Of a stretch of 64,000 nt of DNA, positions 1-64,000 are shown piece by piece (within the stretch, counting starts at the first letter, position 1; each line of letters opens with the position of its first letter). Origin of the DNA: Deltaproteobacteria bacterium. Its GTDB lineage: Bacteria > UBA10199 > GCA-002796325 > JACPFF01. The notes below the pieces were generated by a model, which worked only from the letters and a program-made list of their open reading frames with translations, had not been told where the DNA came from and did not search any database. The translations under genes and the position numbers were made by a program. Where the stretch lies: positions 299,629-363,628 of the forward strand of contig JACPFF010000006.1 in NCBI GenBank assembly GCA_016183065.1, given 5' to 3'.

Positions 1-691
1 ACCCGACATTGAGAAAGCCATACCAGCGGCGCCCCGTTTTTTCGAGCAACAACCCCAGGCCATAGTCGAGGCGATTGTTCCCTGTCCCTTTCTTCCGACT
101 CCCGGTCGGCAGTTGCACGGTGGCAAACCAGCCGATGCCCGGTCGCGTCGGGGTTTCCGGGGCGAGCGCGTGGCGCAGACGGAGCGAGAGATCGCCGAAC
201 ACGGGGCCGTGTGCCGCCACGGCATATCGCGTGGCCCCCGTGGTCCGGTCGATCATGTGGACCGCGTAGGTGTTGTTGGCCACCGATTCGCGACCGCCAT
301 TGGGAAAGCCGAAGAGATGATGATACCACTGGAGGAATCCGTCGAGAAATCCTCCCCACGTCGTTGTGATAGGCAATGTCCCTTCCAGCGTGAACTGATG
401 GCCGAGACCATACGCGATCTCCATCTCAGTCTGCCACTGTTCCAGATCGATCTGGACGTTCTCGGTCGGCGTCACGAACTGTTCAAAGATGTTCGAATAC
501 TGCGTCGTCATCGCCCATCGCCCATCCCCAGGCGCGTCCGCCACAACCGGCATCGGCTTCAGCTGCGCAAATTGCAGAGAGAACGGGTGTTGCGACTGGT
601 AGGTGAGCGGTGCGGGAGGATGTCCCCATGCAAACGCCGCGATCGGGAGGAGGAGTGCACCGCACACGATGCCGTGCACGCTTACACGCAT
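1..691 (-). CDS. DUF3187 family envelope protein, partial (3' end outside window)
   Basis: Reading the minus strand from an ATG at 691 gives an open frame of 230 codons that runs off the left edge. It begins with a signal peptide (MRVSVHGIVCGALLLPIAAFAWG). The body has the DUF3187 pattern: PFSLQF near the start, an aromatic-rich stretch, then GGFLDGFLQWYHHLFGFPNG around residues 112-131 and a glycine/aspartate turn (GPVFGDLSLRLRHAL). Proteins of this family have a signal peptide and are predicted to be outer-membrane beta barrels of unknown function; the family is known only by sequence. The start lies just inside repeat copy R1, so no clear ribosome site is visible. Family assignment is from remembered motif order, so it is fairly but not fully secure. 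Confidence 0.75.
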   Translation of the reverse strand, partial: MRVSVHGIVCGALLLPIAAFAWGHPPAPLTYQSQHPFSLQFAQLKPMPVVADAPGDGRWAMTTQYSNIFEQFVTPTENVQIDLEQWQTEMEIAYGLGHQFTLEGTLPITTTWGGFLDGFLQWYHHLFGFPNGGRESVANNTYAVHMIDRTTGATRYAVAAHGPVFGDLSLRLRHALAPETPTRPGIGWFATVQLPTGSRKKGTGNNRLDYGLGLLLEKTGRRWYGFLNVG

Positions 692-707
692 GGGAGCCCG
701 GTTTCGT

Positions 708-895
708 CTATTACAGGGGCTCGCGTACCCTGCGGCTCCGCCTCCGGGTACTTCCTCGTCCACCCGCTTCGCGGGTGCCCGGACTCGGTCGTCGCCACTG
801 CCCCCCCAACGGGCAAAGCCCGTTGGGTCCCCCCCTCTCGCGCGCGGGTGCGCGCTGGGGGACTTCCTCGTCCACCCGCTGCGCGGGACACCCCT
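708..895. repeat. Modular GC-rich intergenic repeat, copy R1
   Basis: Copy of the dispersed family, oriented with its GGGGCTC end at the left. It contains the stem CCCGCTTCGCGGG, the core ACTCGGTCGTCGCCACTG, the stem CCAACGGGCAAAGCCCGTTGG and a GCGCGC-rich arm. A second partial unit (CTTCCTCGTCCACCCGCTGC) follows at about 851-890. It fills the whole gap between the DUF3187 start and the stop of the nucleotidyltransferase gene. Confidence 0.9.
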
Positions 896-896
896 G

Positions 897-1778
897 TTAT
901 GCATATTGTTCCAGATAGGGTGTGACGTCGGCATTGACCTGTAACCCTTCCTCCGTCACCAGGCGATGCACACTCTCCCATGAGCCGATATCGTTCCAGC
1001 CGCATTCAACCGGGATCGTGGCCACCCGTTCCGAGTGCTCCATGAGGCCGTAGTCGATAGAAACGGGGGCTGCTGTGGCAAAAAACGCCTCGGGGGTCGG
1101 CGCCATCTTCACGGCGCGATACATCTCGGGCAAATATTGCGCCATCTCCGCGAGCAGCCGTCGTGCGGACCAGATAAACATGCCGCTATTCCAGTAGAAA
1201 TGACCACTCGCCAGATAGGCGATCGCGCGTTCTGGTGGTGGTTTTTCCACAAAGCGTTTCACGAGAAACGCCCGGGCCGAGAGCGGTTCGCCTTGCTCAA
1301 TGTAGCCGTATTCTGTTGCCGGTCGGTCGGGCTTGATCCCGAGGGTGAGGAGGAGGTCATCGCGCTGGGCCATGGCCTCGGCGTGGGCAATGGCGTCCAT
1401 GAAGGGGGTCGGCTGTAAAATCAGGTGGTCGGCCGGTAGCACGATCATGATGGCTTTGGGATCGCGTTGATAGAGACGATATGCGGCCAGCGCAATGGCC
1501 GGGGCCGTATTTTTCTTGCACGGTTCGGCGAGGATATTCTCCGGGGGTAATGCCGGGAGATGCACGTGGCTGAGCGTCACGTAGCGGTGGTTCGTGGTGA
1601 GCCAGATCCGGTCCATCGGAATCACATCGGCAAACCGGGCCACGGTGTCCTGGAGGAGGCTGCGTGTGCCAAAGAGGCGCAAAAATTGCTTGGGATGTTC
1701 CGGCGTTGAGAGCGGTGCAAACCGTCTTCCTTCCCCGCCGGCCAACAGGACAACAGACGTATGCGGACCGAGCTTCAT
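897..1778 (-). CDS. Mannose-1-phosphate guanylyltransferase-type nucleotidyltransferase, C-terminally short
   Basis: Sugar-phosphate nucleotidyltransferase of the ManC/COG0836 group, which makes GDP-mannose from mannose-1-phosphate and GTP for cell-surface polysaccharide. Visible motifs: the nucleotide-binding signature with LAGGEGRRFAPLS then PKQFL (residues about 12-33), ENILAEPCKKNTAPAIALAA (about 80-99), FVEKPP, WNSGMFIWS and the end motif NDIGSWESV. The protein is 293 residues, whereas single-domain members are usually about 340-360, so the C-terminal region after the last motif is missing. The stop lies at the edge of repeat copy R1, which suggests truncation or a rewritten end. The sugar specificity is inferred from motifs only. 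Confidence 0.82.
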   Translation of the reverse strand: MKLGPHTSVVLLAGGEGRRFAPLSTPEHPKQFLRLFGTRSLLQDTVARFADVIPMDRIWLTTNHRYVTLSHVHLPALPPENILAEPCKKNTAPAIALAAYRLYQRDPKAIMIVLPADHLILQPTPFMDAIAHAEAMAQRDDLLLTLGIKPDRPATEYGYIEQGEPLSARAFLVKRFVEKPPPERAIAYLASGHFYWNSGMFIWSARRLLAEMAQYLPEMYRAVKMAPTPEAFFATAAPVSIDYGLMEHSERVATIPVECGWNDIGSWESVHRLVTEEGLQVNADVTPYLEQYA

Positions 1779-1809
1779 GTGGGCGATCTACCCATGGCCA
1801 TTGCCTTCG

Positions 1810-2445
1810 TCAAGCCGTTGTGTGTGGCGCGATCCGGACCGTCCGATCCTCCAGCGTCAGCCGGTGCTCGGCAAACCATTGGACCGCCTGCGGATAAAGC
1901 CGGTGCTCCACGGCATGAATGCGATCTGTCAGCGACGCCTCGGTATCGCCAGGGAGGATCGGCACACGCTGCTGGAGGATCACCGGCCCGGTATCCATTC
2001 CTTCATCGACAAAGTGGACCGTGACCCCGGTTTCCGGCACGGCGGCAGCGAGGGCCTGCCGGATGGCATGGAGGCCGGGAAATTGCGGCAGGAGGGCCGG
2101 ATGGATGTTCATCATGCGGCCGTGGTATGCGGCAACGACATTCCCCGCAAGCATCCGCATGAACCCTGCCAGACAGACGAGGGCGATGTCGTACCGTTGC
2201 AGCATGGCCATCAGTAGAGCACCATCGTGCACGCGGTCGTGACCTGCGGGGAGGATCTCCACCGGGATAGCGGCCCTTCGCGCGCGCACAACCGCATGGG
2301 CCTCGGGTCGGTCCGTGACGAGGACGGAGACGGTGGCGGCGAGTCTCCCCGCGGCAATGGCCTCGATGAGGGCCTGGAGGTTGGATCCATGCCCGGACGC
2401 CAGGACGGCAATGCGCAAGGGCGCTGATCTTCCAGGGTCAGACAT
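1810..2445 (-). CDS. purN: Phosphoribosylglycinamide formyltransferase
   Basis: Transfers a formyl group from 10-formyltetrahydrofolate to GAR in de novo purine synthesis (cytoplasm). The start is set at the ATG (2445-2443) that overlaps the purM stop (ATGTCTGA), giving MSDPGRSAPLRIAVLASGHGSN, 211 residues, normal for the family. Motifs: ASGHGSNLQAL for phosphate binding, MMNIHPALLPQFPG with the catalytic Asn and His, and VDEGMDTGPVI with the catalytic Asp. A longer in-frame extension upstream would lie inside purM and is rejected. Translational coupling with purM is evident. Confidence 0.95.
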   Translation of the reverse strand: MSDPGRSAPLRIAVLASGHGSNLQALIEAIAAGRLAATVSVLVTDRPEAHAVVRARRAAIPVEILPAGHDRVHDGALLMAMLQRYDIALVCLAGFMRMLAGNVVAAYHGRMMNIHPALLPQFPGLHAIRQALAAAVPETGVTVHFVDEGMDTGPVILQQRVPILPGDTEASLTDRIHAVEHRLYPQAVQWFAEHRLTLEDRTVRIAPHTTA

Positions 2446-3466
2446 AACGAATCGGATCGCCATCGGTGGCCGCGACGACCGTGCCGATGTCGCGGGCGGT
2501 ATGGCCGTGCGCAGCGATCTCTGCCAGCATGGCCTTGACTTCTGTGGCCGTGCAGACGATGACCAGCCCCACGCCACAATTATAGACCCGCCGGAGCTCG
2601 TCGTCGGGCATCGATGCGGCCTCTTGCACGAACGCAAAGGGAGGCGGGAGTTCCCAGTGCGACCAATCGATCTCGGCCGCACAGCCCGCGGGAAGGATGC
2701 GGGGGATATTCCCCGTCAATCCGCCGCCGGTAATGTGCGCGATACCATGGAGGGCAAACCGGGATCCGAGGGCCAGGATCAGGGGCGAGTAGAGCGCCGT
2801 TGGCGCAAGGAGCTGTTCGAGGACCGATCGATCGGTGCGGGGAAACTGGGCATGGCGCGAAAGACCGGCATTGCTGATGACCGTGCGGAGATGGGAATAG
2901 CCGTTACTGTGAAATCCGGTCGATGCGACACCGAGGAGGCGATCGCCAGGGACGATGGTCCGGCCATCAATGAGCGTGGCGCGATCGACCACACCGACAA
3001 TAAATCCGGCGAGATCGAAATCGTCGCGCTGGTAGATGCCCGGCATTTCCGCCGTTTCGCCCCCGACGAGTGCGCAGCGAATCTCGGCGCAGGCATTGGC
3101 GATCCCCCGAATGATCTCCGTATGATGCCGTGGTCGCAGCCGGCCCGTGGCAAAATAATCGAGAAAAAAAAGTGGCGTGGCGCCGGAACAGGCCAGGTCA
3201 TTGGCACACATGGCGACCAAGTCGATCCCGATCGTGTCGAGCTTTTTGGCGTCAATGGCCACCCGGACCTTGGTCCCTACGCCATCCGTGGAACTGACGA
3301 GGACTGGTGCGGCATAGGCGCGCGGATCAAAGGCCACGTGGGCGGCAAAGCCGCCAATATTGGAGAGGACGGCCGGGGTATGCGTCTTGGCAACGATCGC
3401 TTTGATCGATTCGACAAAGGCGTCCCCCGCCTCGATATTGACTCCGGCCTCTCTGTATTGATCCAT
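2438..3466 (-). CDS. purM: Phosphoribosylformylglycinamidine cyclo-ligase (AIR synthetase)
   Basis: ATP-dependent ring closure of FGAM to AIR, the step after PurL in purine synthesis. The 342-residue protein has the usual family length. Diagnostic segments: YREAGVNIEAGD at the N-terminus, SSTDGVGTKVRVA around residue 60, the NDLACSGATPLFFLDY segment around residue 90, VGGETAEMPG around residue 135, HITGGGLTGNIPR around residue 240 and NCGVGLV near the C-terminus. It overlaps purN by 8 nt, so the two form an operon. Upstream on the minus strand there is a perfect TTGACA (complement of 3499-3504), but the downstream -10 match is poor; this may be its promoter. Confidence 0.96.
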   Translation of the reverse strand: MDQYREAGVNIEAGDAFVESIKAIVAKTHTPAVLSNIGGFAAHVAFDPRAYAAPVLVSSTDGVGTKVRVAIDAKKLDTIGIDLVAMCANDLACSGATPLFFLDYFATGRLRPRHHTEIIRGIANACAEIRCALVGGETAEMPGIYQRDDFDLAGFIVGVVDRATLIDGRTIVPGDRLLGVASTGFHSNGYSHLRTVISNAGLSRHAQFPRTDRSVLEQLLAPTALYSPLILALGSRFALHGIAHITGGGLTGNIPRILPAGCAAEIDWSHWELPPPFAFVQEAASMPDDELRRVYNCGVGLVIVCTATEVKAMLAEIAAHGHTARDIGTVVAATDGDPIRYV

Positions 3467-3573
3467 CGTACGCGTCTTTTTGAGGATTTCTGTGGTAATG
3501 TCAATGTCTTCCCTCCGTCATTCGCTCAGGACCGGCGGGACAGCGTCGGACCACGATTTGGCGCCGATGATCA

Positions 3574-3729
3574 CTATTTACAGGGGCTCGCGTACCCTGC
3601 GGCTCCGCCTCCGGGTACTTCCTCGTCCACCCGCTTCGCGGGTCCCCGGACTCGGTCGTCGCCACACCCCCCTCCACCGGCAAAGCCGGTGGAGCCTCCC
3701 CCTCACGCTCGCCGTGCTCGCTGGATCGC
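3574..3729. repeat. Modular GC-rich intergenic repeat, copy R2
   Basis: Same orientation as R1, with an almost identical left half (TTTACAGGGGCTCGCGTACC onward). The hairpin differs: the stem reads CCACCGGCAAAGCCGGTGG instead of CCAACGGGCAAAGCCCGTTGG, with compensating changes on both sides. The right arm (CACGCTCGCCGTGCTCGCTGG) is also diverged. The gap between the purM start (3466) and the kinase start (3931) is 464 nt and holds this repeat, the inverted repeat at 3730-3779 and the promoter at 3787-3815. The stretch 3467-3573 contains only the weak purM promoter candidate. Confidence 0.9.
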
Positions 3730-3779
3730 TTCCCACGGGCGACACGAGCTGCCGAGGACCACGCGTTTGCCCGTGGGAA
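3730..3779. promoter_or_regulatory. 11-bp perfect inverted repeat upstream of kinase promoter
   Basis: TTCCCACGGGC (3730-3740) and GCCCGTGGGAA (3769-3779) are perfectly complementary, separated by 28 nt. The right arm ends 7 nt before the -35 box at 3787. The left half also occurs next to repeat copy R10 (32831-32840), so it may be a variable tail of the repeat family. Either a structured terminator for read-through or an operator is possible. Confidence 0.5.
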
Positions 3780-3786
3780 TCTATTT

Positions 3787-3815
3787 TGACGTTCGAAAAT
3801 TCAAAAAATATAAGA
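3787..3815 (+). promoter_or_regulatory. Sigma70-type promoter for the kinase/sigma54-activator operon
   Basis: TTGACG (3787-3792), a 17-bp spacer, then TATAAG (3810-3815). It lies in a conspicuous AT-rich island (3780-3865) in otherwise GC-rich DNA. Predicted transcription would begin near 3822, leaving a leader of about 110 nt before the chosen ATG at 3931. A further TATAAT at 3852-3857 has no good -35 partner. Confidence 0.65.
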
Positions 3816-3930
3816 GGTAACAAAGTACCAACAGAAAATACATAATGATAATATAATTTTATACGCCATGGGTGAATATTCTTTTCATTCTGATCGAGAT
3901 TGGGTATCATTTGACACTGCGGAGGACGTG

Positions 3931-5139
3931 ATGACTGACGGGGGTGGACAACGTCCAGGATCGTGGGAAGCGATGCCACCGGCCGGCGAGGCCGGGCGGG
4001 CGCCACAGTCTGATGCGCAGCACGAACAGGTCCAGGCCCTCGTGGCCCGGATTCATGAACTGGAACGACTGACCGACCTCCTCTCCCGTGGGAAGTATCT
4101 CTGGGAATCCACTTTTGATGCCATTCAGGACCCGGTCACGATTATCGACCAACAGTACCATATTCAACGGGCCAATCTGGCCACAGCAGGCCGTGCCGGT
4201 CTCGATATCCGGAAAGTGATCGGGAAGAAATGTTACGAAACCTTTGCCGAGCGGCAGACCCCCTGTGAGCGATGCCCGGCCAGCGAGGCCGTGCGGCGGG
4301 AGTGGCCGGCGCGTGCAGAACTCGGTTGCCAGATCCGTCAGCGCGATTATCAGGTCTTTGCCTACCCCTTTCCCGGGGCCAAGGGGAGTCCCAACGCCGT
4401 GGTCATGCATTATCGGGATGTCACGGAAGAACGCCGACTGCAACAAGAGGTCGTGCAGCAGGAAAAGATGGCGGCCATCGGGATGTTGGCAGGGGGCGTG
4501 GCGCATGAGATCAATAACCCCTTGGGCGGGATCTTGGCGTTCACACAGCTCCTCATGCGCGAGTTTGCCAAAGGGAGCGCTGTCCGGAGCGACTTGGAGG
4601 AGATTGAGCGATCGGCCCTGCGGTGCAAAAAAATCGTCCAGGATCTCCTCGATTTTTCCCGCGTCACCACGGGACAGGAACGCGGCGAGATTTCGTTGTC
4701 CCAGGTCTTCGAGAAGGTGCTCGGATTTCTCAAACGGGAGTTGCTCTCGCAAAATATCACGGTCGCCGTGGAGATCCCCGAGACGCTACCGACGGTCATG
4801 GGGGACACGAATCGACTGCAGCAGGTCTTTCTCAATGTGCTGACGAATGCCGTGCACGCCTTGCCCAAGGGCGGGGCGATCACGATTACCGGGATGCATG
4901 ACGAGACGCACCAGCGCATTCTTCTCTCCATCCGCGATACGGGGATGGGCATTCGCTCCGACCATTTACACAAGCTGTTCGATCCCTTTTTTACGACCAA
5001 GGAACCCGGCAAGGGGACCGGACTCGGCTTGGCAATTTCCTACCGCATTATTCGCGATCATCATGGGACGATCGAGGTCGACAGTCGTGAGGGCGAGGGG
5101 ACAACGTTCCGGATTGGTCTGCCAGTGGCCAATGCGTGA
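3931..5139 (+). CDS. PAS-domain sensor histidine kinase (NtrB-like)
   Basis: Start chosen at ATG 3931 because GGAGG lies at 3921-3925; an in-frame ATG at 3868 has no ribosome site. About 402 residues. Order: a short coiled region, a PAS domain (about 40-165) with a Cys motif (KKCYETF then PCERCPAS), a HisKA helix with AHEINNPLGG (phospho-His near residue 192), and an HATPase domain with NVLTNAVHAL, DTGMGI and GTGLGLAIS. There are no membrane segments, so it is a cytosolic sensor. It ends 11 nt before the next gene, an NtrC-type regulator, which is the likely partner. Signal unknown; the Cys-bearing PAS could bind a ligand or metal. Confidence 0.92.
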   Translation: MTDGGGQRPGSWEAMPPAGEAGRAPQSDAQHEQVQALVARIHELERLTDLLSRGKYLWESTFDAIQDPVTIIDQQYHIQRANLATAGRAGLDIRKVIGKKCYETFAERQTPCERCPASEAVRREWPARAELGCQIRQRDYQVFAYPFPGAKGSPNAVVMHYRDVTEERRLQQEVVQQEKMAAIGMLAGGVAHEINNPLGGILAFTQLLMREFAKGSAVRSDLEEIERSALRCKKIVQDLLDFSRVTTGQERGEISLSQVFEKVLGFLKRELLSQNITVAVEIPETLPTVMGDTNRLQQVFLNVLTNAVHALPKGGAITITGMHDETHQRILLSIRDTGMGIRSDHLHKLFDPFFTTKEPGKGTGLGLAISYRIIRDHHGTIEVDSREGEGTTFRIGLPVANA

Positions 5140-5150
5140 GGGAGGGTGCA

Positions 5151-6536
5151 ATGCAGGAGACGATCCTCATAGTAGATGATGAAGTGGCCATTCGCCGGGC
5201 ATTGGAACGGTTGCTGACCGATGACGGATATCGTCTCCTCACCGCGAGCAATGCCGACGAGGCATTGCAGCATGTGGCCCGCGAGCCGATCCAGTGCGCC
5301 CTCGTCGATCTTGTCCTGCCGGGACGGAGCGGCATCGAGCTGGTCCGCTTGCTGCGTGCGCAGATGCCAGACAGCGTGTCGATCGTCATGACCGGATTCG
5401 GGACCATCGCCAGTGCGGTCGATGCTATGAAGGCCGGGGCGTTTCACTATCTCACGAAACCGTTTGAACTCGACGATATCCGGCAGCTCGTCCAGACGGC
5501 ACTCGACCACCAGCACCTCCGTGTCGAAAATCGCGAGCTGAAGCGGGCCGTGCAGACCCGCTATCAATTTGCCAATATTATCGGGCATTCGGACGCCATG
5601 CACGGGGTCTTTCGCCTGATTGAAAAGGTCGCAGCCACCGACAGCACGGTCCTTCTCCTCGGGGAATCGGGGACCGGCAAGGAACTGGTGGCGCGCGCGG
5701 TCCATTGTCACAGTCACCGTGCCCAGCATCCCCTCGTCACGGTCAATTGTGCCGCCATTCCGGATGATCTCCTGGAGTCGGAGCTGTTCGGTCACGTGAA
5801 AGGGGCCTTTACGAGCGCGTCGTCGACGCAAGTCGGCAAATTTGTGGCCGCGCATGGTGGGACGATCTTTCTCGACGAAATCGCCGACATGAGTCCCAAG
5901 CTGCAGGTCAAACTGCTCCGCGTCATCCAGGAGCGACGCGTGGAACCGCTCGGCTCCACACAATCGCAGGAGATTGATGTGCGGATCATCGCCGCCACGA
6001 ACCATGATCTGGAGTTGGCCATTCAGGAGCGGCGGTTCCGCGAGGACCTCTACTATCGCCTCAATGTGATTCCGGTCAAACTGCCGCCCCTGCGGGACCG
6101 TCGCGATGACATCGCGTTTTTGGCGCAACATTTTCTTGCGCGGTTCAATGCGGACAATGGGCGGCAGGTGGAGGGGTTTGCTCCCGAGGTGATCGTCTAT
6201 TTGACGCAGTACGAATGGCCCGGGAACGTGCGGGAGCTGGAGAACCTGATCGAGCGACTCGTCGTGATCAAGGGGCATGGGATCATTGTGCCGGAAGATC
6301 TCCCCGCACATATGCTGGAAGGGAGTGTCTCGTTCCAGTCACCCGCCCTGCATATCCCCGATACCGGCATCTGCTTCAAGGCCGCGGTGACCGAGTTCGA
6401 AAATGCCCTGATTTTGCAGGCGCTCGCCAAGACGGGTGGCAACAAGAACCGCGCGGCGGGTCTTCTGCAACTGAATCGGACGACGTTGGTGGAAAAAATC
6501 AAGAAGAAGCAGCTGGAACGACACGTGGCGGAATAA
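5151..6536 (+). CDS. Sigma54-dependent NtrC-family response regulator 1
   Basis: Start at ATG 5151 with GGGAGGG just upstream, followed by MQETILIVDDE; 461 residues. Receiver domain with acidic pair DD, phospho-acceptor in LVDLVLPG (Asp about 53) and the TKPF lysine. The AAA+ domain has the Walker A motif GESGTGKE at about 170-177. The sigma54-contact loop reads GAFTSA (about 218-223) instead of canonical GAFTGA. The Fis-type helix-turn-helix has GGNKNRAAGLLQLNRTTLVE near the C-terminus. It directly follows the histidine kinase and is its probable output: phosphorylation would allow ATP-driven activation of sigma54 promoters. Targets are not visible. Confidence 0.93.
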   Translation: MQETILIVDDEVAIRRALERLLTDDGYRLLTASNADEALQHVAREPIQCALVDLVLPGRSGIELVRLLRAQMPDSVSIVMTGFGTIASAVDAMKAGAFHYLTKPFELDDIRQLVQTALDHQHLRVENRELKRAVQTRYQFANIIGHSDAMHGVFRLIEKVAATDSTVLLLGESGTGKELVARAVHCHSHRAQHPLVTVNCAAIPDDLLESELFGHVKGAFTSASSTQVGKFVAAHGGTIFLDEIADMSPKLQVKLLRVIQERRVEPLGSTQSQEIDVRIIAATNHDLELAIQERRFREDLYYRLNVIPVKLPPLRDRRDDIAFLAQHFLARFNADNGRQVEGFAPEVIVYLTQYEWPGNVRELENLIERLVVIKGHGIIVPEDLPAHMLEGSVSFQSPALHIPDTGICFKAAVTEFENALILQALAKTGGNKNRAAGLLQLNRTTLVEKIKKKQLERHVAE

Positions 6537-6558
6537 TGAATCGTATGGGAGGGTGCTC

Positions 6559-7989
6559 ATGTACAAAAATACGAATCTCCTGATTGTGGACGACGATGAC
6601 GCGCTGGTCAAAGTCTTTGAACGCGTGGCGCGTGATGAAGGCCTGACGGTTGCCGTGGCCCGGTCGGGGACGGAGGCCATCGAGGTCCTCAACCGCCAGG
6701 TGATCGAGGCGGCGGTCATTGATATCAACCTGCCTGGATACAGCGGCATGCAGCTCCTCGAGTATATCAAGCAGAACCAGTTTCCCACGGAGGTGATTAT
6801 CATCACCGGGGTGGGGACCGTGGAAACCGCAGTCCGCGCGATCAAGATTGGGGCGTATGATTATCTGACCAAACCCTTCGACGACGTGACCAAAGTCGTG
6901 ATCATCATCAATAAGGCGCTGGAAAAATTCCGTCTCATGCAACGGATCCGGGTGCTGGAGCGCAAAGGGGAGGAGACCTTTGCGTATGAAGAGATCGTGG
7001 GGAAGAGTCACAAGATGCGCGACATTTTTTCGACGATCGATAGCGTGGCGGGGACAACCTCGACCGTGTTGCTCCTGGGGGAATCGGGGACGGGGAAGGA
7101 ACTAGTGGCACGTGCGGTGCATCGGCGGTCCAAACGGGTGGACAAGCCGTTCGTCGTCATCAACTGTGCCGCGCTCTCGGAGAGTTTGCTCGAAAGCGAG
7201 TTGTTCGGGCACGTGCGGGGATCTTTTACCGGGGCGATCGCCGATAAAATGGGGCTCTTTCAGGAGGCCGACGGCGGGACCATTTTTCTCGATGAAATTG
7301 CCGAAATTCCTTCCAGCACGCAGGTGAAATTGTTGCGGGTGTTGCAGGAGGGGGAAGTGCGCCCCGTCGGTGGGGCACAAAACCGGACGATCGACGTCCG
7401 CCTCATTGCCGCGACCAATCAGGATCTGGCAGAGGCCGTGACTGAGGGGCGCTTCCGGGAGGATCTTTACTACCGGCTCAATGTGATTCAACTCTCCCTG
7501 CCGCCGCTGCGGGACCGCCAGGAAGATATCCCCCTCTTGGCGTATCACTTCCTCCAAAAATATGCGAAGAAGCTGGAAAAAGATGTGACCAAGATCGCCA
7601 TCGAGACCCTGCAGATCCTGCAAAACTATCAATGGGTCGGGAATGTGCGGGAGCTCGAGAACGTGATGGAACGTGCCGTCGTGCTCGTGCAAGGCGATAC
7701 CATCACCGTCAGGGATCTGCCGCCTCGTGTGTTGGGCGAGGGATTTTATCTCCCGGAGGAACCGACCTCCTCGGATCTGTCGCGCTTTACCTATCAGGAG
7801 GCCAAAGAACGGTCGCTCTGGGCCTTTAATCGGGCCTATCTCTCGAATCTCCTCCGACAGACGCAGGGAAATCTCTCCAATGCCGCACAGCGGGCGGGGA
7901 TGGATCGGAGCAATTTCAAGAAAATCGTGAAAAAATTCAACATCGACTTGGGCGAATTTCGCAAAAAATCGAACGTGAGTGAGGTCTAA
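6559..7989 (+). CDS. Sigma54-dependent NtrC-family response regulator 2
   Basis: Start at ATG 6559 preceded by GGGAGGG; 476 residues. The receiver begins NLLIVDDDD and has the phospho-acceptor in VIDINLPG (Asp about 55) and YLTKPFDD, so it is fully equipped for phosphorylation. The AAA+ domain has GESGTGKELVARAVHRR and the variant GSFTGA at about 221, then FREDLYYRLNVIQLSLPPLR. The C-terminal Fis-type helix-turn-helix reads GNLSNAAQRAGMDRSNFKK. It lies 22 nt after regulator 1 and its stop overlaps the start of regulator 3 (TAATG). No second kinase is adjacent, so it may share the upstream kinase or receive input from elsewhere. Confidence 0.93.
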   Translation: MYKNTNLLIVDDDDALVKVFERVARDEGLTVAVARSGTEAIEVLNRQVIEAAVIDINLPGYSGMQLLEYIKQNQFPTEVIIITGVGTVETAVRAIKIGAYDYLTKPFDDVTKVVIIINKALEKFRLMQRIRVLERKGEETFAYEEIVGKSHKMRDIFSTIDSVAGTTSTVLLLGESGTGKELVARAVHRRSKRVDKPFVVINCAALSESLLESELFGHVRGSFTGAIADKMGLFQEADGGTIFLDEIAEIPSSTQVKLLRVLQEGEVRPVGGAQNRTIDVRLIAATNQDLAEAVTEGRFREDLYYRLNVIQLSLPPLRDRQEDIPLLAYHFLQKYAKKLEKDVTKIAIETLQILQNYQWVGNVRELENVMERAVVLVQGDTITVRDLPPRVLGEGFYLPEEPTSSDLSRFTYQEAKERSLWAFNRAYLSNLLRQTQGNLSNAAQRAGMDRSNFKKIVKKFNIDLGEFRKKSNVSEV

Positions 7990-9368
7990 TGGCATCGCGA
8001 CTCCTCTGTATTCAAGACGAAGGTGCGGACACACTGGCCGTTCATGCCCTGTTGGGACAGGGGGGATGGACGGTAAAGACAGCCGGGCCACACGATTACG
8101 AGACCCTGCTCCGGTTGGATGTCCCGGACTGTGTGGTGATTCTTGTCCAACAGCGTGAGGTGAATGTCCTGCAGATGCTGGAGGCCATCCACGACATCGA
8201 TGAACATCTCCCGGTGATCATCGTCCTGGTGCAGCCGGGGGTCCTGCAGGACGTCGTGCAATTCATGAAGGCCGGTGCGCACGATGTCGTCGTCTGGCCG
8301 ACCGAAACGCCGCATTTCTTGCGTATGGTCGAACATGCGATCCATCTCTATCACCTGACCAAGCGGGTGTTCTTGTTGGAAAATCAGGTGGGGGGGTGGC
8401 GCGGACGTTTTGACGAGCTGATTGGCCAGGGGGCCAAGATGCAGGAAGTGTTTCAGATGATTCACACGGTCGCGTCCAGTAATGCCACCGTGTTGATTAC
8501 GGGAGAATCGGGGACGGGGAAGGAATTGGTGGCACGGGCCATCCACCGGCGGAGTCAGCGCGGGAAGAACCCGTTCATGGATCTCAACTGCGGGGCCATT
8601 CCGCGCGAGCTCCTCGAGAATGAGCTGTTCGGTCATGAGCGGGGGGCCTTTACGGGGGCCGAGCGGCGCTATTTGGGGTGTTGCGAACGTGCCGACGGCG
8701 GAACCCTTTTTCTGGACGAAATCTGCGAGATGGAACCGACCCTGCAGGTGAAAATTTTGCGATTGTTGCAGGAGCGGACCTATACGCGGGTCGGCGGGAC
8801 GGAGCGCCTCTCGGCCGATCTCCGTTTCATTGCGGCAACCAACCGCAACATCCACGAAGAGGTTGAAAAGGGACGATTCCGGGAGGATCTCTACTACCGG
8901 CTCAATGTGGTGCCAATTCATTTGCCGGCGCTGCGCGATCGACCGGAAGATATCCCGATCCTGGCGCGGTGGTTTCTGGAGCGCTTTGCCCAGAAACTGG
9001 AAAAGCCCTTCATCGAGTTCGCGCCCGATGTCTTGGAGCTTCTGGTCAGCTATCAATGGCCGGGCAACGTCCGCGAACTCGAAAACGTCATTGAGCGGAT
9101 GGTCGTACTCAACAATGACACGCGCGTCCGGATGAAGCATCTGCCGCCGCATATTCGCAAGGCGCAACGGCGCGGGGATCGTCTCCGTCATCCGGCACAG
9201 GTCGCGGTCGACGCCCAGTCGATCTTGCCGCTCGATCTCGTCGAAAAATATGCTATCGAGTCGGCGCTGGAGAAATGTGTGGGGAATGTGAGCGAGGCCG
9301 CAAAACGGCTCAAGATCGGTCAGGCCACGCTCTACCGGAAGATCCGGCAATACGGTCTACGGAATTAG
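7989..9368 (+). CDS. Sigma54-type AAA+ activator 3 with degenerate receiver
   Basis: 459 residues, translationally coupled to regulator 2 (TAATG at 7987-7991). The N-terminal 130 residues fold-align with a receiver but lack its chemistry: the acidic pair is reduced (LLCIQDEG), the phospho-acceptor position aligns to Leu in DCVVILVQQREV, and the conserved Lys segment reads VVVWPTETP. The AAA+ domain is intact: GESGTGKE (about 172), canonical ERGAFTGAE (about 219), and R-finger region FREDLYYRLNVVP. The Fis helix-turn-helix reads GNVSEAAKRLKIGQATLYRK. This suggests an activator controlled by ligand, partner protein or dimerisation with a sister regulator rather than by phosphorylation. Confidence 0.92.
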   Translation: MASRLLCIQDEGADTLAVHALLGQGGWTVKTAGPHDYETLLRLDVPDCVVILVQQREVNVLQMLEAIHDIDEHLPVIIVLVQPGVLQDVVQFMKAGAHDVVVWPTETPHFLRMVEHAIHLYHLTKRVFLLENQVGGWRGRFDELIGQGAKMQEVFQMIHTVASSNATVLITGESGTGKELVARAIHRRSQRGKNPFMDLNCGAIPRELLENELFGHERGAFTGAERRYLGCCERADGGTLFLDEICEMEPTLQVKILRLLQERTYTRVGGTERLSADLRFIAATNRNIHEEVEKGRFREDLYYRLNVVPIHLPALRDRPEDIPILARWFLERFAQKLEKPFIEFAPDVLELLVSYQWPGNVRELENVIERMVVLNNDTRVRMKHLPPHIRKAQRRGDRLRHPAQVAVDAQSILPLDLVEKYAIESALEKCVGNVSEAAKRLKIGQATLYRKIRQYGLRN

Positions 9369-9613
9369 TGGGGCCCCACGACCCAGCGCGCCCCGCGCGC
9401 GAGAGGGGGGGACCCAACGGGCTGTGCCCGTTGGGGGGGCGACGACCGAGTCCGGGGACCCAGCGAAGCTGGGTGGACGAGGAAGTCCCCGGAGGCGGAG
9501 CCGCAGGGGACGTGAGCCCCTGTGTGTGCAGTTCCCCAGCGCGCCCCGCGCGCGAGAGGGGGGGACCCAACGGGCTGTGCCCGTTGGGGGGGCGACGTGA
9601 GCCCCTCCAATAG
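9369..9613. repeat. Modular GC-rich intergenic repeat, copy R3 (double)
   Basis: Begins with the perfect palindrome GTGGGGCCCCAC immediately after the stop of regulator 3. It carries two GCGCGC arms and two copies of the stem CCCAACGGGCTGTGCCCGTTGGG (about 9411 and 9568). Between them are the stem CCCAGCGAAGCTGGG and the block GTCCCCGGAGGCGGAGCCGC. It ends GAGCCCCTCCAATAG. Orientation is opposite to R1. Confidence 0.92.
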
Positions 9614-9652
9614 TCGGGGATCTTCCGATGGCGTATCGCAACGGAGGGGATC

Positions 9653-9991
9653 ATGGATATCCAGGTGGTCAATCGCGGCGTCGTCTCGGTCATTCGTTGC
9701 CAGGGGAGTCTTGATGCCCAGACAGTCGGCCAATTCAAGAAATCCGTGACCCCAATCATGGCAGGGGATGCGGCACGGTTGATCCTCGACGGGACGGCCC
9801 TAACCTTTATCGACAGCATGGGGCTGGGGGTCCTCATTTCCATGATGCGGCGCCTGCGCGAACGCAAAGGAGAACTCAAGATGGCGGCATTGACGCCGGA
9901 CGTGCAATCCATTTTTGAGATCACCCGGTTGAACCGACTCTTCGACATCTGTCCCACCGTGGATGTTGCAGCACAACGTTTCGCCTCGTGA
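9653..9991 (+). CDS. STAS-domain anti-sigma factor antagonist (RsbV/SpoIIAA type)
   Basis: 112 residues, a single STAS domain. A clear ribosome site (CGGAGGGGATC) precedes ATG 9653. The conserved phosphorylation segment reads FIDSMGLGVL with the Ser at about residue 55. In partner switching, the unphosphorylated form binds the anti-sigma ATPase and frees its target; phosphorylation by the ATPase reverses this and a PP2C phosphatase reactivates it. Both other partners are encoded next (10158-11829), with repeat R4 between. No sigma factor gene is adjacent. Confidence 0.92.
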   Translation: MDIQVVNRGVVSVIRCQGSLDAQTVGQFKKSVTPIMAGDAARLILDGTALTFIDSMGLGVLISMMRRLRERKGELKMAALTPDVQSIFEITRLNRLFDICPTVDVAAQRFAS

Positions 9992-10148
9992 GTGGGGCCC
10001 CACGACCCAGCGCGCGAGAGGGGGGGACCCAACGGGCTGTGCCCGTTGGGGGGGCAGTGGCGACGACCGAGTCCGGGGACCCAGCGAAGCTGGGTGGACG
10101 AGGAAGTCCCCGGAGGCGGAGCCGCAGGGGACGTGAGCCCCTCCAATA
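9992..10148. repeat. Modular GC-rich intergenic repeat, copy R4
   Basis: Same orientation as R3. Order: GTGGGGCCCCAC palindrome, short GCGCGAGAGGGGGGG arm, stem CCCAACGGGCTGTGCCCGTTGGG, CAGTGGCGACGACCGAGTCC, stem CCCAGCGAAGCTGGG, GGAAGTCCCCGGAGGCGGAG, and end GAGCCCCTCCAATA. It starts directly after the STAS gene stop and ends about 10 nt before the next start, so the repeat sits inside the apparent operon. Confidence 0.92.
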
Positions 10149-10157
10149 AAGGAACCG

Positions 10158-10571
10158 ATGAGCGGTGGACGGTGGCAGTTTGCCATCCAGAATGATCTCC
10201 GCTATGTGGCCTGGCTGCGATCCTTTTTCCCCGCGGCTGTCCGGGTGGCCGACATTCCGCTCAGCGCGAGGGGCTGCTGGCAATGCACGCTGGTACTCGT
10301 TGAGGCCGTCAACAACGCCGTGTTACACGGTCACCGTGGGGATCACTCTCCATGGATCACGATGACCCTGGTGTTGAGACCGAAGCGTGTGCAGATGACG
10401 GTGATGAATCCTGGCCCCCCATTTCGTCTCCCGCCGTCGCATCGAGTACCACCGCTCGAGCAGACGGACGGCCGCGGACTCTATCTGATCATGGAATATT
10501 GCCGGAGAGTCCGGTTGCGTCGGGTGCAGCGCCAGAATATATTGGAAATGACCTATGTCGAAACCGCCTGA
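10158..10571 (+). CDS. Anti-sigma-type HATPase_c (RsbW/SpoIIAB-like) protein
   Basis: 137 residues of the GHKL ATPase fold used by serine-kinase anti-sigma factors. The N-box reads LVEAVNNAVLHGHRG (about residues 47-61), followed by VMNPGPPF (G1-like) and GRGLYLIMEYCRRV (G2-like, about 107-120). It probably binds and phosphorylates the STAS protein encoded just upstream and sequesters either a sigma factor or another target when free. It overlaps the following phosphatase gene by 17 nt, so the two are coupled. It lacks extra domains. The identity of the sequestered target is unknown. Confidence 0.85.
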   Translation: MSGGRWQFAIQNDLRYVAWLRSFFPAAVRVADIPLSARGCWQCTLVLVEAVNNAVLHGHRGDHSPWITMTLVLRPKRVQMTVMNPGPPFRLPPSHRVPPLEQTDGRGLYLIMEYCRRVRLRRVQRQNILEMTYVETA

Positions 10572-11829
10572 GACGTTTCATCGCGATGCGCTGGCCGTTG
10601 TGCAGCGCTTGAGTCGTGCGATTGTGCGAGCGCCGCGCCTCGAGGATGTCTGTACGCAGATTCTGCACGAGGTGATGCGGCTCATTCCGGTCGCGAGTGC
10701 GTCGATTATGCAATACGAACCGCGGGATCGCACGCTCCGCATCGTGGCGGCCGTGGGAGTCAAGGCCGAGATTGCGCGCACCGTGCGGGTGCCTGTGGGG
10801 GCCGGGATCAGCGGGCAGGTCTTTGCTTCCTCGCAACCGCTCCTGGTGGACGATGTGCGACAGGTGCCCGGGGCCTCACGGCGGCGGCGGTACCGCGGGC
10901 GCTCCGTGATGGTGGCGCCGGTCTGCTCCGTACCGCTCACCATGGAAGGTCATCCGCTCGGCGTCATCAACATGACCGACAAGTGTGATGGGACGCCATT
11001 TACGCCGCAAGATTTGGCCTTGCTGCAAACGGTCGCCGACCAGGCTGCGGCCTTCATGCATCTCTGTGCCCTGGCCGATGAAGTCGCGCGTGCGCGTCAG
11101 ACCGCAGAGTCGCTGACCGTGGCGCGTGATATCCAGCAGGGACTTTTGCCTCGGGGCAAGATGCACCTTGCCGGGCTGGATGTCGCCGGGCGGTGCATCC
11201 CCTCGGCCAACGTGGGCGGGGACTACTTCGATGTCTTTCCTGCGCCGCGGACCGCCCCGGGCGTGGTCATTGCCGATGTGGCGGGGCATCACCTCGGTGC
11301 GGCGCTGACGATGGCCACGGTGCGTGCACTTCTCCGCGCAGAGATGGCGCAGGCCGAGACCGCGCTCTCCACGGTCTTGGCGCATCTCAATGGGCAACTC
11401 TTTGCCGATCTGAGCCGGGCGGAACAATTTCTTTCGATGGTGCTGGTCCGGTATCATGCCGGAACGCGACAATTGCGCTACGCCAGTGCCGGTCATCCCT
11501 TTCCCCTGTTGGTGCGCGGTGGACGGACACGGGTCCTGCGGGGAGCGCACGGCGGGGTCCTCGGGGTGTCGCGGGAGGAGTGCTTTCCCGAGGCGACGGT
11601 CACCCTCCAGCCGGGGGATGTCATCGTATTATTGACCGACGGGGTGGCCGGTGTCGAAAATCAGCGTGGAGAGGCCTTTGGAGAGGAACGAATCCGCCGT
11701 ACGGTAGGGCGGTGCGCCGGACAGCGCGCCATGGATGTGATGGACGCCCTCGAACGGGCCTTGCACGTCCACGCGGGAGGGGCGGCGTTCCGTGATGATG
11801 TCACCATGGTGGTCCTGAAGGTGCGCTGA
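10555..11829 (+). CDS. GAF domain PP2C-type (SpoIIE/RsbU-like) serine phosphatase
   Basis: 424 residues. N-terminal GAF sensor domain (about 20-170, ending with LGVINMTDK and DLALLQTVADQAAAFM), a linker helix, then a PP2C/SpoIIE phosphatase domain (about 190-420). Metal-binding motifs are VGGDYFDVF, IADVAGHHLGAAL and LLTDGVAGVEN, with FRDDVTMVVLKVR at the end. It should dephosphorylate the STAS antagonist at 9653, completing a partner-switching module. It overlaps the ATPase gene upstream, and its stop TGA overlaps the folC start (TGATG). The GAF ligand is unknown. Confidence 0.92.
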   Translation: MSKPPETFHRDALAVVQRLSRAIVRAPRLEDVCTQILHEVMRLIPVASASIMQYEPRDRTLRIVAAVGVKAEIARTVRVPVGAGISGQVFASSQPLLVDDVRQVPGASRRRRYRGRSVMVAPVCSVPLTMEGHPLGVINMTDKCDGTPFTPQDLALLQTVADQAAAFMHLCALADEVARARQTAESLTVARDIQQGLLPRGKMHLAGLDVAGRCIPSANVGGDYFDVFPAPRTAPGVVIADVAGHHLGAALTMATVRALLRAEMAQAETALSTVLAHLNGQLFADLSRAEQFLSMVLVRYHAGTRQLRYASAGHPFPLLVRGGRTRVLRGAHGGVLGVSREECFPEATVTLQPGDVIVLLTDGVAGVENQRGEAFGEERIRRTVGRCAGQRAMDVMDALERALHVHAGGAAFRDDVTMVVLKVR

Positions 11830-13019
11830 TGGGATGGAGCTACGACCAATTTCTCGATACGCTCACTGCCCGGCAGGAACTGATCGTCCAATTGGGGCTG
11901 GAGCGGATGGTCGCGGCCTCCGCACGATTGCGCCATCCGGAGCACCGTCTGCCGCCGGTGATCCATGTGGCCGGGACAAATGGGAAAGGCTCGACCATTG
12001 CCTTTCTCCGATCGTTGCTGGGATCCCCCCACTGCCGTGTGGCCACCTATACGTCCCCGCACTTGTGCGACCTGCGTGAACGGATGCAGTGTGACGGGAT
12101 TTCCATTTCCCCCGAGGAGATCGCGCAGATTGGTGAAGAAGTCGCATGCCGGTGTCACGATATTCCACTGACCTACTTTGAATATCTCACCCTGATTGCC
12201 TTCCAATGGATGACGCGGGATCGGTGCGATTGCCTCCTGTGCGAAACAGGACTCGGTGGTCGCCTGGACGCGACGAACATTGTGCAACCCGTGCTGACGG
12301 TCTTGACGCCGATTGCACAGGATCACGCGGCCCAACTCGGCACCACGCTCGTGGAGATCGCGCGGGAAAAATGCGGGATTGTAAAGCCGGGGATTCCGGT
12401 CGTGAGTGCCCCGCAGAGAGACACCGTGCGGGAGTGCATTCGCGCAGCGAGTGCCAGCCGGGAGGCCACAGTCTTGTGGGCTGTACCGGTTCCGGCCTCG
12501 GTACCACTCGGCCTGGCGGGTGCGCACCAGCGGATCAATGCGGGGGTCGCGATGGCCGCCGCGCAGTGGCTGCGTGGCGCGGGCTGGAACGTCGCTTCTC
12601 CCGGTGTCTTGGGCGCCACGCGCTGGGATGGGCGTTGCGAATGGCTTTCGACAACGCCTCCCATCCTCTATGATGTCGCCCACAATCCGCACGGCATGGC
12701 CGCAGTGATAGACTACCTCCGCACCATCGTGGCAGGACGCCCGGTGACGGTCTATCTCGGGTCGATGCGTGACAAGCCGATCGCAGAGATGGTCGCAGTG
12801 CTGGTCCCCTTCGTCGATCAGGTGGTGGCGGTTGCGCTCCCGTCCGCGCGCGCGATCGACGCGGAGGCCCTGGCGGCGCTGGTGCGAGAGCATGGATGTG
12901 CTGCCGACGTCTGTTCGTTGGACGGGCTGCCGGAGCGCCTGCAGCGTGCGGACTCTGCGCGCTGTCATCTCGTGACCGGCACGCATCAGCTCTATGCCGT
13001 GGCGAGGAGTGCGGTATAG
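11829..13019 (+). CDS. folC: Folylpolyglutamate synthase / dihydrofolate synthase
   Basis: Mur-ligase-type enzyme adding glutamate to folates (and possibly to dihydropteroate). 396 residues, slightly short for the family. Motifs: P-loop HVAGTNGKGST at about 48-58, YTSPHLCDLRERM, TYFEYLTLIAF, CETGLGGRLDATN, and LTPIAQDHAAQLG. The C-terminal ligase domain includes DVAHNPHGM at about 281. The start overlaps the upstream phosphatase stop. The 3' end overlaps convergent coaE by 28 nt. Whether it also has the dihydrofolate synthase activity cannot be told from sequence alone. Confidence 0.93.
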   Translation: MGWSYDQFLDTLTARQELIVQLGLERMVAASARLRHPEHRLPPVIHVAGTNGKGSTIAFLRSLLGSPHCRVATYTSPHLCDLRERMQCDGISISPEEIAQIGEEVACRCHDIPLTYFEYLTLIAFQWMTRDRCDCLLCETGLGGRLDATNIVQPVLTVLTPIAQDHAAQLGTTLVEIAREKCGIVKPGIPVVSAPQRDTVRECIRAASASREATVLWAVPVPASVPLGLAGAHQRINAGVAMAAAQWLRGAGWNVASPGVLGATRWDGRCEWLSTTPPILYDVAHNPHGMAAVIDYLRTIVAGRPVTVYLGSMRDKPIAEMVAVLVPFVDQVVAVALPSARAIDAEALAALVREHGCAADVCSLDGLPERLQRADSARCHLVTGTHQLYAVARSAV

Positions 13020-13591
13020 ACTTGTGCGACCTGCGCCTGCGTGGCGGAGAGCGCTCCCGAGGTGTCGACCACAAAATCCGCAGCTGCTTTTTTCTGGTCG
13101 AGCGCCATTTGCGTCGCGATACGCTGCTCGGCCTCTGCTGCGGTGCAGTGATAGCGCGCCATGACGCGATGTCGCTGCGTGGCGTCGTCGCACACGGCAA
13201 CGACGATGGCATCGAAATCCCAGGGGAATCCCGATTCAAAGAGGAGGGGGATATCGTAGAGGATCAGCGATGCTCCATCGTGCTCGAGTCGCGCGCTCTC
13301 TTCACCGATGCATGTGCGCACCCGCGGATGGACGATCTGTTCGAGGTGATGGCGCGCAATGGCATTGGCAAAGACGATGTTTCCCAATGCCTCCCGGTCG
13401 ATGGTGCCCTGCGGGGTAGCGACCCGTGGGCCAAAACGTCGGAGGATCTTCTGTTGCAGGGCATGGTCGGTCTCGTAGAGTGCGTGCACGAGTTGATCGG
13501 CATCGAGGAGATGGGCCCCGAGTGCCACCAAATATCGACCGACGGTCGATTTGCCGGTCGCGAGTCCCCCGGTCAGGCCGACCCGTTTCAT
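12992..13591 (-). CDS. coaE: Dephospho-CoA kinase
   Basis: Last step of coenzyme A synthesis: ATP-dependent phosphorylation of the 3'-hydroxyl of dephospho-CoA. 199 residues, standard length. The P-loop GLTGGLATGKST is at residues 6-17, followed by LLDADQLVHALY, the HP segment in IVHPRVR, the signature DIPLLFESG and RIATQM with the base-binding arginine region. It overlaps folC at the 3' ends and its start overlaps the stop of the next upstream gene (ATGA at 13588-13591), forming a small minus-strand operon. Confidence 0.95.
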   Translation of the reverse strand: MKRVGLTGGLATGKSTVGRYLVALGAHLLDADQLVHALYETDHALQQKILRRFGPRVATPQGTIDREALGNIVFANAIARHHLEQIVHPRVRTCIGEESARLEHDGASLILYDIPLLFESGFPWDFDAIVVAVCDDATQRHRVMARYHCTAAEAEQRIATQMALDQKKAAADFVVDTSGALSATQAQVAQVYTALLATA

Positions 13592-14085
13592 GGATCGGTC
13601 TCGGGAGGGGATGACGAGGGAGACGTATCCGCCGATGGGGGTGGCTGGTGTGCGGTTTTGAGGAGGAGAATGAAATCAAGGAGTGGATGGACGGCCTTTT
13701 CGCGGAACGCGGCAATTTCCCCGACCAGATGCCCAATGACCGCGGCATCCTTGGCGATGATGAGGCGACGCAGACGCTCCGTGACCTCTTGCCATTCCGG
13801 AGCCAGTCGCTCATGGGTGATCCGGACTTCGGGGTGTTCGAGCGATTGTTTGTGCATCTCCCACGCCAGGGACCGCGCCATGTCGGCTTCGGTCCATGTG
13901 GTGGTAAGGGCCTTGTGGGTATCGATCAGTTTTTGATAGAGCGCGGGGCGTACCGACCCCAAGACCTCGGCCTCCAAAAATTTTTCCAGAGCCTCGGCCA
14001 GACGCAACTCGCGGAGCAACTGGTCTCCTGCCGCTTCCAGGGCATCGGCGTCACACGAACGTGCTGCATCAATGGTCGTCATCAT
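13588..14085 (-). CDS. Small helical protein of unknown function (TPR-like)
   Basis: I do not recognise a family. The most plausible start is the ATG pair at 14085/14082 (MMTTIDAARSC), giving about 165 residues; a longer frame would run into repeat copy R5. The protein is predicted almost entirely helical, with an N-terminal helix-turn-helix of tetratricopeptide flavour (AAGDQLLRELRLAEALEKF) and a Pro/Ser-rich tail (PPPSADTSPSSSPPETDP). No signal peptide or membrane segment. Its stop overlaps the coaE start, so it is co-transcribed with coaE. Confidence 0.65.
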   Translation of the reverse strand: MMTTIDAARSCDADALEAAGDQLLRELRLAEALEKFLEAEVLGSVRPALYQKLIDTHKALTTTWTEADMARSLAWEMHKQSLEHPEVRITHERLAPEWQEVTERLRRLIIAKDAAVIGHLVGEIAAFREKAVHPLLDFILLLKTAHQPPPSADTSPSSSPPETDP

Positions 14086-14125
14086 CGAGGACCGCACCGT
14101 AATGGAATGGTCTGGCGTCGTCAAC

Positions 14126-14295
14126 GGGGGCAGTGGCGACGACCGAGTCCTGGCCCCCGCCAGCGCGCACCGCGCGCGAGAGGGGGGGCAGTGGCGACGA
14201 CCGAGTCCTGGCCCCCGCCAGCGCGCACCGCGCGCGAGAGGGGGGGACCCAACGGGCTTTGCCCGTTGGGGGGGCGACGTGAGCCCCTGTAATAG
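14126..14295. repeat. Modular GC-rich intergenic repeat, copy R5, with internal tandem duplication
   Basis: Orientation as R3. A 58-bp unit that begins CAGTGGCGACGACCGAGTCC and ends CGCGCGAGAGGGGGGG is present twice in perfect tandem (14131-14188 and 14189-14246). Then come the stem CCCAACGGGCTTTGCCCGTTGGG and the end GAGCCCCTGTAATAG. It fills the gap between two minus-strand genes. Confidence 0.92.
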
Positions 14296-14308
14296 TGGCA
14301 CGCAGATC

Positions 14309-15010
14309 CTACATCCAGCGAATGAGGATGAATCCGCCAATGAGGAGCGCAAAAAAGAGGAGCATGCAGAGATTGAAATACCGGTCGATCAGTGCCCGAA
14401 TCCGTCCCCCAAAAGAGCGGATCAGGAGCGCGACGGCAAAAAATCGGCCCCCCCGGCCGATGACGGATGCCAGCAGAAATGTCGGCATGGAAATTTCGCA
14501 GTATCCCGCGGCAATAGTGAAGATCTTGTAAGGGATCGGCGTGAGCGCTGCGCCGAGGACGGCCAGGAAGGCATTGTCGTGGTACATGGAGGTCACTTTC
14601 CAGAGGACGGCATTGCGATAGACCTGGTGTGAGCCAAAAAAAATCGGGGTCTGATCCGGCATCATGACGGGCCCTGCGTCTGGTGTCCCCAAAAACGTGC
14701 CGCTTCCGCTGAGACCGTCGACGATGACCCGCAGGATCACGGTCATGACATCCTGGAGGGCAAAACCGAGATAATAACCGATCACCCCGCCGAGCACCGA
14801 GCCGATCGTGCAGAGGAGGGCAAATTGCATGGCGCGCCCTGGCCGGCCAAACGTGAGGGCCATGAGGAGCGGATCCGGCGGCACCGGCAGGACACTTGCC
14901 TCGGCAATCGCAATACCGACGAGCGCCCGTCGGGCGCCACGGCGATCGGCCCACGAGAGGACCCAGTCATAGAGATGACGCATCACGCGCATGGCGGGCG
15001 CGTCTACCAT
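14309..15010 (-). CDS. YqaA family membrane protein (VTT/SNARE-associated domain)
   Basis: About 233 residues; a second ATG six codons in (MRVMRHLYDW) is an equally good start. It has the YqaA layout: YDWVLSWADRRGA, then a re-entrant segment AEASVLPVPPDPLLMAL, a glycine-rich helix (GSVLGGVIGYYLGF), FFGSHQVYRNAV, and ALTPIPYKIFTIAAG as the second conserved half, with a C-terminal membrane helix. The DedA/VTT superfamily includes lipid scramblases and flippases; YqaA itself is uncharacterised. Four to five membrane helices are likely. It is separated from the next gene downstream by repeat R5. Confidence 0.85.
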   Translation of the reverse strand: MVDAPAMRVMRHLYDWVLSWADRRGARRALVGIAIAEASVLPVPPDPLLMALTFGRPGRAMQFALLCTIGSVLGGVIGYYLGFALQDVMTVILRVIVDGLSGSGTFLGTPDAGPVMMPDQTPIFFGSHQVYRNAVLWKVTSMYHDNAFLAVLGAALTPIPYKIFTIAAGYCEISMPTFLLASVIGRGGRFFAVALLIRSFGGRIRALIDRYFNLCMLLFFALLIGGFILIRWM

Positions 15011-15067
15011 GTTTGCTCGCGGGTGTATATTCTGATGATGGGGACCTCGAAAAACCGTCCATCTGCC

Positions 15068-15838
15068 TCAGCGCCGCAGTGCGGCTGGGCCGTCGGGTGC
15101 CACGGTGGCGCTCGTGTCGATCTTGCCGAGAATGAGCATCATCATGAAACGCCCCACACCGAGAAGATTCTCGGCCGGCGGGCATTTGGCGGTCTCCTGC
15201 TGATAGAGCGGATGTCGTGAGGCCTCGGCGAGGAAGAGCGATTGCACATCGAGTCCGTAGGGAATGGCCATGAGATTCGTTTGAAACTTCCAGTCGAGAC
15301 GCATCGTCTCCCAGGCATCGGTGTCGCGTTCAAGATGGAGTTTCGAAAACCGGATCCAATGGATCGGCCAGCCATCCCACGCCTCCGCATCGCCATCCGC
15401 ATGTTGGAGATACGCTGCGCGCGGATTGTCGCGACACGCCTCCACGACCTCGCTCTCGGTCGCGCTGCTGCACCACTGCGTGGCCCGCTCCGTTGACACG
15501 GGCGTGATCTTTGGCGGGGCATCGGACTCTGGGACGGTAACAATCGAGTAATCAAAACCGCAGCCCTTCTTCTGCTGTGTGGCCGGTGGGCGGAATTCCA
15601 TCCGCATCTGGCGGAGTGTTGGGACCGTCTCCCTGGCAGACCGTTCCGCGACGAGGGTGAGCCTGAGCTCGGTCCCCTCCGCACAGTAAAAGTCCCCCTG
15701 AAAGAGTCGGGTCGGTTTCGCCCCCGCGATCGTGCACCGCACGGTCCCCGAATACGACGCCTCTTCCGTGCCGGCCAGTTTTTTGGCCGCGACCTGGAGA
15801 AAGCCGTCGATCAATCGTTCGTCACACGTGAGTGCCAT
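15068..15838 (-). CDS. Conserved-looking protein of unknown function
   Basis: 256 residues, not recognised. The frame is well kept and begins ATG at 15838 with GGCGGCG a few bases upstream. It has six cysteines (CDER near residue 5, RCTIAG, YCAEG, KKGCGF, QWCSS, EACRDN) and a seventh in KCPPAENL, which may suggest disulfides, yet no signal peptide is seen. Aromatic stretches (WDGWPIHWIRFSKLHLER) and a C-terminal hydrophobic segment (LLGVGRFMMMLILG) stand out. It lies between the YqaA gene and the divergent hemX/ccsA-hemA pair. Confidence 0.65.
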   Translation of the reverse strand: MALTCDERLIDGFLQVAAKKLAGTEEASYSGTVRCTIAGAKPTRLFQGDFYCAEGTELRLTLVAERSARETVPTLRQMRMEFRPPATQQKKGCGFDYSIVTVPESDAPPKITPVSTERATQWCSSATESEVVEACRDNPRAAYLQHADGDAEAWDGWPIHWIRFSKLHLERDTDAWETMRLDWKFQTNLMAIPYGLDVQSLFLAEASRHPLYQQETAKCPPAENLLGVGRFMMMLILGKIDTSATVAPDGPAALRR

Positions 15839-15921
15839 GACGCGCCGCCATAGAGAGCGTTCGCGCTGCCGTCAACACGCAGTGCGTTAAATTCGGAGGC
15901 CGACCACTGACCGCACCCCGC

Positions 15922-16755
15922 ATGGGGCGTCGCTTGACTTTGCCGGAGAGGTTCAATATCCGCGCGTTGATGCCGACGATCTGCATCCTCCCGGGATTGG
16001 TCTTGTACGGCGTGGCCACACTCCTTGGCTGGGTGCACGAGTTTGGCCTCTGGCCGACCGGTCGGCCATGGGGAGTACGCCTCTTTTGGACGGGATTTCT
16101 CCTGCAGACGATCTATCTCCCCTTTGCGATTTTTTGGGCGGGGGCCCCCTATTTCGCGCATCGCGGGATCACGATCGGCGTTTTGGCGTGGGGCTGTGCA
16201 GCTGCCTATGCCGTGCTCCTTCGTCATCCACGGTGGCAAGCGCTCGGGAGCATTTTTTTCCCCCTCATCTTTCTCCTCCTTCTGCTGTCGATGATGGAAT
16301 CAGCCCCCTTCCGGGGCGCGATGCACGCAGAGACCACCGCGATTCTCCCGATCCACCTTGCCTTGGCCATGTCGGCGATGGCGCTCTATGTGATCAGCTT
16401 TCTCTGCGGCGTAGTCTATCTCTGGAGCGAGCGGCGTCTCAAATCCCGGCGCCCCGCCGCGCGCTGGCTTCGCATCCCGTCGCTCCCCGTGCTCGAGGGG
16501 ACGCTGGGGCGGCTCTTGACGATCGGCTACGTCATCCTGACCCTGACACTGATCACCGGAATGCTCTTAAGTGTGGTGTTCCCCGGTGCAGGATCGGCCA
16601 TGGGACATCGATGGTGGGCCCTCGGGGCGTGGGTGATTTATGGCGTGGTCCTGCAACGCCGACTGACACGTGGGTGGCGTCGGCGCTGGATTCCCCTCTC
16701 ACTGGCCGGTTTTGCCGTCATCCTCTTCTCTTTTCTGGAGGTGCATGGCATATGA
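15922..16755 (+). CDS. HemX/CcsA-like cytochrome c assembly family membrane protein
   Basis: 277 residues with about eight hydrophobic segments. The pattern matches the cytochrome c assembly (CcmC/CcsA) family form found next to hemA, often called HemX: ILPGLVLYGVATLLGW at the N-terminus, a GVVYLWSERRLK segment after the central helices, LGRLLTIGYVILTLTLITGM, and WALGAWVIYGVVLQ followed by a basic segment and SFLEVHGI. Such proteins are implicated in haem handling or control of HemA level. Its stop overlaps the hemA start (ATATGA at 16750-16755), so the two are coupled. The WxWD haem motif typical of full CcsA is not obvious. Confidence 0.82.
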   Translation: MGRRLTLPERFNIRALMPTICILPGLVLYGVATLLGWVHEFGLWPTGRPWGVRLFWTGFLLQTIYLPFAIFWAGAPYFAHRGITIGVLAWGCAAAYAVLLRHPRWQALGSIFFPLIFLLLLLSMMESAPFRGAMHAETTAILPIHLALAMSAMALYVISFLCGVVYLWSERRLKSRRPAARWLRIPSLPVLEGTLGRLLTIGYVILTLTLITGMLLSVVFPGAGSAMGHRWWALGAWVIYGVVLQRRLTRGWRRRWIPLSLAGFAVILFSFLEVHGI

Positions 16756-18023
16756 ATGCCGGCGAACAACTCCTCTGTTGGGGCGTCAATCATGAGCGGG
16801 CGCCGATCGCCGCGCGTGAGACGATTGCCGTGGCCGCTGGCCAGCATGATGCCTGGCTCAAGGGGTTTCGCGATGCGGGACTCGCGGAGATTGTGCTCCT
16901 CAGCACCTGCAATCGGACGGAACTCTATGCCATGATTGATGCCACCAATGACGCGATCGTCAAAAAAACCCTCGGCACGATGGCTCCCCAATCGGGGACC
17001 ATTTTTGCCGAGTATGGCTATCGGCATCGCGAGACAGCGGCCTTTCGGCACCTCGTCCGTGTGGCGAGCAGTCTCGACTCCCTGGTGGTCGGTGAGCCCC
17101 AAATCCTTGGGCAGGTCAAGTCGGCCTATGATCGTGCCTGTGCCATGGGGACCGTGGGCCGATGGCTCCACGGGTATTTTCAGCGGGCATTCCGGATTGC
17201 CAAGCAGGTTCGGACAGAAACCGGCGTCGGATCCCAGCCTGTCTCCGTCGGCTCGGTGGCCGTCGCATTGGCCGGGCAGATTTTTGGGACGTTGGAGTCG
17301 TGCACCGCGCTGGTTCTCGGTGCGGGCGAGATGGGCGAGCAGGTGGCTCAATATCTCCGATCCGCTCAGATTGGGAGATTGTTGGTGACGAGCCGAACGA
17401 CGACGCGCGCCACGGAGCTGGCCCAGCGCTACGGAGGGCGGCCGGTCCCGTGGGTGGCGTGGGAAAGCGCCCTGGCCGAGGCGGATATTGTCATCTGCAG
17501 TGCGGCGGCCCCCCATCTTCTCATTGGGCCGGGCCAGCTCGATCAGGCCCGTGGGTGTCGCCAGGACCGTCCCATCTTTTTGATCGATATTGCCCTGCCG
17601 AGGAATATCGACGAGGCGGTGACCAAATTGAATGGAGTGTATTTGTACGATCTTGATGACCTGAAGGCGGTTGCGGACGAGCATCTCCAGATGCGGCGCG
17701 CTGCCGTGGACGAGGCCATTGCCCTGGTCGAGACCGCGGTTGACCAGCACTGGCGGGCATTGACCAATGGGAACGGCCCTATTGTCGCCTCCCTCCACCG
17801 CAAATGTGAAGAGATTCGGACCGAGGAATTGGCCAAGACCTTCGGACGGCTTGCCGCCATTGATCCCCAGTTGCGGACGGCCTTCGAGGCCTGCACAGAG
17901 GCGATTGTCTCCAAGATTCTCCACGATCCGATCCTCTCGGTAAAGGAGGGGGGAGCGGAGGCCGCCAGTCCCGATGAGGGCCGACTCGCCAGTGATTGGC
18001 TCCGCCGGTTGTTTCGATTGTAA
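16752..18023 (+). CDS. hemA: Glutamyl-tRNA reductase
   Basis: NADPH-dependent reduction of glutamyl-tRNA(Glu) to glutamate-1-semialdehyde, first step of C5 tetrapyrrole synthesis. Start at ATG 16752 within ATATGA, giving MNAGEQLLCWGVNHERAPIA and 423 residues. The catalytic Cys is in LSTCNRTELY (about residue 53). Also visible: SLDSLVVGEPQILGQVK, the NADPH-binding LVLGAGEMGEQVAQYL, IDIALPRNID and a C-terminal dimerisation helix. A longer in-frame frame upstream lies over the membrane protein gene and is rejected. Followed by repeat R6. Confidence 0.96.
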   Translation: MNAGEQLLCWGVNHERAPIAARETIAVAAGQHDAWLKGFRDAGLAEIVLLSTCNRTELYAMIDATNDAIVKKTLGTMAPQSGTIFAEYGYRHRETAAFRHLVRVASSLDSLVVGEPQILGQVKSAYDRACAMGTVGRWLHGYFQRAFRIAKQVRTETGVGSQPVSVGSVAVALAGQIFGTLESCTALVLGAGEMGEQVAQYLRSAQIGRLLVTSRTTTRATELAQRYGGRPVPWVAWESALAEADIVICSAAAPHLLIGPGQLDQARGCRQDRPIFLIDIALPRNIDEAVTKLNGVYLYDLDDLKAVADEHLQMRRAAVDEAIALVETAVDQHWRALTNGNGPIVASLHRKCEEIRTEELAKTFGRLAAIDPQLRTAFEACTEAIVSKILHDPILSVKEGGAEAASPDEGRLASDWLRRLFRL

Positions 18024-18065
18024 GGACACCGCAATAAACGTCACCCCGACAAAAAGCCGGGGGCC

Positions 18066-18143
18066 ACTATTGGAGGGCTCACGTCGTCCCCCAACGGGCA
18101 AAGCCCGTTGGGTCCCCCCCCTCGCGCGCGCGGTGCGCGCTGG
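18066..18143. repeat. Modular GC-rich intergenic repeat, copy R6 (short)
   Basis: Orientation as R1: ACTATTGGAGGGCTCACGTC, stem CCCAACGGGCAAAGCCCGTTGGG, CCCCCCTCGCGCGCGCGG, GCGCGCTGG. It lacks the long CTCGGTCGTCGCC/GGAGGCGGAG block. Located 42 nt after hemA; no T-tract follows, so it is not a classical terminator. Confidence 0.88.
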
Positions 18144-18290
18144 AAACTCCCGGGTACGTCATACGCTGCGCAACACCTTGAGACAACTGGGGATTTCAGG
18201 TGTGCATGGGGACTCCCAGCGGGGGACACGGACGCGCCGTGGCTGACCACCGACGAAACTCACGAAACTCTCGAGAAACTCCCGGGTACG
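18143..18290 (+). repeat. Short direct repeats (GAAACTC iterons; 16-bp pair)
   Basis: GAAACTCCCGGGTACG occurs at 18143-18158 and again at 18275-18290 (132 nt apart), and the similarity extends a further 9 bases (TCATACGCT versus GCATACACT). The heptamer GAAACTC occurs four times: 18143, 18255, 18264 and 18275. Purpose unknown; it could be a duplication scar or a set of protein-binding sites. Confidence 0.6.
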
Positions 18291-18523
18291 GCATACACTA
18301 TGTAGACGATTTTGCCTTTGTGGACAAACAGATTCCCGGGAGCGTGTGGCGCATCGATCAGGTGATTGCGCATCTGAAACAGGCGGGCGTCAAGCACGTG
18401 ATCGTGGCCTCGGGCGACTCGCTGGAGGCCCTTCAGGAGGACCCGGCCTGCCAAGGGGCGGATGGCTTTGCGCCCGAGAAAATTCCGGACAGTCTGCACC
18501 CGTGGGGTCGCAAGGACTCGTAA
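18200..18523 (+). CDS. Small hypothetical protein, start uncertain, possibly a gene remnant
   Basis: Open frame of 107 codons from a GTG; an ATG at 18206 is in frame. No good ribosome site. The first 35 residues are encoded by the short direct repeats and look non-coding (RRNSRNSRETPGYG). The remaining part has normal composition, including VWRIDQVIAHLKQAGVKHVI and VASGDSLEALQEDPACQGAD, which reads like one beta-alpha unit of a Rossmann-like protein. It may be the remnant of a larger gene after rearrangement. Not recognised. Confidence 0.4.
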   Translation: MCMGTPSGGHGRAVADHRRNSRNSRETPGYGIHYVDDFAFVDKQIPGSVWRIDQVIAHLKQAGVKHVIVASGDSLEALQEDPACQGADGFAPEKIPDSLHPWGRKDS

Positions 18524-18569
18524 TGGTCAGGAGGACAATCGATGGAACAATCCCTCGGACACATCCTGC

Positions 18570-18737
18570 ATGATCTGCGGGGGCATTACAGATCGTGATG
18601 ACCTTTGTGCGCTCCATCGACGATGGCACGCATTGACGGAGGCGCAACGAGAACTGCGCGGGTATTGTCACTCCAACCTGGACAGACTGCGCCACGAACT
18701 CGACGCCATCCATAACCATCACCATCAGGGACTCTAG
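18570..18737 (+). CDS. Small possible zinc-finger protein, start uncertain
   Basis: The frame is open from 18462; the reasonable start is ATG 18570 (MICGGITDRDDLC), giving 55 residues, though no ribosome site precedes it. A strong site (AGGAGG at 18531) instead serves ATG 18542 in another frame, which encodes only 18 residues (MEQSLGHILHDLRGHYRS). The main frame has a C-x2-C-x9-C-x2-H arrangement (counting the Cys just before the ATG) and a charged helical second half (LRHELDAIHNHHHQ). It could be a frameshifted gene. It meets the convergent lipoprotein gene tail to tail. Confidence 0.4.
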   Translation: MICGGITDRDDLCALHRRWHALTEAQRELRGYCHSNLDRLRHELDAIHNHHHQGL

Positions 18738-19528
18738 AACGTGAAGGAACCTGTTTTGGTCCCACTCAGATTAAACGCTTGATCACAGGCGGAGATGCAT
18801 CCCGAAACGCTGTCGCTGTAGGTCGCGGAACTTGTCCCCACCGTGATAGTCACGGTCTCCTCAAAATCGATGGTCATATTGCAAATTTTCGTGGACCCAT
18901 TCTCGATAAATCCGAGGAGGAATTCCTCGCTTAAACTGCTCGTCAAGGTGCTCACGGTCGTTTTGATCTGCACAGAGGCGGATGTCGACGTTGTTTCCTC
19001 AATCAAAATGCCCAATTTTCCGTCCATGCTCATATTGTTGAGACTGCTTCCGCCGTTGAACGCATCACAATTCAGTATAACCGTCTGCCCGGCAAGACTT
19101 CCCAGATCGATGGAAGAAGCCTTGATCTGACAACTTCCTCCACCATCGGAAGAGAGGTCAGTCCCCAAAATGGTCGCCACCGTGGAGGTCCCCGTATCGC
19201 CCGAGAAAGCAGGTTCAGAACAGGACGTTGCCGTTGTCACCGTGATTGCCTTTTTGGAAGGGAGAATCAGCGAGACCCCTTTGGGGATGGAGAGACTCAA
19301 GCTGGGGAGACTCAGACTTGCACTGGCCGACATGAGGCTGAGGGCCGACGATGCCGCACTGACGACCGTGTCACCCATATCCTCTGCTTGCGACGAGCTG
19401 ACCGTTGTGTCGGAACTTCCACCTGTCGTGTCGGAACCGCCGGCTGAGGAATCCGCAGCAGTCGATCCCCCACAACCGGAGAGCGCCAGAAGGAATGAGA
19501 TCAAAAATGCACTCTTACAACCTTTCAT
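18734..19528 (-). CDS. Ser/Thr-rich lipoprotein of unknown function
   Basis: 264 residues with a type II signal peptide ending in the lipobox LALSGC (lipidated Cys about 19). A low-complexity Ser/Thr/Asp linker follows (GGSDTTGGSSDTT), then a beta-rich body with at least six cysteines (TSCSEPAF, GGGSCQIK, VILNCDAF, KICNMTID, SGCISACDQAF), suggesting disulfides outside the cytoplasm. The composition resembles the lipoprotein at 22828-23736, but I see no clear sequence match between the two. No family recognised. Confidence 0.8.
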   Translation of the reverse strand: MKGCKSAFLISFLLALSGCGGSTAADSSAGGSDTTGGSSDTTVSSSQAEDMGDTVVSAASSALSLMSASASLSLPSLSLSIPKGVSLILPSKKAITVTTATSCSEPAFSGDTGTSTVATILGTDLSSDGGGSCQIKASSIDLGSLAGQTVILNCDAFNGGSSLNNMSMDGKLGILIEETTSTSASVQIKTTVSTLTSSLSEEFLLGFIENGSTKICNMTIDFEETVTITVGTSSATYSDSVSGCISACDQAFNLSGTKTGSFTF

Positions 19529-19780
19529 TCCGCGACAGATACCAGATCTGGAGCGCTATAGGAACATTTTTTATTCAGAGAGCTGACGGCGTCCTGGCGT
19601 CGAGCGGCGCCTGTGGTCAGTGCCCCACAATCATGTTGTTCCATGGGGTGGGCGTGGTATGGTATGCGCCCCTGAGACTGGAACGATGTGGGTAAGAAGT
19701 GCATGGATGGCATGAGCAGGCAGGACGGGGCTGGCATAGAAGGTCCTGAGGCAGCGAGAAAGTGAAGGAGGCGCGGGCAT

Positions 19781-20623
19781 ATGTTCAGAAGACCGTCTAT
19801 AATTCGCAACCGGTCTCGTTGGTTCGTCACTCTGGCCGTCTCAGTCGTGATATGCAGCACACACTGCACGACACTTCGCGAAGCACATCGGCAGGCTTTG
19901 GCCGGAGCACAGCCCTCGCCCCATCAGGCACGGCCCCATCCTGGCGAAGTGTTGGATCAGTATCGCGCAGCGGTGCGTGCAGACATCCTGCGCCATTGGG
20001 TCCATGAAGGGTGCGAGAAGGCTGTGGTGATTGACGTCCGGATTGCCGCGGATGGACGGGTTGTCCAGCAGTCACTGCAAACACCAAAGGCCGATGCGGT
20101 GTGTCTTGAGCGTGCCGTGACGGCACTCCAGCAGGCGTCTCCACTCCCTGTTCCATCTCCGTCGATCCGATCCAGAGTCTTGTCGGAGGTGTTCCGTGTG
20201 ACGTTTCGACCGAAACCGCAAAACAATACTCCACCATCAGCACGTCCCGAAGAGTTCTCCTCACCGCCATTGGTTGTGGACGCGATCTCACCTGAATTGG
20301 GACAATATCTCTCCACGGTATTGTTGCGTGTCTCGCAGGGGTTTCCCTGGCCAGCGACGTGTACGGGTGTTGAGCGGGTTACGCTCCATGTGCAAGTAGA
20401 TGCCACAGGTCGTGTGCAACATATGAGTAATGAACTGCCATCGGTGCCACGAGCGTGCGTCAAGGCCATTGTCACGCGGGTGCGTTCCGTGTCACCATTT
20501 CCACCACCGCCCGGAAACATGCGCTATGCTGCCCGCTTTGATGGATACATTGAAATGACAATCTCTGCGCCAAGCGTCTCACATCCAGATGAAAGCAAGG
20601 GTGACCCCAGGAGGATGCCATGA
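19781..20623 (+). CDS. Exported protein with two TonB-C/TolA-C-like domains
   Basis: 280 residues. A ribosome site GAAGGAGG precedes ATG 19781. There is an N-terminal signal segment (FVTLAVSVVICSTHC) with a Cys that could be lipidated. Two repeats follow, at about residues 55-130 and 170-255. In each a helix (EVLDQYRAAVRADILRHW; ELGQYLSTVLLRVSQGF) leads to VTLHVQVDATGRVQ-like strands and a Cys-Ala/Val helix, the layout of the TonB/TolA C-terminal fold used for protein contacts in the periplasm. Both repeats carry a Cys pair (EGC/AVC; ATC/RAC). Its stop overlaps the start of the RIC gene (ATGA). Confidence 0.75.
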   Translation: MFRRPSIIRNRSRWFVTLAVSVVICSTHCTTLREAHRQALAGAQPSPHQARPHPGEVLDQYRAAVRADILRHWVHEGCEKAVVIDVRIAADGRVVQQSLQTPKADAVCLERAVTALQQASPLPVPSPSIRSRVLSEVFRVTFRPKPQNNTPPSARPEEFSSPPLVVDAISPELGQYLSTVLLRVSQGFPWPATCTGVERVTLHVQVDATGRVQHMSNELPSVPRACVKAIVTRVRSVSPFPPPPGNMRYAARFDGYIEMTISAPSVSHPDESKGDPRRMP

Positions 20624-21333
20624 CACGATTTCACGCAGCCAGTGTTGTCGGGAAGATTGTCGCAGAACGGCCGGACTTGGCCAGGGTCTTTGAGGCCCAT
20701 GGCGTGGACTATTGTTGTGGCGGGAAACGGTCGGTGCAGGAGGCCTGTCAGGCCCGGGGCCTCGACCTGGGGCAATTGCTCGAGGCACTGCATGTCGCGG
20801 CGGCGGAGGGTGGCGAACCGCATCCTGTCGATCCAGCAACCTTGTCGCTCAGTGCATTGGCGGATCACATCGAGCAGACGCACCATCGGTATCTGCGCCG
20901 GGAGTTCCCACGGCTCGACACGCTGACCGAGAAGGTCGCGCGCGTCCACGGGGAAAAGGAACCGCGCCTGCGAGAGGTTCGCCGTGTGGTCTTGCAGCTC
21001 ACCGAAGAGCTCATGAGTCACATGCTGAAGGAAGAGCGGATCCTCTTCCCGATGATTCGCGCACTCGACACCGATGGCCCCAGGCCGGAGTTTCACTGTG
21101 GGACGATCGCCCATCCGATCCTGCAGATGGAAGTCGAGCACGACGATGCGGGGGCGTCTCTCGCACAACTCCAAACGCTGACCGACAACTTTACCCCTCC
21201 CGCATGGGCATGTACGACCTATCGCCTTCTCGTTGATGCGCTGAAAACCCTGCAACAGGATCTGCATCAACATATCCACAAGGAGAACAATATTCTCTTC
21301 CCGCGGGCCTTGCAGCTGGAGGCGGCGGGCTGA
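20620..21333 (+). CDS. Iron-sulfur cluster repair di-iron protein (RIC/YtfE/ScdA)
   Basis: 237 residues. N-terminal ScdA-type domain with HGVDYCCGGKRSVQEAC (Cys pair at 32-33), then a four-helix hemerythrin-like domain with iron ligands in DHIEQTHHRYLRREFP, SHMLKEERILFPMI, EVEHDDAGASL and HQHIHKENNILFPRAL. These proteins repair Fe-S clusters damaged by nitric oxide or oxidants. The start ATG 20620 overlaps the upstream gene stop. No NO-responsive regulator gene is adjacent. Pairing with a tandem TonB-C-like exported protein is unusual. Confidence 0.95.
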   Translation: MTRFHAASVVGKIVAERPDLARVFEAHGVDYCCGGKRSVQEACQARGLDLGQLLEALHVAAAEGGEPHPVDPATLSLSALADHIEQTHHRYLRREFPRLDTLTEKVARVHGEKEPRLREVRRVVLQLTEELMSHMLKEERILFPMIRALDTDGPRPEFHCGTIAHPILQMEVEHDDAGASLAQLQTLTDNFTPPAWACTTYRLLVDALKTLQQDLHQHIHKENNILFPRALQLEAAG

Positions 21334-21368
21334 GCACTCCGTATCGCGTTCATCGGGGGATCCGAATC

Positions 21369-21391
21369 TCCACGACGAAACCGTCGGTGGA
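21369..21391. other. Hairpin between RIC gene and isoprenoid synthase gene
   Basis: TCCACGACG pairs with CGTCGGTGGA across an AAAC loop, with one bulged G: nine base pairs. No T-run follows on either strand, so an intrinsic terminator is unlikely; an RNA stem or weak attenuator is possible. Confidence 0.35.
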
Positions 21392-21429
21392 CCGATTGCA
21401 GAGTGAGCGCTGCCACGATCCTCGGGGGG

Positions 21430-21488
21430 AGGCCTGCACACAGGCCTGCGCAAAAAAAATTGCACGGGCTTCCGGTATTTGCTATAGA
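21430..21488 (+). promoter_or_regulatory. Candidate promoter with upstream inverted repeat for the prenyl-peptide operon
   Basis: AGGCCTG (21430-21436) and CAGGCCT (21441-21447) form a perfect inverted repeat around CACA. After an A-tract (21452-21459) comes TTGCAC (21460-21465), a 17-bp spacer and TATAGA (21483-21488). Predicted transcription starts close to 21495, just before the ATG at 21505. The -35 box is a weak match; spacing and the AT-rich context support it. Confidence 0.4.
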
Positions 21489-21504
21489 CGCTTCCACTGT
21501 GGCG

Positions 21505-22611
21505 ATGGGGGATGGAGAGAGAGCGACGGAGTGCCATGCGACGGGAGAGGTCCTCCAGCCGCAGCATCGAGTCGTGTTGCGCGCGGTGCGCGAGCATCTG
21601 CGTCGATGTATCCCCGCGGGTCCTCTGACCGCCCTGTGTGAACGATGGCTGACACAGTTGGAAGACCATCTGCAGGAGCATGGGTCGGCCCCGTGCATTG
21701 ATGTCCCGTACCTGGTTGCCCAAGGACTCGGAGCGAATGCCGAAAAGACCCGGACAGTGGCCGTCTTCGCGACCTCCATCTTTCTCGGTTGTGATCTGCT
21801 CGATGATTTTCATGATCAGGCATGGCCTCGCGAGCTACGGTCCGCGTCGGTGAACACGGTCTCCCTGGCCGGTTCCTTGTTGCTCTCGGTCATACCGACG
21901 CTGGTGATTGCGGAGATTCCCGATCTCTCCGACGCCGGGCGTTTTCATGCCTGTCGCATGGTCGCGGAATATTTGCAGCGGATGGCTGGCGGACAGGCCG
22001 ATGATTTGCGGTCGCCATGGAATCCCGAGCTCTCCATCGATGCCACCCAGTCGCGCATGATGGCCAAAAGCGGGGAAGAGATGGCGCTTTTTTGTCATTT
22101 CAGCGCGCTCGTGACCGGATGCGATGCCCATCTCCAGCAGGAGTGTGCGCAATTCGGGCGCGAGATGGCCATGGCCCTGCAAATCATCTCCGATCTGACC
22201 GATCTCTTCGAGAAACCGGTCAGTACGGATTTGCAGCAGGGGACCGGGACACTCCCGCTCGCATTGCACCTGGCACGATTGGAGACAGGGGCGCGGAAGG
22301 CCTTCTGCGGTCTTTGGCGGGAGAGTGCGCACTCTCCCGCGGCGAGAAGGCGCCTCCAATGGGCCATGTGCGATTCTGGCGCCGTGGCGCATGCGGCCGT
22401 CATGATCGAGTCCTATGGTGAACGAGCGAAGGAGCGCTTGCACGGACTCCCGCTCCACCCCGCGTCACAGCACGCGCTGCAAGAGGAGATCGCGACCCTC
22501 TCCCGGTATGCCTTGGCTCATCTGCAGGCTTTTTTGCACCATGAACCGGAGAAACCGAGTGATCCTCTGTTTCTTCATTCTCGCACGTTACGAAAGGAGC
22601 GCACGCGATGA
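21505..22611 (+). CDS. Class I isoprenoid (polyprenyl) synthase family protein, ComQ-like
   Basis: About 368 residues from ATG 21505; an in-frame GTG at 21403 lies upstream of the promoter candidate, so the shorter form is preferred. The all-helical protein carries the first Asp-rich motif as LLDDFHDQ (Asp about 100-104) and a degenerate second motif, IISDLTDLFEK (about 227-237), with KSGEEMALFC between them as in trans-prenyl synthases. The sparse second motif and small-partner context resemble ComQ, which prenylates the ComX pheromone. The following 72-residue gene overlaps it (ATGA at 22608-22611). A plain terpenoid synthase is the alternative. It belongs to an operon with the peptide and a lipoprotein. 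Confidence 0.72.
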   Translation: MGDGERATECHATGEVLQPQHRVVLRAVREHLRRCIPAGPLTALCERWLTQLEDHLQEHGSAPCIDVPYLVAQGLGANAEKTRTVAVFATSIFLGCDLLDDFHDQAWPRELRSASVNTVSLAGSLLLSVIPTLVIAEIPDLSDAGRFHACRMVAEYLQRMAGGQADDLRSPWNPELSIDATQSRMMAKSGEEMALFCHFSALVTGCDAHLQQECAQFGREMAMALQIISDLTDLFEKPVSTDLQQGTGTLPLALHLARLETGARKAFCGLWRESAHSPAARRRLQWAMCDSGAVAHAAVMIESYGERAKERLHGLPLHPASQHALQEEIATLSRYALAHLQAFLHHEPEKPSDPLFLHSRTLRKERTR

Positions 22612-22826
22612 CGCATGAAAACACCGCAGTAGTCTTGGAGGCCCTCAGGCACGATTCCGCGCTGTTACGCGCATTGACGGAGGATGCGGACAGGGCGTTG
22701 GATCACCTGCAGATCCCCATCGGTGCCGACGAGCGGGCGTTGTGGAAGACGTTGGCGGGCAAACTGGGCGCGACAGCGTCCATCACGGCAGAAAGGACGA
22801 AGGGCATTGCCCTTCTGGGGATGTAA
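22608..22826 (+). CDS. 72-residue leader-like peptide, candidate modified-peptide precursor
   Basis: Start overlaps the stop of the isoprenoid synthase gene (ATGA). The sequence has a helical, leader-like first half (VVLEALRHDSALLRALTEDA, then DRALDHLQIPIGADERALWK) with the pattern of acidic helix, Gly turn and E-R-x-L-W seen in ComX pre-peptides and in some RiPP leaders. The second half (AGKLGATASITAERTKGIAL) is small-residue rich. There is one Trp (about residue 46) and no Cys. The coupling to a prenyl-synthase-like enzyme suggests the Trp might be modified, but in ComX the modified Trp is close to the C-terminus, which is not so here. Function is inferred only. Confidence 0.6.
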   Translation: MTHENTAVVLEALRHDSALLRALTEDADRALDHLQIPIGADERALWKTLAGKLGATASITAERTKGIALLGM

Positions 22827-22827
22827 C

Positions 22828-23736
22828 ATGCGAAACTTTGCACAACGAACCGTGGTCGTTTTTCTGATCGTGGGCCTCCTCGGGTGTTCCGGGAGTACTG
22901 CGAGTGATACGACAGAGACGACCGAGACCACCACGGCCACGTTGAATGATTTGACCACATTCGTCCAATGGGCAGGCCATACGTGGGACGATCTGGTGGC
23001 GCAACTGAGCGTGTCAAAGGCCTTCAGTGTTGATTTTCCGATTCCCTGCGCCGGCGGGGGCACCATCACGTCGGATGGAACCACGATCTCGCTCAACGAC
23101 TGCACGGAGACCTATGGGGAGACGACCTATGTCACGCGCGGCACCTATACGGTGACAACGTCCGGTTCGCTCACCACGCACGCCTGGGAACAGAGTATTA
23201 TCGTGGACGGCAGTACCACCTTTTCGTGCACCGGTTCCGTCAGCTTTAACACGAGCGATGATCTTGTGGCGTTTGACTACTCCGGCACATTCACGAGCGG
23301 GACCTTCCGACTGACCGGGACGGTGGCCGACAATAGCGACGGGACGAGCGATTGCATCTTCTCCGTCCTCCTCGACGGCGAGGCCTGGCAGGACGGCCTG
23401 TTCGACGATACCGACTTGGACGCCCTGACGGAGACGCAGGTCGACCAGGCCTGCACGGACGACGATGACCCGGCGTGTGCGACCCTCGAGTGTGCGAACG
23501 ATTTCCAGTGCCAGCTCTTTGCCGATGACAATACGAGCGATGAATACGAGACCGGGAACATCGAGTGCGCCTCCGGATGTTGCGCCCTGAAGAGCAGTGT
23601 CAGCGAATGTCCAGACTCGGCGCCCTGCAGCACCGATTTCCAGTGCCAGCTCTTTGCCGATGATAGTACCACGGACGTCTTTGAAACCGACAATGTCACC
23701 TGTGCCGATGACGGCTGTTGTGCGGTCGTGGAGTAA
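22828..23736 (+). CDS. Lipoprotein with two tandem Cys-rich repeats
   Basis: Starts 1 nt after the peptide gene stop, so it is in the same operon. 302 residues. The lipobox VGLLGC puts the lipidated Cys at about residue 20; a Thr/Glu-rich linker follows (DTTETTETTTATLND). A beta-rich, acidic domain spans about 40-215. The C-terminus has two copies of a roughly 35-residue unit beginning C-x-x-DFQCQLFADD and ending GCCA (about 228-262 and 267-302), each with five to six Cys. The unit looks like a small disulfide-bonded or metal-binding module. Surface-exposed role inferred; not recognised as a known family. Confidence 0.8.
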   Translation: MRNFAQRTVVVFLIVGLLGCSGSTASDTTETTETTTATLNDLTTFVQWAGHTWDDLVAQLSVSKAFSVDFPIPCAGGGTITSDGTTISLNDCTETYGETTYVTRGTYTVTTSGSLTTHAWEQSIIVDGSTTFSCTGSVSFNTSDDLVAFDYSGTFTSGTFRLTGTVADNSDGTSDCIFSVLLDGEAWQDGLFDDTDLDALTETQVDQACTDDDDPACATLECANDFQCQLFADDNTSDEYETGNIECASGCCALKSSVSECPDSAPCSTDFQCQLFADDSTTDVFETDNVTCADDGCCAVVE

Positions 23737-23788
23737 GCGACGTGTCTCCGTGATCGGTTTTTACGAAATGCGGGCGACTACTGTCTGA

Positions 23789-24622
23789 TTACTTATCGGC
23801 TTGTGCCCGTGGAAGTGTCACGCCATTAGTCGACGGGAGGGTTCTCTGGGCGATCCAGCGCCCTTGATCGGCGTTCACACACAGTGTCCGATACCCTGTG
23901 GCCAGGGAGAGGCCTTGCGCCACGGTTGTGAGGGAGAGTGTCGCCATGCCCGGGCCTTTCACCGGAAAGACCGGGGTCATGGTCCATCCCGCATCGCTGT
24001 GGTGCAGGTCGCCGTAATAGATCCGGTCGCATTCTTTCCAATCTACGGTGTCGGTGGCAGCGATGAGTCGCCCCTTTTCCGTATCAAAGCTCAGTTGTCG
24101 ATACGATGTCGTGGTCAGCACGACCGTGTCGGGGAGGAAGTTTTCTTGGGGATCCACCTCGGTGCGTAACAGCCACATAATATGGGATGCGCTGACGGAT
24201 ACGAGGTGGGGACGGGCAATGATCTCCGTAAATGGAACCGCGGCGATTCGGTGACCGTCTTTGAAAAAGATGAGGGCATCGAAATCCTCAGATATCGCGC
24301 CGTCGTGGATGACCTGCAAGTGTCCAGTCGCATCAAAAGAGGCGAGTGGCATGCCCTGGATGAACAGGGCCCGCCGGCCATCCTGCGAGGGCCAGAGATA
24401 CCCGCTCCCACCGCCATCGAGGGCAATGTTCTGCAGGAGCTGATTGTTGGCAGCAGTCAGCCGAAAACCGCGACAAGGTCCGCCTCTCGGGCTTTGAATA
24501 TTGGCGATATCATAGGACGCGGGCGGATGTTTGGCAATGCATTGGTAGGCGATGGAGTCGGCATGCACGATGCGTGTCGAACCACAGCATGCGGCGACCA
24601 TCAGTAAGAGTAGCTTTGTCAT
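23789..24622 (-). CDS. Secreted protein of unknown function
   Basis: 277 residues with an N-terminal signal peptide (LLLLMVAACCGSTRIVHADS; cleavage after A-D likely). The mature part is beta-rich with repeating segments such as SGYLWPSQDGRRALFIQGMP and HIMWLLRTEVDPQENFLP that suggest a propeller-like fold, and cysteines near both ends (YQCIAKH, PCRGFR, ECDRIYY, LCVNAD). No catalytic motif recognised. Transcribed away from the MFS gene; the 199-nt gap between them holds the candidate operator at 24698-24726. Confidence 0.7.
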   Translation of the reverse strand: MTKLLLLMVAACCGSTRIVHADSIAYQCIAKHPPASYDIANIQSPRGGPCRGFRLTAANNQLLQNIALDGGGSGYLWPSQDGRRALFIQGMPLASFDATGHLQVIHDGAISEDFDALIFFKDGHRIAAVPFTEIIARPHLVSVSASHIMWLLRTEVDPQENFLPDTVVLTTTSYRQLSFDTEKGRLIAATDTVDWKECDRIYYGDLHHSDAGWTMTPVFPVKGPGMATLSLTTVAQGLSLATGYRTLCVNADQGRWIAQRTLPSTNGVTLPRAQADK

Positions 24623-24697
24623 GCGAGGAACCTACCGAAAAGACCGGTTTTTTCCAATGAAAATCCCGCAAAATTTCCGGGGCGCACCACAATCGCC

Positions 24698-24726
24698 TTG
24701 ACACGATGTGCCATCGTGGCTACTCG
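24698..24726 (+). promoter_or_regulatory. Candidate promoter with operator-like inverted repeat for MFS-kinase operon
   Basis: A perfect -35 box TTGACA (24698-24703) is followed after 17 bp by a weak -10 (TACTCG at 24721). Overlapping the box and spacer is the inverted repeat CACGAT-N5-ATCGTG (24702-24718), placed where a repressor would block RNA polymerase. The leader to the start at 24822 would be about 90 nt. Confidence 0.35.
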
Positions 24727-24821
24727 TTCTGCACGGAGAGTACGGCAGCACGGCGGCGTAGCTGCGGTGTCGCCGGCGGGGTCTGTATCAGCAGGCGGTG
24801 TCTTGACACGAGAGGTCACTG

Positions 24822-26225
24822 GTGCGTGATAGCGTGAAGCCGCTGTGGCGCGTGGTGTTGCTGTTGCAATGCGGTCAAGGTGCGCTCAATGGCCTCTTCC
24901 TCTATACATGGGGCCCCTATTTCTACGACCGTTTTTCCGTCACGGGTTCGGTGCAGAGTGCGCTCGTCATTGTGATGGTCCTCTTTGCCCTGCGTCAGGC
25001 ATTGGTCGCGCTGATGGAGGTCCCGGTCGGGGCATTGGCCGATACGATCGGACGGAGTCGTGTCGTGATGCTCTCCTTTGCGGTGCGGTGTGCGTTTTTT
25101 CTCTCCATGGTGGCCCTCGCCTTTTGTGACACGCTCTTTACGGCGGTCTTCTGGGCCGGTGCGGCGAGCCTCTGTTATGCCGCCGGCTATACGCTCTTCA
25201 ACGGGGCGTTTTCTGCGTGGTGCGCGGAGGCGATGCGCGCCTGTGCGCCGGATGTCCCCTACAGCTGGATGGCCGCGCGGTACATGATCTATCAATCGAT
25301 CGGCGAAATGGCGGGTGCGGTGCTGGCCATTCTCCTCTATCTGCACGGGATGCCGTTCGGGGCCTTTTTGTGCGGGGCCGCGGTGGCATACGGCCTCATG
25401 GCCGTCGGGATCTCGCGGATGGCAGAGACCCGCGCGGTTGCCCCTGTGGAGCAGAGCCCGCGCTACGACCTGGCCACGCTCGTGCGTATGATCGGTCTCC
25501 GGATTGCCGACAGCGTCACGGTCGTCCGGCAGTTGCCGGTGATGCTCTGGGTGACACTCACCTACGGCGCCTTCATGTTCCTCATGAGTCTGGTGCTCCA
25601 TCTCTGGCCCATCTACCTGCGGGAGATCGCCGGTGCACAGCAACTCGGCCCGGCCTGGGTTGGGATTGCACTCCTCTGCCTCGTCATTCTGCTCGCAAGC
25701 GCCAAGGGTTTTGCGGTGGTCAACGACCGCCTGATTCTGCGGGCCGCGGGAAATCAGGCGCGATTCGCCATGTATCGTTGGGTCCTCTCGGGCGCGGCCA
25801 CGCTCAGTGCCCTGAGTGTCGGGTGCTTGAGTAGCGTGACGGCCTTTGCGGGGGAGCCGCCGTTGGGTCTTCTCATCTTTGCGATCGGGAGTGTCCTCTG
25901 CAGCGCGGGAATCATCATGTCGTGTTACGATATTGTGATCAATTCGCTGATCGGACCGGAGTGCGCAGCGGATCGCGCCACCATCCTCTCCGGTGGGAGT
26001 ATGGTCCGCAGCCTCCTGACCCTGCTCCTTGCAGTCCCCGCGGGTGGTATCAGCGCGGAGCATTCACCGATGGGGTGGTCGATCCCGGCCGTGATCCTCG
26101 GGATCGCCGGGCTCATGGCCCATCGGGCGCTTGGAGACCATGCCCGCGGTCGTGGGGCGACAACAGACCGCGCGGAATCTCCGGGTGCCATGGAGATGCG
26201 CACGGCGCAGCCGCCGGAGGGGTGA
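24822..26225 (+). CDS. Major facilitator superfamily transporter
   Basis: 467 residues starting at GTG 24822 with AGAGGTC upstream. About twelve membrane helices. The loop between helices 2 and 3 carries the MFS motif A as GALADTIGRSRVVM. A central cytoplasmic loop (RMAETRAVAPVEQSPRYD) divides the two six-helix halves, and the C-terminus is a charged tail. The substrate cannot be told. The next gene, a membrane histidine kinase, begins 1 nt after its stop, so transport and sensing are probably linked. MFS-kinase pairing without a response regulator is uncommon. Confidence 0.88.
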   Translation: MRDSVKPLWRVVLLLQCGQGALNGLFLYTWGPYFYDRFSVTGSVQSALVIVMVLFALRQALVALMEVPVGALADTIGRSRVVMLSFAVRCAFFLSMVALAFCDTLFTAVFWAGAASLCYAAGYTLFNGAFSAWCAEAMRACAPDVPYSWMAARYMIYQSIGEMAGAVLAILLYLHGMPFGAFLCGAAVAYGLMAVGISRMAETRAVAPVEQSPRYDLATLVRMIGLRIADSVTVVRQLPVMLWVTLTYGAFMFLMSLVLHLWPIYLREIAGAQQLGPAWVGIALLCLVILLASAKGFAVVNDRLILRAAGNQARFAMYRWVLSGAATLSALSVGCLSSVTAFAGEPPLGLLIFAIGSVLCSAGIIMSCYDIVINSLIGPECAADRATILSGGSMVRSLLTLLLAVPAGGISAEHSPMGWSIPAVILGIAGLMAHRALGDHARGRGATTDRAESPGAMEMRTAQPPEG

Positions 26226-26226
26226 C

Positions 26227-27264
26227 ATGCGGCTCTACGAACGATTGATCATCCTGATGGTGCCGCTCATCCTCCTCCCGTCGGCACTGATTGCGGTCGT
26301 GGCCCTCGTCATCTACCAGCACCCGGAGCGCATTGGCGCCGATCAGACGTGGATCGTGGAAATGGTGGTCGGTGTCATGCTCGTGGCCATCACGATCGTT
26401 AGTCTGTGCGTCTTGCGCAGCGCGGTGGCGTCGGTGGCGCGGCCGATCCAGCGCGTCGAAGAGATGGCGGCGGCGATGGCGGTCGGCGCACGCGACGTGC
26501 CGATGACCATCGATCCCAAGGCCGAAGGGGAGGCCGCGCATTTGCTCCGGGCCATGGCGCAGTTGCAATCGGTCCTGCGACAGTATGAAGAGGACTTGCG
26601 GCAAAAGTCGGCGGATGAGGCCACCGGGCAGCTTGCCGCGCAGGTGGCGCACGACATCCGATCGCCACTGGCCGTCTTGCGGACGCTGGGATGCCGGATC
26701 CGCGATGTCGAACGGGAGAGCGGGGTCAATCTGGCGAGTGCGCTCTATGTCCGGACCATCGGACGCCTGGAGGCCATGGCCGATGAACTGCGCGCCGTGG
26801 CCCGGGCGAAACAGGTCGACCGGATTTCGAGCGATGTGGTGACGGTGTTGCAACGGACCATCGACGAGGTGCGCGCAGGCCTTGGGACCCATGTGCAGTT
26901 TCAATATGTGGGACCGTCGGAATTATGGGCCGCGATCGATGTGGAGAAATTCGCCCGTCTTCTCACCAATCTGTTGCACAATGCCATCCAAGCGATCCCG
27001 GAGGATCGGTCCGGGCTGGTCGTTGTTGAAATGACGGAACAGGCGGGGACGTTTGCCCTCTCGGTGCGGGATAACGGGAGCGGGATTGCCACGCACGTCC
27101 TCCCACAGATTTTTTCCCGCCATTTCACGACCAAGGGGGAGCACGGGACGGGTCTGGGCCTGGCCTATTGTAAAGAGGTGGTCGAGGCCCATGCCGGGGC
27201 GATCCTGGCCCGCAATCGCGAGGCCGGCGGAGCCGAATTCCTCGTCACGCTGCCACGATTCTGA
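26227..27264 (+). CDS. Membrane sensor histidine kinase (HAMP)
   Basis: Start at ATG 26227, 1 nt after the MFS stop; 345 residues. Two N-terminal membrane helices (about 9-30 and 40-60) enclose only a very short external loop, so the signal may be sensed in the membrane or through the MFS partner. A HAMP-type linker (ASVARPIQRVEEMAAAMAVG) follows, then a phospho-acceptor helix QVAHDIRSPLAVL and an HATPase domain with NLLHNAIQAI, VRDNGSGI and GTGLGLAYCKEV. No response regulator gene is adjacent; repeat R7 lies downstream. Confidence 0.9.
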   Translation: MRLYERLIILMVPLILLPSALIAVVALVIYQHPERIGADQTWIVEMVVGVMLVAITIVSLCVLRSAVASVARPIQRVEEMAAAMAVGARDVPMTIDPKAEGEAAHLLRAMAQLQSVLRQYEEDLRQKSADEATGQLAAQVAHDIRSPLAVLRTLGCRIRDVERESGVNLASALYVRTIGRLEAMADELRAVARAKQVDRISSDVVTVLQRTIDEVRAGLGTHVQFQYVGPSELWAAIDVEKFARLLTNLLHNAIQAIPEDRSGLVVVEMTEQAGTFALSVRDNGSGIATHVLPQIFSRHFTTKGEHGTGLGLAYCKEVVEAHAGAILARNREAGGAEFLVTLPRF

Positions 27265-27280
27265 TCGCTGTTCCGAGACC

Positions 27281-27358
27281 AAGCCGCACTGCGGCGTTGA
27301 AGGGGAGGCTCCAGCGGCTTTGCCGCTGGAGGGGGCGACGTGAGCCCCTCCAATAGTG
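27281..27358. repeat. Modular GC-rich intergenic repeat, copy R7
   Basis: Orientation as R3. It has a different arm (AAGCCGCACTGCGGCGTTGA) and the stem CTCCAGCGGCTTTGCCGCTGGAG, which replaces the CCAACGGGC stem with full compensation. End: CGTGAGCCCCTCCAATAGTG. Located directly after the histidine kinase. Confidence 0.9.
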
Positions 27359-27434
27359 GAATTGCGGCTAGACACGGTGTGGCATGGGTGTTAGAGACGG
27401 CCCGTGGTGGGTGTGTATGAGAAGGAGCGGACCC

Positions 27435-27674
27435 ATGACAGAAGAACAGATTGATCATCTTCGACATGAGTTATCGACCTGTGCCCACCATATTCGCGGG
27501 GAATTGGCCACACTCCTCGCCCTGGCCCAGCAACTGGGACAACCGACCAAAAATGTGACGCGCCTCCGTGCCATTGCCGAAGAAAAAGTCCACGGGTTGG
27601 CCGAGATTGCGAACCGGCTCTCGCATCTGGCGGCCCGTGTGGATCGCGACATCACTCACCGTGCAGCATCGTAA
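27435..27674 (+). CDS. 79-residue helical protein resembling a lone kinase DHp hairpin
   Basis: Start at ATG 27435 with GAAGGAG upstream. Two long helices predicted: an N-terminal one with LRHELSTCAHHIRGELATLL and a second with AEEKVHGLAEIANRLSHLAA. The LRHEL and HHIRGEL segments resemble the dimerisation/phospho-His helix of sensor kinases, but no ATPase domain is present. It could be a phosphotransfer or kinase-interfering protein; this is speculative. The gene is isolated between repeat copies R7 and R8. Confidence 0.6.
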   Translation: MTEEQIDHLRHELSTCAHHIRGELATLLALAQQLGQPTKNVTRLRAIAEEKVHGLAEIANRLSHLAARVDRDITHRAAS

Positions 27675-27697
27675 TCGTCCATCGACTGTTGCTCTCT

Positions 27698-27869
27698 GTG
27701 GGGCCCCACGGGCTCACGCCTGTGGCACCCTGGGGGGAGGCTTCGCCTGAGCACGACACCCCCCGGACTAACGTCCGGGGCCCCACGACCCAGCCGCACC
27801 GCGGCGTTGAAGGGGAGGCTCCAGCGGCTTTGCCGCTGGAGGGGGCGACGTAAGCCCCTCCAATAGTGG
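27698..27869. repeat. Modular GC-rich intergenic repeat, copy R8 (compound)
   Basis: Orientation as R3. Begins with the palindrome GTGGGGCCCCAC, then an extra segment with the stem CCCCCCGGACTAACGTCCGGGG, a further GGGGCCCCACGACCCAGCCG, the arm CCGCACCGCGGCGTTGAAGG, and the same CTCCAGCGGCTTTGCCGCTGGAG stem as R7, ending GTAAGCCCCTCCAATAG. R7 and R8 right halves are nearly identical. Confidence 0.9.
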
Positions 27870-27935
27870 TCTCAATGCCGTCCGGGTATGGACGAGTCGT
27901 GACCGCGACCCAGCAAGGTGTGGAGAGGAGGGACT

Positions 27936-29318
27936 ATGCTTGAAACGATTGAACGCGTATTGAGTCAGGCCGTGGGGTTCATCTGGAATTGGCCGGTCGT
28001 GATGCTCTGCCTTGGCGGTGGGCTCTATTTCACCGTGCGTCTCGGGTTCATCCAGTTTCGCGGATTTCCGCATGCGCTGAAAGTGGTGGCAGGGCGGTAC
28101 GATCGTGCGGGCGAACCGGGCGCGATTTCGCATTATCAGGCGCTCTCGGCGGCGCTCTCCGCCACGGTCGGGTTGGGGAACATCGCCGGCGTCGCCATTG
28201 CGGTCAAGATGGGAGGGCCTGGTGCCGTCTTTTGGATGTGGATGATCGGCCTGTTGGGGATGGCCACCAAATTCACGGAATGCGGACTGGCGACCCATTT
28301 TCGCACCACGCTCCCCAGCGGGGAAGTGCGCGGTGGGCCGATGTACTACATTGTGCGTGGATTGGGGGCCCGGTGGCGTTGGTTGGCCATCCTCTTCTCC
28401 ACCTTCTGTGTCATTGCCTCCTTTGGCATTGGCGATATGTTTCAATCCAATCAGACGGCACAGGTGTTGCGGGATTACTTCGGTGTGCCGGTCTGGGTCA
28501 CGGGGGGCGTGATGGCCGCCCTGGTGGCGTTGGTGATCATCGGCGGCATTCGACGGATTGGCCAGGTCGCCGGGTATCTCGTGCCCTTCATGTGTGCGAC
28601 CTATGTCATCGGTGCCGGCATCATCTGTCTGATCCATTTTGGCGAGTGGTGCGCGATGTTGGGCGTGATTGTGCGCGATGCCTTTTCCCTCCGTCCATTG
28701 GTTGGCGGCTCATTAGGGGCGGTGATCATCATCGGCGTCCGTCGCGCCCTTTTTTCGAGCGAATCGGGATTTGGTTCTGCGCCGATCGCACACGCGGCCG
28801 CGCGTTCGGAGGTTGGCATGCGACAGGGCTTTGTGGCACTGCTCGAACCGTTCATCGATACCATCGTTGTCTGTAGTGCCACGGCCAGCGTCATATTGCT
28901 GAGTGGCACGTATCTCAATAGTCAGGCCGATGGTGTCAGCCTCACGGTGCAGGCGTTTGACCACTTCTTTCCAGGATTTGGCAGCATCTTCGTTTCCTAC
29001 GCCGTGACCCTCTTTGCCTTCTCGACGGCCATCTCGTGGTCCTATTACGGAGAGGTGAGTGCCCATCACCTCTTTGGCGAGCGGGCCGTGGCCCCCTATA
29101 AATGGTGCTTTGTCCTCTTTTTCTTTATCGGGGCCATCTGGACATTGACGCCGATCATGAATTTTTCCGATGTTGCCAATGCCTTGATGCTGATTCCCAA
29201 CGTCCTGGTGCTCTTTGCGCTCTCCAATGTCGCGGCACGATTGACCGGAGACTATTTTGCAAAATTGCGGCGGAAAGAGTTTACAATGGATCCCGTCCGC
29301 CGGGTAAAAACCGGATGA
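27936..29318 (+). CDS. Alanine/glycine:cation symporter family transporter (AGCS)
   Basis: Start at ATG 27936 behind GAGGAGGG; 460 residues. About ten to eleven membrane helices. AGCS family landmarks: GGGLYFTVRLGFIQFR near the N-terminus, SALSATVGLGNIAGVAIAV (about 67-85), GGPGAVFWMWMIGLLGMATKF, RGGPMYYIVRGLG, and GSAPIAHAAARS around residue 285. It imports alanine or glycine with sodium. The stop overlaps the start of the dihydrouridine synthase gene (ATGA at 29315-29318). Confidence 0.94.
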   Translation: MLETIERVLSQAVGFIWNWPVVMLCLGGGLYFTVRLGFIQFRGFPHALKVVAGRYDRAGEPGAISHYQALSAALSATVGLGNIAGVAIAVKMGGPGAVFWMWMIGLLGMATKFTECGLATHFRTTLPSGEVRGGPMYYIVRGLGARWRWLAILFSTFCVIASFGIGDMFQSNQTAQVLRDYFGVPVWVTGGVMAALVALVIIGGIRRIGQVAGYLVPFMCATYVIGAGIICLIHFGEWCAMLGVIVRDAFSLRPLVGGSLGAVIIIGVRRALFSSESGFGSAPIAHAAARSEVGMRQGFVALLEPFIDTIVVCSATASVILLSGTYLNSQADGVSLTVQAFDHFFPGFGSIFVSYAVTLFAFSTAISWSYYGEVSAHHLFGERAVAPYKWCFVLFFFIGAIWTLTPIMNFSDVANALMLIPNVLVLFALSNVAARLTGDYFAKLRRKEFTMDPVRRVKTG

Positions 29319-30481
29319 TCCAATGGTTCTGGAACCACCTCCCGCGGCCCATCCTCGGTCTTGCACCGATGGATGGGGTGACGAATGCGCCGTTTCGCGC
29401 GATTACCGCGCGGTATGGACGTCCGGATGTCATCTTTACCGAGTTTGTCCCCATCGATGGACTCATGCATCGTGCCACCCGTCTCCTGACCGATCTGGTC
29501 TATGCCGAGTCCGAGCGTCCCGTCGTGGCGCAGATCTACGGTAACGATCCCGGTGGATGTTATGCGATCGCGCATTTGGTCTGCGAGCTGGGATTCGACG
29601 GGCTCGACATTAATATGGGCTGCCCGGCACGCAATGTCGCCAGCCGCGGGGCCGGGGCGGGATTGATACGGACGCCACAGATTGCCCAGGCCATGATCCG
29701 TGCCGCGCAACGGGGGATCACCGACTGGAGTCACGGGCAGACGCTGTTGCAGGCGGGTGTGCCGACGGCGATTGTCGAGGCTGCGGCCACCATTTTTCGA
29801 CAGCGGCCGGAGAGACGATGCGATCGACGGGAACCCATTCCCGTTTCCGTGAAGACGCGCCTCGGATACGACACCGCCGTGGTGCGCGACTGGATCGCGA
29901 CGCTGCTCGAGGCCGCACCAGTCGTGATCAGTCTCCATGGGCGGACGCTGACCCAGATGTATCGCGGTGAGGCGGATTGGGACGCCATTGCCATGGCGGC
30001 GGAGATCGTCCATCAGACGTCCACACTGGTGCTCGGCAATGGCGACCTCGGTGAGGCGAGTATCATGGAGCAGCGTCTGCGCGAGACGAACGTCGATGGC
30101 CTCTTAGTGGGGCGCGCGGCGATCGGGAATCCGTGGATCTTTCGCATGGCCCCATGGCTCCGTCGCCGGATGGCGGGTGATGCCACGGCCGCGGCAGTCC
30201 CTCCCCCGGACGCCCGATCGCCCGATGAGGCCCTTGCGGTTTTTGTGGAACATGCCGAGGCCATCGAGGCCGCGGTCCATCCAAAGGCCTTCACACAACT
30301 CTTTCGTTTTGTGAAACCCTATACGCAAGGGCTCCCCAACGCCAACGTGCTGCGTACAGAGTGCTACCAGATCCGATCCGCTGCTGAGCTGAAGCGACTC
30401 GTGCGGCGATGCCAGCGGCATCATGACGCGGCGTGCACGGTGTCGAGCCGTGTTGTCTGCCAGGGGCGTCTGGAAAAATAG
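29315..30481 (+). CDS. tRNA-dihydrouridine synthase family protein
   Basis: FMN-dependent reduction of uridines in tRNA. Start at ATG 29315 (overlapping the symporter stop), 388 residues; the family is usually about 320-350, and the extra length lies in insertions after GITDWSHGQTLLQAG and around AAVPPPDARSPDEAL. Conserved: LAPMDGVTNAPFR at the N-terminus, the catalytic loop DINMGCPARNVASRGAGAGL (Cys about 102), VSVKTRLGYD and LHGRTLTQMYRG, then LVLGNGDL and GLLVGRAAIGNPWIF. Subtype (DusA/B/C) not assigned. It overlaps the convergent sodium symporter gene by 61 nt. Confidence 0.9.
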   Translation: MIQWFWNHLPRPILGLAPMDGVTNAPFRAITARYGRPDVIFTEFVPIDGLMHRATRLLTDLVYAESERPVVAQIYGNDPGGCYAIAHLVCELGFDGLDINMGCPARNVASRGAGAGLIRTPQIAQAMIRAAQRGITDWSHGQTLLQAGVPTAIVEAAATIFRQRPERRCDRREPIPVSVKTRLGYDTAVVRDWIATLLEAAPVVISLHGRTLTQMYRGEADWDAIAMAAEIVHQTSTLVLGNGDLGEASIMEQRLRETNVDGLLVGRAAIGNPWIFRMAPWLRRRMAGDATAAAVPPPDARSPDEALAVFVEHAEAIEAAVHPKAFTQLFRFVKPYTQGLPNANVLRTECYQIRSAAELKRLVRRCQRHHDAACTVSSRVVCQGRLEK

Positions 30482-31920
30482 AACGCCACGAGCAGTGTTG
30501 CGAGGAGCCAGCCACCCCCAATAGCGAGAATGGCCGGGATGGGATACCCGCCGTACGGCGTCTGGATCTCTTCATATACCCCGACGCCGAGGAGAATGGT
30601 CATCATGGTCGGTGTGAAGATCGTCAGGCCGAACGCCACGGGCCAACCGACCGGATGACTCGAGTGTGCATTGACATAGGCAATAAAGGTCTCTTTCCCC
30701 AGGACGCGCGTGACGAGCAGACATTGGAGCAGGGCTACGGCAATGACGCCGAACTGGTTGATGAAGTGATCGACGAGATCGAGCCAGTAGAGGCCACTGC
30801 CGGTTGTAAAGAGAATGCCGAGCAGAAAACCGACGAGGCACGTCCCGTCGACGATCCGTTTGCGCGACCAGGAGAACTTGTCTTGCGCGGAGGCGATAAA
30901 GGCTTCGCCCATTGCAATGCTCGACGTAATCCCGGCAATGAGGAGTGCAATGAAGAAGAGAAAGGCAAAAAAGTGTTGCCCACCGGGTAATTGGTTGATC
31001 GCCTCAGGATAGGCAACAAAACTGAGGCCGATGCTTTGACTGACGACCTCACTCACCGGTTTCCCCGCACGCAAGGCCATGAAGCCGAGGAGAGAAAAGA
31101 CGGCAAAGGCGGCAATCACTTCCACCGCGCTGTTGGCAATGCCGACGATGATGGCGTTGGCCTTGAGGTTGGTCTTCTGGGGGAGATAGCTGCCATACGC
31201 GATCATCATCCCGTAGCCGAGTGAGAGGCTGAAAAAAATGTGTCCAAAGGCATTGCGCCAGATGGTCGGATCCCAGAGGCGCGAGAAATCGGGGGTGAGA
31301 TAGGCCTTGATCCCCAGGCTTGCACCCGGCAGGGTGAGGCTCCAACCGACGAGGAAGAGGATCAGCACGAAGAGGAGCGGCATGCAGATCCGGCCAGCCA
31401 GTTCAATGCCGCGCGTAATGCCGCGGCGCAGGATGTACCAGTTGATGGCCCAGATGCACGCCAGCCCGATGAAAATGCGCGGGTTGATGGAGCCAAAGGA
31501 AAAGGGACCATCGGTTTTTTGGAGAAATTGCTCAAAGAAGAAGGTGTTCGGGTCGCTCCCCCACGCCAGGTTGGCCCCAAAGGCGAGGTAGTTGAGGCAC
31601 CATGAAAGGACCACATTGTAGTAACAGGCGATGGCAAACGCCGTGAAGATGACGGCCCACCAGCCAAGCCACTCCCACCCGGGGTGGACGCGTGCAAAGG
31701 CAAGTGGTGCAGACCCCTGCTCCCGGTGGCCGAGTCCGTGTTCCATGATCATCAGTGGGAGGCCGACCAGGAGGAGGGCGATGAAGTAGGGGATGAAAAA
31801 TGTCCCACCACCACTCGTGTAGGCGACATACGGAAATCGCCAGATATTCCCGAGGCCCACTGCGCACCCAATGGCGGCACACAAAAACCCGGTCCGTGTT
31901 TTCCACTGTTCGCGTCCCAC
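30421..31920 (-). CDS. Sodium-dependent neurotransmitter-symporter family (NSS/SNF) transporter
   Basis: 499 residues beginning at GTG 31920. Twelve membrane helices predicted. The N-terminal signature is clear: WKTRTGFLCAAIGCAVGLGN then IWRFPYVAYTSGGGTFFIPY, with the sodium-site region in helix 1 and the NSS hallmark in helix 3 (FTAFAIACYYNVVLSW). The GSYLPQKTNLKANAII and FFIALLIAGITSSIAMGE segments also fit bacterial NSS members such as LeuT. It would import an amino acid with sodium. It overlaps the dihydrouridine synthase gene tail to tail. Confidence 0.94.
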   Translation of the reverse strand: MGREQWKTRTGFLCAAIGCAVGLGNIWRFPYVAYTSGGGTFFIPYFIALLLVGLPLMIMEHGLGHREQGSAPLAFARVHPGWEWLGWWAVIFTAFAIACYYNVVLSWCLNYLAFGANLAWGSDPNTFFFEQFLQKTDGPFSFGSINPRIFIGLACIWAINWYILRRGITRGIELAGRICMPLLFVLILFLVGWSLTLPGASLGIKAYLTPDFSRLWDPTIWRNAFGHIFFSLSLGYGMMIAYGSYLPQKTNLKANAIIVGIANSAVEVIAAFAVFSLLGFMALRAGKPVSEVVSQSIGLSFVAYPEAINQLPGGQHFFAFLFFIALLIAGITSSIAMGEAFIASAQDKFSWSRKRIVDGTCLVGFLLGILFTTGSGLYWLDLVDHFINQFGVIAVALLQCLLVTRVLGKETFIAYVNAHSSHPVGWPVAFGLTIFTPTMMTILLGVGVYEEIQTPYGGYPIPAILAIGGGWLLATLLVAFYFSRRPWQTTRLDTVHAAS

Positions 31921-32009
31921 CGTGCGCTCTCTTGTTAGCCCTCTCTGGTTGCATGAATCACAGTCTTACGATAAGTGTACCTTTTCGCACAGCTTTTCGC
32001 GTGCGTCAA

Positions 32010-32045
32010 CTATTGGAGGGGGAGGCAAAGCCCCCTCCAGCGGCA
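32010..32045. repeat. Modular GC-rich intergenic repeat, copy R9 (remnant)
   Basis: Only the end CTATTGGAGGGGGAGG and a short stem GGAGGGGGAGGCAAAGCCCC/CTCC remain, orientation as R1. It lies in the 239-nt gap between the divergent NSS and maf genes, which otherwise contains only the hairpin at 32072-32090. Confidence 0.75.
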
Positions 32046-32071
32046 CAGTGACCGACGCATTCCCGGTGTGC

Positions 32072-32090
32072 CTGGCTCCACCGGAGCCAG
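32072..32090. other. Perfect 8-bp hairpin upstream of maf
   Basis: CTGGCTCC and GGAGCCAG flank an ACC loop. The flanks are also repeated (GTGTGC before, GTGTGCC after), so the whole is a small near-dyad of about 30 nt. No T-run; regulatory role unknown. Confidence 0.4.
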
Positions 32091-32159
32091 TGTGCCCGGA
32101 AACGCCCCCATTGAGCGCTGCGGTGTGGCGTTGGCCATGGGCGGCGAAGGGGATCGGCT

Positions 32160-32789
32160 ATGCAATTGATCTTGGCATCGGGATCGCCACGACGGGCAAT
32201 GCTCCTCGCACAATTGGGGCTTCCATTTCAGGTTGTTGTGCCGACCATTGAGGAGATTGTTCCCGACGGGATGATGCCGAGGGAGGCGGCAGCGCATTTG
32301 GCCATGGCCAAGGCGCACGCGGTGGCGAGTGGCCATGAGGATGCACTGGTGATCGGGAGTGATACGATGGTGGTCCTGCAGGAAGAGATCCTTGGAAAGC
32401 CAGCCTCGGATCAGGAGGCCGCGGTCATGCTGACCCGGTTGCAGGGGCGCACGCACACCGTGATGACCGCCGTGGTCGTCTGTCACGCGGTATCGGCCCG
32501 GTCGTGGTCCCATGTTGACTGTGCGGAGGTCACCATGAAGCGACTCACGACCACGGAGATCGCGGCTTATGTGGCGACGGGCGAGTCGCGCGACAAGGCC
32601 GGCGCGTATGCCGCGCAGGGCGAGGGCGCGCGTCTGATTGCGGCCGTGTCGGGGGATTTTTTTGCAGTCGTTGGACTTCCTGTGCGCGCCACCATCTCCT
32701 TGCTGGAGCAGGCCGGGTTGTCGGTGACCGCGAATGTCGACGCCATCTATTCCAGGGGCTCACGTCGCCCCCTCCATCAGCGAAGCTGA
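32160..32789 (+). CDS. maf: Maf-like nucleoside triphosphate pyrophosphatase
   Basis: House-cleaning pyrophosphatase for modified or canonical NTPs; some members arrest septum formation. 209 residues. Motifs: LILASGSPRRAMLLAQLG at the N-terminus, VIGSDTMVVLQ (about 67-77), GKPASDQEAAVMLTRLQGRTH, and the end region ESRDKAGAYAAQGEGA then LPVRATISLLEQAGL. The final residues (YSRGSRRPLHQRS) and the stop codon are encoded by repeat copy R10, so the normal end of the protein has been extended or replaced by repeat sequence. The ribosome site is weak (GGGGATCGGCT). Confidence 0.92.
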   Translation: MQLILASGSPRRAMLLAQLGLPFQVVVPTIEEIVPDGMMPREAAAHLAMAKAHAVASGHEDALVIGSDTMVVLQEEILGKPASDQEAAVMLTRLQGRTHTVMTAVVVCHAVSARSWSHVDCAEVTMKRLTTTEIAAYVATGESRDKAGAYAAQGEGARLIAAVSGDFFAVVGLPVRATISLLEQAGLSVTANVDAIYSRGSRRPLHQRS

Positions 32790-32865
32790 TGGAGCCTCCC
32801 CCTCTCGCGCGCTGTGCGCGCTGGGGAGATTCCCACGGGCGACGGGAGCCGCCGAGGGCGGGGAA
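32747..32865. repeat. Modular GC-rich intergenic repeat, copy R10
   Basis: Orientation as R1: CTATTCCAGGGGCTCACGTC, then the stem CTCCATCAGCGAAGCTGATGGAG (another compensated stem variant with a GAA loop), CTCTCGCGCGCTGTGCGCGC, and a tail TTCCCACGGGCGACGGGAGC that matches the sequence after R2. The maf stop codon TGA lies in the right arm of the stem. Confidence 0.9.
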
Positions 32866-32912
32866 AAAAGGCATTGTCTCTCTAGAAGGGCTGTGCCATA
32901 CGGCAACGCCAT

Positions 32913-33971
32913 ATGCCAGTCCCGATCTCACAACAATTTCGTGTGGCCTCGTATGTCTTGAAGCAGAAAATTTTGCGGCGCAGACGGTATCCGCTCGTGC
33001 TCATGCTGGAGCCGCTCTTCCAGTGCAATCTGGAATGTGCAGGGTGCGGGAAGATTCAATATCCGACGGAGATCCTGAAGCAACGGCTTTCGGTTGCCCA
33101 GTGTCTGGCCGCCGCAGAGGAGTGTGGGGCCCCGATCGTCAGTATTCCTGGGGGGGAGCCCTTGATCCATCCAGAGATGCCGAACATTGTCGAGGGATTA
33201 ATTGCCCAGAAGCGATACATTTATCTCTGTACCAATGCCCTCCTTCTCAAACAAAAATTGGACCTTTTTACGCCAAATACCTTTCTGACCTTTAGCGTGC
33301 ATCTCGATGGGTTGAAGGTCGAGCATGATCTCTCCGTCTGCCGCGAAGGGACCTTTGACCGTGCGGTGACGGCCATGAAAGAGGCGCTGGCGCGTGGATT
33401 CCGCGTGACAACGAATACGACGCTCTTTGACGGGGCCAATCCGGAGCGGGTGCGGGCATTGTTTGATTATCTGATGGAACTCGGGGTCGAAGGGATGATG
33501 GTCTCGCCGGGGTACAGCTATGAAAAGGCCCCAGACCAAGGGCACTTCCTCCATCGGGAGCGCACGTACGAACTTTTCCGCGCTATTTTTCGCGATCGCA
33601 AACGGTCGTGGCGTTTCAATCAATCACCGCTCTTCATCGAGTTCCTCATGGGGAAACGACACTATCATTGTACGCCATGGGGAAACCCCACGTACAACGT
33701 CTTCGGGTGGCAGAAACCGTGTTATCTGCTCGGTGAGGGCTATGCCCAGAGTTTTCAAGAGCTGATGGAAACCACTGATTGGTCAGCCTATGGCACGGAT
33801 CGCCACGAGAAGTGCCGTGACTGCATGGTCCACTGCGGATTTGAACCGACCGCCGTCGATGAGACCTTTGCCAGTTTCAAAGGTTTTGCCGATACCGTCC
33901 GATTGACCCTCAATCCCAACAACGATGTGGCCCCGCTGCTCCAGCCGCGTGGGTTGCACCATACGGTGTAA
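32913..33971 (+). CDS. hpnH: Adenosyl-hopene transferase, radical SAM protein
   Basis: Adds the adenosyl group of S-adenosylmethionine to diploptene as the first step of hopanoid side-chain elongation. 352 residues. The 4Fe-4S radical SAM motif CNLECAGCGK places the three Cys at 38, 42 and 45. The HpnH-type N-terminus (RYPLVLMLEPLFQ), SIPGGEPLIHPEM, FSVHLDGLKVEHD, GMMVSPGYSYEKAPDQ and a C-terminal CRDCMVHCGFEPTAV are all as in the family. No squalene-hopene cyclase or other hpn gene is in the window, so the hopanoid pathway must be encoded elsewhere. Confidence 0.94.
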   Translation: MPVPISQQFRVASYVLKQKILRRRRYPLVLMLEPLFQCNLECAGCGKIQYPTEILKQRLSVAQCLAAAEECGAPIVSIPGGEPLIHPEMPNIVEGLIAQKRYIYLCTNALLLKQKLDLFTPNTFLTFSVHLDGLKVEHDLSVCREGTFDRAVTAMKEALARGFRVTTNTTLFDGANPERVRALFDYLMELGVEGMMVSPGYSYEKAPDQGHFLHRERTYELFRAIFRDRKRSWRFNQSPLFIEFLMGKRHYHCTPWGNPTYNVFGWQKPCYLLGEGYAQSFQELMETTDWSAYGTDRHEKCRDCMVHCGFEPTAVDETFASFKGFADTVRLTLNPNNDVAPLLQPRGLHHTV

Positions 33972-33973
33972 AG

Positions 33974-36325
33974 TCACAACGGCGTCAGCCGGATGTCGAT
34001 GGTGTGTTGGTCGGAGTATCCATTGTCATCGACCACCCGGAGGCCAAACCGCCCGGGCTGTGCGGTCCAGAACAGGGCGCGATTCGGGGGCGATGATCCC
34101 AGAAAGGTCTGGTCGGCAAACCAGTAGAGTTGCCGGGTCCCCGCATCGCTGATCGCTTTCAGGGCAATGCGATTGCGATCCGCAAGGTCCTCTCGCACGT
34201 AGTAGATCACGTCAGGTTTTGGAGAGACGATGTGTGGAGCCTTGCCCGCGATCGTTCGGATCTGCAGCGGACAGTCGGGGGGATAGGGTGGCGGTTCACG
34301 GCGGGGGAGGCCGGCCAGGCGAAAGAGGGCCGCAAGATCAGAAGGCCAGAACTCGAAGACCTCCGTGCGTACCGCGGTCGATGGCGTTGAGGGACAGGCC
34401 CGGAGCCCGGTGGCCACATCGATGGCCATGTCGCGGTGGATTCCGCATTGGCGGATCGGGGAACGGCCGGGAATGAACCACGTGGTCCGTGTGCGGAGAC
34501 AGTGGGGGCCGGGTAAGTCGCCGGAGGTCGCACAGACCGGCACCCGTCGCAGGTTCGCATTGCGCGGTGGGTTGCCGGCGAGTAACGGCGGTGTGGTGGT
34601 CTCTACAGGAAGCTGATGGACCAGGGTGAAAAAAAGCGGGGCCGCGACTTCGCGGCCCACGAGGATCGGGTCACTCTTTCCGTCAAAATTGCCGACCCAG
34701 ACGGCGATGACATACGGCCCGCGAATGCCGACGGTCCAGGCATCGCGATGGGCAAACGAGGTCCCGGTCTTCCAGGCAACGGGAATGGCATGGCCGTGGC
34801 GCGCCAAGGCGTCGTCTCCGGCGAGACGGGGATTGGTCTTCAACATGTCGAGCACGAGGAAACTCGCTTCCGGGCTGATCAGCGATGCCATCGGCGCTGG
34901 CGGGGGTGCCGCGGTAGTATAGCGGAGTGGCTGTAGTCGTCCCTGGTTCGCCAGCATGGCGTAGAGACGGACCAGCTCTTCCATCGTGACCTCGGCACCG
35001 CCCAACACCGTGGTGAGTCCATAAAATGCGGGCTCCCGGAGGTTGCCGATCCCGGCACGCTGCAAGAAATCGTAGAATGACGGGGCGCGCAGTTGCGCGG
35101 CAATGGCGACGGCCGGAATATTGCGGCTCCGGACCAGGGCATCGCTGGCAGCGATGGGGCCGACGCACTGGTGGTCGAAATTTTCCGGATCGTATCCGCC
35201 GAAGCTTGTCGGGGAATCTTTCAGGAGACTGTACGGATGGATCAATCCCTGATCGATGGCGAGCGCATACGCAAAGGGTTTGAGTGCCGATCCGGGAGAG
35301 CGACGCGCCCGGGTGCCATCGACTTGGCCCTGAATCGTGTCATCGAAAAAATCGGCGGACCCGAGCGAGGCCTCCACCGCCATCGTCTCCCAATTGAGCA
35401 CCATCACGGCCGCATTCCGGATGCCGACATGACGATGCCGCTCGACAAAATGCCGCACCTGGCGTTCCACCGTGTGCTGCAGATCGAGATCAATCGTGCT
35501 GATGATCGCCGATGGAGTCGGAGATTGGGCCAGGAGTCGATTGACGACATGCGGGGCCTCGAAGGGGATGTCCGCGCGTGAATCCACATGGAGCGGGACT
35601 TGCAGCACGGCGTGCAGCGTTTCTGGGACGTGATGCGTGGCGTCCCAGGCCCGGAGCAGACGCTGGCGCGCGACATGCATCGCACGTTGTGCGTGCAGCT
35701 CGCGCCGGTCCGGCGTCCGGAGGCTGGGACTCTGCGGCAAGACCGCCAGTGTCAGGATTTCGGGGAGGGTCAATTGCGCCGGCGGCTTGCGGAAGTAGAT
35801 GAGACTGGCGGCGCCAATCCCCTCGATATTGCGTCCGCACGGCATGAGCGTGAGATACGCGGCCAGGATCTCCTCTTTGGAATACGCGTGTTCGAGTCGG
35901 ACGGCCTCGAGGATCTGGCGGAATTTGCCGCGCACGGATCGTGTCTCGCGGCGGTCACGCAGGCGGACCACCTGCATCGTGATCGTCGAGCCTCCGATCG
36001 GTTGGTGCGGGTGGCGGACGGTCTGATAGGCGGCGCGCAACAACGAGACGGGATTGATGCCGGGATGATGCCAGAAAAAGCGGTCCTCTTTGAGGAGGAG
36101 CGCCTCGGTGAGGTGCGGGGTCACATGGGCGAGCGGGACGAAGAGCCGGTATTGTTCATCGGCGGCCAGCGTGAGCCGGAGGAGCCGGTGATGGCGATCA
36201 TAGACGGCCTGCGAGAGCGGGATGTGATCGAGCAACGGCGGCTTGCCGGAGAGCACCAGCGCAGACCATCCCAGGAGGGAGAGACCGCAGCATACCAGGA
36301 GGCCGCGGAACGGATGGCGTCTCAT
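33974..36325 (-). CDS. pbpC: Penicillin-binding protein 1C
   Basis: Periplasmic bifunctional peptidoglycan synthase, 783 residues. One N-terminal membrane helix; GT51 glycosyltransferase domain (about 50-240) with LKEDRFFWHHPGINP, GGSTITMQVVRL and YSKEEILAAYL. The transpeptidase domain has active-site SPGSALKPF (Ser near 340), SRN and KTGTS (near 519). The C-terminal BiPBP_C-type domain (about 695-783) ends with FGLRVVDDNGYSDQH. Its start overlaps the stop of the alpha-2-macroglobulin gene (ATGA at 36322-36325), the same pairing as E. coli yfhM-pbpC, where the two proteins are thought to act together in envelope repair and defence. Confidence 0.95.
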   Translation of the reverse strand: MRRHPFRGLLVCCGLSLLGWSALVLSGKPPLLDHIPLSQAVYDRHHRLLRLTLAADEQYRLFVPLAHVTPHLTEALLLKEDRFFWHHPGINPVSLLRAAYQTVRHPHQPIGGSTITMQVVRLRDRRETRSVRGKFRQILEAVRLEHAYSKEEILAAYLTLMPCGRNIEGIGAASLIYFRKPPAQLTLPEILTLAVLPQSPSLRTPDRRELHAQRAMHVARQRLLRAWDATHHVPETLHAVLQVPLHVDSRADIPFEAPHVVNRLLAQSPTPSAIISTIDLDLQHTVERQVRHFVERHRHVGIRNAAVMVLNWETMAVEASLGSADFFDDTIQGQVDGTRARRSPGSALKPFAYALAIDQGLIHPYSLLKDSPTSFGGYDPENFDHQCVGPIAASDALVRSRNIPAVAIAAQLRAPSFYDFLQRAGIGNLREPAFYGLTTVLGGAEVTMEELVRLYAMLANQGRLQPLRYTTAAPPPAPMASLISPEASFLVLDMLKTNPRLAGDDALARHGHAIPVAWKTGTSFAHRDAWTVGIRGPYVIAVWVGNFDGKSDPILVGREVAAPLFFTLVHQLPVETTTPPLLAGNPPRNANLRRVPVCATSGDLPGPHCLRTRTTWFIPGRSPIRQCGIHRDMAIDVATGLRACPSTPSTAVRTEVFEFWPSDLAALFRLAGLPRREPPPYPPDCPLQIRTIAGKAPHIVSPKPDVIYYVREDLADRNRIALKAISDAGTRQLYWFADQTFLGSSPPNRALFWTAQPGRFGLRVVDDNGYSDQHTIDIRLTPL

Positions 36326-39300
36326 GGCTTCTGCTCGGCGGGCGATGCAGGAGTCGGGGTTGCCGCTGCCGGGCTGATGGTGAGCGTCTCCGTGACACCG
36401 CGCGATTGCACGTCCGGCTGATACATGGCCTCGCCAAAGGTCGGGGGCACCTGAAAGGTCCCGGGATTCACGGCGCGGGTCTCATAGACGAACTCGGCGG
36501 CATCCCGCGTGACCGTGCCGTAGAAAATCGCGCGGTCCTCCCGGATGTCGATATATTCCGGGGTCCAGCGGTGCTGCATAGCGAGGGCGCTGTGCCCCTG
36601 ACGCACGGCATCCATGTCGTGGATCTCCAGGCCTGCAGGCAACAGGTCGACCACGGTGACCGGCCCGGTGATATGCCGATCCACGGCACGCACGCGGAGA
36701 TGGACAAAGACGGCATCGCCCACGGCAACGTCGGCCACCGGCTCGTGTGCGGCATTCGTCAGCTGACGCGTGATTTCCAGTCCGGTGTGGCGTGGTGTCT
36801 TCGCGACGCTGCGATCAAATCCGCGTTGAATGATCTGATAAAAGATCGGCTGTGTGCCTCCACTCCGGATGCGGAGTGTGACGGCCGTATCGTCAAAGAG
36901 CGCCGACGTGACCGCCCCCGTCATCGGTGATGCGAGCGGGAACCATGTGTCATCCGCGTGTGCCGCCTCAAGAATCATCGGGAGTGTTTCGTCCGATGCT
37001 CCGCCCTGGCCTGTCGGTGCTCCCCCGGTGGTGTGTGCCAGGGCGGAGAGGGCAAGCAATGCATACGCCGCGCTTACCGTGTGGTAGCGTTGTTGTTCCA
37101 GGGGACGGATCAACTGGTGCAACTCCTCTGCGGAGAGCTGCCGGGCGTTCGTCGGGAAATGCCGTGCAAGGAGGTACATGTAGAGCGCATCCTGACTGGC
37201 GGGCGAGAGAAAGAAATCGGTCTCGTCGTCTTCGTCCGTCTCCTCCAGCGTCTTCCAGGTATAGGCCTTGCGATAGTGTTGCGCAGGCTTCGACTGTTTC
37301 AGCAGCTGATGCGTCGCTGCGATCAGCGTCCCCGTGAGGGATTGTTGCCACGCCTCGTCGTCGTGTTCCTGCAGGTATTGCATCACATTGGCCAGATAAT
37401 TGGAGGTCACCTCGCCACTCCGCGTGCGCAGATATGTGGCATAGGCATAGAGATGCGCATTGACCATCTCCTCAATCGGTTCCTCAAGAAACCGCCCGAT
37501 GAAGGCCAAGGCACGCTGTTGCATGTCGCGAGTCCCCTCGGCAAACTCCGCAGGGAGTTCGAGGAGCAGATGCGTGGCATAGAGCGTGGTGAAGAGGGTG
37601 AGGGGATCGTCCATCAACGTTTCCTCACTCTGGCGGCCTGAGCCGGCATCCGGCCAGTAGCGAAAGGCCCCGTTTCCCCGTTGGCGGCTGCGCAACAGCG
37701 AGAGGAGACGCGCAACGTTCGCGTTCAGATCCGCGGCATCGACCCGGAATTCCGGATGTTGCAGGGCCGCAAGCGCGGCCACGCCGCGGCTGACCAGCTG
37801 TTCCGTGCAGCCGTAGGGGTATTCGCTCAAGTAATGGGCAAGGCCGCGACCGATGCCGTGGGGCACGGGGGCGGCGGTCACTTCCATGGTGCGCAGGTCG
37901 GGATAGAGCTGGCGCGGCGGTGTCACCGTCACCTGATCCCGATCCGTGAAGCCCGTAAGCACCGTCGATTGGTAGGCCGCAGCCGGGCGCACGCTCAGTG
38001 AGGTGGATGCCGTCCGTGTGGCCGTGTCGTGTGTGGCGCTGAGTTCGATCCGTTGTTCACCCAGATGATCGCCGGTGACACAGGTGAATTGCACCGCGCG
38101 TTCCTCGCCTTCCGGAATCGTGACGGTCTGCGTCGGTTCGCCGTCCACGTGCAATCCCTCGGTCGGCGAGACGGCCACCGTGACCCGTGCGGATGCGCCG
38201 GACCCCTCCACCTGGTTGGCGACCACGGTGCTCATCTGGAAGCGGTCTCCCGGTGCCGAAAAGAGCGGCAGCGTCGGTGTGAGGACGAACGCCCCACGGA
38301 CGGTCGTTGCTCCTTCCGCGACGCCGATATGGGCATCGTTCACGGCAACGGCCATGACCCGCATTCGGCCATCAAAGGAATTCGGGACGGTGATCCGGTA
38401 TTCTCCGCCGTCCGGTCCTGCGGACACCAGACCAGACCAAAAGGCGACGGGCGGTTCGGTACGGCGCCGGAAGGGATTGAGGTTGTTGCCGAGGAACTTG
38501 TAACTCTGATCGCCGCCCGGTGCGGCACTCTGCTGGTAGAGGGCATATTCGGGCATGATCAGGTCGAGCGTCTGGAAGGTGCGCACTTCCAGGGCCCGTT
38601 TTTGAAAGAAATGCGCGAGGGGATCCGGCGTGGGATAGCCGGCAAACTGCAAAATCCCCTCATCGACCGCCCAGAGGACGATCTGCGCGGGTTGCGCGGT
38701 GCGATAGCGGATGACGAGGTCGTCGCCAGGTCGCACGAGCTCCGGGACTTCCAGGGTGAGTGGCTCTTCTCTTTCGGTGTGCGCAATCGCGAATGGCACA
38801 ACACCGTAGGAGAGAGGACTCACATAGATCTCCTTGGACTCGCCATCGCGAATCAACGCGACATTGAGGTACGCACCCCCTTCCAATCCTGGCGGGATGT
38901 CGATCGTTTGCACGCTCGTTGGGGTGTCGGTCGTAAACCATTTTTGTGCATAGATCCGGTCCCGTTCAATCGTGATGAGTCCGGTGCCGACATAGGGGGC
39001 CTCAATCTGCAGCGTGATGGATCCCCCCGGGGCATACGTTGGTTGATCGAGCGCGAGGGTCAGTTCAGCACTCCGATCGAGCGCGCGCGTCACGTTAGTG
39101 GCACCGGCCACAGAAAAGGGGATTTGCGCGACCTTGGTGTGGAGCGCATCGTAGAGACGGAGCACAAACGTGCCACCCTCCGTGGTGGGGACGGGATAGT
39201 TCCATCCGTCCGCGGACCACGCCACGGTCTCTTCCGACACGACCTCTTCCTTGAGGAGAGACTGGTATTTCAGGGTGCCATCGGCCTGTTCAATCAGAGT

Positions 39301-42153
39301 CGAAATATATCGTTGCCGAATGAGTTCCGCACGGATCCCTTCCTGGTCCTTTTGCTGCAGGTCGTGATCCACGGCAATGATGTGGACGGTGTGGGTGCTC
39401 TGCCGCGGCAACAACGAAAGCGTGGCATCCGCATGATACCCGACCAACGTGTCGAGCGGCGAGACCAGGACGGCCGTACTGGACTCGACACTCCGCCCGC
39501 CTTCTGCGGAGAATCCCCGGGCCAGAAATTCTAGCAGATAGGTGGCGCGGGCAAAACGATCGAGGGCAAAATCAAAAGTCGTCCGCCCTTCGGCATCGGT
39601 CTGCTGCGGTGCGAGGTCCTCTGATTGGAGGTTTTCGAATTTAAGCGGATTGAAAAAGGTATATGCGGCATACCCCGCGAGTGCCGGATAGGCGGGCCGC
39701 AAGGTCAGCGTCGCCGCGACCTGACGCTCGGAGGCCGGTGTGCCATACAGATTCATGAGCGCGACCTCACCCTGCAAGGCATCGGGGTGGACCCAGCCCC
39801 GAGGAAGGGCCTTGGAAAATTTCGTGGTCATTTTCATCTGATCCGGGAGGAACTCTTCCACTTTGACCGCGGTCGATCCGAGATATTTCCGGGTCTCCTC
39901 CTCATCGTCAGTAGCCAGTTCGCGCTCGGAGCGGACCAGATAGGCATTGATGGTGTACGTCCCTGTCAGTCCCGCAGTATCGGTCTGGTACGCCATGTCC
40001 ATGTAGCCCGAGGGGGGAAGGGAGAATTTCTCCCGCTGGACGGTCAGTCCGCGGGGATCCTTAACGACGATTTCGATCGGGATGTTTTCGAGCGGCTGCC
40101 ACTCGGAGGCCTTGACAATCATGCCGGCTTGCAGTGCTTCGCCCGGTCGATAGATGCCGCGATCGGAGAAGAGATAGGCCGTCAACTGTTGTTCCCCGAA
40201 CAATTGCTCCCCTTCCACATCAAAATTGGAATAATTCAATTCGCGCTCCGCCTTGCGAAAGGGGAGAAAGGCGACGTCCTCGTCATGACTGGCGATGATC
40301 ACGACGGGTGTCCGTTCGCGCCGCAGTTCTCCCAAGGGGGGGAACGTGGCCGCCCCATCCTGGCCACTGGTGATGGTGTGAATCTGCAGGCCATTCTTCG
40401 CAACGATGGAGACCTGGACGCCGGGCAATGGCCTCCCCTGCGATAATGAATAGGCAAAGACCACATGGGCGTTGTTGGCAAACTGTTTGTGGAGGAGTCC
40501 GATGTCGGTGACGAGGACGAGTCGCCGATCCATGGCATCGGGAGAGGATTCGTCATCCTTGGGGTCTCCCTCCTCGGCAGGGGCCCAACCCCTGGCGGTC
40601 ATGAGAAAGAGGCCACGACGCGATGCCAGATATCTCCCCATATCGATGACGCTATAGTGTGCACGGGCCAGATCGGTTGTGCCCAGTTGCAGGCTCTCCG
40701 TAAAGATCTCCGCAATGTTTTCTTCATCAAGACTGCCGGGAAGTTTCAGGGCGGAGAAGTCTCCGACGCTCTCCACCGCAAGGTCGTGGATGTCATCCGG
40801 CAAGACCCGGGCGAACTCGAGCTGCGCGCGGTGGATGCCACGACTTTGCAGGGAGAGCTTTCGCGCCCCATGGAGGGCCAGGAGGGCGCCGGCGGGGGTG
40901 AAGTGGAGTTCAGTGGGAAAATCGGGCGCGGTTACGAGCTCGGCATACGTTTCTCCCAACCGATAGCCACCGAAGGCCATCAGGCCCTTCTCCACCTGCA
41001 CATGGAGGGTGGTACCGGGCGGTTGTCGATAGCGACACGAGAACAACACGGTCGAGGGCTCGATCGTGGGGAGCGCCGTACACGGAACGGCTGTGGCCGT
41101 GGCAAGGATCTCCGGTGTCACGTCACTGACACTCTCCCACGGAATCGCTGCTGCATGGTCCGGCAATGCCGTCTCGACATCGGCGACATCGGACGGGAGA
41201 TCCGATTCTTCCTGCGCGGTCCGTTCGGGGAGTGCAGCGAGCGCCAGATGCCGTTGCAGATCGTCCGGAATGACGCTCCCCCGGAACCGAATGCTCAGGA
41301 TCTGTTCGGGATCGTCCTCGGCATTGCGGACAATCTGCGTGGTGATGGTTTCGACACGCAAGAACGTCTCCGAGCCCAGGATGGCGGCGGTATGCCCTAC
41401 TGTGGCACTCAACCGCGCGCCACCCAGCGCGGTGCGCAGGCGGTCATCCACCTGGAGATGTGCGAAGCGATCCTTTGCCGCGAGTGTGATATTTTCCGAA
41501 TGGAGGTAGACTTCCCGGAGATGCTGATCCGTGCGGAGCGTGAAGGGGAGATGTATGGCACCGCGTCTGGAGGTCTCTTCATCGGTGAGTTCCATGGCGA
41601 TCCGTCCGTCCAGGTCCTCCTGTTGCACGGGGTGGGAGAACCGGATGGTGCCGACCACCTTTTTCCGATCGGCGTCCTTCGGGTCCTGATAGAAACTGAA
41701 ACCCGTGATCTCTGCGCGAAAGAGGGGCGTTGCAAAATGAAAGGTGTCTGTGGGAAGCGGGGCGTGTTCGGCAAAGAGATCCGGCCCGGTCTCCACGGTG
41801 TACGCGGTGGCGGCGGGCCAGTCGTCGCGTGGCCGGAAGACGAGGGTCCGGTCATCGTCCCATCTCCACGTGCCGGCCATGGGCGGGGTCAGACGGATTC
41901 CCTCTCCGACGGTCTTTCCGACGGCCGCGAGTGGTGCCACCGATTGGCTGAAGGTCAGACGGACCGGGTCGGGTTTGAGTTCCTTATCATAGGCGGTCAC
42001 TCCCGGTTCCGCGATCTTGACCGTGATCCCGGTGCTCTGTGGCCGGGGCGTCCACCAGTGGGTGACAAGCGCGGCAAGCCCCACCACGAGGAGGACCATG
42101 CCGAGACCAAATCCGGTGGCGCTTCGATACTGACGGAGGTGAGACCACGTCAT
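36322..42153 (-). CDS. Bacterial alpha-2-macroglobulin (YfhM/MagD type)
   Basis: About 1943 residues from ATG 42153, chosen because AAGGAG lies just upstream; a longer frame would sit inside oppF. A single N-terminal membrane helix ([20 protein letters not shown]) anchors it, in place of the lipobox of E. coli YfhM. Macroglobulin domains follow, with MG-type signatures [17 protein letters not shown] (about 690) and [20 protein letters not shown]. The thioester motif YPYGCTEQ (about 1445) is intact, so it can trap proteases covalently, followed by the alpha/alpha toroid. It couples by overlaps to oppF upstream and pbpC downstream. Confidence 0.95.
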
Positions 42154-43142
42154 GCGGGACTCCTTTCCAATCGGTGACAGGCGGCAGAGTGTTTCGGCGC
42201 GTATTCCTTGAATAACGGGGCGATGGTGGCACAGTGTGCCAGGGCGACAGGGCAGCGGGTGTGAAATGGGCACCCCGACGGCGGTCGCAGCGGGCTTGGG
42301 AGATCGCCATGCAAGACCGTGCGGTGTCGCTGTTGCTCAGCACGGGGATCCGGAATTGGGATGGCCGAGAGGAGGGCCTGCGTGTAGGGATGTTGCGGAT
42401 GCGCATAGATCTCCGCGGCCGGTGCCAGTTCGACCACGTTCCCCAGATACATGACTGCGATCCGGTCGCTCATATGCCGGACCGCGGCGAGATCATGGGA
42501 GATGAAGAGATAGGTCAGGTGCAATTCGTGCCGCAGATCGACGAGGAGATTCAGGATTTGCGCCTGGATCGAGACGTCGAGCGCGCTCGTCGGCTCATCG
42601 GCCACGAGAAATTCCGGTCGTGCCGCCAACGCGCGCGCAATGCCGATACGCTGGCGTTGCCCGCCGCTGAATTCGTGCGGGTATCGGCGAATGAACCGTG
42701 GATTCAGCCCGACCCGTTGCATGAGGGATTGCACGGCCGATTGCACGGCACTTCCCCGCGCCACATGATGGAGGCGGATCGGTTCCGCAATGATGGCGCC
42801 GACGGTCATGCGCGGATTGAGCGAGGCATACGGATCCTGGAAGATCATCTGAAAGTGGCGACGCATCCGGCGGAGTCCCTCCCCGCGCAGCTCGGTGAGC
42901 GGCGTGTCGCGAAAGAAGACGCGGCCGGACGTCGGGCGGATCAGTTGCAGCAGGGCACGCCCCGCCGTCGATTTTCCGCAACCGCTCTCGCCGACCAACC
43001 CCAGGGTTTCACCACGGTGGATGACCAACGAGAGGCCATCGACCGCCCGGACGACCCCGAGCGTTTTCCGGCGCAAGACCCCGCAGTGCACCGGAAAATG
43101 GACATGGACGTCTTCCATGGTGATGAGCGCTTCGTCTGCCAT
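42150..43142 (-). CDS. oppF: Oligopeptide ABC transporter ATPase
   Basis: 330-residue ABC ATPase of the OppF/DppF type. Walker [13 protein letters not shown] (about 48-59), Q-loop [14 protein letters not shown], signature [16 protein letters not shown], Walker [14 protein letters not shown]-loop FISHDLAAV. The C-terminal oligopeptide extension has the conserved Cys cluster ([16 protein letters not shown] and SAACHRL), which in OppD/F proteins holds an iron-sulfur cluster. It lies 6 nt after oppD and its stop overlaps the alpha-2-macroglobulin start (ATGA), so peptide uptake and envelope defence genes share one transcript. Confidence 0.94.
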
Positions 43143-43148
43143 ACGGTG

Positions 43149-44132
<984 letters not shown>

Positions 44133-44144
44133 CAGCGTGTTCCG

Positions 44145-45071
44145 TTATCCTTTATGCATCCGCGGGTCGAGCGCATCCCGCAGTCCGTCGCCGAGAAAAT
44201 TGAGCGAGAGGAGGAGGAGTGCCAGGACAAGACTCGGGGCAATCAGGAGCCAGGGGTAGATCTCCATGGCCTGTGCCCCATCCGAGGTGAGCGACCCCAG
44301 ACTGGCCATCGGCGCCTGCACGCCGAGCCCCAAGAAACTCAAGAACGCCTCTTCCAGGATAATGCGCGGGATCGTGAGGGTCGTGTAGATGATGACCGGC
44401 CCCAAGGTGTTGGGGATGAGGTGCCGCACGATAATGCGCCGCCGGGTGCACCCGACCGATTGCGCTCCCTCGACAAACTCCTTGTGCCGGAGCGAGAGCA
44501 CCTGGCCGCGGACGATCCGTGCCATGGTCAGCCACTGGACCGCGCCCAGGGCGAGAAAGAGGATGAGGATGTTGCGGCCGAAGATCGTCATCAGGATGAT
44601 GACAAAAAACATGTACGGGAGACTGTACATCACATCGACAACGCGCATCATGAGCGCATCGAGTGTGCCGCCGACAAAACCGGCAATCGAGCCCCAGAGC
44701 ACGCCAATGCAGAGACTCACACAGGTGGCAATCATGCCGACGGCAAAGGAGATGCGCAATCCATGCACCGTCCGTGTCAGCAGATCGCGGCCGAGGTCGT
44801 CTGTGCCAAACCAGTGCGCGAGACTCGGGGCCTGGCCGATCCGCGTGAAATCGATCGCGTCAAAGGGGTATGGGACGATCCATGGCGCGAGCAGGGCGAC
44901 GAGGGCCAGGACGCTGACGAGGCTGAAACTCCACGCGGCGAGCCGGTTGCGGCGGAGACGGTACCACGCATCGCGCCAGAGGCTCGTCCCGCTTTCGAGG
45001 TGCGTGTGATCGAGATCGAGCCCCGTTTCTTCGGTATGCGCGCGCGCCTGGGAGACGTCAGAGAGGGTCAT
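44145..45071 (-). CDS. oppC: Oligopeptide ABC transporter permease
   Basis: 308 residues from the ATG at 45071, which overlaps the oppB stop (ATGA). N-terminal OppC_N segment (SLWRDAWYRLRRNRLAAWSF), six membrane helices, FGTDDLGRDLLTRTVHG, and the EAA loop ALGAVQWLTMARIVRGQVLS that contacts the ATPases. C-terminus SLNFLGDGLRDALDPRM is typical of OppC/DppC. A longer in-frame extension covers oppB and is rejected. Confidence 0.94.
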   Translation of the reverse strand: MTLSDVSQARAHTEETGLDLDHTHLESGTSLWRDAWYRLRRNRLAAWSFSLVSVLALVALLAPWIVPYPFDAIDFTRIGQAPSLAHWFGTDDLGRDLLTRTVHGLRISFAVGMIATCVSLCIGVLWGSIAGFVGGTLDALMMRVVDVMYSLPYMFFVIILMTIFGRNILILFLALGAVQWLTMARIVRGQVLSLRHKEFVEGAQSVGCTRRRIIVRHLIPNTLGPVIIYTTLTIPRIILEEAFLSFLGLGVQAPMASLGSLTSDGAQAMEIYPWLLIAPSLVLALLLLSLNFLGDGLRDALDPRMHKG

Positions 45072-45994
45072 CGCGTGGCCTCCCGTACCCGGGGATCGAT
45101 GAGCAGATAGAGGAGATCGACACAGAGATTGCAGGCCAGAATGAGTCCGCTGAAGAAAATGACCATCCCGAGTGTGACCGTATAATCCCGATTGAGCGCA
45201 CTCTGGACAAAGTGGCGTCCCAGGCCCGGAATGTTGAAAATTTTTTCCACGACGAGGGATCCTGACAGGAGAAAAGCCACGGCAGGGCCAAGATACGAGA
45301 TCACCGGGAGGAGCCCGCCGCGGAGCATGTGGCGTACGATAATGACCCGTTCGCGGAGCCCCTTGGCACGTGCCGTGCGGATGTAATCCTGCCCGAGGAC
45401 TTCCAGCATGCCGCCGCGTGCCAGACGGGCGATGGACGCGGCGTACACAACGCCGAGGGTCAGCGAGGGGAGGAGAACCGCACTGGGCGTATCCCATCCG
45501 GCGATCGGGACCCAGCCGAGCTTGAGGCCGAACAGATACTGCAGGAGCGGACCGACGACAAAGTTGGGAATCGAGACACCGGCAATGGCCAGTCCCATGG
45601 CGACATAGTCCCACGCCGTATTGTGCCGCAGCGCGGCCACGATGCCGAACGTGAGCCCGAACACGAGGGCAAATGTGAGGGCCAAGGTCCCCAACTGCAG
45701 GGTGATCGGCAGGCCGTCGGCAATGAAATCATTGACGCTCCGGTCCGCGTATTTGTAAGACGGTCCGAGATCGCCGTGCATGGCGATGTCGCTGATGTAC
45801 CGAAGATATTGTGTGAGCAAGGGTTCATCGAGATGGTATTTGTGTGCGATATTTTTCTGCACATCGAGGGGGAGTGTCCGTTCCAGATCAAAAGGGCCAC
45901 CGGGGGCAAGGCGCATCAAAAAAAAGGCGAGCGTGACAATGACCCACAGAACAAGTAACGAACCACCGAGCCGTTGGACCACGTACCGAAGCAT
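45068..45994 (-). CDS. oppB: Oligopeptide ABC transporter permease
   Basis: 308 residues from ATG 45994 (MLRYVVQRLGGSLLVLWVIV), which matches OppB N-termini closely, including FFLMRLAPGGPFDLERTLP and GDLGPSYKYADRSVNDFIA. Six membrane helices; EAA loop with YAASIARLARGGMLEVLGQD and YIRTARAKGL. An ATG at 46012 is in frame but adds only six residues. The oppA start on the opposite strand lies at 46013, so the divergent start codons are only about 18 nt apart and no normal promoter space exists between them. Confidence 0.94.
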   Translation of the reverse strand: MLRYVVQRLGGSLLVLWVIVTLAFFLMRLAPGGPFDLERTLPLDVQKNIAHKYHLDEPLLTQYLRYISDIAMHGDLGPSYKYADRSVNDFIADGLPITLQLGTLALTFALVFGLTFGIVAALRHNTAWDYVAMGLAIAGVSIPNFVVGPLLQYLFGLKLGWVPIAGWDTPSAVLLPSLTLGVVYAASIARLARGGMLEVLGQDYIRTARAKGLRERVIIVRHMLRGGLLPVISYLGPAVAFLLSGSLVVEKIFNIPGLGRHFVQSALNRDYTVTLGMVIFFSGLILACNLCVDLLYLLIDPRVREATR

Positions 45995-46012
45995 GCAATG
46001 GGGGTATGACAT

Positions 46013-47632
46013 ATGTGGCGTGCCAGTGCAAGAAAAGGGCTCCCCGGGGTATTGCTCGTCGCGCTGTTGGGCGCACCGATGGCAGGCTGTCAGCGCTGCG
46101 TGTCGACCTCGGTACCGCCCAAAACCGCCTCGGAGCGGGTACTCAATTTTAACAACCTGGCCGAGCCGGAATATCTCGATCCGGGCATGGTGCAGGGGAA
46201 TGTCGAGTACAATCTCTGCATGGCGCTCTTTGAGGGGCTGTTGGTCCCGGATCCAAAGACCGCCGAACCGATCCCTGGCGTCGCCGAGCGGTGGGAGATG
46301 GCGAAAGATGGGCGGGTCTATACGTTCCATCTCCGGCGCCATGCGCAATGGAGTGATGGCCATCCGGTCACGGCCCATGATTTTGTCTATGCCTGGGAAC
46401 GGGTCCTGAATCCGGAAACCGGGGCACCGTTTGCCTACATCCTTTATTACCTCAAGAATGCCAGGGCCTATAATCTCGGGACGATGACGGATCCGCGTGC
46501 GCTCGGCGTCCGCGCCGTGGACGACCACACCCTGGAAGTCACCCTGGAGCACCCGACGACCTTTTTCCTCAAGCTCCTCCCGTTGATGACCTATATGCCT
46601 GTGCCGCGCTGGGCCATCGAGGCACACGGGCCGTTGTGGACGCGACCCGAGCATATCGTCACCAATGGCCCGTTCGCGCTCACGGCGTGGATTCCCTATA
46701 AAGAAATCCTCGTGAAACGGAGCCCAACCTATTGGGATGCCGCATCGGTACGATTGGCGGGCGTCCGTTTTCATCCCCTCGAAGAGAAAGAGACCGCACT
46801 CAAAATGTATCTGGCCGGGGAACTCGATGTCGATTGGGAGCTCCCGGTGTTGAAGATGAGCGAACTCCGGTCCCATCCGGAGATGGTGGAAGGGCCGCGG
46901 TTTGCGCTCTATTTCTACCGACTCAATACCGCGCGGCCACCGCTCGATGATCCGCGCGTCCGTCGTGCACTCGCCATGGCGATCGATCGGGAGACGCTGG
47001 TCAATCAGTACCTGCAGCAGACGCAAATCCCGACGGACACACTCATGCCCGCCGGCGTGCCACAGTATCGGTATCCGCAGGGGCCGGGGTTCCATCCGCA
47101 GCAGGCCCGTGAATTGTTACGGGCGGCCGGTTTTGCGGATCCTGCCACCTTTCCGCCGTTGACCATCCACTACAATACGGACGACCGGCACAAACTCATT
47201 GCGCAGGTGATCCAGCAGATGTGGAAGACGCATCTCGGGATCTCGGTGCAACTCTTCAATGAAGAGTGGAAGTCCTATCTCAAGACGTGGCAGACCAGGA
47301 ATTACGAGATTTCGCGGGCGGGATGGGTGGGGGATTACGTCGATCCGCAAAGTTTCCTCGATCTCTTTACCTCGACCTCCACGCAAAATGCCACGGGATG
47401 GGGGAACCCCGAATATGACCGGTTGGTCGAGGCGGCCAGTGCGGATCCGGATCAGGCCCGGCGCTATGCGCTCCTTGAGTCGGCGGAGACCCTCTTGCTC
47501 GATGAAATGCCGATGGTGCCGATCATGACCTATATCAAAATGATGTTGGTGAAGCCGGCGGTGAAGGGGATCTATTCGAATGTCCTCGATCTCCATCCCT
47601 TGAAAACCGTCTCTTTTGACATGACACCATAA
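46013..47632 (+). CDS. oppA: Oligopeptide-binding lipoprotein, paralogue 1
   Basis: Extracytoplasmic solute-binding protein (SBP_bac_5), 539 residues. Signal peptide with lipobox-like APMAGC (Cys about 26). Family landmarks: NNLAEPEYLDPGMVQGN, YTFHLRRHAQWSDGHPVTAH then DFVYAWERVL (about 100-145), FALTAWIPYKEILV, and DPRVRRALAMAIDR around residue 315. It delivers peptides to OppBCDF, encoded divergently. A G-rich stretch (GGGGGTATGACAT) precedes the ATG. Followed 23 nt later by a paralogue of very similar length and motif order. Confidence 0.95.
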   Translation: MWRASARKGLPGVLLVALLGAPMAGCQRCVSTSVPPKTASERVLNFNNLAEPEYLDPGMVQGNVEYNLCMALFEGLLVPDPKTAEPIPGVAERWEMAKDGRVYTFHLRRHAQWSDGHPVTAHDFVYAWERVLNPETGAPFAYILYYLKNARAYNLGTMTDPRALGVRAVDDHTLEVTLEHPTTFFLKLLPLMTYMPVPRWAIEAHGPLWTRPEHIVTNGPFALTAWIPYKEILVKRSPTYWDAASVRLAGVRFHPLEEKETALKMYLAGELDVDWELPVLKMSELRSHPEMVEGPRFALYFYRLNTARPPLDDPRVRRALAMAIDRETLVNQYLQQTQIPTDTLMPAGVPQYRYPQGPGFHPQQARELLRAAGFADPATFPPLTIHYNTDDRHKLIAQVIQQMWKTHLGISVQLFNEEWKSYLKTWQTRNYEISRAGWVGDYVDPQSFLDLFTSTSTQNATGWGNPEYDRLVEAASADPDQARRYALLESAETLLLDEMPMVPIMTYIKMMLVKPAVKGIYSNVLDLHPLKTVSFDMTP

Positions 47633-47655
47633 CGAGGACCATGCGGAGGGGGACG

Positions 47656-49287
47656 ATGGAGCATTGCTATCGGATGTTGGGCGTCGGGCTGATGGCCGTG
47701 ATGATCACCGGCGCGTGTTCGCGCACGACAACGAACGCGCAGGACGGGACGGCCGGCGCCGGCAACGGCACGCGACAGGTGGAGACGGCCCGGTATCTCA
47801 ATTTCAACAACTGGAATGAACCGGAGTATCTCGATCCCGGATTGAGCAGTGGCATCTACGAATCGAATATCATCCGCAATCTCTTTGAAGGGCTTGTGGG
47901 GCATGACCCCCGCGATGCGAGCCCGCAGGCCGCGGGTGCCGAACGGTGGGACATTTCCGCTGACGGGCGGCACTATACCTTTCACCTCCGAACCACCGCG
48001 CGCTGGACCGACGGCAGACCCGTGACGGCGCACGACTATGTCTATGCCTGGGAACGGGTCCTGAATCCCAAGACGGGATCGAAATATGCCTTTGCCCTCC
48101 ACTATATCAAGCATGCGCGTGACTATAACACGGGCCGTCTGACCGATGCGAGTCGGCTCGGCTTTCGCGCCGTGGATGACTTCACCCTGGAGGTGACGCT
48201 GGAGACGCCGACCCCCTTCATGCTCGCCTTTATGTGCTATCCCACGTTTTTCCCCGTGCCGCGCTGGGCCATTGAGGCGCATGGGGCGCGTTGGACACAG
48301 CCGGAACATCTGGTGTCCAACGGGGCCTTTGCGCTCCGGCGGTGGGTGCCCTACAAAGAGATCCTCCTCGTCAAAAACGACCGTTATTGGGATGCCGCGC
48401 GCGTGACGCTCCCTGGCGTGCGGTTTCTCCCCATTGAAGACAAAGAAACGGCCCTCAAGATGTATGCCGCCGGTCAACTCGATATCGACTGGGAACTCCC
48501 GGAAGCAAAGATCCCGTCGCTCCTCACACACCCCGATTATGTCGGAGCGCCATATTTTTCGACCTACTTTTATAATTTGAACACGACAAAACCACCGCTC
48601 GACGACGTCCGGGTCCGCCGTGCCCTGACCATGGCGATCGACCGCGAGACGCTGATCAATGCCTATCTGCAGCGGACGCAGGCGCCCGCGACCGGGTTTG
48701 TGCCATCGGTGGGCAATGGCTATCACCCCGCAGCGGCCTTCGCGTTTGATCCCGCACAGGCCAAGCGGTTGATGGCGGAGGCGGGGTATCCGGGCGGTGC
48801 GAATTTCCCGGTACTGGAACTCCATTACAACACGAGTGAGCATCACAAACAGGTGGCCCAGATCGTGCAGCAGATGTGGAAAGAGCACCTCGGGATCTCC
48901 GTGGTCCTCCATAATGAAGAGTGGAAGACCTATCTCAAGACGCAACAGCTGATGCAGCACCAGATCTCACGGGCCGGCTGGGTGGGAGACTATCTCGACC
49001 CCAACACCTTTTTGGAAATGTTCCGGCGTGCATCGACGATCGATCATACGGGCTGGAAGAATGCGGAGTACGATGGTCTGCTCGATCAGGCCATGTTGGA
49101 GCGGGACACGAGAAAACGGATGGCATTTCTCCAGCAGGCCGAGGCGCTTCTCCTGCGCGAGGCACCGATCATTCCGATCTATGTCCATGTGAAACATATG
49201 CTCATCCGTCCCTCGGTGCGCGGCGTTTCCCCGAATCCCATGGATGTCCATCCGATGAAGGCCGTGACGATGGCGGAGGGGGAATAA
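47656..49287 (+). CDS. Oligopeptide-binding lipoprotein, paralogue 2
   Basis: Start set at ATG 47656 behind GGAGGGGG; an in-frame ATG at 47641 has no ribosome site. 543 residues. Signal peptide with the weak lipobox ITGAC (Cys about 21). It matches paralogue 1 throughout: NNWNEPEYLDPGLSSG, YTFHLRTTARWTDGRPVTAH, YVYAWERVLNPKTGSKYAF, FALRRWVPYKEILLVKNDRY, DVRVRRALTMAIDRETLINA and HLGISVVLHNEEWKTYLKT. This is a tandem duplication; divergence suggests different peptide ranges. Confidence 0.94.
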   Translation: MEHCYRMLGVGLMAVMITGACSRTTTNAQDGTAGAGNGTRQVETARYLNFNNWNEPEYLDPGLSSGIYESNIIRNLFEGLVGHDPRDASPQAAGAERWDISADGRHYTFHLRTTARWTDGRPVTAHDYVYAWERVLNPKTGSKYAFALHYIKHARDYNTGRLTDASRLGFRAVDDFTLEVTLETPTPFMLAFMCYPTFFPVPRWAIEAHGARWTQPEHLVSNGAFALRRWVPYKEILLVKNDRYWDAARVTLPGVRFLPIEDKETALKMYAAGQLDIDWELPEAKIPSLLTHPDYVGAPYFSTYFYNLNTTKPPLDDVRVRRALTMAIDRETLINAYLQRTQAPATGFVPSVGNGYHPAAAFAFDPAQAKRLMAEAGYPGGANFPVLELHYNTSEHHKQVAQIVQQMWKEHLGISVVLHNEEWKTYLKTQQLMQHQISRAGWVGDYLDPNTFLEMFRRASTIDHTGWKNAEYDGLLDQAMLERDTRKRMAFLQQAEALLLREAPIIPIYVHVKHMLIRPSVRGVSPNPMDVHPMKAVTMAEGE

Positions 49288-49293
49288 TGGCCG

Positions 49294-49497
49294 TTATGGC
49301 CAGAAGAGCAAGAGTGTCAGGAGTCCCCCGACGACACAGGCGGCCCAGGGATTGGGGATGAAGTATCCAAAAACCATCAGCGCAACGCCGAGCAACATGT
49401 GTCGACCGCTCAATGCACGCCGCCCGTAACGCCAGGCTCCAAAACCGATGAAGCCAAAAAAGATCCCAACCACAATCGCTGACATGTCGAAGGACAT
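49294..49497 (-). CDS. Small two-helix membrane protein of unknown function
   Basis: 67 residues. Two to three hydrophobic segments: SAIVVGIFFGFIGFGAWRYG, HMLLGVALMVFGYFIPNPW and a C-terminal AACVVGGLLTLLLFW. Short basic loops (RRALSGR) place the turn in the cytoplasm. Not a recognised family, but similar small proteins with a Gly-rich first helix, a YFIPNP-type turn and a final helix occur widely in proteobacteria. It converges with the second oppA paralogue, 6 nt apart. The 141-nt stretch 49498-49638 downstream of the next gene holds nothing I can identify. Confidence 0.65.
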   Translation of the reverse strand: MSFDMSAIVVGIFFGFIGFGAWRYGRRALSGRHMLLGVALMVFGYFIPNPWAACVVGGLLTLLLFWP

Positions 49498-49638
49498 GTG
49501 TGGCGCCTCCCGCGATCAGAATGACAGATCTCGCCACGGGTGACAATGCCGATCACTTCGACGCACTCCCGTGGAGCAAGGGGATTCTCGGCAAGAATCC
49601 GCCGTGGAGTGGCAAGGCGTCCATTCACCACATGGGAC

Positions 49639-52600
49639 TTACAGCTGTGGCATCTCGTATTGAGCCCGCAGGCGTTGAAACTCCGCCTCTTCCTCCGCGG
49701 TTCGGGGATAGGCCACCCGATCTTCGAGGAGATGGAGGAGCCGGGCCGCCTCGGACCGCTGGCCGCGATCGTCGGCCATTTCGGCGGCGGTGAAACGGAT
49801 GCAAAACCGGTATTTGCGCAGTTGTTGCGGATGCGCTTCTGCCAGGGCCCAGGCACGATCCAACGCGTGTGACACACCGGCCCAGTCCTGACGGAGCCGG
49901 GCGCATTCGCCGATCAATTGCGACAGCGTACACCGATACTCGTCCTGCGAAGCCGGTGGTAATCCGGCTTTCTCGGCACAGGCAAACGCCGCCTGGAACT
50001 GGGCTTCCGCCGCATTGACCCGCCGTTGTTTGAGCAGGCCATGGCCGATGTTGCACCCGATGATCACCACGGCGGGAAAGTCCGCGATGCGGTACGCCAG
50101 AGGGAGGGCGCGTTCCCACCAGTCAATCGCTCTCTCCAGCGCGTGTTGTGCGGCATGGAGGGCGCCGAGGCCGTTATAGAGGACGATGAGGAGCCGCAGA
50201 TCCTGGGCCGCCCGGGCCGCCGGTATGGCGTCGTTGTAGGCTCTCTCGGCCTGGCGGAATTTCCCGAGTTCGCCCCACGCCGTGGCCACGACATTTTGCC
50301 GACTCGCCACCTGCAAGGGCGAGCGCTCGATATCCAGGAGGTGTAGTTCCGCCTGGGCCTGTGAAATGGCCGCGTTATGACGACCCTGCAGCAATAAACA
50401 TTGGCCCAATTCGGTGTTGTCCACCTGGCGTTGTTCCTCGGCGGAGAGTCGTTGCTGGGCCTCCCAGATCTCCCGATATCGCGTCTCCGCCGTCTCCAGT
50501 TCCCCCAGGAACATGTCGGTCCGCGCGCGAAGATTGCCCAGACGTAACGCCAGTGGTCTGGAGACGTGGCCCATGTCGGATGAGGCACGCACCGTTGCCA
50601 GACATTCGTCCGCCCGTGCGATGTGATGATGCCGCAGCGCGCACATGACCTGCAACTCGCAGGCCTGGAGCCACTCGTGCGGCATCACTGCACGCTCTGG
50701 TTCTAGCTGGGCCAGCAGTTGCGCGATGGTCTGGTCACAGGTATCGAGCTGATCCGCCTGCATCTGCAACCGCGCGACGAGAAAGAGGAGCGCGCGGCGG
50801 TATGCCTCCGTGATGCGGCCGTTCAGCAGTCCCTGGAGTCGACGGATGGCCGGAACGACCTGTTCATGGCATCGGGCATAGTCACACCACCGTACGAGTG
50901 CCGCCTGGGCCGTCTCTGGATCACGACTCTCCGCGAGATGATGATCGATCACGTGCGGGGCCTCTCCCGTTTCTTGGAGGTGGATGGCGATTTTTTCATG
51001 CCATGACGCGCTCTCCTCCGGGGAGAGCTGCTCGCGCACGGCCGCGGCCAGCAGGGGATCGGGGATGTCGAGTACTCCCTGGCCGGCGTGATACTGCAGG
51101 GTCACCCAGCCCCCTTGGCAGAGCGGCGCCAGGTGTTGCCGGAGAAATGGCGGCGCAAAAAACGATTCCAGATCCGGCATCGTCACCGGTCTCCCCCAGA
51201 CACTGAGACACTCCAGGACGGAAAGCCCTGCGGGGGGTATTGCCTCCAACACGGTCTCCACATGGCGCATCAGCAATTGCGGCAGAGGGACATCGTCGAG
51301 ATCGATCGTAATATCTTCGAATTGTGAGGCCTGCCAGCGACCGCCGGCATCCACCAGCATCTGCCGGTGGACCAGTTCCTGGGCCAGATGGTGCACCAAC
51401 GCGGGGCACCCATGGGTGCGTTGCATGACGACCGGAAGCAGGCGCTCTCTGGCAGCGGGTGGCAGGGGGGCAATGGTCTCCAGATAGCGTACCACCTGCT
51501 CTTCGGTGAACGACTCTAGTGCGAGCACATGTGGGGCAAACCCTTGCTCGATCTCGTCGGAAAGGCGGGTTGTCCCGACACAGAGGAGGACCCGGGGGAG
51601 CGTCCCTCGTGACAAGCGTTCACCGAGCGTCATCAACAACGTCCGGAGTTCGGGCGCTGATGGGTGATCCATGACGACAGGGAGGTCGTCCACCAGAAAG
51701 AGTGTGGGGGTGTTGGGGACCGTTGCGAGGCACTGGACGAGCTGTGTGAGAAACGTCTCGATCGTGGGATCCTCCTCCCCCCACAGGGTGCGCACCTGGT
51801 ATTCCAGGAGCTGCGCCTCATACTGCACTCGGTGCAGCATGGTGGTTTTTCCCATTCCCACCGCGCCCGTGAGAGAGACGACCGGAGAAGAGATGGCCCA
51901 TCCCGTTGGTGCCGTGCCGTCCAACCACTGCCGCAATTGATCGATCTGGGCCTCGCGCCCAATCAAGACGGCGCCGGTTGGGAGATAGGCGTGTGCGGTG
52001 GCTCTCTCTTCAATCGGGAGTGGCTGCGCTGTCAGCAGGGCCAGGTGTCGTAAGGCATGATCGGCACTGGCATAGCGGTCGGTCGGTGCCTTCGCCAGCA
52101 GGGTCTGGACGAAGGTGTCGACGCTCGCCGTGACAGCGGCGTTGCGGGTCGAGGGACGTGGCGGATGGTGTCGCAGGTGGCACGCACGGGCATCCTCCAT
52201 GGTCACGGCCTGAAAGGGGTTCTCGCCCGTCAGGGAGCGATATAGCACCACGCCCACGGCATACAAATCCGCACGACCGTCGGCCGGTTGTCCCAGAAAA
52301 AACTCCGGCGCCATATAGCTCGGCGTGCCAGCGACCTCCATCGAGGGGTGGAGTGCGGCCAGTCCGAAATCGATCACCTTGACGGTTGCGATCCCCTCTT
52401 CATGACTGACCAAAAGGTTACCTGGCTTGATATCGAAATGAAATACGCCCCGATTGTGCAGATAGGCCAAGGCCCGCAAGACCTGAGCGGCAAGGTGGAG
52501 GGTCTGCTCGATCTGCGCCGGTTGGACGACCGCCAGGATCGGTTGGCCCGTAATGAGCGGTGTCGTGAAGAAGTAGCCGAACGTGGAATCCCGGCCGAAA

Positions 52601-52857
52601 TCAAGGACGGGATTGATATGGGGATGTGCCAATTCCGCGAGCAGGGCAAATTCGCGCTTGAAGCGCACCACATCGGCATCTCCACGGCCATAGGCCAGGA
52701 GTTTGAGCGCCACGGTCCCACCGCGCAGGGTATCGTCGGCCCGCCACACCTGCCCGAATCCGCCGCGTCCCAGGCAGTCGTGCAGACGATACCGCCCGTC
52801 GACGATCCGTCCAGGCCGCGGTTTGCGCGCCTTGCTCTTGTGCAGCAGTGTCTCCAT
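49639..52857 (-). CDS. Ser/Thr protein kinase fused to AAA/STAND-type ATPase and TPR repeats
   Basis: 1072 residues from ATG 52857 (GGGGGTG upstream). Kinase domain (about 20-280): glycine loop GRGGFGQVWRA, Lys in VALKLL, catalytic loop HFDIKPGNLL where the usual HRD reads HFD, DFGLA, and a GTPSYMAPEF segment. Next an AAA/STAND NTPase (about 305-560) with GREAQIDQLRQWL, P-loop TGAVGMGKTT and Walker B LFLVDDLP. The C-terminal third is tetratricopeptide-like (about 650-1050). This layout matches PknK/AfsK-type regulators that integrate signals by phosphorylation and protein contacts. No membrane helix. Non-RD kinases often lack activation-loop control. Confidence 0.9.
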   Translation of the reverse strand: METLLHKSKARKPRPGRIVDGRYRLHDCLGRGGFGQVWRADDTLRGGTVALKLLAYGRGDADVVRFKREFALLAELAHPHINPVLDFGRDSTFGYFFTTPLITGQPILAVVQPAQIEQTLHLAAQVLRALAYLHNRGVFHFDIKPGNLLVSHEEGIATVKVIDFGLAALHPSMEVAGTPSYMAPEFFLGQPADGRADLYAVGVVLYRSLTGENPFQAVTMEDARACHLRHHPPRPSTRNAAVTASVDTFVQTLLAKAPTDRYASADHALRHLALLTAQPLPIEERATAHAYLPTGAVLIGREAQIDQLRQWLDGTAPTGWAISSPVVSLTGAVGMGKTTMLHRVQYEAQLLEYQVRTLWGEEDPTIETFLTQLVQCLATVPNTPTLFLVDDLPVVMDHPSAPELRTLLMTLGERLSRGTLPRVLLCVGTTRLSDEIEQGFAPHVLALESFTEEQVVRYLETIAPLPPAARERLLPVVMQRTHGCPALVHHLAQELVHRQMLVDAGGRWQASQFEDITIDLDDVPLPQLLMRHVETVLEAIPPAGLSVLECLSVWGRPVTMPDLESFFAPPFLRQHLAPLCQGGWVTLQYHAGQGVLDIPDPLLAAAVREQLSPEESASWHEKIAIHLQETGEAPHVIDHHLAESRDPETAQAALVRWCDYARCHEQVVPAIRRLQGLLNGRITEAYRRALLFLVARLQMQADQLDTCDQTIAQLLAQLEPERAVMPHEWLQACELQVMCALRHHHIARADECLATVRASSDMGHVSRPLALRLGNLRARTDMFLGELETAETRYREIWEAQQRLSAEEQRQVDNTELGQCLLLQGRHNAAISQAQAELHLLDIERSPLQVASRQNVVATAWGELGKFRQAERAYNDAIPAARAAQDLRLLIVLYNGLGALHAAQHALERAIDWWERALPLAYRIADFPAVVIIGCNIGHGLLKQRRVNAAEAQFQAAFACAEKAGLPPASQDEYRCTLSQLIGECARLRQDWAGVSHALDRAWALAEAHPQQLRKYRFCIRFTAAEMADDRGQRSEAARLLHLLEDRVAYPRTAEEEAEFQRLRAQYEMPQL

Positions 52858-52932
52858 GCACACCCCCACCGTGCGCCAATACCCCGAAGTGCTGCCGGAC
52901 GCAATCACGGCGACGCGGGGGTGTCAATGGGA

Positions 52933-54981
52933 TCACTGCTTGGCTAATGTTTTCAGTGCGAGGAAATGGTGCGGGAACAACCCGATGACAGAGACCGGAA
53001 GGTCCGACGGCAGGTGATGAATGATGTCGGGAATATGTCCCGCTCCCACCCGAAACAACACTACGCACGGTTTTTTTGGTGAGGGCGGAAGTCTTTCAAT
53101 ACGTTGCGCCAATTGATTTGCCATGAAGATACTGCGTTCGCGCGTGAGCCATGCTCCTCGCTTTGTCAATTCGGGGGTGTCGACCCGCTGCAGCTTCTGA
53201 TGTTCGATGGACATCTGTTCATCGTCGAGCGGCCAATAGGTATCGTCTGATGTCCCCAAGACACCGAAATATGTCAGGCGTAAAGTGGTAGGTACGAAAC
53301 TATAATCAACACAGAAATGAAAGTTTGCGGATTCTCTTGGACCACACTGTGCTTCAAGAAATGGCTCTTCTTGCATCAGGGTTTTGATACGGTCCACCAA
53401 ATGATCCTCTGCCCAATCATTCCGGATTTGATGCAGGATAGATTGCGGCCATGTCGGTTGTGATGCGGCACGCCGGGCTCGCGCCAACTCTTGCTGGAAG
53501 AACTCCTCGCGTGCTTCCAGCCCAATGATCGGTTGAATACGCTCTGGTTGTCGTGACAGCCAATTAAACAACCTGAGATAATCAAGTGCTTGTTCCCTAG
53601 AGTCATGGCTTTCAGGAACGAGCATGACCACCGTGGGACTTTCCTTGGCGATCCGGGCATAAAATAGCCGGTGTCCCGGGACGTCTTCCATGGGCCAGTC
53701 TTGATCAGCGGTAAAAGCGCTGAGCCGCAGTTGTTGCGTGAGATACTGTGCGACCTCTTGCGGATTTGTGGGGGGCGAGGGGAGGGTTTGAATGGGAGGG
53801 TTGGGCTCGTTTGCAGCGCACTGGATCGAGGTCCCGGTAGGATGCATCAGCTGTTGACAGAAAAACTGCATCGCCGGGTCAAAAGCCTGCTGCACCGCCT
53901 CGGGAACCAGGTCAGGATGGCGCATGAGGTGCCTCCGCACTCGGCCGAAGAGATCCAGATAATACGGAATTTTCTCCGAATATGGTGGGAGCGATTGCGC
54001 GAATCTTGCTTCAAGGAACACCGAGAACACATCTGCGGCGGGCAATTTCTTTTGGTGGGCATCGACTGCTCTCACCACCGGCAGACAGAGCGCTGGCCCG
54101 AACCGGCCCGTCAGAGGAGACGGATCCCCGGTATCGCGTGTCGATGGCTTGACGGTTGCCTCAAAAAGTTTCTCGGTATTCGCGACAGCGGCGGAACTCC
54201 CCACGACCAACGCGTGGACTTTATTCCCGAAGAGTTCACATTCGATGTCGTCCTCCAGCATCGTCTGGTCTGCACGGTGCTGTTGCAGCGCTGCATGGCA
54301 CAGCGTACGAGGGACAGCCTGCGTCATCGGCAGCGCCACGCCCATCTCTTCTTGCAGAGGATTTTGGAGGATCTCTTGCGGTGGCGGTTGAATGCCGAAG
54401 CATCCATGCTCAAGGCCTGCGAGCATGCCGGCAACGAAGTAGTCGAACCCCTCCTCTCGGAACGGGATCGGGGGATGGCCCGCCTGGACCCAATCGTTAT
54501 GCACGGCGCCAGCGGTGTAGATGATGCTCCAGACCGCCGCAAAAAAAATCTGCTCCTCCGGTGTCACATCGTCTTTCTTCTCAAGCACAGCGAGGAGCCG
54601 ATCGATCATCGGTGCAATGTCCCGCATCCTACGGCCAAAATGCGCAATAACACCTGCCAGCGCTGTGCGGTGACGAGGCTCCCGTAGCACCGGCAGGCCG
54701 GCGGCCGCACGGTTGTTCAATCTCGATGTGATGAGCTGTGCCCGGAGTTCCTGCAGCGCCGCGTGGCCGCGCTCAAGTGCGCCGCGACAGGCTGCCGCTT
54801 CGGGGTGACGACGACAGCGCTTCGAGAGAAAATCAGTGGCTTCCAACAGGAGATCACCATCGGCGCGCGCGTATGTGAGCGCTTTTTTCTCGATAGGCGT
54901 TCGTTGTCGTAGAGGCGTCTCGTCGATATACGAGACATTCACCGTCTCAGCCGCGGCCGGAATACTATCGAGTGCGCTCAC
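52933..54981 (-). CDS. Protein of unknown function with TIKI/ChaN-like C-terminal half
   Basis: About 682 residues if the GTG at 54981 (GGGGGGC upstream) is used; a GTG at 54999 adds six. I do not recognise the N-terminal 430 residues, which are helical and Cys-poor. The C-terminal part has the spaced motifs of the ChaN/TraB/EreA (TIKI) fold: TVVMLVPESHDSREQALDYL near 450, IGLEAREEFFQQ near 490, RERSIFMANQLAQRIE near 630, and VVLFRVGAGHIPDI near 645 with the conserved GxxH. Members are metal-dependent hydrolases or haem-binding proteins. A Pro-rich linker (PNPPIQTLPSPPTNPQE) separates the halves. DNA here looks less GC-rich than its neighbours. Confidence 0.7.
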   Translation of the reverse strand: MSALDSIPAAAETVNVSYIDETPLRQRTPIEKKALTYARADGDLLLEATDFLSKRCRRHPEAAACRGALERGHAALQELRAQLITSRLNNRAAAGLPVLREPRHRTALAGVIAHFGRRMRDIAPMIDRLLAVLEKKDDVTPEEQIFFAAVWSIIYTAGAVHNDWVQAGHPPIPFREEGFDYFVAGMLAGLEHGCFGIQPPPQEILQNPLQEEMGVALPMTQAVPRTLCHAALQQHRADQTMLEDDIECELFGNKVHALVVGSSAAVANTEKLFEATVKPSTRDTGDPSPLTGRFGPALCLPVVRAVDAHQKKLPAADVFSVFLEARFAQSLPPYSEKIPYYLDLFGRVRRHLMRHPDLVPEAVQQAFDPAMQFFCQQLMHPTGTSIQCAANEPNPPIQTLPSPPTNPQEVAQYLTQQLRLSAFTADQDWPMEDVPGHRLFYARIAKESPTVVMLVPESHDSREQALDYLRLFNWLSRQPERIQPIIGLEAREEFFQQELARARRAASQPTWPQSILHQIRNDWAEDHLVDRIKTLMQEEPFLEAQCGPRESANFHFCVDYSFVPTTLRLTYFGVLGTSDDTYWPLDDEQMSIEHQKLQRVDTPELTKRGAWLTRERSIFMANQLAQRIERLPPSPKKPCVVLFRVGAGHIPDIIHHLPSDLPVSVIGLFPHHFLALKTLAKQ

Positions 54982-55126
54982 GGTGCCCCCCCACGCCACC
55001 GCTACGACACCCTATTGCTCGTGTCAACGCGTATGTTATGGCATGCCCTCTCGCACGGAAGACCTCCGCACGTCTGCATCACGAGCACCATGGCGCGGCA
55101 CGTTCACGTCAGCGGGCATGGTCGAC

Positions 55127-55573
55127 CTACTGAGCGGTTCTGTCCGAAGAGGGGGTGTCCTCCGTGCGGCCGGGAGAAAGCACTGTGTCTCTCTTGCCGT
55201 CGGTGGTGGGAGTGGGATCATAAAACAGATTCGCGGGACGATCCAGCGGCATTGAATACAAGGGCAGGTAGACGGGATCTCCCTCTTTCGCCGTTTCGTA
55301 TTCACCAAACTGTGCCGCTGTAATAATTTTGAACCGCAAATATCTTGTCTTGGCCGCATCATTCATGAGAGGCCACTGCTTCTTGAGATCGCTCCCCATC
55401 TCTGTGCGATACACGTCGGCGGCACAGGTGTTGGGGGCCTTCTCTTTCGCGCAGTTTGTAGCAAAGTACATTTCCAGCGGTGGAAATTTTTTGACCGCTT
55501 TGATACATTCCTTCATGTCGGGCTGTTCCACGCCCAGTGCGTGACAGATGCCTACTGCGGTGATGGGGGCCAT
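55127..55573 (-). CDS. Small protein of unknown function
   Basis: 148 residues from ATG 55573, chosen because AGGA lies 7 nt upstream. Not recognised. It begins MAPITAVGICHALGVEQPD, has four cysteines in the first 60 residues (GICHAL, KECIKA, TNCAKEK, NTCAAD) and a polar, proline-rich tail (DPTPTTDGKRDTVLSPGRTE). No signal peptide. Transcribed in the same direction as the TIKI-like gene, 127 nt upstream of it. Confidence 0.55.
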   Translation of the reverse strand: MAPITAVGICHALGVEQPDMKECIKAVKKFPPLEMYFATNCAKEKAPNTCAADVYRTEMGSDLKKQWPLMNDAAKTRYLRFKIITAAQFGEYETAKEGDPVYLPLYSMPLDRPANLFYDPTPTTDGKRDTVLSPGRTEDTPSSDRTAQ

Positions 55574-55941
55574 ATCGTGTTCCTTTCCTGTGTAAAGCAC
55601 GCCATGTGCTCTACGGGGCTATTTTTCATATTATCGGACGTTGTGAGGGAAAGTTGCGTCGTTTCTGAAAAAAAAGAGGTTCTGCGTGTGAGGGATGCCG
55701 ACAGCACCGGGGCGCTTTGACGGGGCGCAGTCCAGTTTTCATGGGGCTTACGGCCATGGCCCCCCCCAAATCCCTTGACTTCCATGCGCCAAAACTTATA
55801 GAGATCTCCGCCGCATGGACGTTCGGTGGTCAAGGAAGCGAGCGGCGGCCTTTGCGGCGGGCGAGCGAGGGGTCTGGGGGGGGATCGCAGGAGCGCGGGC
55901 CGCGTGAGCGGTCGAGCGCGGCGTGGGCCCCCGATGGGAAG
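55574..55941. other. Intergenic region with AT-rich patch and G-rich leader
   Basis: 368 nt without a gene. 55610-55690 is AT-rich and contains GATAAT-like sequence on the minus strand suited to the upstream small gene. The promoter at 55775-55802 faces the tRNA gene. The leader 55805-55940 is very G-rich (runs such as GGTCTGGGGGGGG at about 55870) with GCGGCC/GGCCGC arms, so it could fold strongly. No reading frame here looks real. Confidence 0.5.
55775..55802 (+). promoter_or_regulatory. Sigma70-type promoter for tRNA-Val and the thrS cluster
   Basis: TTGACT (55775-55780), a 16-bp spacer, then TATAGA (55797-55802), in a locally AT-rich patch. It is the only strong promoter match before the tRNA and the translation operon. 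Confidence 0.6.
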
Positions 55942-56015
55942 GGGTGCGTAGCTCAGTTGGTTAGAGTACTACCTTGACATGGTAGGGGTCACAGGTTCGA
56001 ATCCTGTCGCACCCA
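55942..56015 (+). tRNA. tRNA-Val (anticodon GAC)
   Basis: Full cloverleaf: acceptor GGGTGCG/CGCACCC, D-arm GCTC/GAGT, anticodon stem CTACC/GGTAG with loop TTGACAT (anticodon GAC), variable GGGTC, T-arm ACAGG/CCTGT with TTCGAAT. Discriminator A; the CCA end is not encoded (CAGCA follows). Confidence 0.97.
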
Positions 56016-56108
56016 CAGCAGGACGAAAGATGAGACCTATGATGCGTTTGTGGCACGATCGACACACCTATTTCGCAGCTTCGCGAATGGTGCCCGTGGT
56101 ATCTCCGT

Positions 56109-57860
56109 ATGGTCTGTAGGTCCGGGCACGAAGATCATCCTCTCGAACGGATGCGACACTCATGCGCCCATGTCATGGCGGATGCGGTGCAGCAGCTCTT
56201 TCCCGCGGCCAAAATCACGATTGGCCCGGTGATCGAGCACGGCTTCTATTACGATTTTGACTTTCCGCAGGGCTTTACCCCGGAAGATCTCCCGCGGATT
56301 GAGGCGCGGATGCGGGAGATCATTGTCCGCGACCATCCCTTCGCCCGCGAAGAGGTCTCGAAGGCCGAGGCCCGGTCGCTCTTTGCCGCAAAAGGGGAAT
56401 CCTATAAACTGGAGATCCTCGATGGGATCTCGGACGACCGCGTCACGCTCTACCGTCACGGCGACTTTGTCGATCTCTGCAAGGGCCCCCACGTGGAGCG
56501 GACGGGCGCCATCAAGGCGATCAAGCTCCTGAAGGTCTCCGGCGCCTATTGGCGTGGCAATGAAAAAAATCCGATGTTGCAGCGCATCTACGGGACGGCC
56601 TTCGATACCGAGGAGGCCCTGCAGGAGTACGTGCATCGTCTTGAGGAAGCCGAACGACGCGATCATCGCAAACTTGGGGCCCACCTTGGTCTCTTCAGCA
56701 CCATGGACCAGTACGGCCCGGGGCTGATCCTGTGGCATCCCAAGGGGGCCCGCGTCCGGCGCGTCATTGAGGACTATTGGCGCGAGGCCCATCAGCGTGC
56801 AGGGTATGAACTCGTCTATTCGCCGCACATTGCGCGCCTCGATCTCTGGAAGACGAGCGGCCATTGGGACTTCTACCGCGAGAGCATGTATTCCCCCATG
56901 GATCTCGATGGGGTGGCATACGAACTCAAGCCGATGAACTGTCCCTTTCATATCCAGATCTTTCAGAAAGAGGCCCTGAGTTACCGGGATCTTCCCATGC
57001 GGATGGCGGAATTGGGGACGGTCTATCGCTATGAACGCTCGGGGGTGTTGCACGGTCTCATGCGGGTGCGCGGGTTTACGCAGGACGATGCCCACATCTT
57101 TTGCACGCCGGAGCAGCTTCAGGCCGAGGTTCGCGCAGTCCTGCAGTTTGTCCTCGCCATGCTGTCGACCTTTGGTTTCACGCAGTACGACATCGTTCTC
57201 TCCACAAAACCGGAGAAGTATGTCGGCACGGATGATCTGTGGGATCGTGCCACGGCGGCGTTGGAGGGGGCACTCACGGCACAGGGGGTCGCGTATACGG
57301 TCGATCCCGGGGAAGGGGTGTTTTACGGCCCGAAGATCGACGTCAAGATCCGCGATGTCCTCGATCGTGCGTGGCAATGCTCCACGATCCAGGTCGATTT
57401 TAATCTTCCGGAACGGTACCAGATCAGCTATGCCGGCGCCGATGGTGCGAAGCATCGGCCGATTATGGTCCACCGGGCGTTGCTCGGTTCGCTGGAACGG
57501 TTCTTTGGGATCCTCATTGAGCACTACGCCGGAGATTTCCCCCTCTGGCTGGCGCCGGTGCAAGCCGTCGTGATTCCGATTACCGATAGCCAAGGGGAGG
57601 TTGCACAACGGCTCGTCGCGGCGTGCCGGGCAGCGGGCCTGCGGGTCGACTGCGATCTGAGTCAGGAAAAACTCGGTGCCAAGATCCGGCAGGCCGAGCT
57701 GCAGAAGATTCCATACATGTTGGTGCTCGGTAAACGGGAGGCCGAGGCGGGGACCGTCTCGGTGCGGTCCCGTAAAGACGGCGACCGTGGTGCGATGACC
57801 CTGGAGGCGTGTGTTACGCATTTGGTCAACGCCAATCGTGTGCCGCAGGGAAAGAGATAA
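56109..57860 (+). CDS. thrS: Threonyl-tRNA synthetase lacking the N-terminal TGS domain
   Basis: 583 residues, about 60 shorter than the common form. The protein enters the editing domain directly (ERMRHSCAHVMADAVQQLFP with the HxxxH editing residues near 17-21, and GDFVDLCKGPHVERTG around 120), so the ubiquitin-like TGS domain is absent. The catalytic core is complete: GPGLILWHPKGARVRRVIE, NCPFHIQIFQKEALSYRDLP, motif 2 RYERSGVLHGLMRVRGFTQD, and motif 3 HRPIMVHRALLGSLERF. The anticodon-binding domain is at the C-terminus. Start is ATG 56109, with no good ribosome site; no upstream frame encodes a TGS domain. Confidence 0.94.
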   Translation: MVCRSGHEDHPLERMRHSCAHVMADAVQQLFPAAKITIGPVIEHGFYYDFDFPQGFTPEDLPRIEARMREIIVRDHPFAREEVSKAEARSLFAAKGESYKLEILDGISDDRVTLYRHGDFVDLCKGPHVERTGAIKAIKLLKVSGAYWRGNEKNPMLQRIYGTAFDTEEALQEYVHRLEEAERRDHRKLGAHLGLFSTMDQYGPGLILWHPKGARVRRVIEDYWREAHQRAGYELVYSPHIARLDLWKTSGHWDFYRESMYSPMDLDGVAYELKPMNCPFHIQIFQKEALSYRDLPMRMAELGTVYRYERSGVLHGLMRVRGFTQDDAHIFCTPEQLQAEVRAVLQFVLAMLSTFGFTQYDIVLSTKPEKYVGTDDLWDRATAALEGALTAQGVAYTVDPGEGVFYGPKIDVKIRDVLDRAWQCSTIQVDFNLPERYQISYAGADGAKHRPIMVHRALLGSLERFFGILIEHYAGDFPLWLAPVQAVVIPITDSQGEVAQRLVAACRAAGLRVDCDLSQEKLGAKIRQAELQKIPYMLVLGKREAEAGTVSVRSRKDGDRGAMTLEACVTHLVNANRVPQGKR

Positions 57861-57875
57861 CGAAAGGAGCATCCT

Positions 57876-58472
57876 ATTCGTAAGCGTGAACCACAATTGC
57901 GGGTGAATCAACGGATTCGCATCCCCGAGGTCCGGTTGATTGGTCCTGAAGGGGAGCAGATGGGGATTTTCCAGACCCGGGATGCCATGCGCAAGGCCGA
58001 GGACTGCGGGCTCGATCTCGTCGAAATTTCCCCGACGGCAAAACCGCCGGTCTGTCGCATCATGGATTTCGGCAAGTATAAATATGAGCAGGCCAAGAAA
58101 CAGCATGCGGCGCGCAAACAGCAGGTGACGGTCCAGCTCAAGGAAGTCAAGATGCGTCCCTCGACCGGCGAGCACGACCTTGGCGTGAAATTTACCCGGA
58201 TTCGGGAGTTTTTGGCACATGGCTGCAAGGTCAAGGTGACGGTGCAATTTCGGGGACGCGAGCTGGCGCATCGGGGGCGGGGGCGCGAACTCATCGATCG
58301 TATGGTGACGGAAATGACCGAATATGGGGTGCCAGAACAATCGGCGCGGTTTGAAGGACGGTTTCTTTCCGTGACACTGGCGCCAGAGCGACATCGAAAA
58401 GAGAAGAAACCGTCGAAGGAGAAGAGCGATGCCAAAATTGAAAACAGTCAGCGGCGCCAAGAAGCGATTTAA
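57876..58472 (+). CDS. infC: Translation initiation factor IF-3, AUU start
   Basis: Binds the 30S subunit and monitors start-codon choice. The start is ATT at 57876, placed 6 nt after AAAGGAG (57863-57869), giving (M)RKREPQLRVNQRIRIPEVRL, which matches IF-3 N-termini; starting at the later GTG would lose the conserved beginning. AUU is the known self-regulating start codon of infC. 198 residues: N-domain with GEQMGIF and DLVEISPTAKPPVCRIMDFG then KYKYEQAKK, C-domain with KEVKMRP and GHDLG-like GEHDLGVKF. The Lys-rich tail overlaps rpmI by 44 nt. Confidence 0.95.
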   Translation: MRKREPQLRVNQRIRIPEVRLIGPEGEQMGIFQTRDAMRKAEDCGLDLVEISPTAKPPVCRIMDFGKYKYEQAKKQHAARKQQVTVQLKEVKMRPSTGEHDLGVKFTRIREFLAHGCKVKVTVQFRGRELAHRGRGRELIDRMVTEMTEYGVPEQSARFEGRFLSVTLAPERHRKEKKPSKEKSDAKIENSQRRQEAI

Positions 58473-58626
58473 GCGGACCGGGACGGGGAAGATCAAACGG
58501 AGTCGGGTCAATCGCCGTCACATCTTGACGAGCAAGGCGCAGAAGACCAAACGGCGGCTTCGGGCACCGGGACTCGTGAGCGAGGTGGATCTCCCCGCCG
58601 TCAGGCAGATGATGCCGTATGGATGA
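58429..58626 (+). CDS. rpmI: Ribosomal protein bL35
   Basis: 65 residues, MPKLKTVSGAKKRFKRTGTG at the N-terminus, then the HILTSKAQKTKRRLR segment and VRQMMPYG end, all standard for L35. GGAG lies about 9 nt upstream of the ATG. The gene starts 44 nt inside infC in another frame. Confidence 0.96.
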   Translation: MPKLKTVSGAKKRFKRTGTGKIKRSRVNRRHILTSKAQKTKRRLRAPGLVSEVDLPAVRQMMPYG

Positions 58627-58677
58627 CCCATGGCATGATGCGGGAATGGATACGCAGGTTTGCGAAGGAGGAGTGAT

Positions 58678-59028
58678 ATGCCGCGAGCAAAGGGTGGAGT
58701 CAAGACACGGCGGCGCCATAAGCGGGTGTTGAAGGCCGCAGAAGGGTATGTTGGCGCCCATAGCACATTATATCGGACCGCGCAGGAACGGGTGGATCGG
58801 GCGCAGGCCTATGCCTATCGTGATCGCCGCGTCCATAAGCGCGAAATGCGGGCGTTGTGGCAGACGCGCATTGGCGCCGCGGCGCACCCCTGTGCGCTCT
58901 CCTATAGCCGGTTTATGCATGGCCTGAAGCGGGCGGGGATTGCGCTGGACCGCAAGGTCCTGGCGGAACTGGCGATCCGGGATCCACAGGATTTTGCGGC
59001 ATTGGCTGCGGTCGCAAAACAGGGGTAA
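58678..59028 (+). CDS. rplT: Ribosomal protein bL20
   Basis: 116 residues from ATG 58678 with AAGGAGGAG upstream. MPRAKGGVKTRRRHKRVLKA, GYVGAHSTLYRTAQERV, YAYRDRRVHKREMRALW and SYSRFMHGLKRAGIALDRKV are typical. In other bacteria L20 represses this operon by binding its mRNA; no such site was identified here. Confidence 0.97.
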   Translation: MPRAKGGVKTRRRHKRVLKAAEGYVGAHSTLYRTAQERVDRAQAYAYRDRRVHKREMRALWQTRIGAAAHPCALSYSRFMHGLKRAGIALDRKVLAELAIRDPQDFAALAAVAKQG

Positions 59029-59031
59029 GGG

Positions 59032-60081
59032 ATGGGAGATGGGGTGCTGCAGGAGTTGGGTCGCCTCGAGGCCTTGGCGCGTGCAGAGCTCACTGCCATT
59101 ACGACCGCCGAGGAGCTGCAGGCCTTGCGGGTCCGGTTTCTCGGTCGCAAAGGGCTCCTGACCACGATCCTCCGACAGATGGGGACCGTGCCGGCGGCGG
59201 AAAAACCGCTCGTGGGTCGTCGCGCGAACGACGTCAAGGCGATGTTGGAAGCGTCGCTCGATGCCCACCGCGAGACGTTGGCGCATGCGAGCATTGCTGC
59301 GGCCCTCACCGACCGCCTCGATATGACCCTGCCAGGGCGGCGTCCCGCGACGGACGGTCACGAACATCCGATTCGTCAAATGACACGCCGGGTGTTGGCC
59401 ATTTGTACCGATCTCGGTTTTTCGATCTTTGACGGACCGGAAGTAGAATCCGAACAGCATAATTTTGAGGCCCTCAATATGCCGGCCGATCATCCGGCGC
59501 GCGACATGCAGGATACCTTGTATGTCGAGGCCGGGGCATGCCAACGCCTGTTACGGACCCATACCTCACCCGTGCAGATCCGGGTCATGCTGGCACAGCC
59601 GCCCCCGGTCCGGATTGTGGCACCCGGTGCCGTGTTCCGCCGGGATGCCGATGTGACGCATTCCCCCATGTTTCATCAGGTCGAGGGACTCTATGTCGAT
59701 CACGGTGTCACGTTTCAACATCTGAAAGGGACCCTGTTGCAGGTACTGGAACGACTCTTTGGCGAGGGGATCTCTGTGCGGTTTCGTCCGAGTTTCTTCC
59801 CCTTCACCGAGCCCTCGGCGGAAATCGATCTCGGCTATCATCGGGATGCCCACGGGATGCGTTTGGCGCGGCATGGTGCGGAGCCCGTGACCGACTGGTT
59901 GGAGATTCTCGGATGCGGCATGGTCGATCCGGCGGTCTTTGAGGCGGTCGGTTACGATGCCACGGCGGTGAGTGGTTTTGCCTTTGGTCTGGGGATCGAG
60001 CGATTGGCCATGCTGGAGTGGGGCATTGACGATATTCGCCGTTTTTACGAGAACGATCTCCGTTTTCTGACCCAACTGTAG
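59032..60081 (+). CDS. pheS: Phenylalanyl-tRNA synthetase alpha subunit
   Basis: 349 residues, 3 nt after rplT. N-terminal coiled coil (about 1-95), then the class II core: HPIRQMTRRVLAICTDLGF, GPEVESEQHNFEALNMPADH then PARDMQDTLY, LRTHTSPVQIRVM (motif 2 region), PSFFPFTEPSAEIDL, and FGLGIERLAMLEWGIDDIR (motif 3). Partner of pheT downstream in the (alpha-beta)2 enzyme. Confidence 0.97.
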   Translation: MGDGVLQELGRLEALARAELTAITTAEELQALRVRFLGRKGLLTTILRQMGTVPAAEKPLVGRRANDVKAMLEASLDAHRETLAHASIAAALTDRLDMTLPGRRPATDGHEHPIRQMTRRVLAICTDLGFSIFDGPEVESEQHNFEALNMPADHPARDMQDTLYVEAGACQRLLRTHTSPVQIRVMLAQPPPVRIVAPGAVFRRDADVTHSPMFHQVEGLYVDHGVTFQHLKGTLLQVLERLFGEGISVRFRPSFFPFTEPSAEIDLGYHRDAHGMRLARHGAEPVTDWLEILGCGMVDPAVFEAVGYDATAVSGFAFGLGIERLAMLEWGIDDIRRFYENDLRFLTQL

Positions 60082-60097
60082 ACGAAGGATAGGCCAC

Positions 60098-62152
60098 ATG
60101 CGTGTTCCACTGACTTGGCTGGCGGAATTTGTCGATTACGGGACGCTGACGCCGGCAGCAGTGGCCGATCTCCTCACGATGCGCGGTATCGAGGTCGAAC
60201 AGATCATTTGTGAGGGCGATGAGTCGATTCTAGAATGCAATATTACCCCCAATCGACCCGATTGCCTCAGTATCTATGGGATTGCCCGCGAGGTGGCCAC
60301 GGCCACGAACACGCGGTTGCCCCCATTTCCCCTGCAGGTCGTGGAAGGCGAAGGATCGATCGGTCATCGGCTCCGTGTGACGATCGATGCCCCTGCGGAC
60401 TGCCTTCGGTATGCCGCGCGCCGGATCGATGGCGTCCGCATGGGCCCATCGCCGGCAGCCGTGCAGCGGCGACTCGCATGCGCCGGGATCCGCGCCATCA
60501 ATACCATCGTCGATGCGACCAACTACGTGATGCTCGAACTGGGGCAACCCCTCCATGCCTTCGATGCTTCGGCCATTGGCGGGGGGCATATCACCGTGCG
60601 AACCGCGGGAAATGCGGATCGTGCCTTTCAGACACTCGACGGAACGGCCCATCGACTCGAGCAAGGGGATCTCCTTATTTGCGATCGCGACCAGCCGATC
60701 GCGTTGGCCGGGATCATGGGAGGTGCCAATTCAGAGGTCCAGGACGACACGACCTCCGTGATTCTGGAATCGGCCTATTTTTCTCCATCGACCATTCGCC
60801 GGACCAGCAAGCGTCTCGGTCTGATCTCGGAATCCTCGCGGCGATTTGAACGGGGCGTCGATCCGAACGGCGTTATCACGGCATTACAGCGCGCCACCGC
60901 ATTACTCGTCGCCTGGAGCGGCGGTGTGCCGACGCGCGATTGGATCGATCTCTATCCGGTCCCGATCGCGCCGCGCCGCATCCCGTTTGCTGTCACTCAG
61001 CTCAAACGGATCCTCGGGATTCCGGTGACGACGGAGGAGGCCCAGGCCATTCTCCAACGGCTCGGGTGTGCGGTGGAAGAGCATGGTGTCACATGGACCG
61101 TGACTGCACCGACCTTTCGCCCGGACCTCGAACGGCCCATCGATCTCATTGAGGAGATTGCCCGCATCTATGGATATGATCGGATCCCGCCAGCAACCCC
61201 CACCATCACCCCTGCCGCGCTGCATCGACCTGTTGGATGGCGCTGCGCCGACCGATGCCTGACGCAGCTCCAGGCCCTCGGATTTGCCGAAATGGTCCAT
61301 TATGCCTTTCTCCCCGCCACCGAGGCGGAGCGGTTCCCGATGCCCGAGGTCACTCCGGTGGCTCTGAAAAACCCCCTCGGCCAGGAGCCGACCATCCTCA
61401 AAACCACCCTGGTGTCCGGCCTCGTGGCCACGGCTGCCCTCAATCTGCGCCATGGCCAGGCGTCGATGCGATGCCATGAGTGGCGTCCCGTCTTTCGTCA
61501 GGGCGTGGCCGACATTGAGGAGGCGTGGCGCCTGGCTGTATTGATGATGGGGCGCCGGTATCCATTCAGTTGGACGGCAGCGCAAGATGTGGTAGACTTT
61601 TTTGATATTAAAGGGTTAGTTGAACTTATGGCGGATTGGACTGGTATGACAGTGGTCGAATGGAGGTCCCAAGGGGTGCCCACCTTTTGCCATCCCGGGC
61701 GATCAGCGTTGTTCTGTGATCCGCAGGGTCCCTTTGGGTACTGTGGAGAACTCCATCCGGCGTTGGTCCAACACTATGGCTTTGAGACCCCCCCCTATGT
61801 GGCAGAGCTCGATTGGTCGGCGGTGGTGTCGCGAGGGACGCGGCCTGAGCGGTTCGTCCCGATCCCCCGTTTTCCAGCCGTGCGGCGGGACATTTCCCTC
61901 TCTGTTGACCGGACGATGCCCGTCGCGACGATTGCGGGCGCACTGCGGACGATGGGGGAATCATGGATGACCGATGTCACCCTGTTCGATCTCTATGAAG
62001 GGGAACGGCTGTCGCCAGAGAAGAAAAGTGTCGCCTTTGCCATTCGCTATCAGCATCCCGAGCGCACACTGACCGATGACGAAGTCAATCAGGTGCATCA
62101 ACGCGCGGTGGAACATCTTGTCCGAACATTATCGGTAGAGGTCCGACAGTAA
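60098..62152 (+). CDS. pheT: Phenylalanyl-tRNA synthetase beta subunit lacking the EMAP-II-like domain
   Basis: 684 residues against about 790-800 in the usual form. Domain B1 begins RVPLTWLAEFVDYGTLTPAA, but right after LLTMRGIEVEQIICEGDES the sequence continues ECNITPNRPDCLSIYGIARE, so the tRNA-binding EMAP-II (B2) domain is missing. B3/B4 (editing) is present with AINTIVDATNYVMLELGQPL and HAFD; B5 has RRFERGVDPN and EEIARIYGYDRIP. The C-terminal anticodon-binding FDX-ACB domain has RFPAVRRDISL and LTDDEVNQVHQ. 16 nt after pheS. Confidence 0.95.
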   Translation: MRVPLTWLAEFVDYGTLTPAAVADLLTMRGIEVEQIICEGDESILECNITPNRPDCLSIYGIAREVATATNTRLPPFPLQVVEGEGSIGHRLRVTIDAPADCLRYAARRIDGVRMGPSPAAVQRRLACAGIRAINTIVDATNYVMLELGQPLHAFDASAIGGGHITVRTAGNADRAFQTLDGTAHRLEQGDLLICDRDQPIALAGIMGGANSEVQDDTTSVILESAYFSPSTIRRTSKRLGLISESSRRFERGVDPNGVITALQRATALLVAWSGGVPTRDWIDLYPVPIAPRRIPFAVTQLKRILGIPVTTEEAQAILQRLGCAVEEHGVTWTVTAPTFRPDLERPIDLIEEIARIYGYDRIPPATPTITPAALHRPVGWRCADRCLTQLQALGFAEMVHYAFLPATEAERFPMPEVTPVALKNPLGQEPTILKTTLVSGLVATAALNLRHGQASMRCHEWRPVFRQGVADIEEAWRLAVLMMGRRYPFSWTAAQDVVDFFDIKGLVELMADWTGMTVVEWRSQGVPTFCHPGRSALFCDPQGPFGYCGELHPALVQHYGFETPPYVAELDWSAVVSRGTRPERFVPIPRFPAVRRDISLSVDRTMPVATIAGALRTMGESWMTDVTLFDLYEGERLSPEKKSVAFAIRYQHPERTLTDDEVNQVHQRAVEHLVRTLSVEVRQ

Positions 62153-62177
62153 TGCATTCGAGCGAGGGAGGAAACCC

Positions 62178-62465
62178 ATGACGAAGGCAGAGATTATCGA
62201 GAAGATCTACGAGAAGGTCGGTTTCTCCAAAAAAGAATCGGCGGAGATCGTCGAACTGGTCTTCGATACCATGAAGACGACCCTCGAACGTGGAGAAAAA
62301 ATCAAGATCAGTGGGTTTGGGAACTTCGTGGTCCGGCAAAAGCGGCCACGCATCGGGCGCAATCCGCAGACCGGGGAAGAGATCGAGATCTGTGCCCGGC
62401 GGGTCCTGACCTTTCGGCCAAGCCAGGTGTTAAAAATTGCCCTCAATCATGATGGCAATGCATAG
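62178..62465 (+). CDS. ihfA: Integration host factor alpha subunit
   Basis: 95-residue HU/IHF-family DNA-bending protein. MTKAEIIEKIYEKVGFSKKE, LERGEKIKISGFGNFVVRQK, then GRNPQTGEEIEICARRVLTF with the intercalating Pro. Position directly after pheT and the sequence point to the alpha subunit. IHF commonly assists sigma54 activators of the type seen at 5-9 kb. Confidence 0.94.
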   Translation: MTKAEIIEKIYEKVGFSKKESAEIVELVFDTMKTTLERGEKIKISGFGNFVVRQKRPRIGRNPQTGEEIEICARRVLTFRPSQVLKIALNHDGNA

Positions 62466-62506
62466 CGTGATCGGGCATCGCTTGCGCCCGCATGGAAGGA
62501 GAGGCT

Positions 62507-63022
62507 ATGGCACTGGCGCGTAAACAGACCATCCCCAATAAACTCTATTTTCGCATCGGGGAAGTGAGTGACATTGTGGGAGTCAAACCGTATGTCTTGC
62601 GCTACTGGGAGACCGAATTTTCCGATGTGCGTCCGACGAAATCGAAGTCGGGACAGCGGTTGTATAAACGACGCGATGTGGAACTGCTCTTGCAAGTGAA
62701 GCAGCTCCTCTACGAAGAGCGCTATACCATTGACGGTGCCAAGCAACGGCTGCGCGAGACTGGACGGGGCGCTGACGAAGCACCTGTCATTCCGGTGCCA
62801 CGAATGGAGGGGCGGGGAACGCCAGTCCCACGGGACGAGGGACAACTCTCGCTGACTGATGCCGACGATGCGGCCGAGGACGATCCGACCGAGATGCCTG
62901 ACGTGACGGCGAGCGAAATGTTCAAAGGTTCCATGCGTCTCCGCGACGGGTTGGCCTCTCGAAAACTCTTGACACGACTGAAACACGATCTGGATGACAT
63001 TCTCGCGGCGATTCGTGGATAG
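62507..63022 (+). CDS. MerR-family transcriptional regulator
   Basis: 171 residues from ATG 62507 with AAGGAGAGG upstream. The N-terminal winged helix reads YFRIGEVSDIVGVKPYVLRY then WETEF and SGQRLYKRRDVELLLQVKQL. The central part (about 90-125) is acidic and probably disordered; the C-terminus is a helix (RKLLTRLKHDLDDILAAIRG). No metal-binding Cys cluster. A MerR-type gene after ihfA is common in deltaproteobacteria; its target is not known. Confidence 0.9.
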   Translation: MALARKQTIPNKLYFRIGEVSDIVGVKPYVLRYWETEFSDVRPTKSKSGQRLYKRRDVELLLQVKQLLYEERYTIDGAKQRLRETGRGADEAPVIPVPRMEGRGTPVPRDEGQLSLTDADDAAEDDPTEMPDVTASEMFKGSMRLRDGLASRKLLTRLKHDLDDILAAIRG

Positions 63023-63061
63023 GATCACGAGACGCGATTGGTGACGATAACCCGGGCTCGT

Positions 63062-63138
<77 letters not shown>

Positions 63139-63166
63139 GCCCGGGTTACGGCACACAGCGGAATAG

Positions 63167-63859
63167 ATGCAATCACGGCGGAATCAGCGATATCAGAAGA
63201 CGGGTCTCTCCGAAACGCAGCAAGACTATCACATTGCGCGCCGGCGGATGGTCCAGGAACAATTGAGGGCGGAGACGACCGACCGGCGCGTGCTCGATGC
63301 CATGGCCAAAATTCCTCGTCACCTCTTCGTGGAAGAGGGACTCTGGGGCCAGGCGTACAGTGATCGTCCGTTGTCGATCGGCGAAGGCCAGACCATCTCG
63401 CAACCACGGATCGTGGCCATGATGACCGCGGCCCTCCAACTCATGGGGGACGAAAAGGTCCTCGAGATTGGGACCGGGTGTGGGTATCAGACGGCCGTCC
63501 TCTGTGAGTGCGCACGTGAGGTCTATTCCATCGAACGAATTGGATCGCTCTCCCACCGAGCGCGGCGACGTCTCTACGAGATCGGGGATGTCCGGTTTCA
63601 TCTCCGTATCGGGGATGGCACGGTGGGATGGCCCGAGCATGCCCCGTTTGATGCCATCATCGTCACGGCAGGGGCGCCGGCGGTTCCGGACGCGCTTGTG
63701 CAACAACTCGCAGACGGGGGACGGCTGGTGATTCCGGTGGGCGGCGAGTGTCAGCAACAACTGCTTCGAATGACACGGCGCGGGCGGGATGTGGTCACCG
63801 AGCGTCTGACCGCGTGCCGTTTTGTGAAGCTGATTGGAGAGGCGGGGTGGCCTTCGTAG
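63167..63859 (+). CDS. pcm: Protein-L-isoaspartate O-methyltransferase
   Basis: Repairs isoaspartyl residues in aged proteins using S-adenosylmethionine. 230 residues. Motifs: ARRRMVQEQLRAETTDRRVL, IPRHLFVEEGLWGQAYSDRP, the active-site segment GEGQTISQPRIVAMM, SAM-binding motif VLEIGTGCGYQTAVL, and FDAIIVTAGAP. The first 20 residues (QSRRNQRYQKTGLSETQQD) are a nonstandard extension; a shorter start has no better ribosome site. Its stop codon TAG touches the end of the insertion sequence. Confidence 0.94.
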   Translation: MQSRRNQRYQKTGLSETQQDYHIARRRMVQEQLRAETTDRRVLDAMAKIPRHLFVEEGLWGQAYSDRPLSIGEGQTISQPRIVAMMTAALQLMGDEKVLEIGTGCGYQTAVLCECAREVYSIERIGSLSHRARRRLYEIGDVRFHLRIGDGTVGWPEHAPFDAIIVTAGAPAVPDALVQQLADGGRLVIPVGGECQQQLLRMTRRGRDVVTERLTACRFVKLIGEAGWPS

Positions 63860-64000
63860 GGCGTGTTAACACTAATAGACATTTTGTGACGAGTGTGTCA
63901 TACGTCCCGCATGGAACTTACAGAACAGCAGTATCACCGTATTCATGATCTCCTGCCACGCCAACGGGGCAATGTGCGTGTCTCGAATCACAACGTGCTC
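63860..64000 (+). mobile_element. IS5-type insertion sequence, left end (continues beyond window)
   Basis: Begins right at the pcm stop codon. The proposed left terminal sequence starts GGCGTGTTAACACTAATAGA. The transposase ORF begins 51 nt in. The right end, inverted repeat and target duplication lie outside the window. Confidence 0.7.
63911..64000 (+). CDS. IS5-family transposase, N-terminal part
   Basis: 30 codons are visible: MELTEQQYHRIHDLLPRQRG then NVRVSNHNVL. This is the N-terminal DUF4096-type helix-turn-helix segment of IS5-family transposases (LTxxQYxRIxxLLPRQRGN). The catalytic DDE domain is beyond the window edge. Confidence 0.8.
   Translation, partial: MELTEQQYHRIHDLLPRQRGNVRVSNHNVL

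Follow-up and report, generated by a model that had tools for sequence, protein, structure and literature searches.

Peptide prenylation by enzymes with the isoprenyl diphosphate synthase (IDS) fold has few examples in the literature consulted (ComQ, PalQ and ChrP), all of them on Trp, which is the target of every known trans-IDS-like enzyme (PMC13290415). In Paenibacillus, the trans-IDS-like Trp prenyltransferase PalQ is paired with PalX, an NHLP-type precursor (PMC10853753). In ComQ, the first Asp-rich motif is essential and kept, and the second is lost or replaced (PMC5331326). We analyzed a stretch of bacterial DNA of 64,000 nucleotides (the window), in which the original prediction had placed a ComQX-like operon of synthase, leader-like peptide and lipoprotein. 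The open-access literature, to which our search was mostly confined, gave no description of this gene set. The features of the window that matter here are as follows.

18734..19528, minus strand: second putative lipoprotein, possibly an accessory (uncertain), with a BLASTP relative near the synthase of genome G009
21505..22611, plus strand: diverged polyprenyl-synthase-fold enzyme, putative peptide prenyltransferase (Pfam PF00348, AlphaFold2, PDB fold match)
21802..21816, plus strand: first Asp-rich motif DDFHD (FARM), intact and invariant across 15 aligned relatives
22189..22203, plus strand: degenerate second motif SDLTD with the first Asp replaced (alignment against canonical synthases, same genome)
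22608..22826, plus strand: 72-aa precursor-like peptide ending in ALLGM, probably a diverged NHLP/Os1348-related member
22743..22745, plus strand: only Trp codon of the window peptide (W46, within ERALWK), at a position not conserved in alignments
22828..23736, plus strand: lipoprotein with a lipobox (LLGC), a beta-rich domain and two C-terminal Cys-rich repeats (FQCQLFADD...GCC)
703-864, 3578-3757, 9367-9614, 9991-10154, 14126-14299, 18063-18143, 27277-27359, 27787-27869 and 32742-32857, both orientations: copies of a dispersed repeat

The synthase frame is open from GTG 21403 to the TGA stop at 22609-22611, and ATG 21505 is the likelier start. The synthase stop overlaps the peptide start in ATGA at 22608-22611, a Shine-Dalgarno-like AAAGGAG lies upstream of the peptide gene, and the lipoprotein gene follows after a gap of 1 nt. 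The coordinates thus bear out the predicted gene order, as they do the DDFHD motif, the degenerate second motif and the ERALWK segment with its single Trp at residue 46. A promoter scan around the cassette gave no signal above chance. The arrangement is more than chance, as the trio of synthase, peptide and lipoprotein was found again in other genera.

Two other features of the window were noted. The dispersed repeats, about 80-150 bp long and about 80-100% identical, also occur on contig C7 (L104) and look like REP or MITE-type elements. Self-comparison revealed tandem diverged paralogues at 46138-49001 and 5655-9110, which are about 67% identical at the DNA level across 0.5-1.2 kb.

Fold and residues of the enzyme

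The window synthase matched Pfam PF00348 (polyprenyl_synt) at E 1.5e-12. Its best NCBIfam matches were polyprenyl synthases, far under their cut-offs, and its score against NF041169 (Family 2 encapsulin cargo polyprenyl transferase) was 57 bits, below the cut-off of 450. The AlphaFold2 model showed an isoprenyl synthase fold with good confidence (pLDDT 88.6, pTM 0.87), and comparison with the PDB gave polyprenyl synthase 4jyx as the top match (Z 32.7) together with many ordinary synthases. Ord1 (PDB 9v4g-j) matched the model at Z 27.6, with an rmsd of 3.0 over 293 aligned residues and 16% identity. Because ordinary synthases and Ord1 both match, the fold alone is not decisive, and it is the residues that decide.

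For the residue comparison, the canonical synthases aligned with 15 family members came from the same class, and the two that the window genome has on contig C7 were among them. The first Asp motif was kept in all 17 family enzymes. GGKRxRP, the RRG after the first motif and the loop after the second motif (GK loop) were absent from all 15 aligned members, and in each of them the first Asp of the second motif was Ser or Thr. The canonical synthases of the class had all IPP-site features wherever the region was covered. DDxxD, the Lys of the KT/KS motif and the Gln three residues before the second motif were kept in all aligned family members; the Gln is not diagnostic, since canonical synthases also have it. 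The first Asp motif is the site of allylic diphosphate binding. The family thus has the fold and first DDxxD of canonical IDS enzymes but not their IPP site, the pattern expected if an allylic diphosphate were still bound and the acceptor were other than IPP. The kept first motif, altered second motif and kept upstream Gln also agree with the pattern published for ComQ/PalQ-type enzymes (PMC13290415, PMC5331326). A full second DDxxD together with terpene-pathway neighbours in relatives had been named at the outset as marks of an ordinary prenyl synthase; none of the 15 aligned members has the former, and none of the latter were noticed.

In the enzyme of G036 (L088:467-1336), about 60 residues appear to have been lost in frame downstream of the second Asp motif; the copy may be degenerate, or the assembly may be in error.

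Linkage and family of the peptides

The enzyme search among relatives gave ten further strong matches from the same class, each with a gene of 61-67 aa adjoining or near the synthase. Two more loci came from Elusimicrobia records, a third from the same phylum and another from a second enzyme copy in one Elusimicrobia genome; the last two, found among 385 genomes sampled across the domain, brought the total to 17. A peptide gene (61-72 aa) lies within 2 kb at 16 of the 17 synthase loci, and in the remaining genome, G471, synthase and peptide genes are on different contigs. The case named at the outset as refuting, homologues of the synthase without the peptide gene, did not arise. In a tree, the 17 enzymes formed a single clade separate from the canonical synthases (100/100), with the Elusimicrobia enzymes nested among class members, which suggests gene transfer between the class and Elusimicrobia.

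The loci fall into branches by their third gene. The window's branch of five genomes (G000, G004, G009, G012 and G038) has the Cys-rich lipoprotein and diverged peptides with an [LF][LF]GM tail, and at most loci without the lipoprotein its place is taken by a cNMP-binding/PqqD/M50 membrane protease (the protease branch). All ten Os1348-family matches among 46 class genomes adjoin a synthase. Among the 385 genomes, the synthase occurred in 13 and a strong protease-branch peptide match in 8, all 8 inside the 13 (hypergeometric 1e-13, with shared ancestry ignored); part of this co-occurrence may be due to shared ancestry. G400, a further genome of this sample, had no synthase, and its peptide matches were all weak (E about 1e-7).

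The NCBIfam model NF038399 (Os1348 family, NHLP clan) was matched by 10 of the 14 peptides collected first (best E 2.3e-17), with weaker matches to NHLP and Nif11 leader models and Pfam PF14407. A profile of 22 peptides matched the Os1348 crystal structure (PDB 6lk7) at E 1.9e-6 over residues 3-50. After the shared domain, most peptides continue with (I/V/M)(D/N)W and a DEEL-like segment, and finish in a short hydrophobic stretch that varies between them (GM, IP, Y, WLA, FFS, LFV or AVPTL). The peptides hardly exceed the leader domain in length, so any core is short and variable. Trp stands at the equivalent site in 24 of the 25 protease-branch peptides counted, the exception being that of G060, which reads VDL; Trp is thus a plausible acceptor in this branch. 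G017 and the Elusimicrobia genome G061 each have four tandem peptide copies with different tails, as is typical of precursor sets. The conserved adjacency to the synthase and a family falling mostly in the NHLP/Os1348 clan of RiPP precursors support the predicted leader-like, RiPP-like character of the peptide.

The window peptide is the most diverged member. By itself it had no NCBIfam match and only sub-threshold chance matches in Pfam, a sequence search of 60 relatives returned only the peptide itself, and a leave-one-out profile of its relatives detected it only at E 3.2; the relatives were found by synteny. Pairwise shuffles nevertheless support its homology with the peptides of G009 (z 7.9) and G031 (z 7.0), both above all 2000 shuffles, and profile comparison linked the peptides of the window branch with those of the other at 96.5% probability. 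All five window-branch peptides end in [LF][LF]GM, and this tail was found in no other ORF of the five regions, apart from the near-matching synthase ends of G012 and G038. Among 565 ORFs of the window, the C-terminal pattern is confined to this peptide. In the alignment of the five, no Trp or other nucleophile position was shared: Trp is at W46 in the window, at a different late position in G009, and in the first half only in the other three. Because these positions differ, no one residue stands out as the acceptor in the window branch, and Trp is not plausible as a general rule there.

The synthase C-termini of G012 (L082, KLFGA) and G038 (L083, MLFGM) are near-copies of the [LF][LF]GM tail of the adjacent peptides.

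Third genes and other neighbours

The lipoprotein had been predicted as a partner, and its family indeed adjoins the synthase in the five genomes of the window's branch, with a contig-end fragment in G036. Orthologues of the window lipoprotein beside the synthase in four genomes are 34-58% identical to it; weak matches elsewhere cover mostly the Cys repeats. Its AlphaFold2 model reached a pLDDT of only 61.8, and its best fold matches, outer-membrane barrels (Z about 10, rmsd above 4), were too weak to be interpreted. A relative of the second, minus-strand lipoprotein lies about 3.5 kb from the G009 synthase (34% over 222 aa, E 2e-26).

In the protease branch, a homologous protein of 428-712 aa was found at nine loci, eight with a synthase and one (G061 C6) with the peptide alone, and G467 and G471 add two more cNMP-PqqD-M50 proteins. 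It consists of one or two cNMP-binding domains, a PqqD-like domain and an M50 domain with an invariant His-x3-His and a distal Asp. The PqqD-like domain, a RiPP recognition element, scored near the Pfam cut-off, mostly just under it. The window genome had no match to this protein. LolA-like (PF17131), MacB/FtsX permease and ABC ATPase genes lie close by in three class genomes, and G258 has permease and ATPase genes near the locus.

Several further observations concern these neighbourhoods. In two of the nine proteases (L085:10576-11925 and L093:7732-9075), the M50 motif reads HDLGH or HDAAH, not HExxH, so their activity may differ. G002 (L103:6325-8016) has a cNMP-PqqD-M50 protein without synthase or peptide, and beside it, judged by eye, are a putative CHASE2-type cyclase gene and a FecR-like gene. 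A sensor-kinase-like ORF (by eye) at 26131-27264 lies 2.4 kb downstream of the window cassette, with two genes between, and neighbour clustering placed its relatives near three other synthase loci (L085, L087 and L090); kinases are common genes.

Interpretation and comparison with known systems

On balance, the product of the cassette is probably a ribosomal peptide that is lipidated (prenylated) by the IDS-fold enzyme encoded next to it. At its intact DDxxD, the enzyme would bind an allylic diphosphate, presumably a product of the FPP-type and octaprenyl-type canonical synthases encoded elsewhere in the genome, and, its IPP site being lost, would pass the prenyl moiety on to the small peptide instead. 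The peptide may be recognised through its helical NHLP/Os1348-type N-terminal domain. For the protease branch, the Trp just past this domain would be the likely acceptor, and the PqqD-M50 membrane protease with its cNMP-binding domains would then mature the product, which the LolA-like and MacB-FtsX transporters may export. In the window branch, the acceptor would probably lie in the C-terminal half that ends in [LF][LF]GM, and the Cys-rich lipoprotein would fill the third place.

Several results count against prenylation of the peptide: the short and variable core, the lack of a common nucleophile in the window branch, the lack of the protease in the window genome, and the separation of the G471 synthase from the peptide genes. 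Alternatively, the helical protein could be a regulatory or adaptor subunit, not a substrate, of an enzyme that forms a terpenoid or for which a small molecule is the acceptor of the allylic diphosphate: domains of the Os1348 type are folded proteins, hardly any core stands apart from the domain in these peptides, and two-subunit prenyl synthases exist (3aqb and 9kp1 were among the fold matches). We find this unlikely, because RiPP-precursor models match most of the peptides, a subunit would hardly be expected in as many as four tandem copies, with differing tails, next to a single enzyme, and the PqqD-M50 protease accompanies the pair. The peptide could instead be a true RiPP-like precursor whose key processing is done by the protease or another enzyme, with the synthase-fold protein supplying the prenyl donor or being a degenerate, non-catalytic binder. 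Such a role would suit the peptide-protease pairs of G471 and G061 C6, which have no synthase next to them, and the G036 enzyme, which lacks about 60 residues around the second motif. But every aligned relative keeps DDxxD, Lys and Gln, and neither G471 nor G061 is without a synthase, which in each genome lies on another contig, so that this reading is less likely again. An ordinary isoprenyl diphosphate synthase followed by a chance small ORF would explain the fold, the Pfam match and the sub-threshold NCBIfam matches to polyprenyl synthases. Against it stand the lost IPP ligands, the canonical synthases already present on contig C7 and the conservation of the peptide gene at 16 of 17 loci, so that this reading is very improbable and largely refuted.

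If the cassette does prenylate its peptide, a conserved gene set of Gram-negative candidate lineages would widen this chemistry and supply enzymes with new acceptor sites, and would tie a peptide product to control by cyclic nucleotides, to membrane proteolysis and to sorting of the lipoprotein type. We propose only tentatively, as one possibility, that these lineages hold a new class of lipidated RiPPs, in which the window-branch enzyme would prenylate Os1348-type precursors at a non-Trp C-terminal site, and the other branch would use a PqqD-M50 protease gated by cyclic nucleotides and reach the outer membrane by a Lol-like route. The known trans-IDS-like enzymes, being Trp-only, fit the window branch poorly.

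Ord1, a farnesyltransferase of free tryptophan, has the same fold and, like the enzymes here, keeps the Gln before the second motif, but it ranks under many ordinary synthases as a fold match. Its second-motif first Asp acts with the Gln in Trp recognition, whereas here that Asp is Ser or Thr. MppC, a cyanobacterial lanthipeptide prenyltransferase, was set aside for its different (ABBA) fold. The Os1348 cluster of Pseudomonas sp. Os17 (PMC7726476) has a peptide of the same family (6lk7, matched at profile residues 3-50), but acetyltransferase, peptidase and SagB-type genes follow it and it has no prenyl synthase; the peptides here add an (I/V)DW...DEEL segment after the shared domain.

ComQ/ComX shares with the present loci a diverged prenyl synthase that has lost the second Asp motif and an adjoining small peptide gene. 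The second motif of ComQ keeps one Asp, whereas two are kept here, and ComX belongs to another family than the present peptides, which have a folded leader-like domain. Because no ComP/ComA kinase-regulator pair lies directly beside the window cassette, we did not file it as comQXPA. The original ComQ-like idea is supported at the level of the system (IDS fold, ComQ/PalQ-like divergence and peptide adjacency) but not as a strict ComQX pair, and the likeness to ComQ and PalQ is one of published motif criteria and the described gene pairing. PalQ/PalX, as here, joins an IDS-superfamily enzyme with an intact first Asp motif to an adjoining precursor with an NHLP-type leader, and a peptide family of the NHLP/Os1348 clan resembles PalX more than it does ComX. 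The acceptor Trp of PalX is at its very end, whereas here the tails vary (GM, IP, FFS, LLGM) and a conserved Trp, where there is one, stands about 14-19 residues before the C-terminus. In place of a histidine kinase, the present set, from Gram-negative candidate lineages, has a lipoprotein or a PqqD-M50 protease as its third gene, although in the window the kinase-like ORF does lie 2.4 kb downstream.
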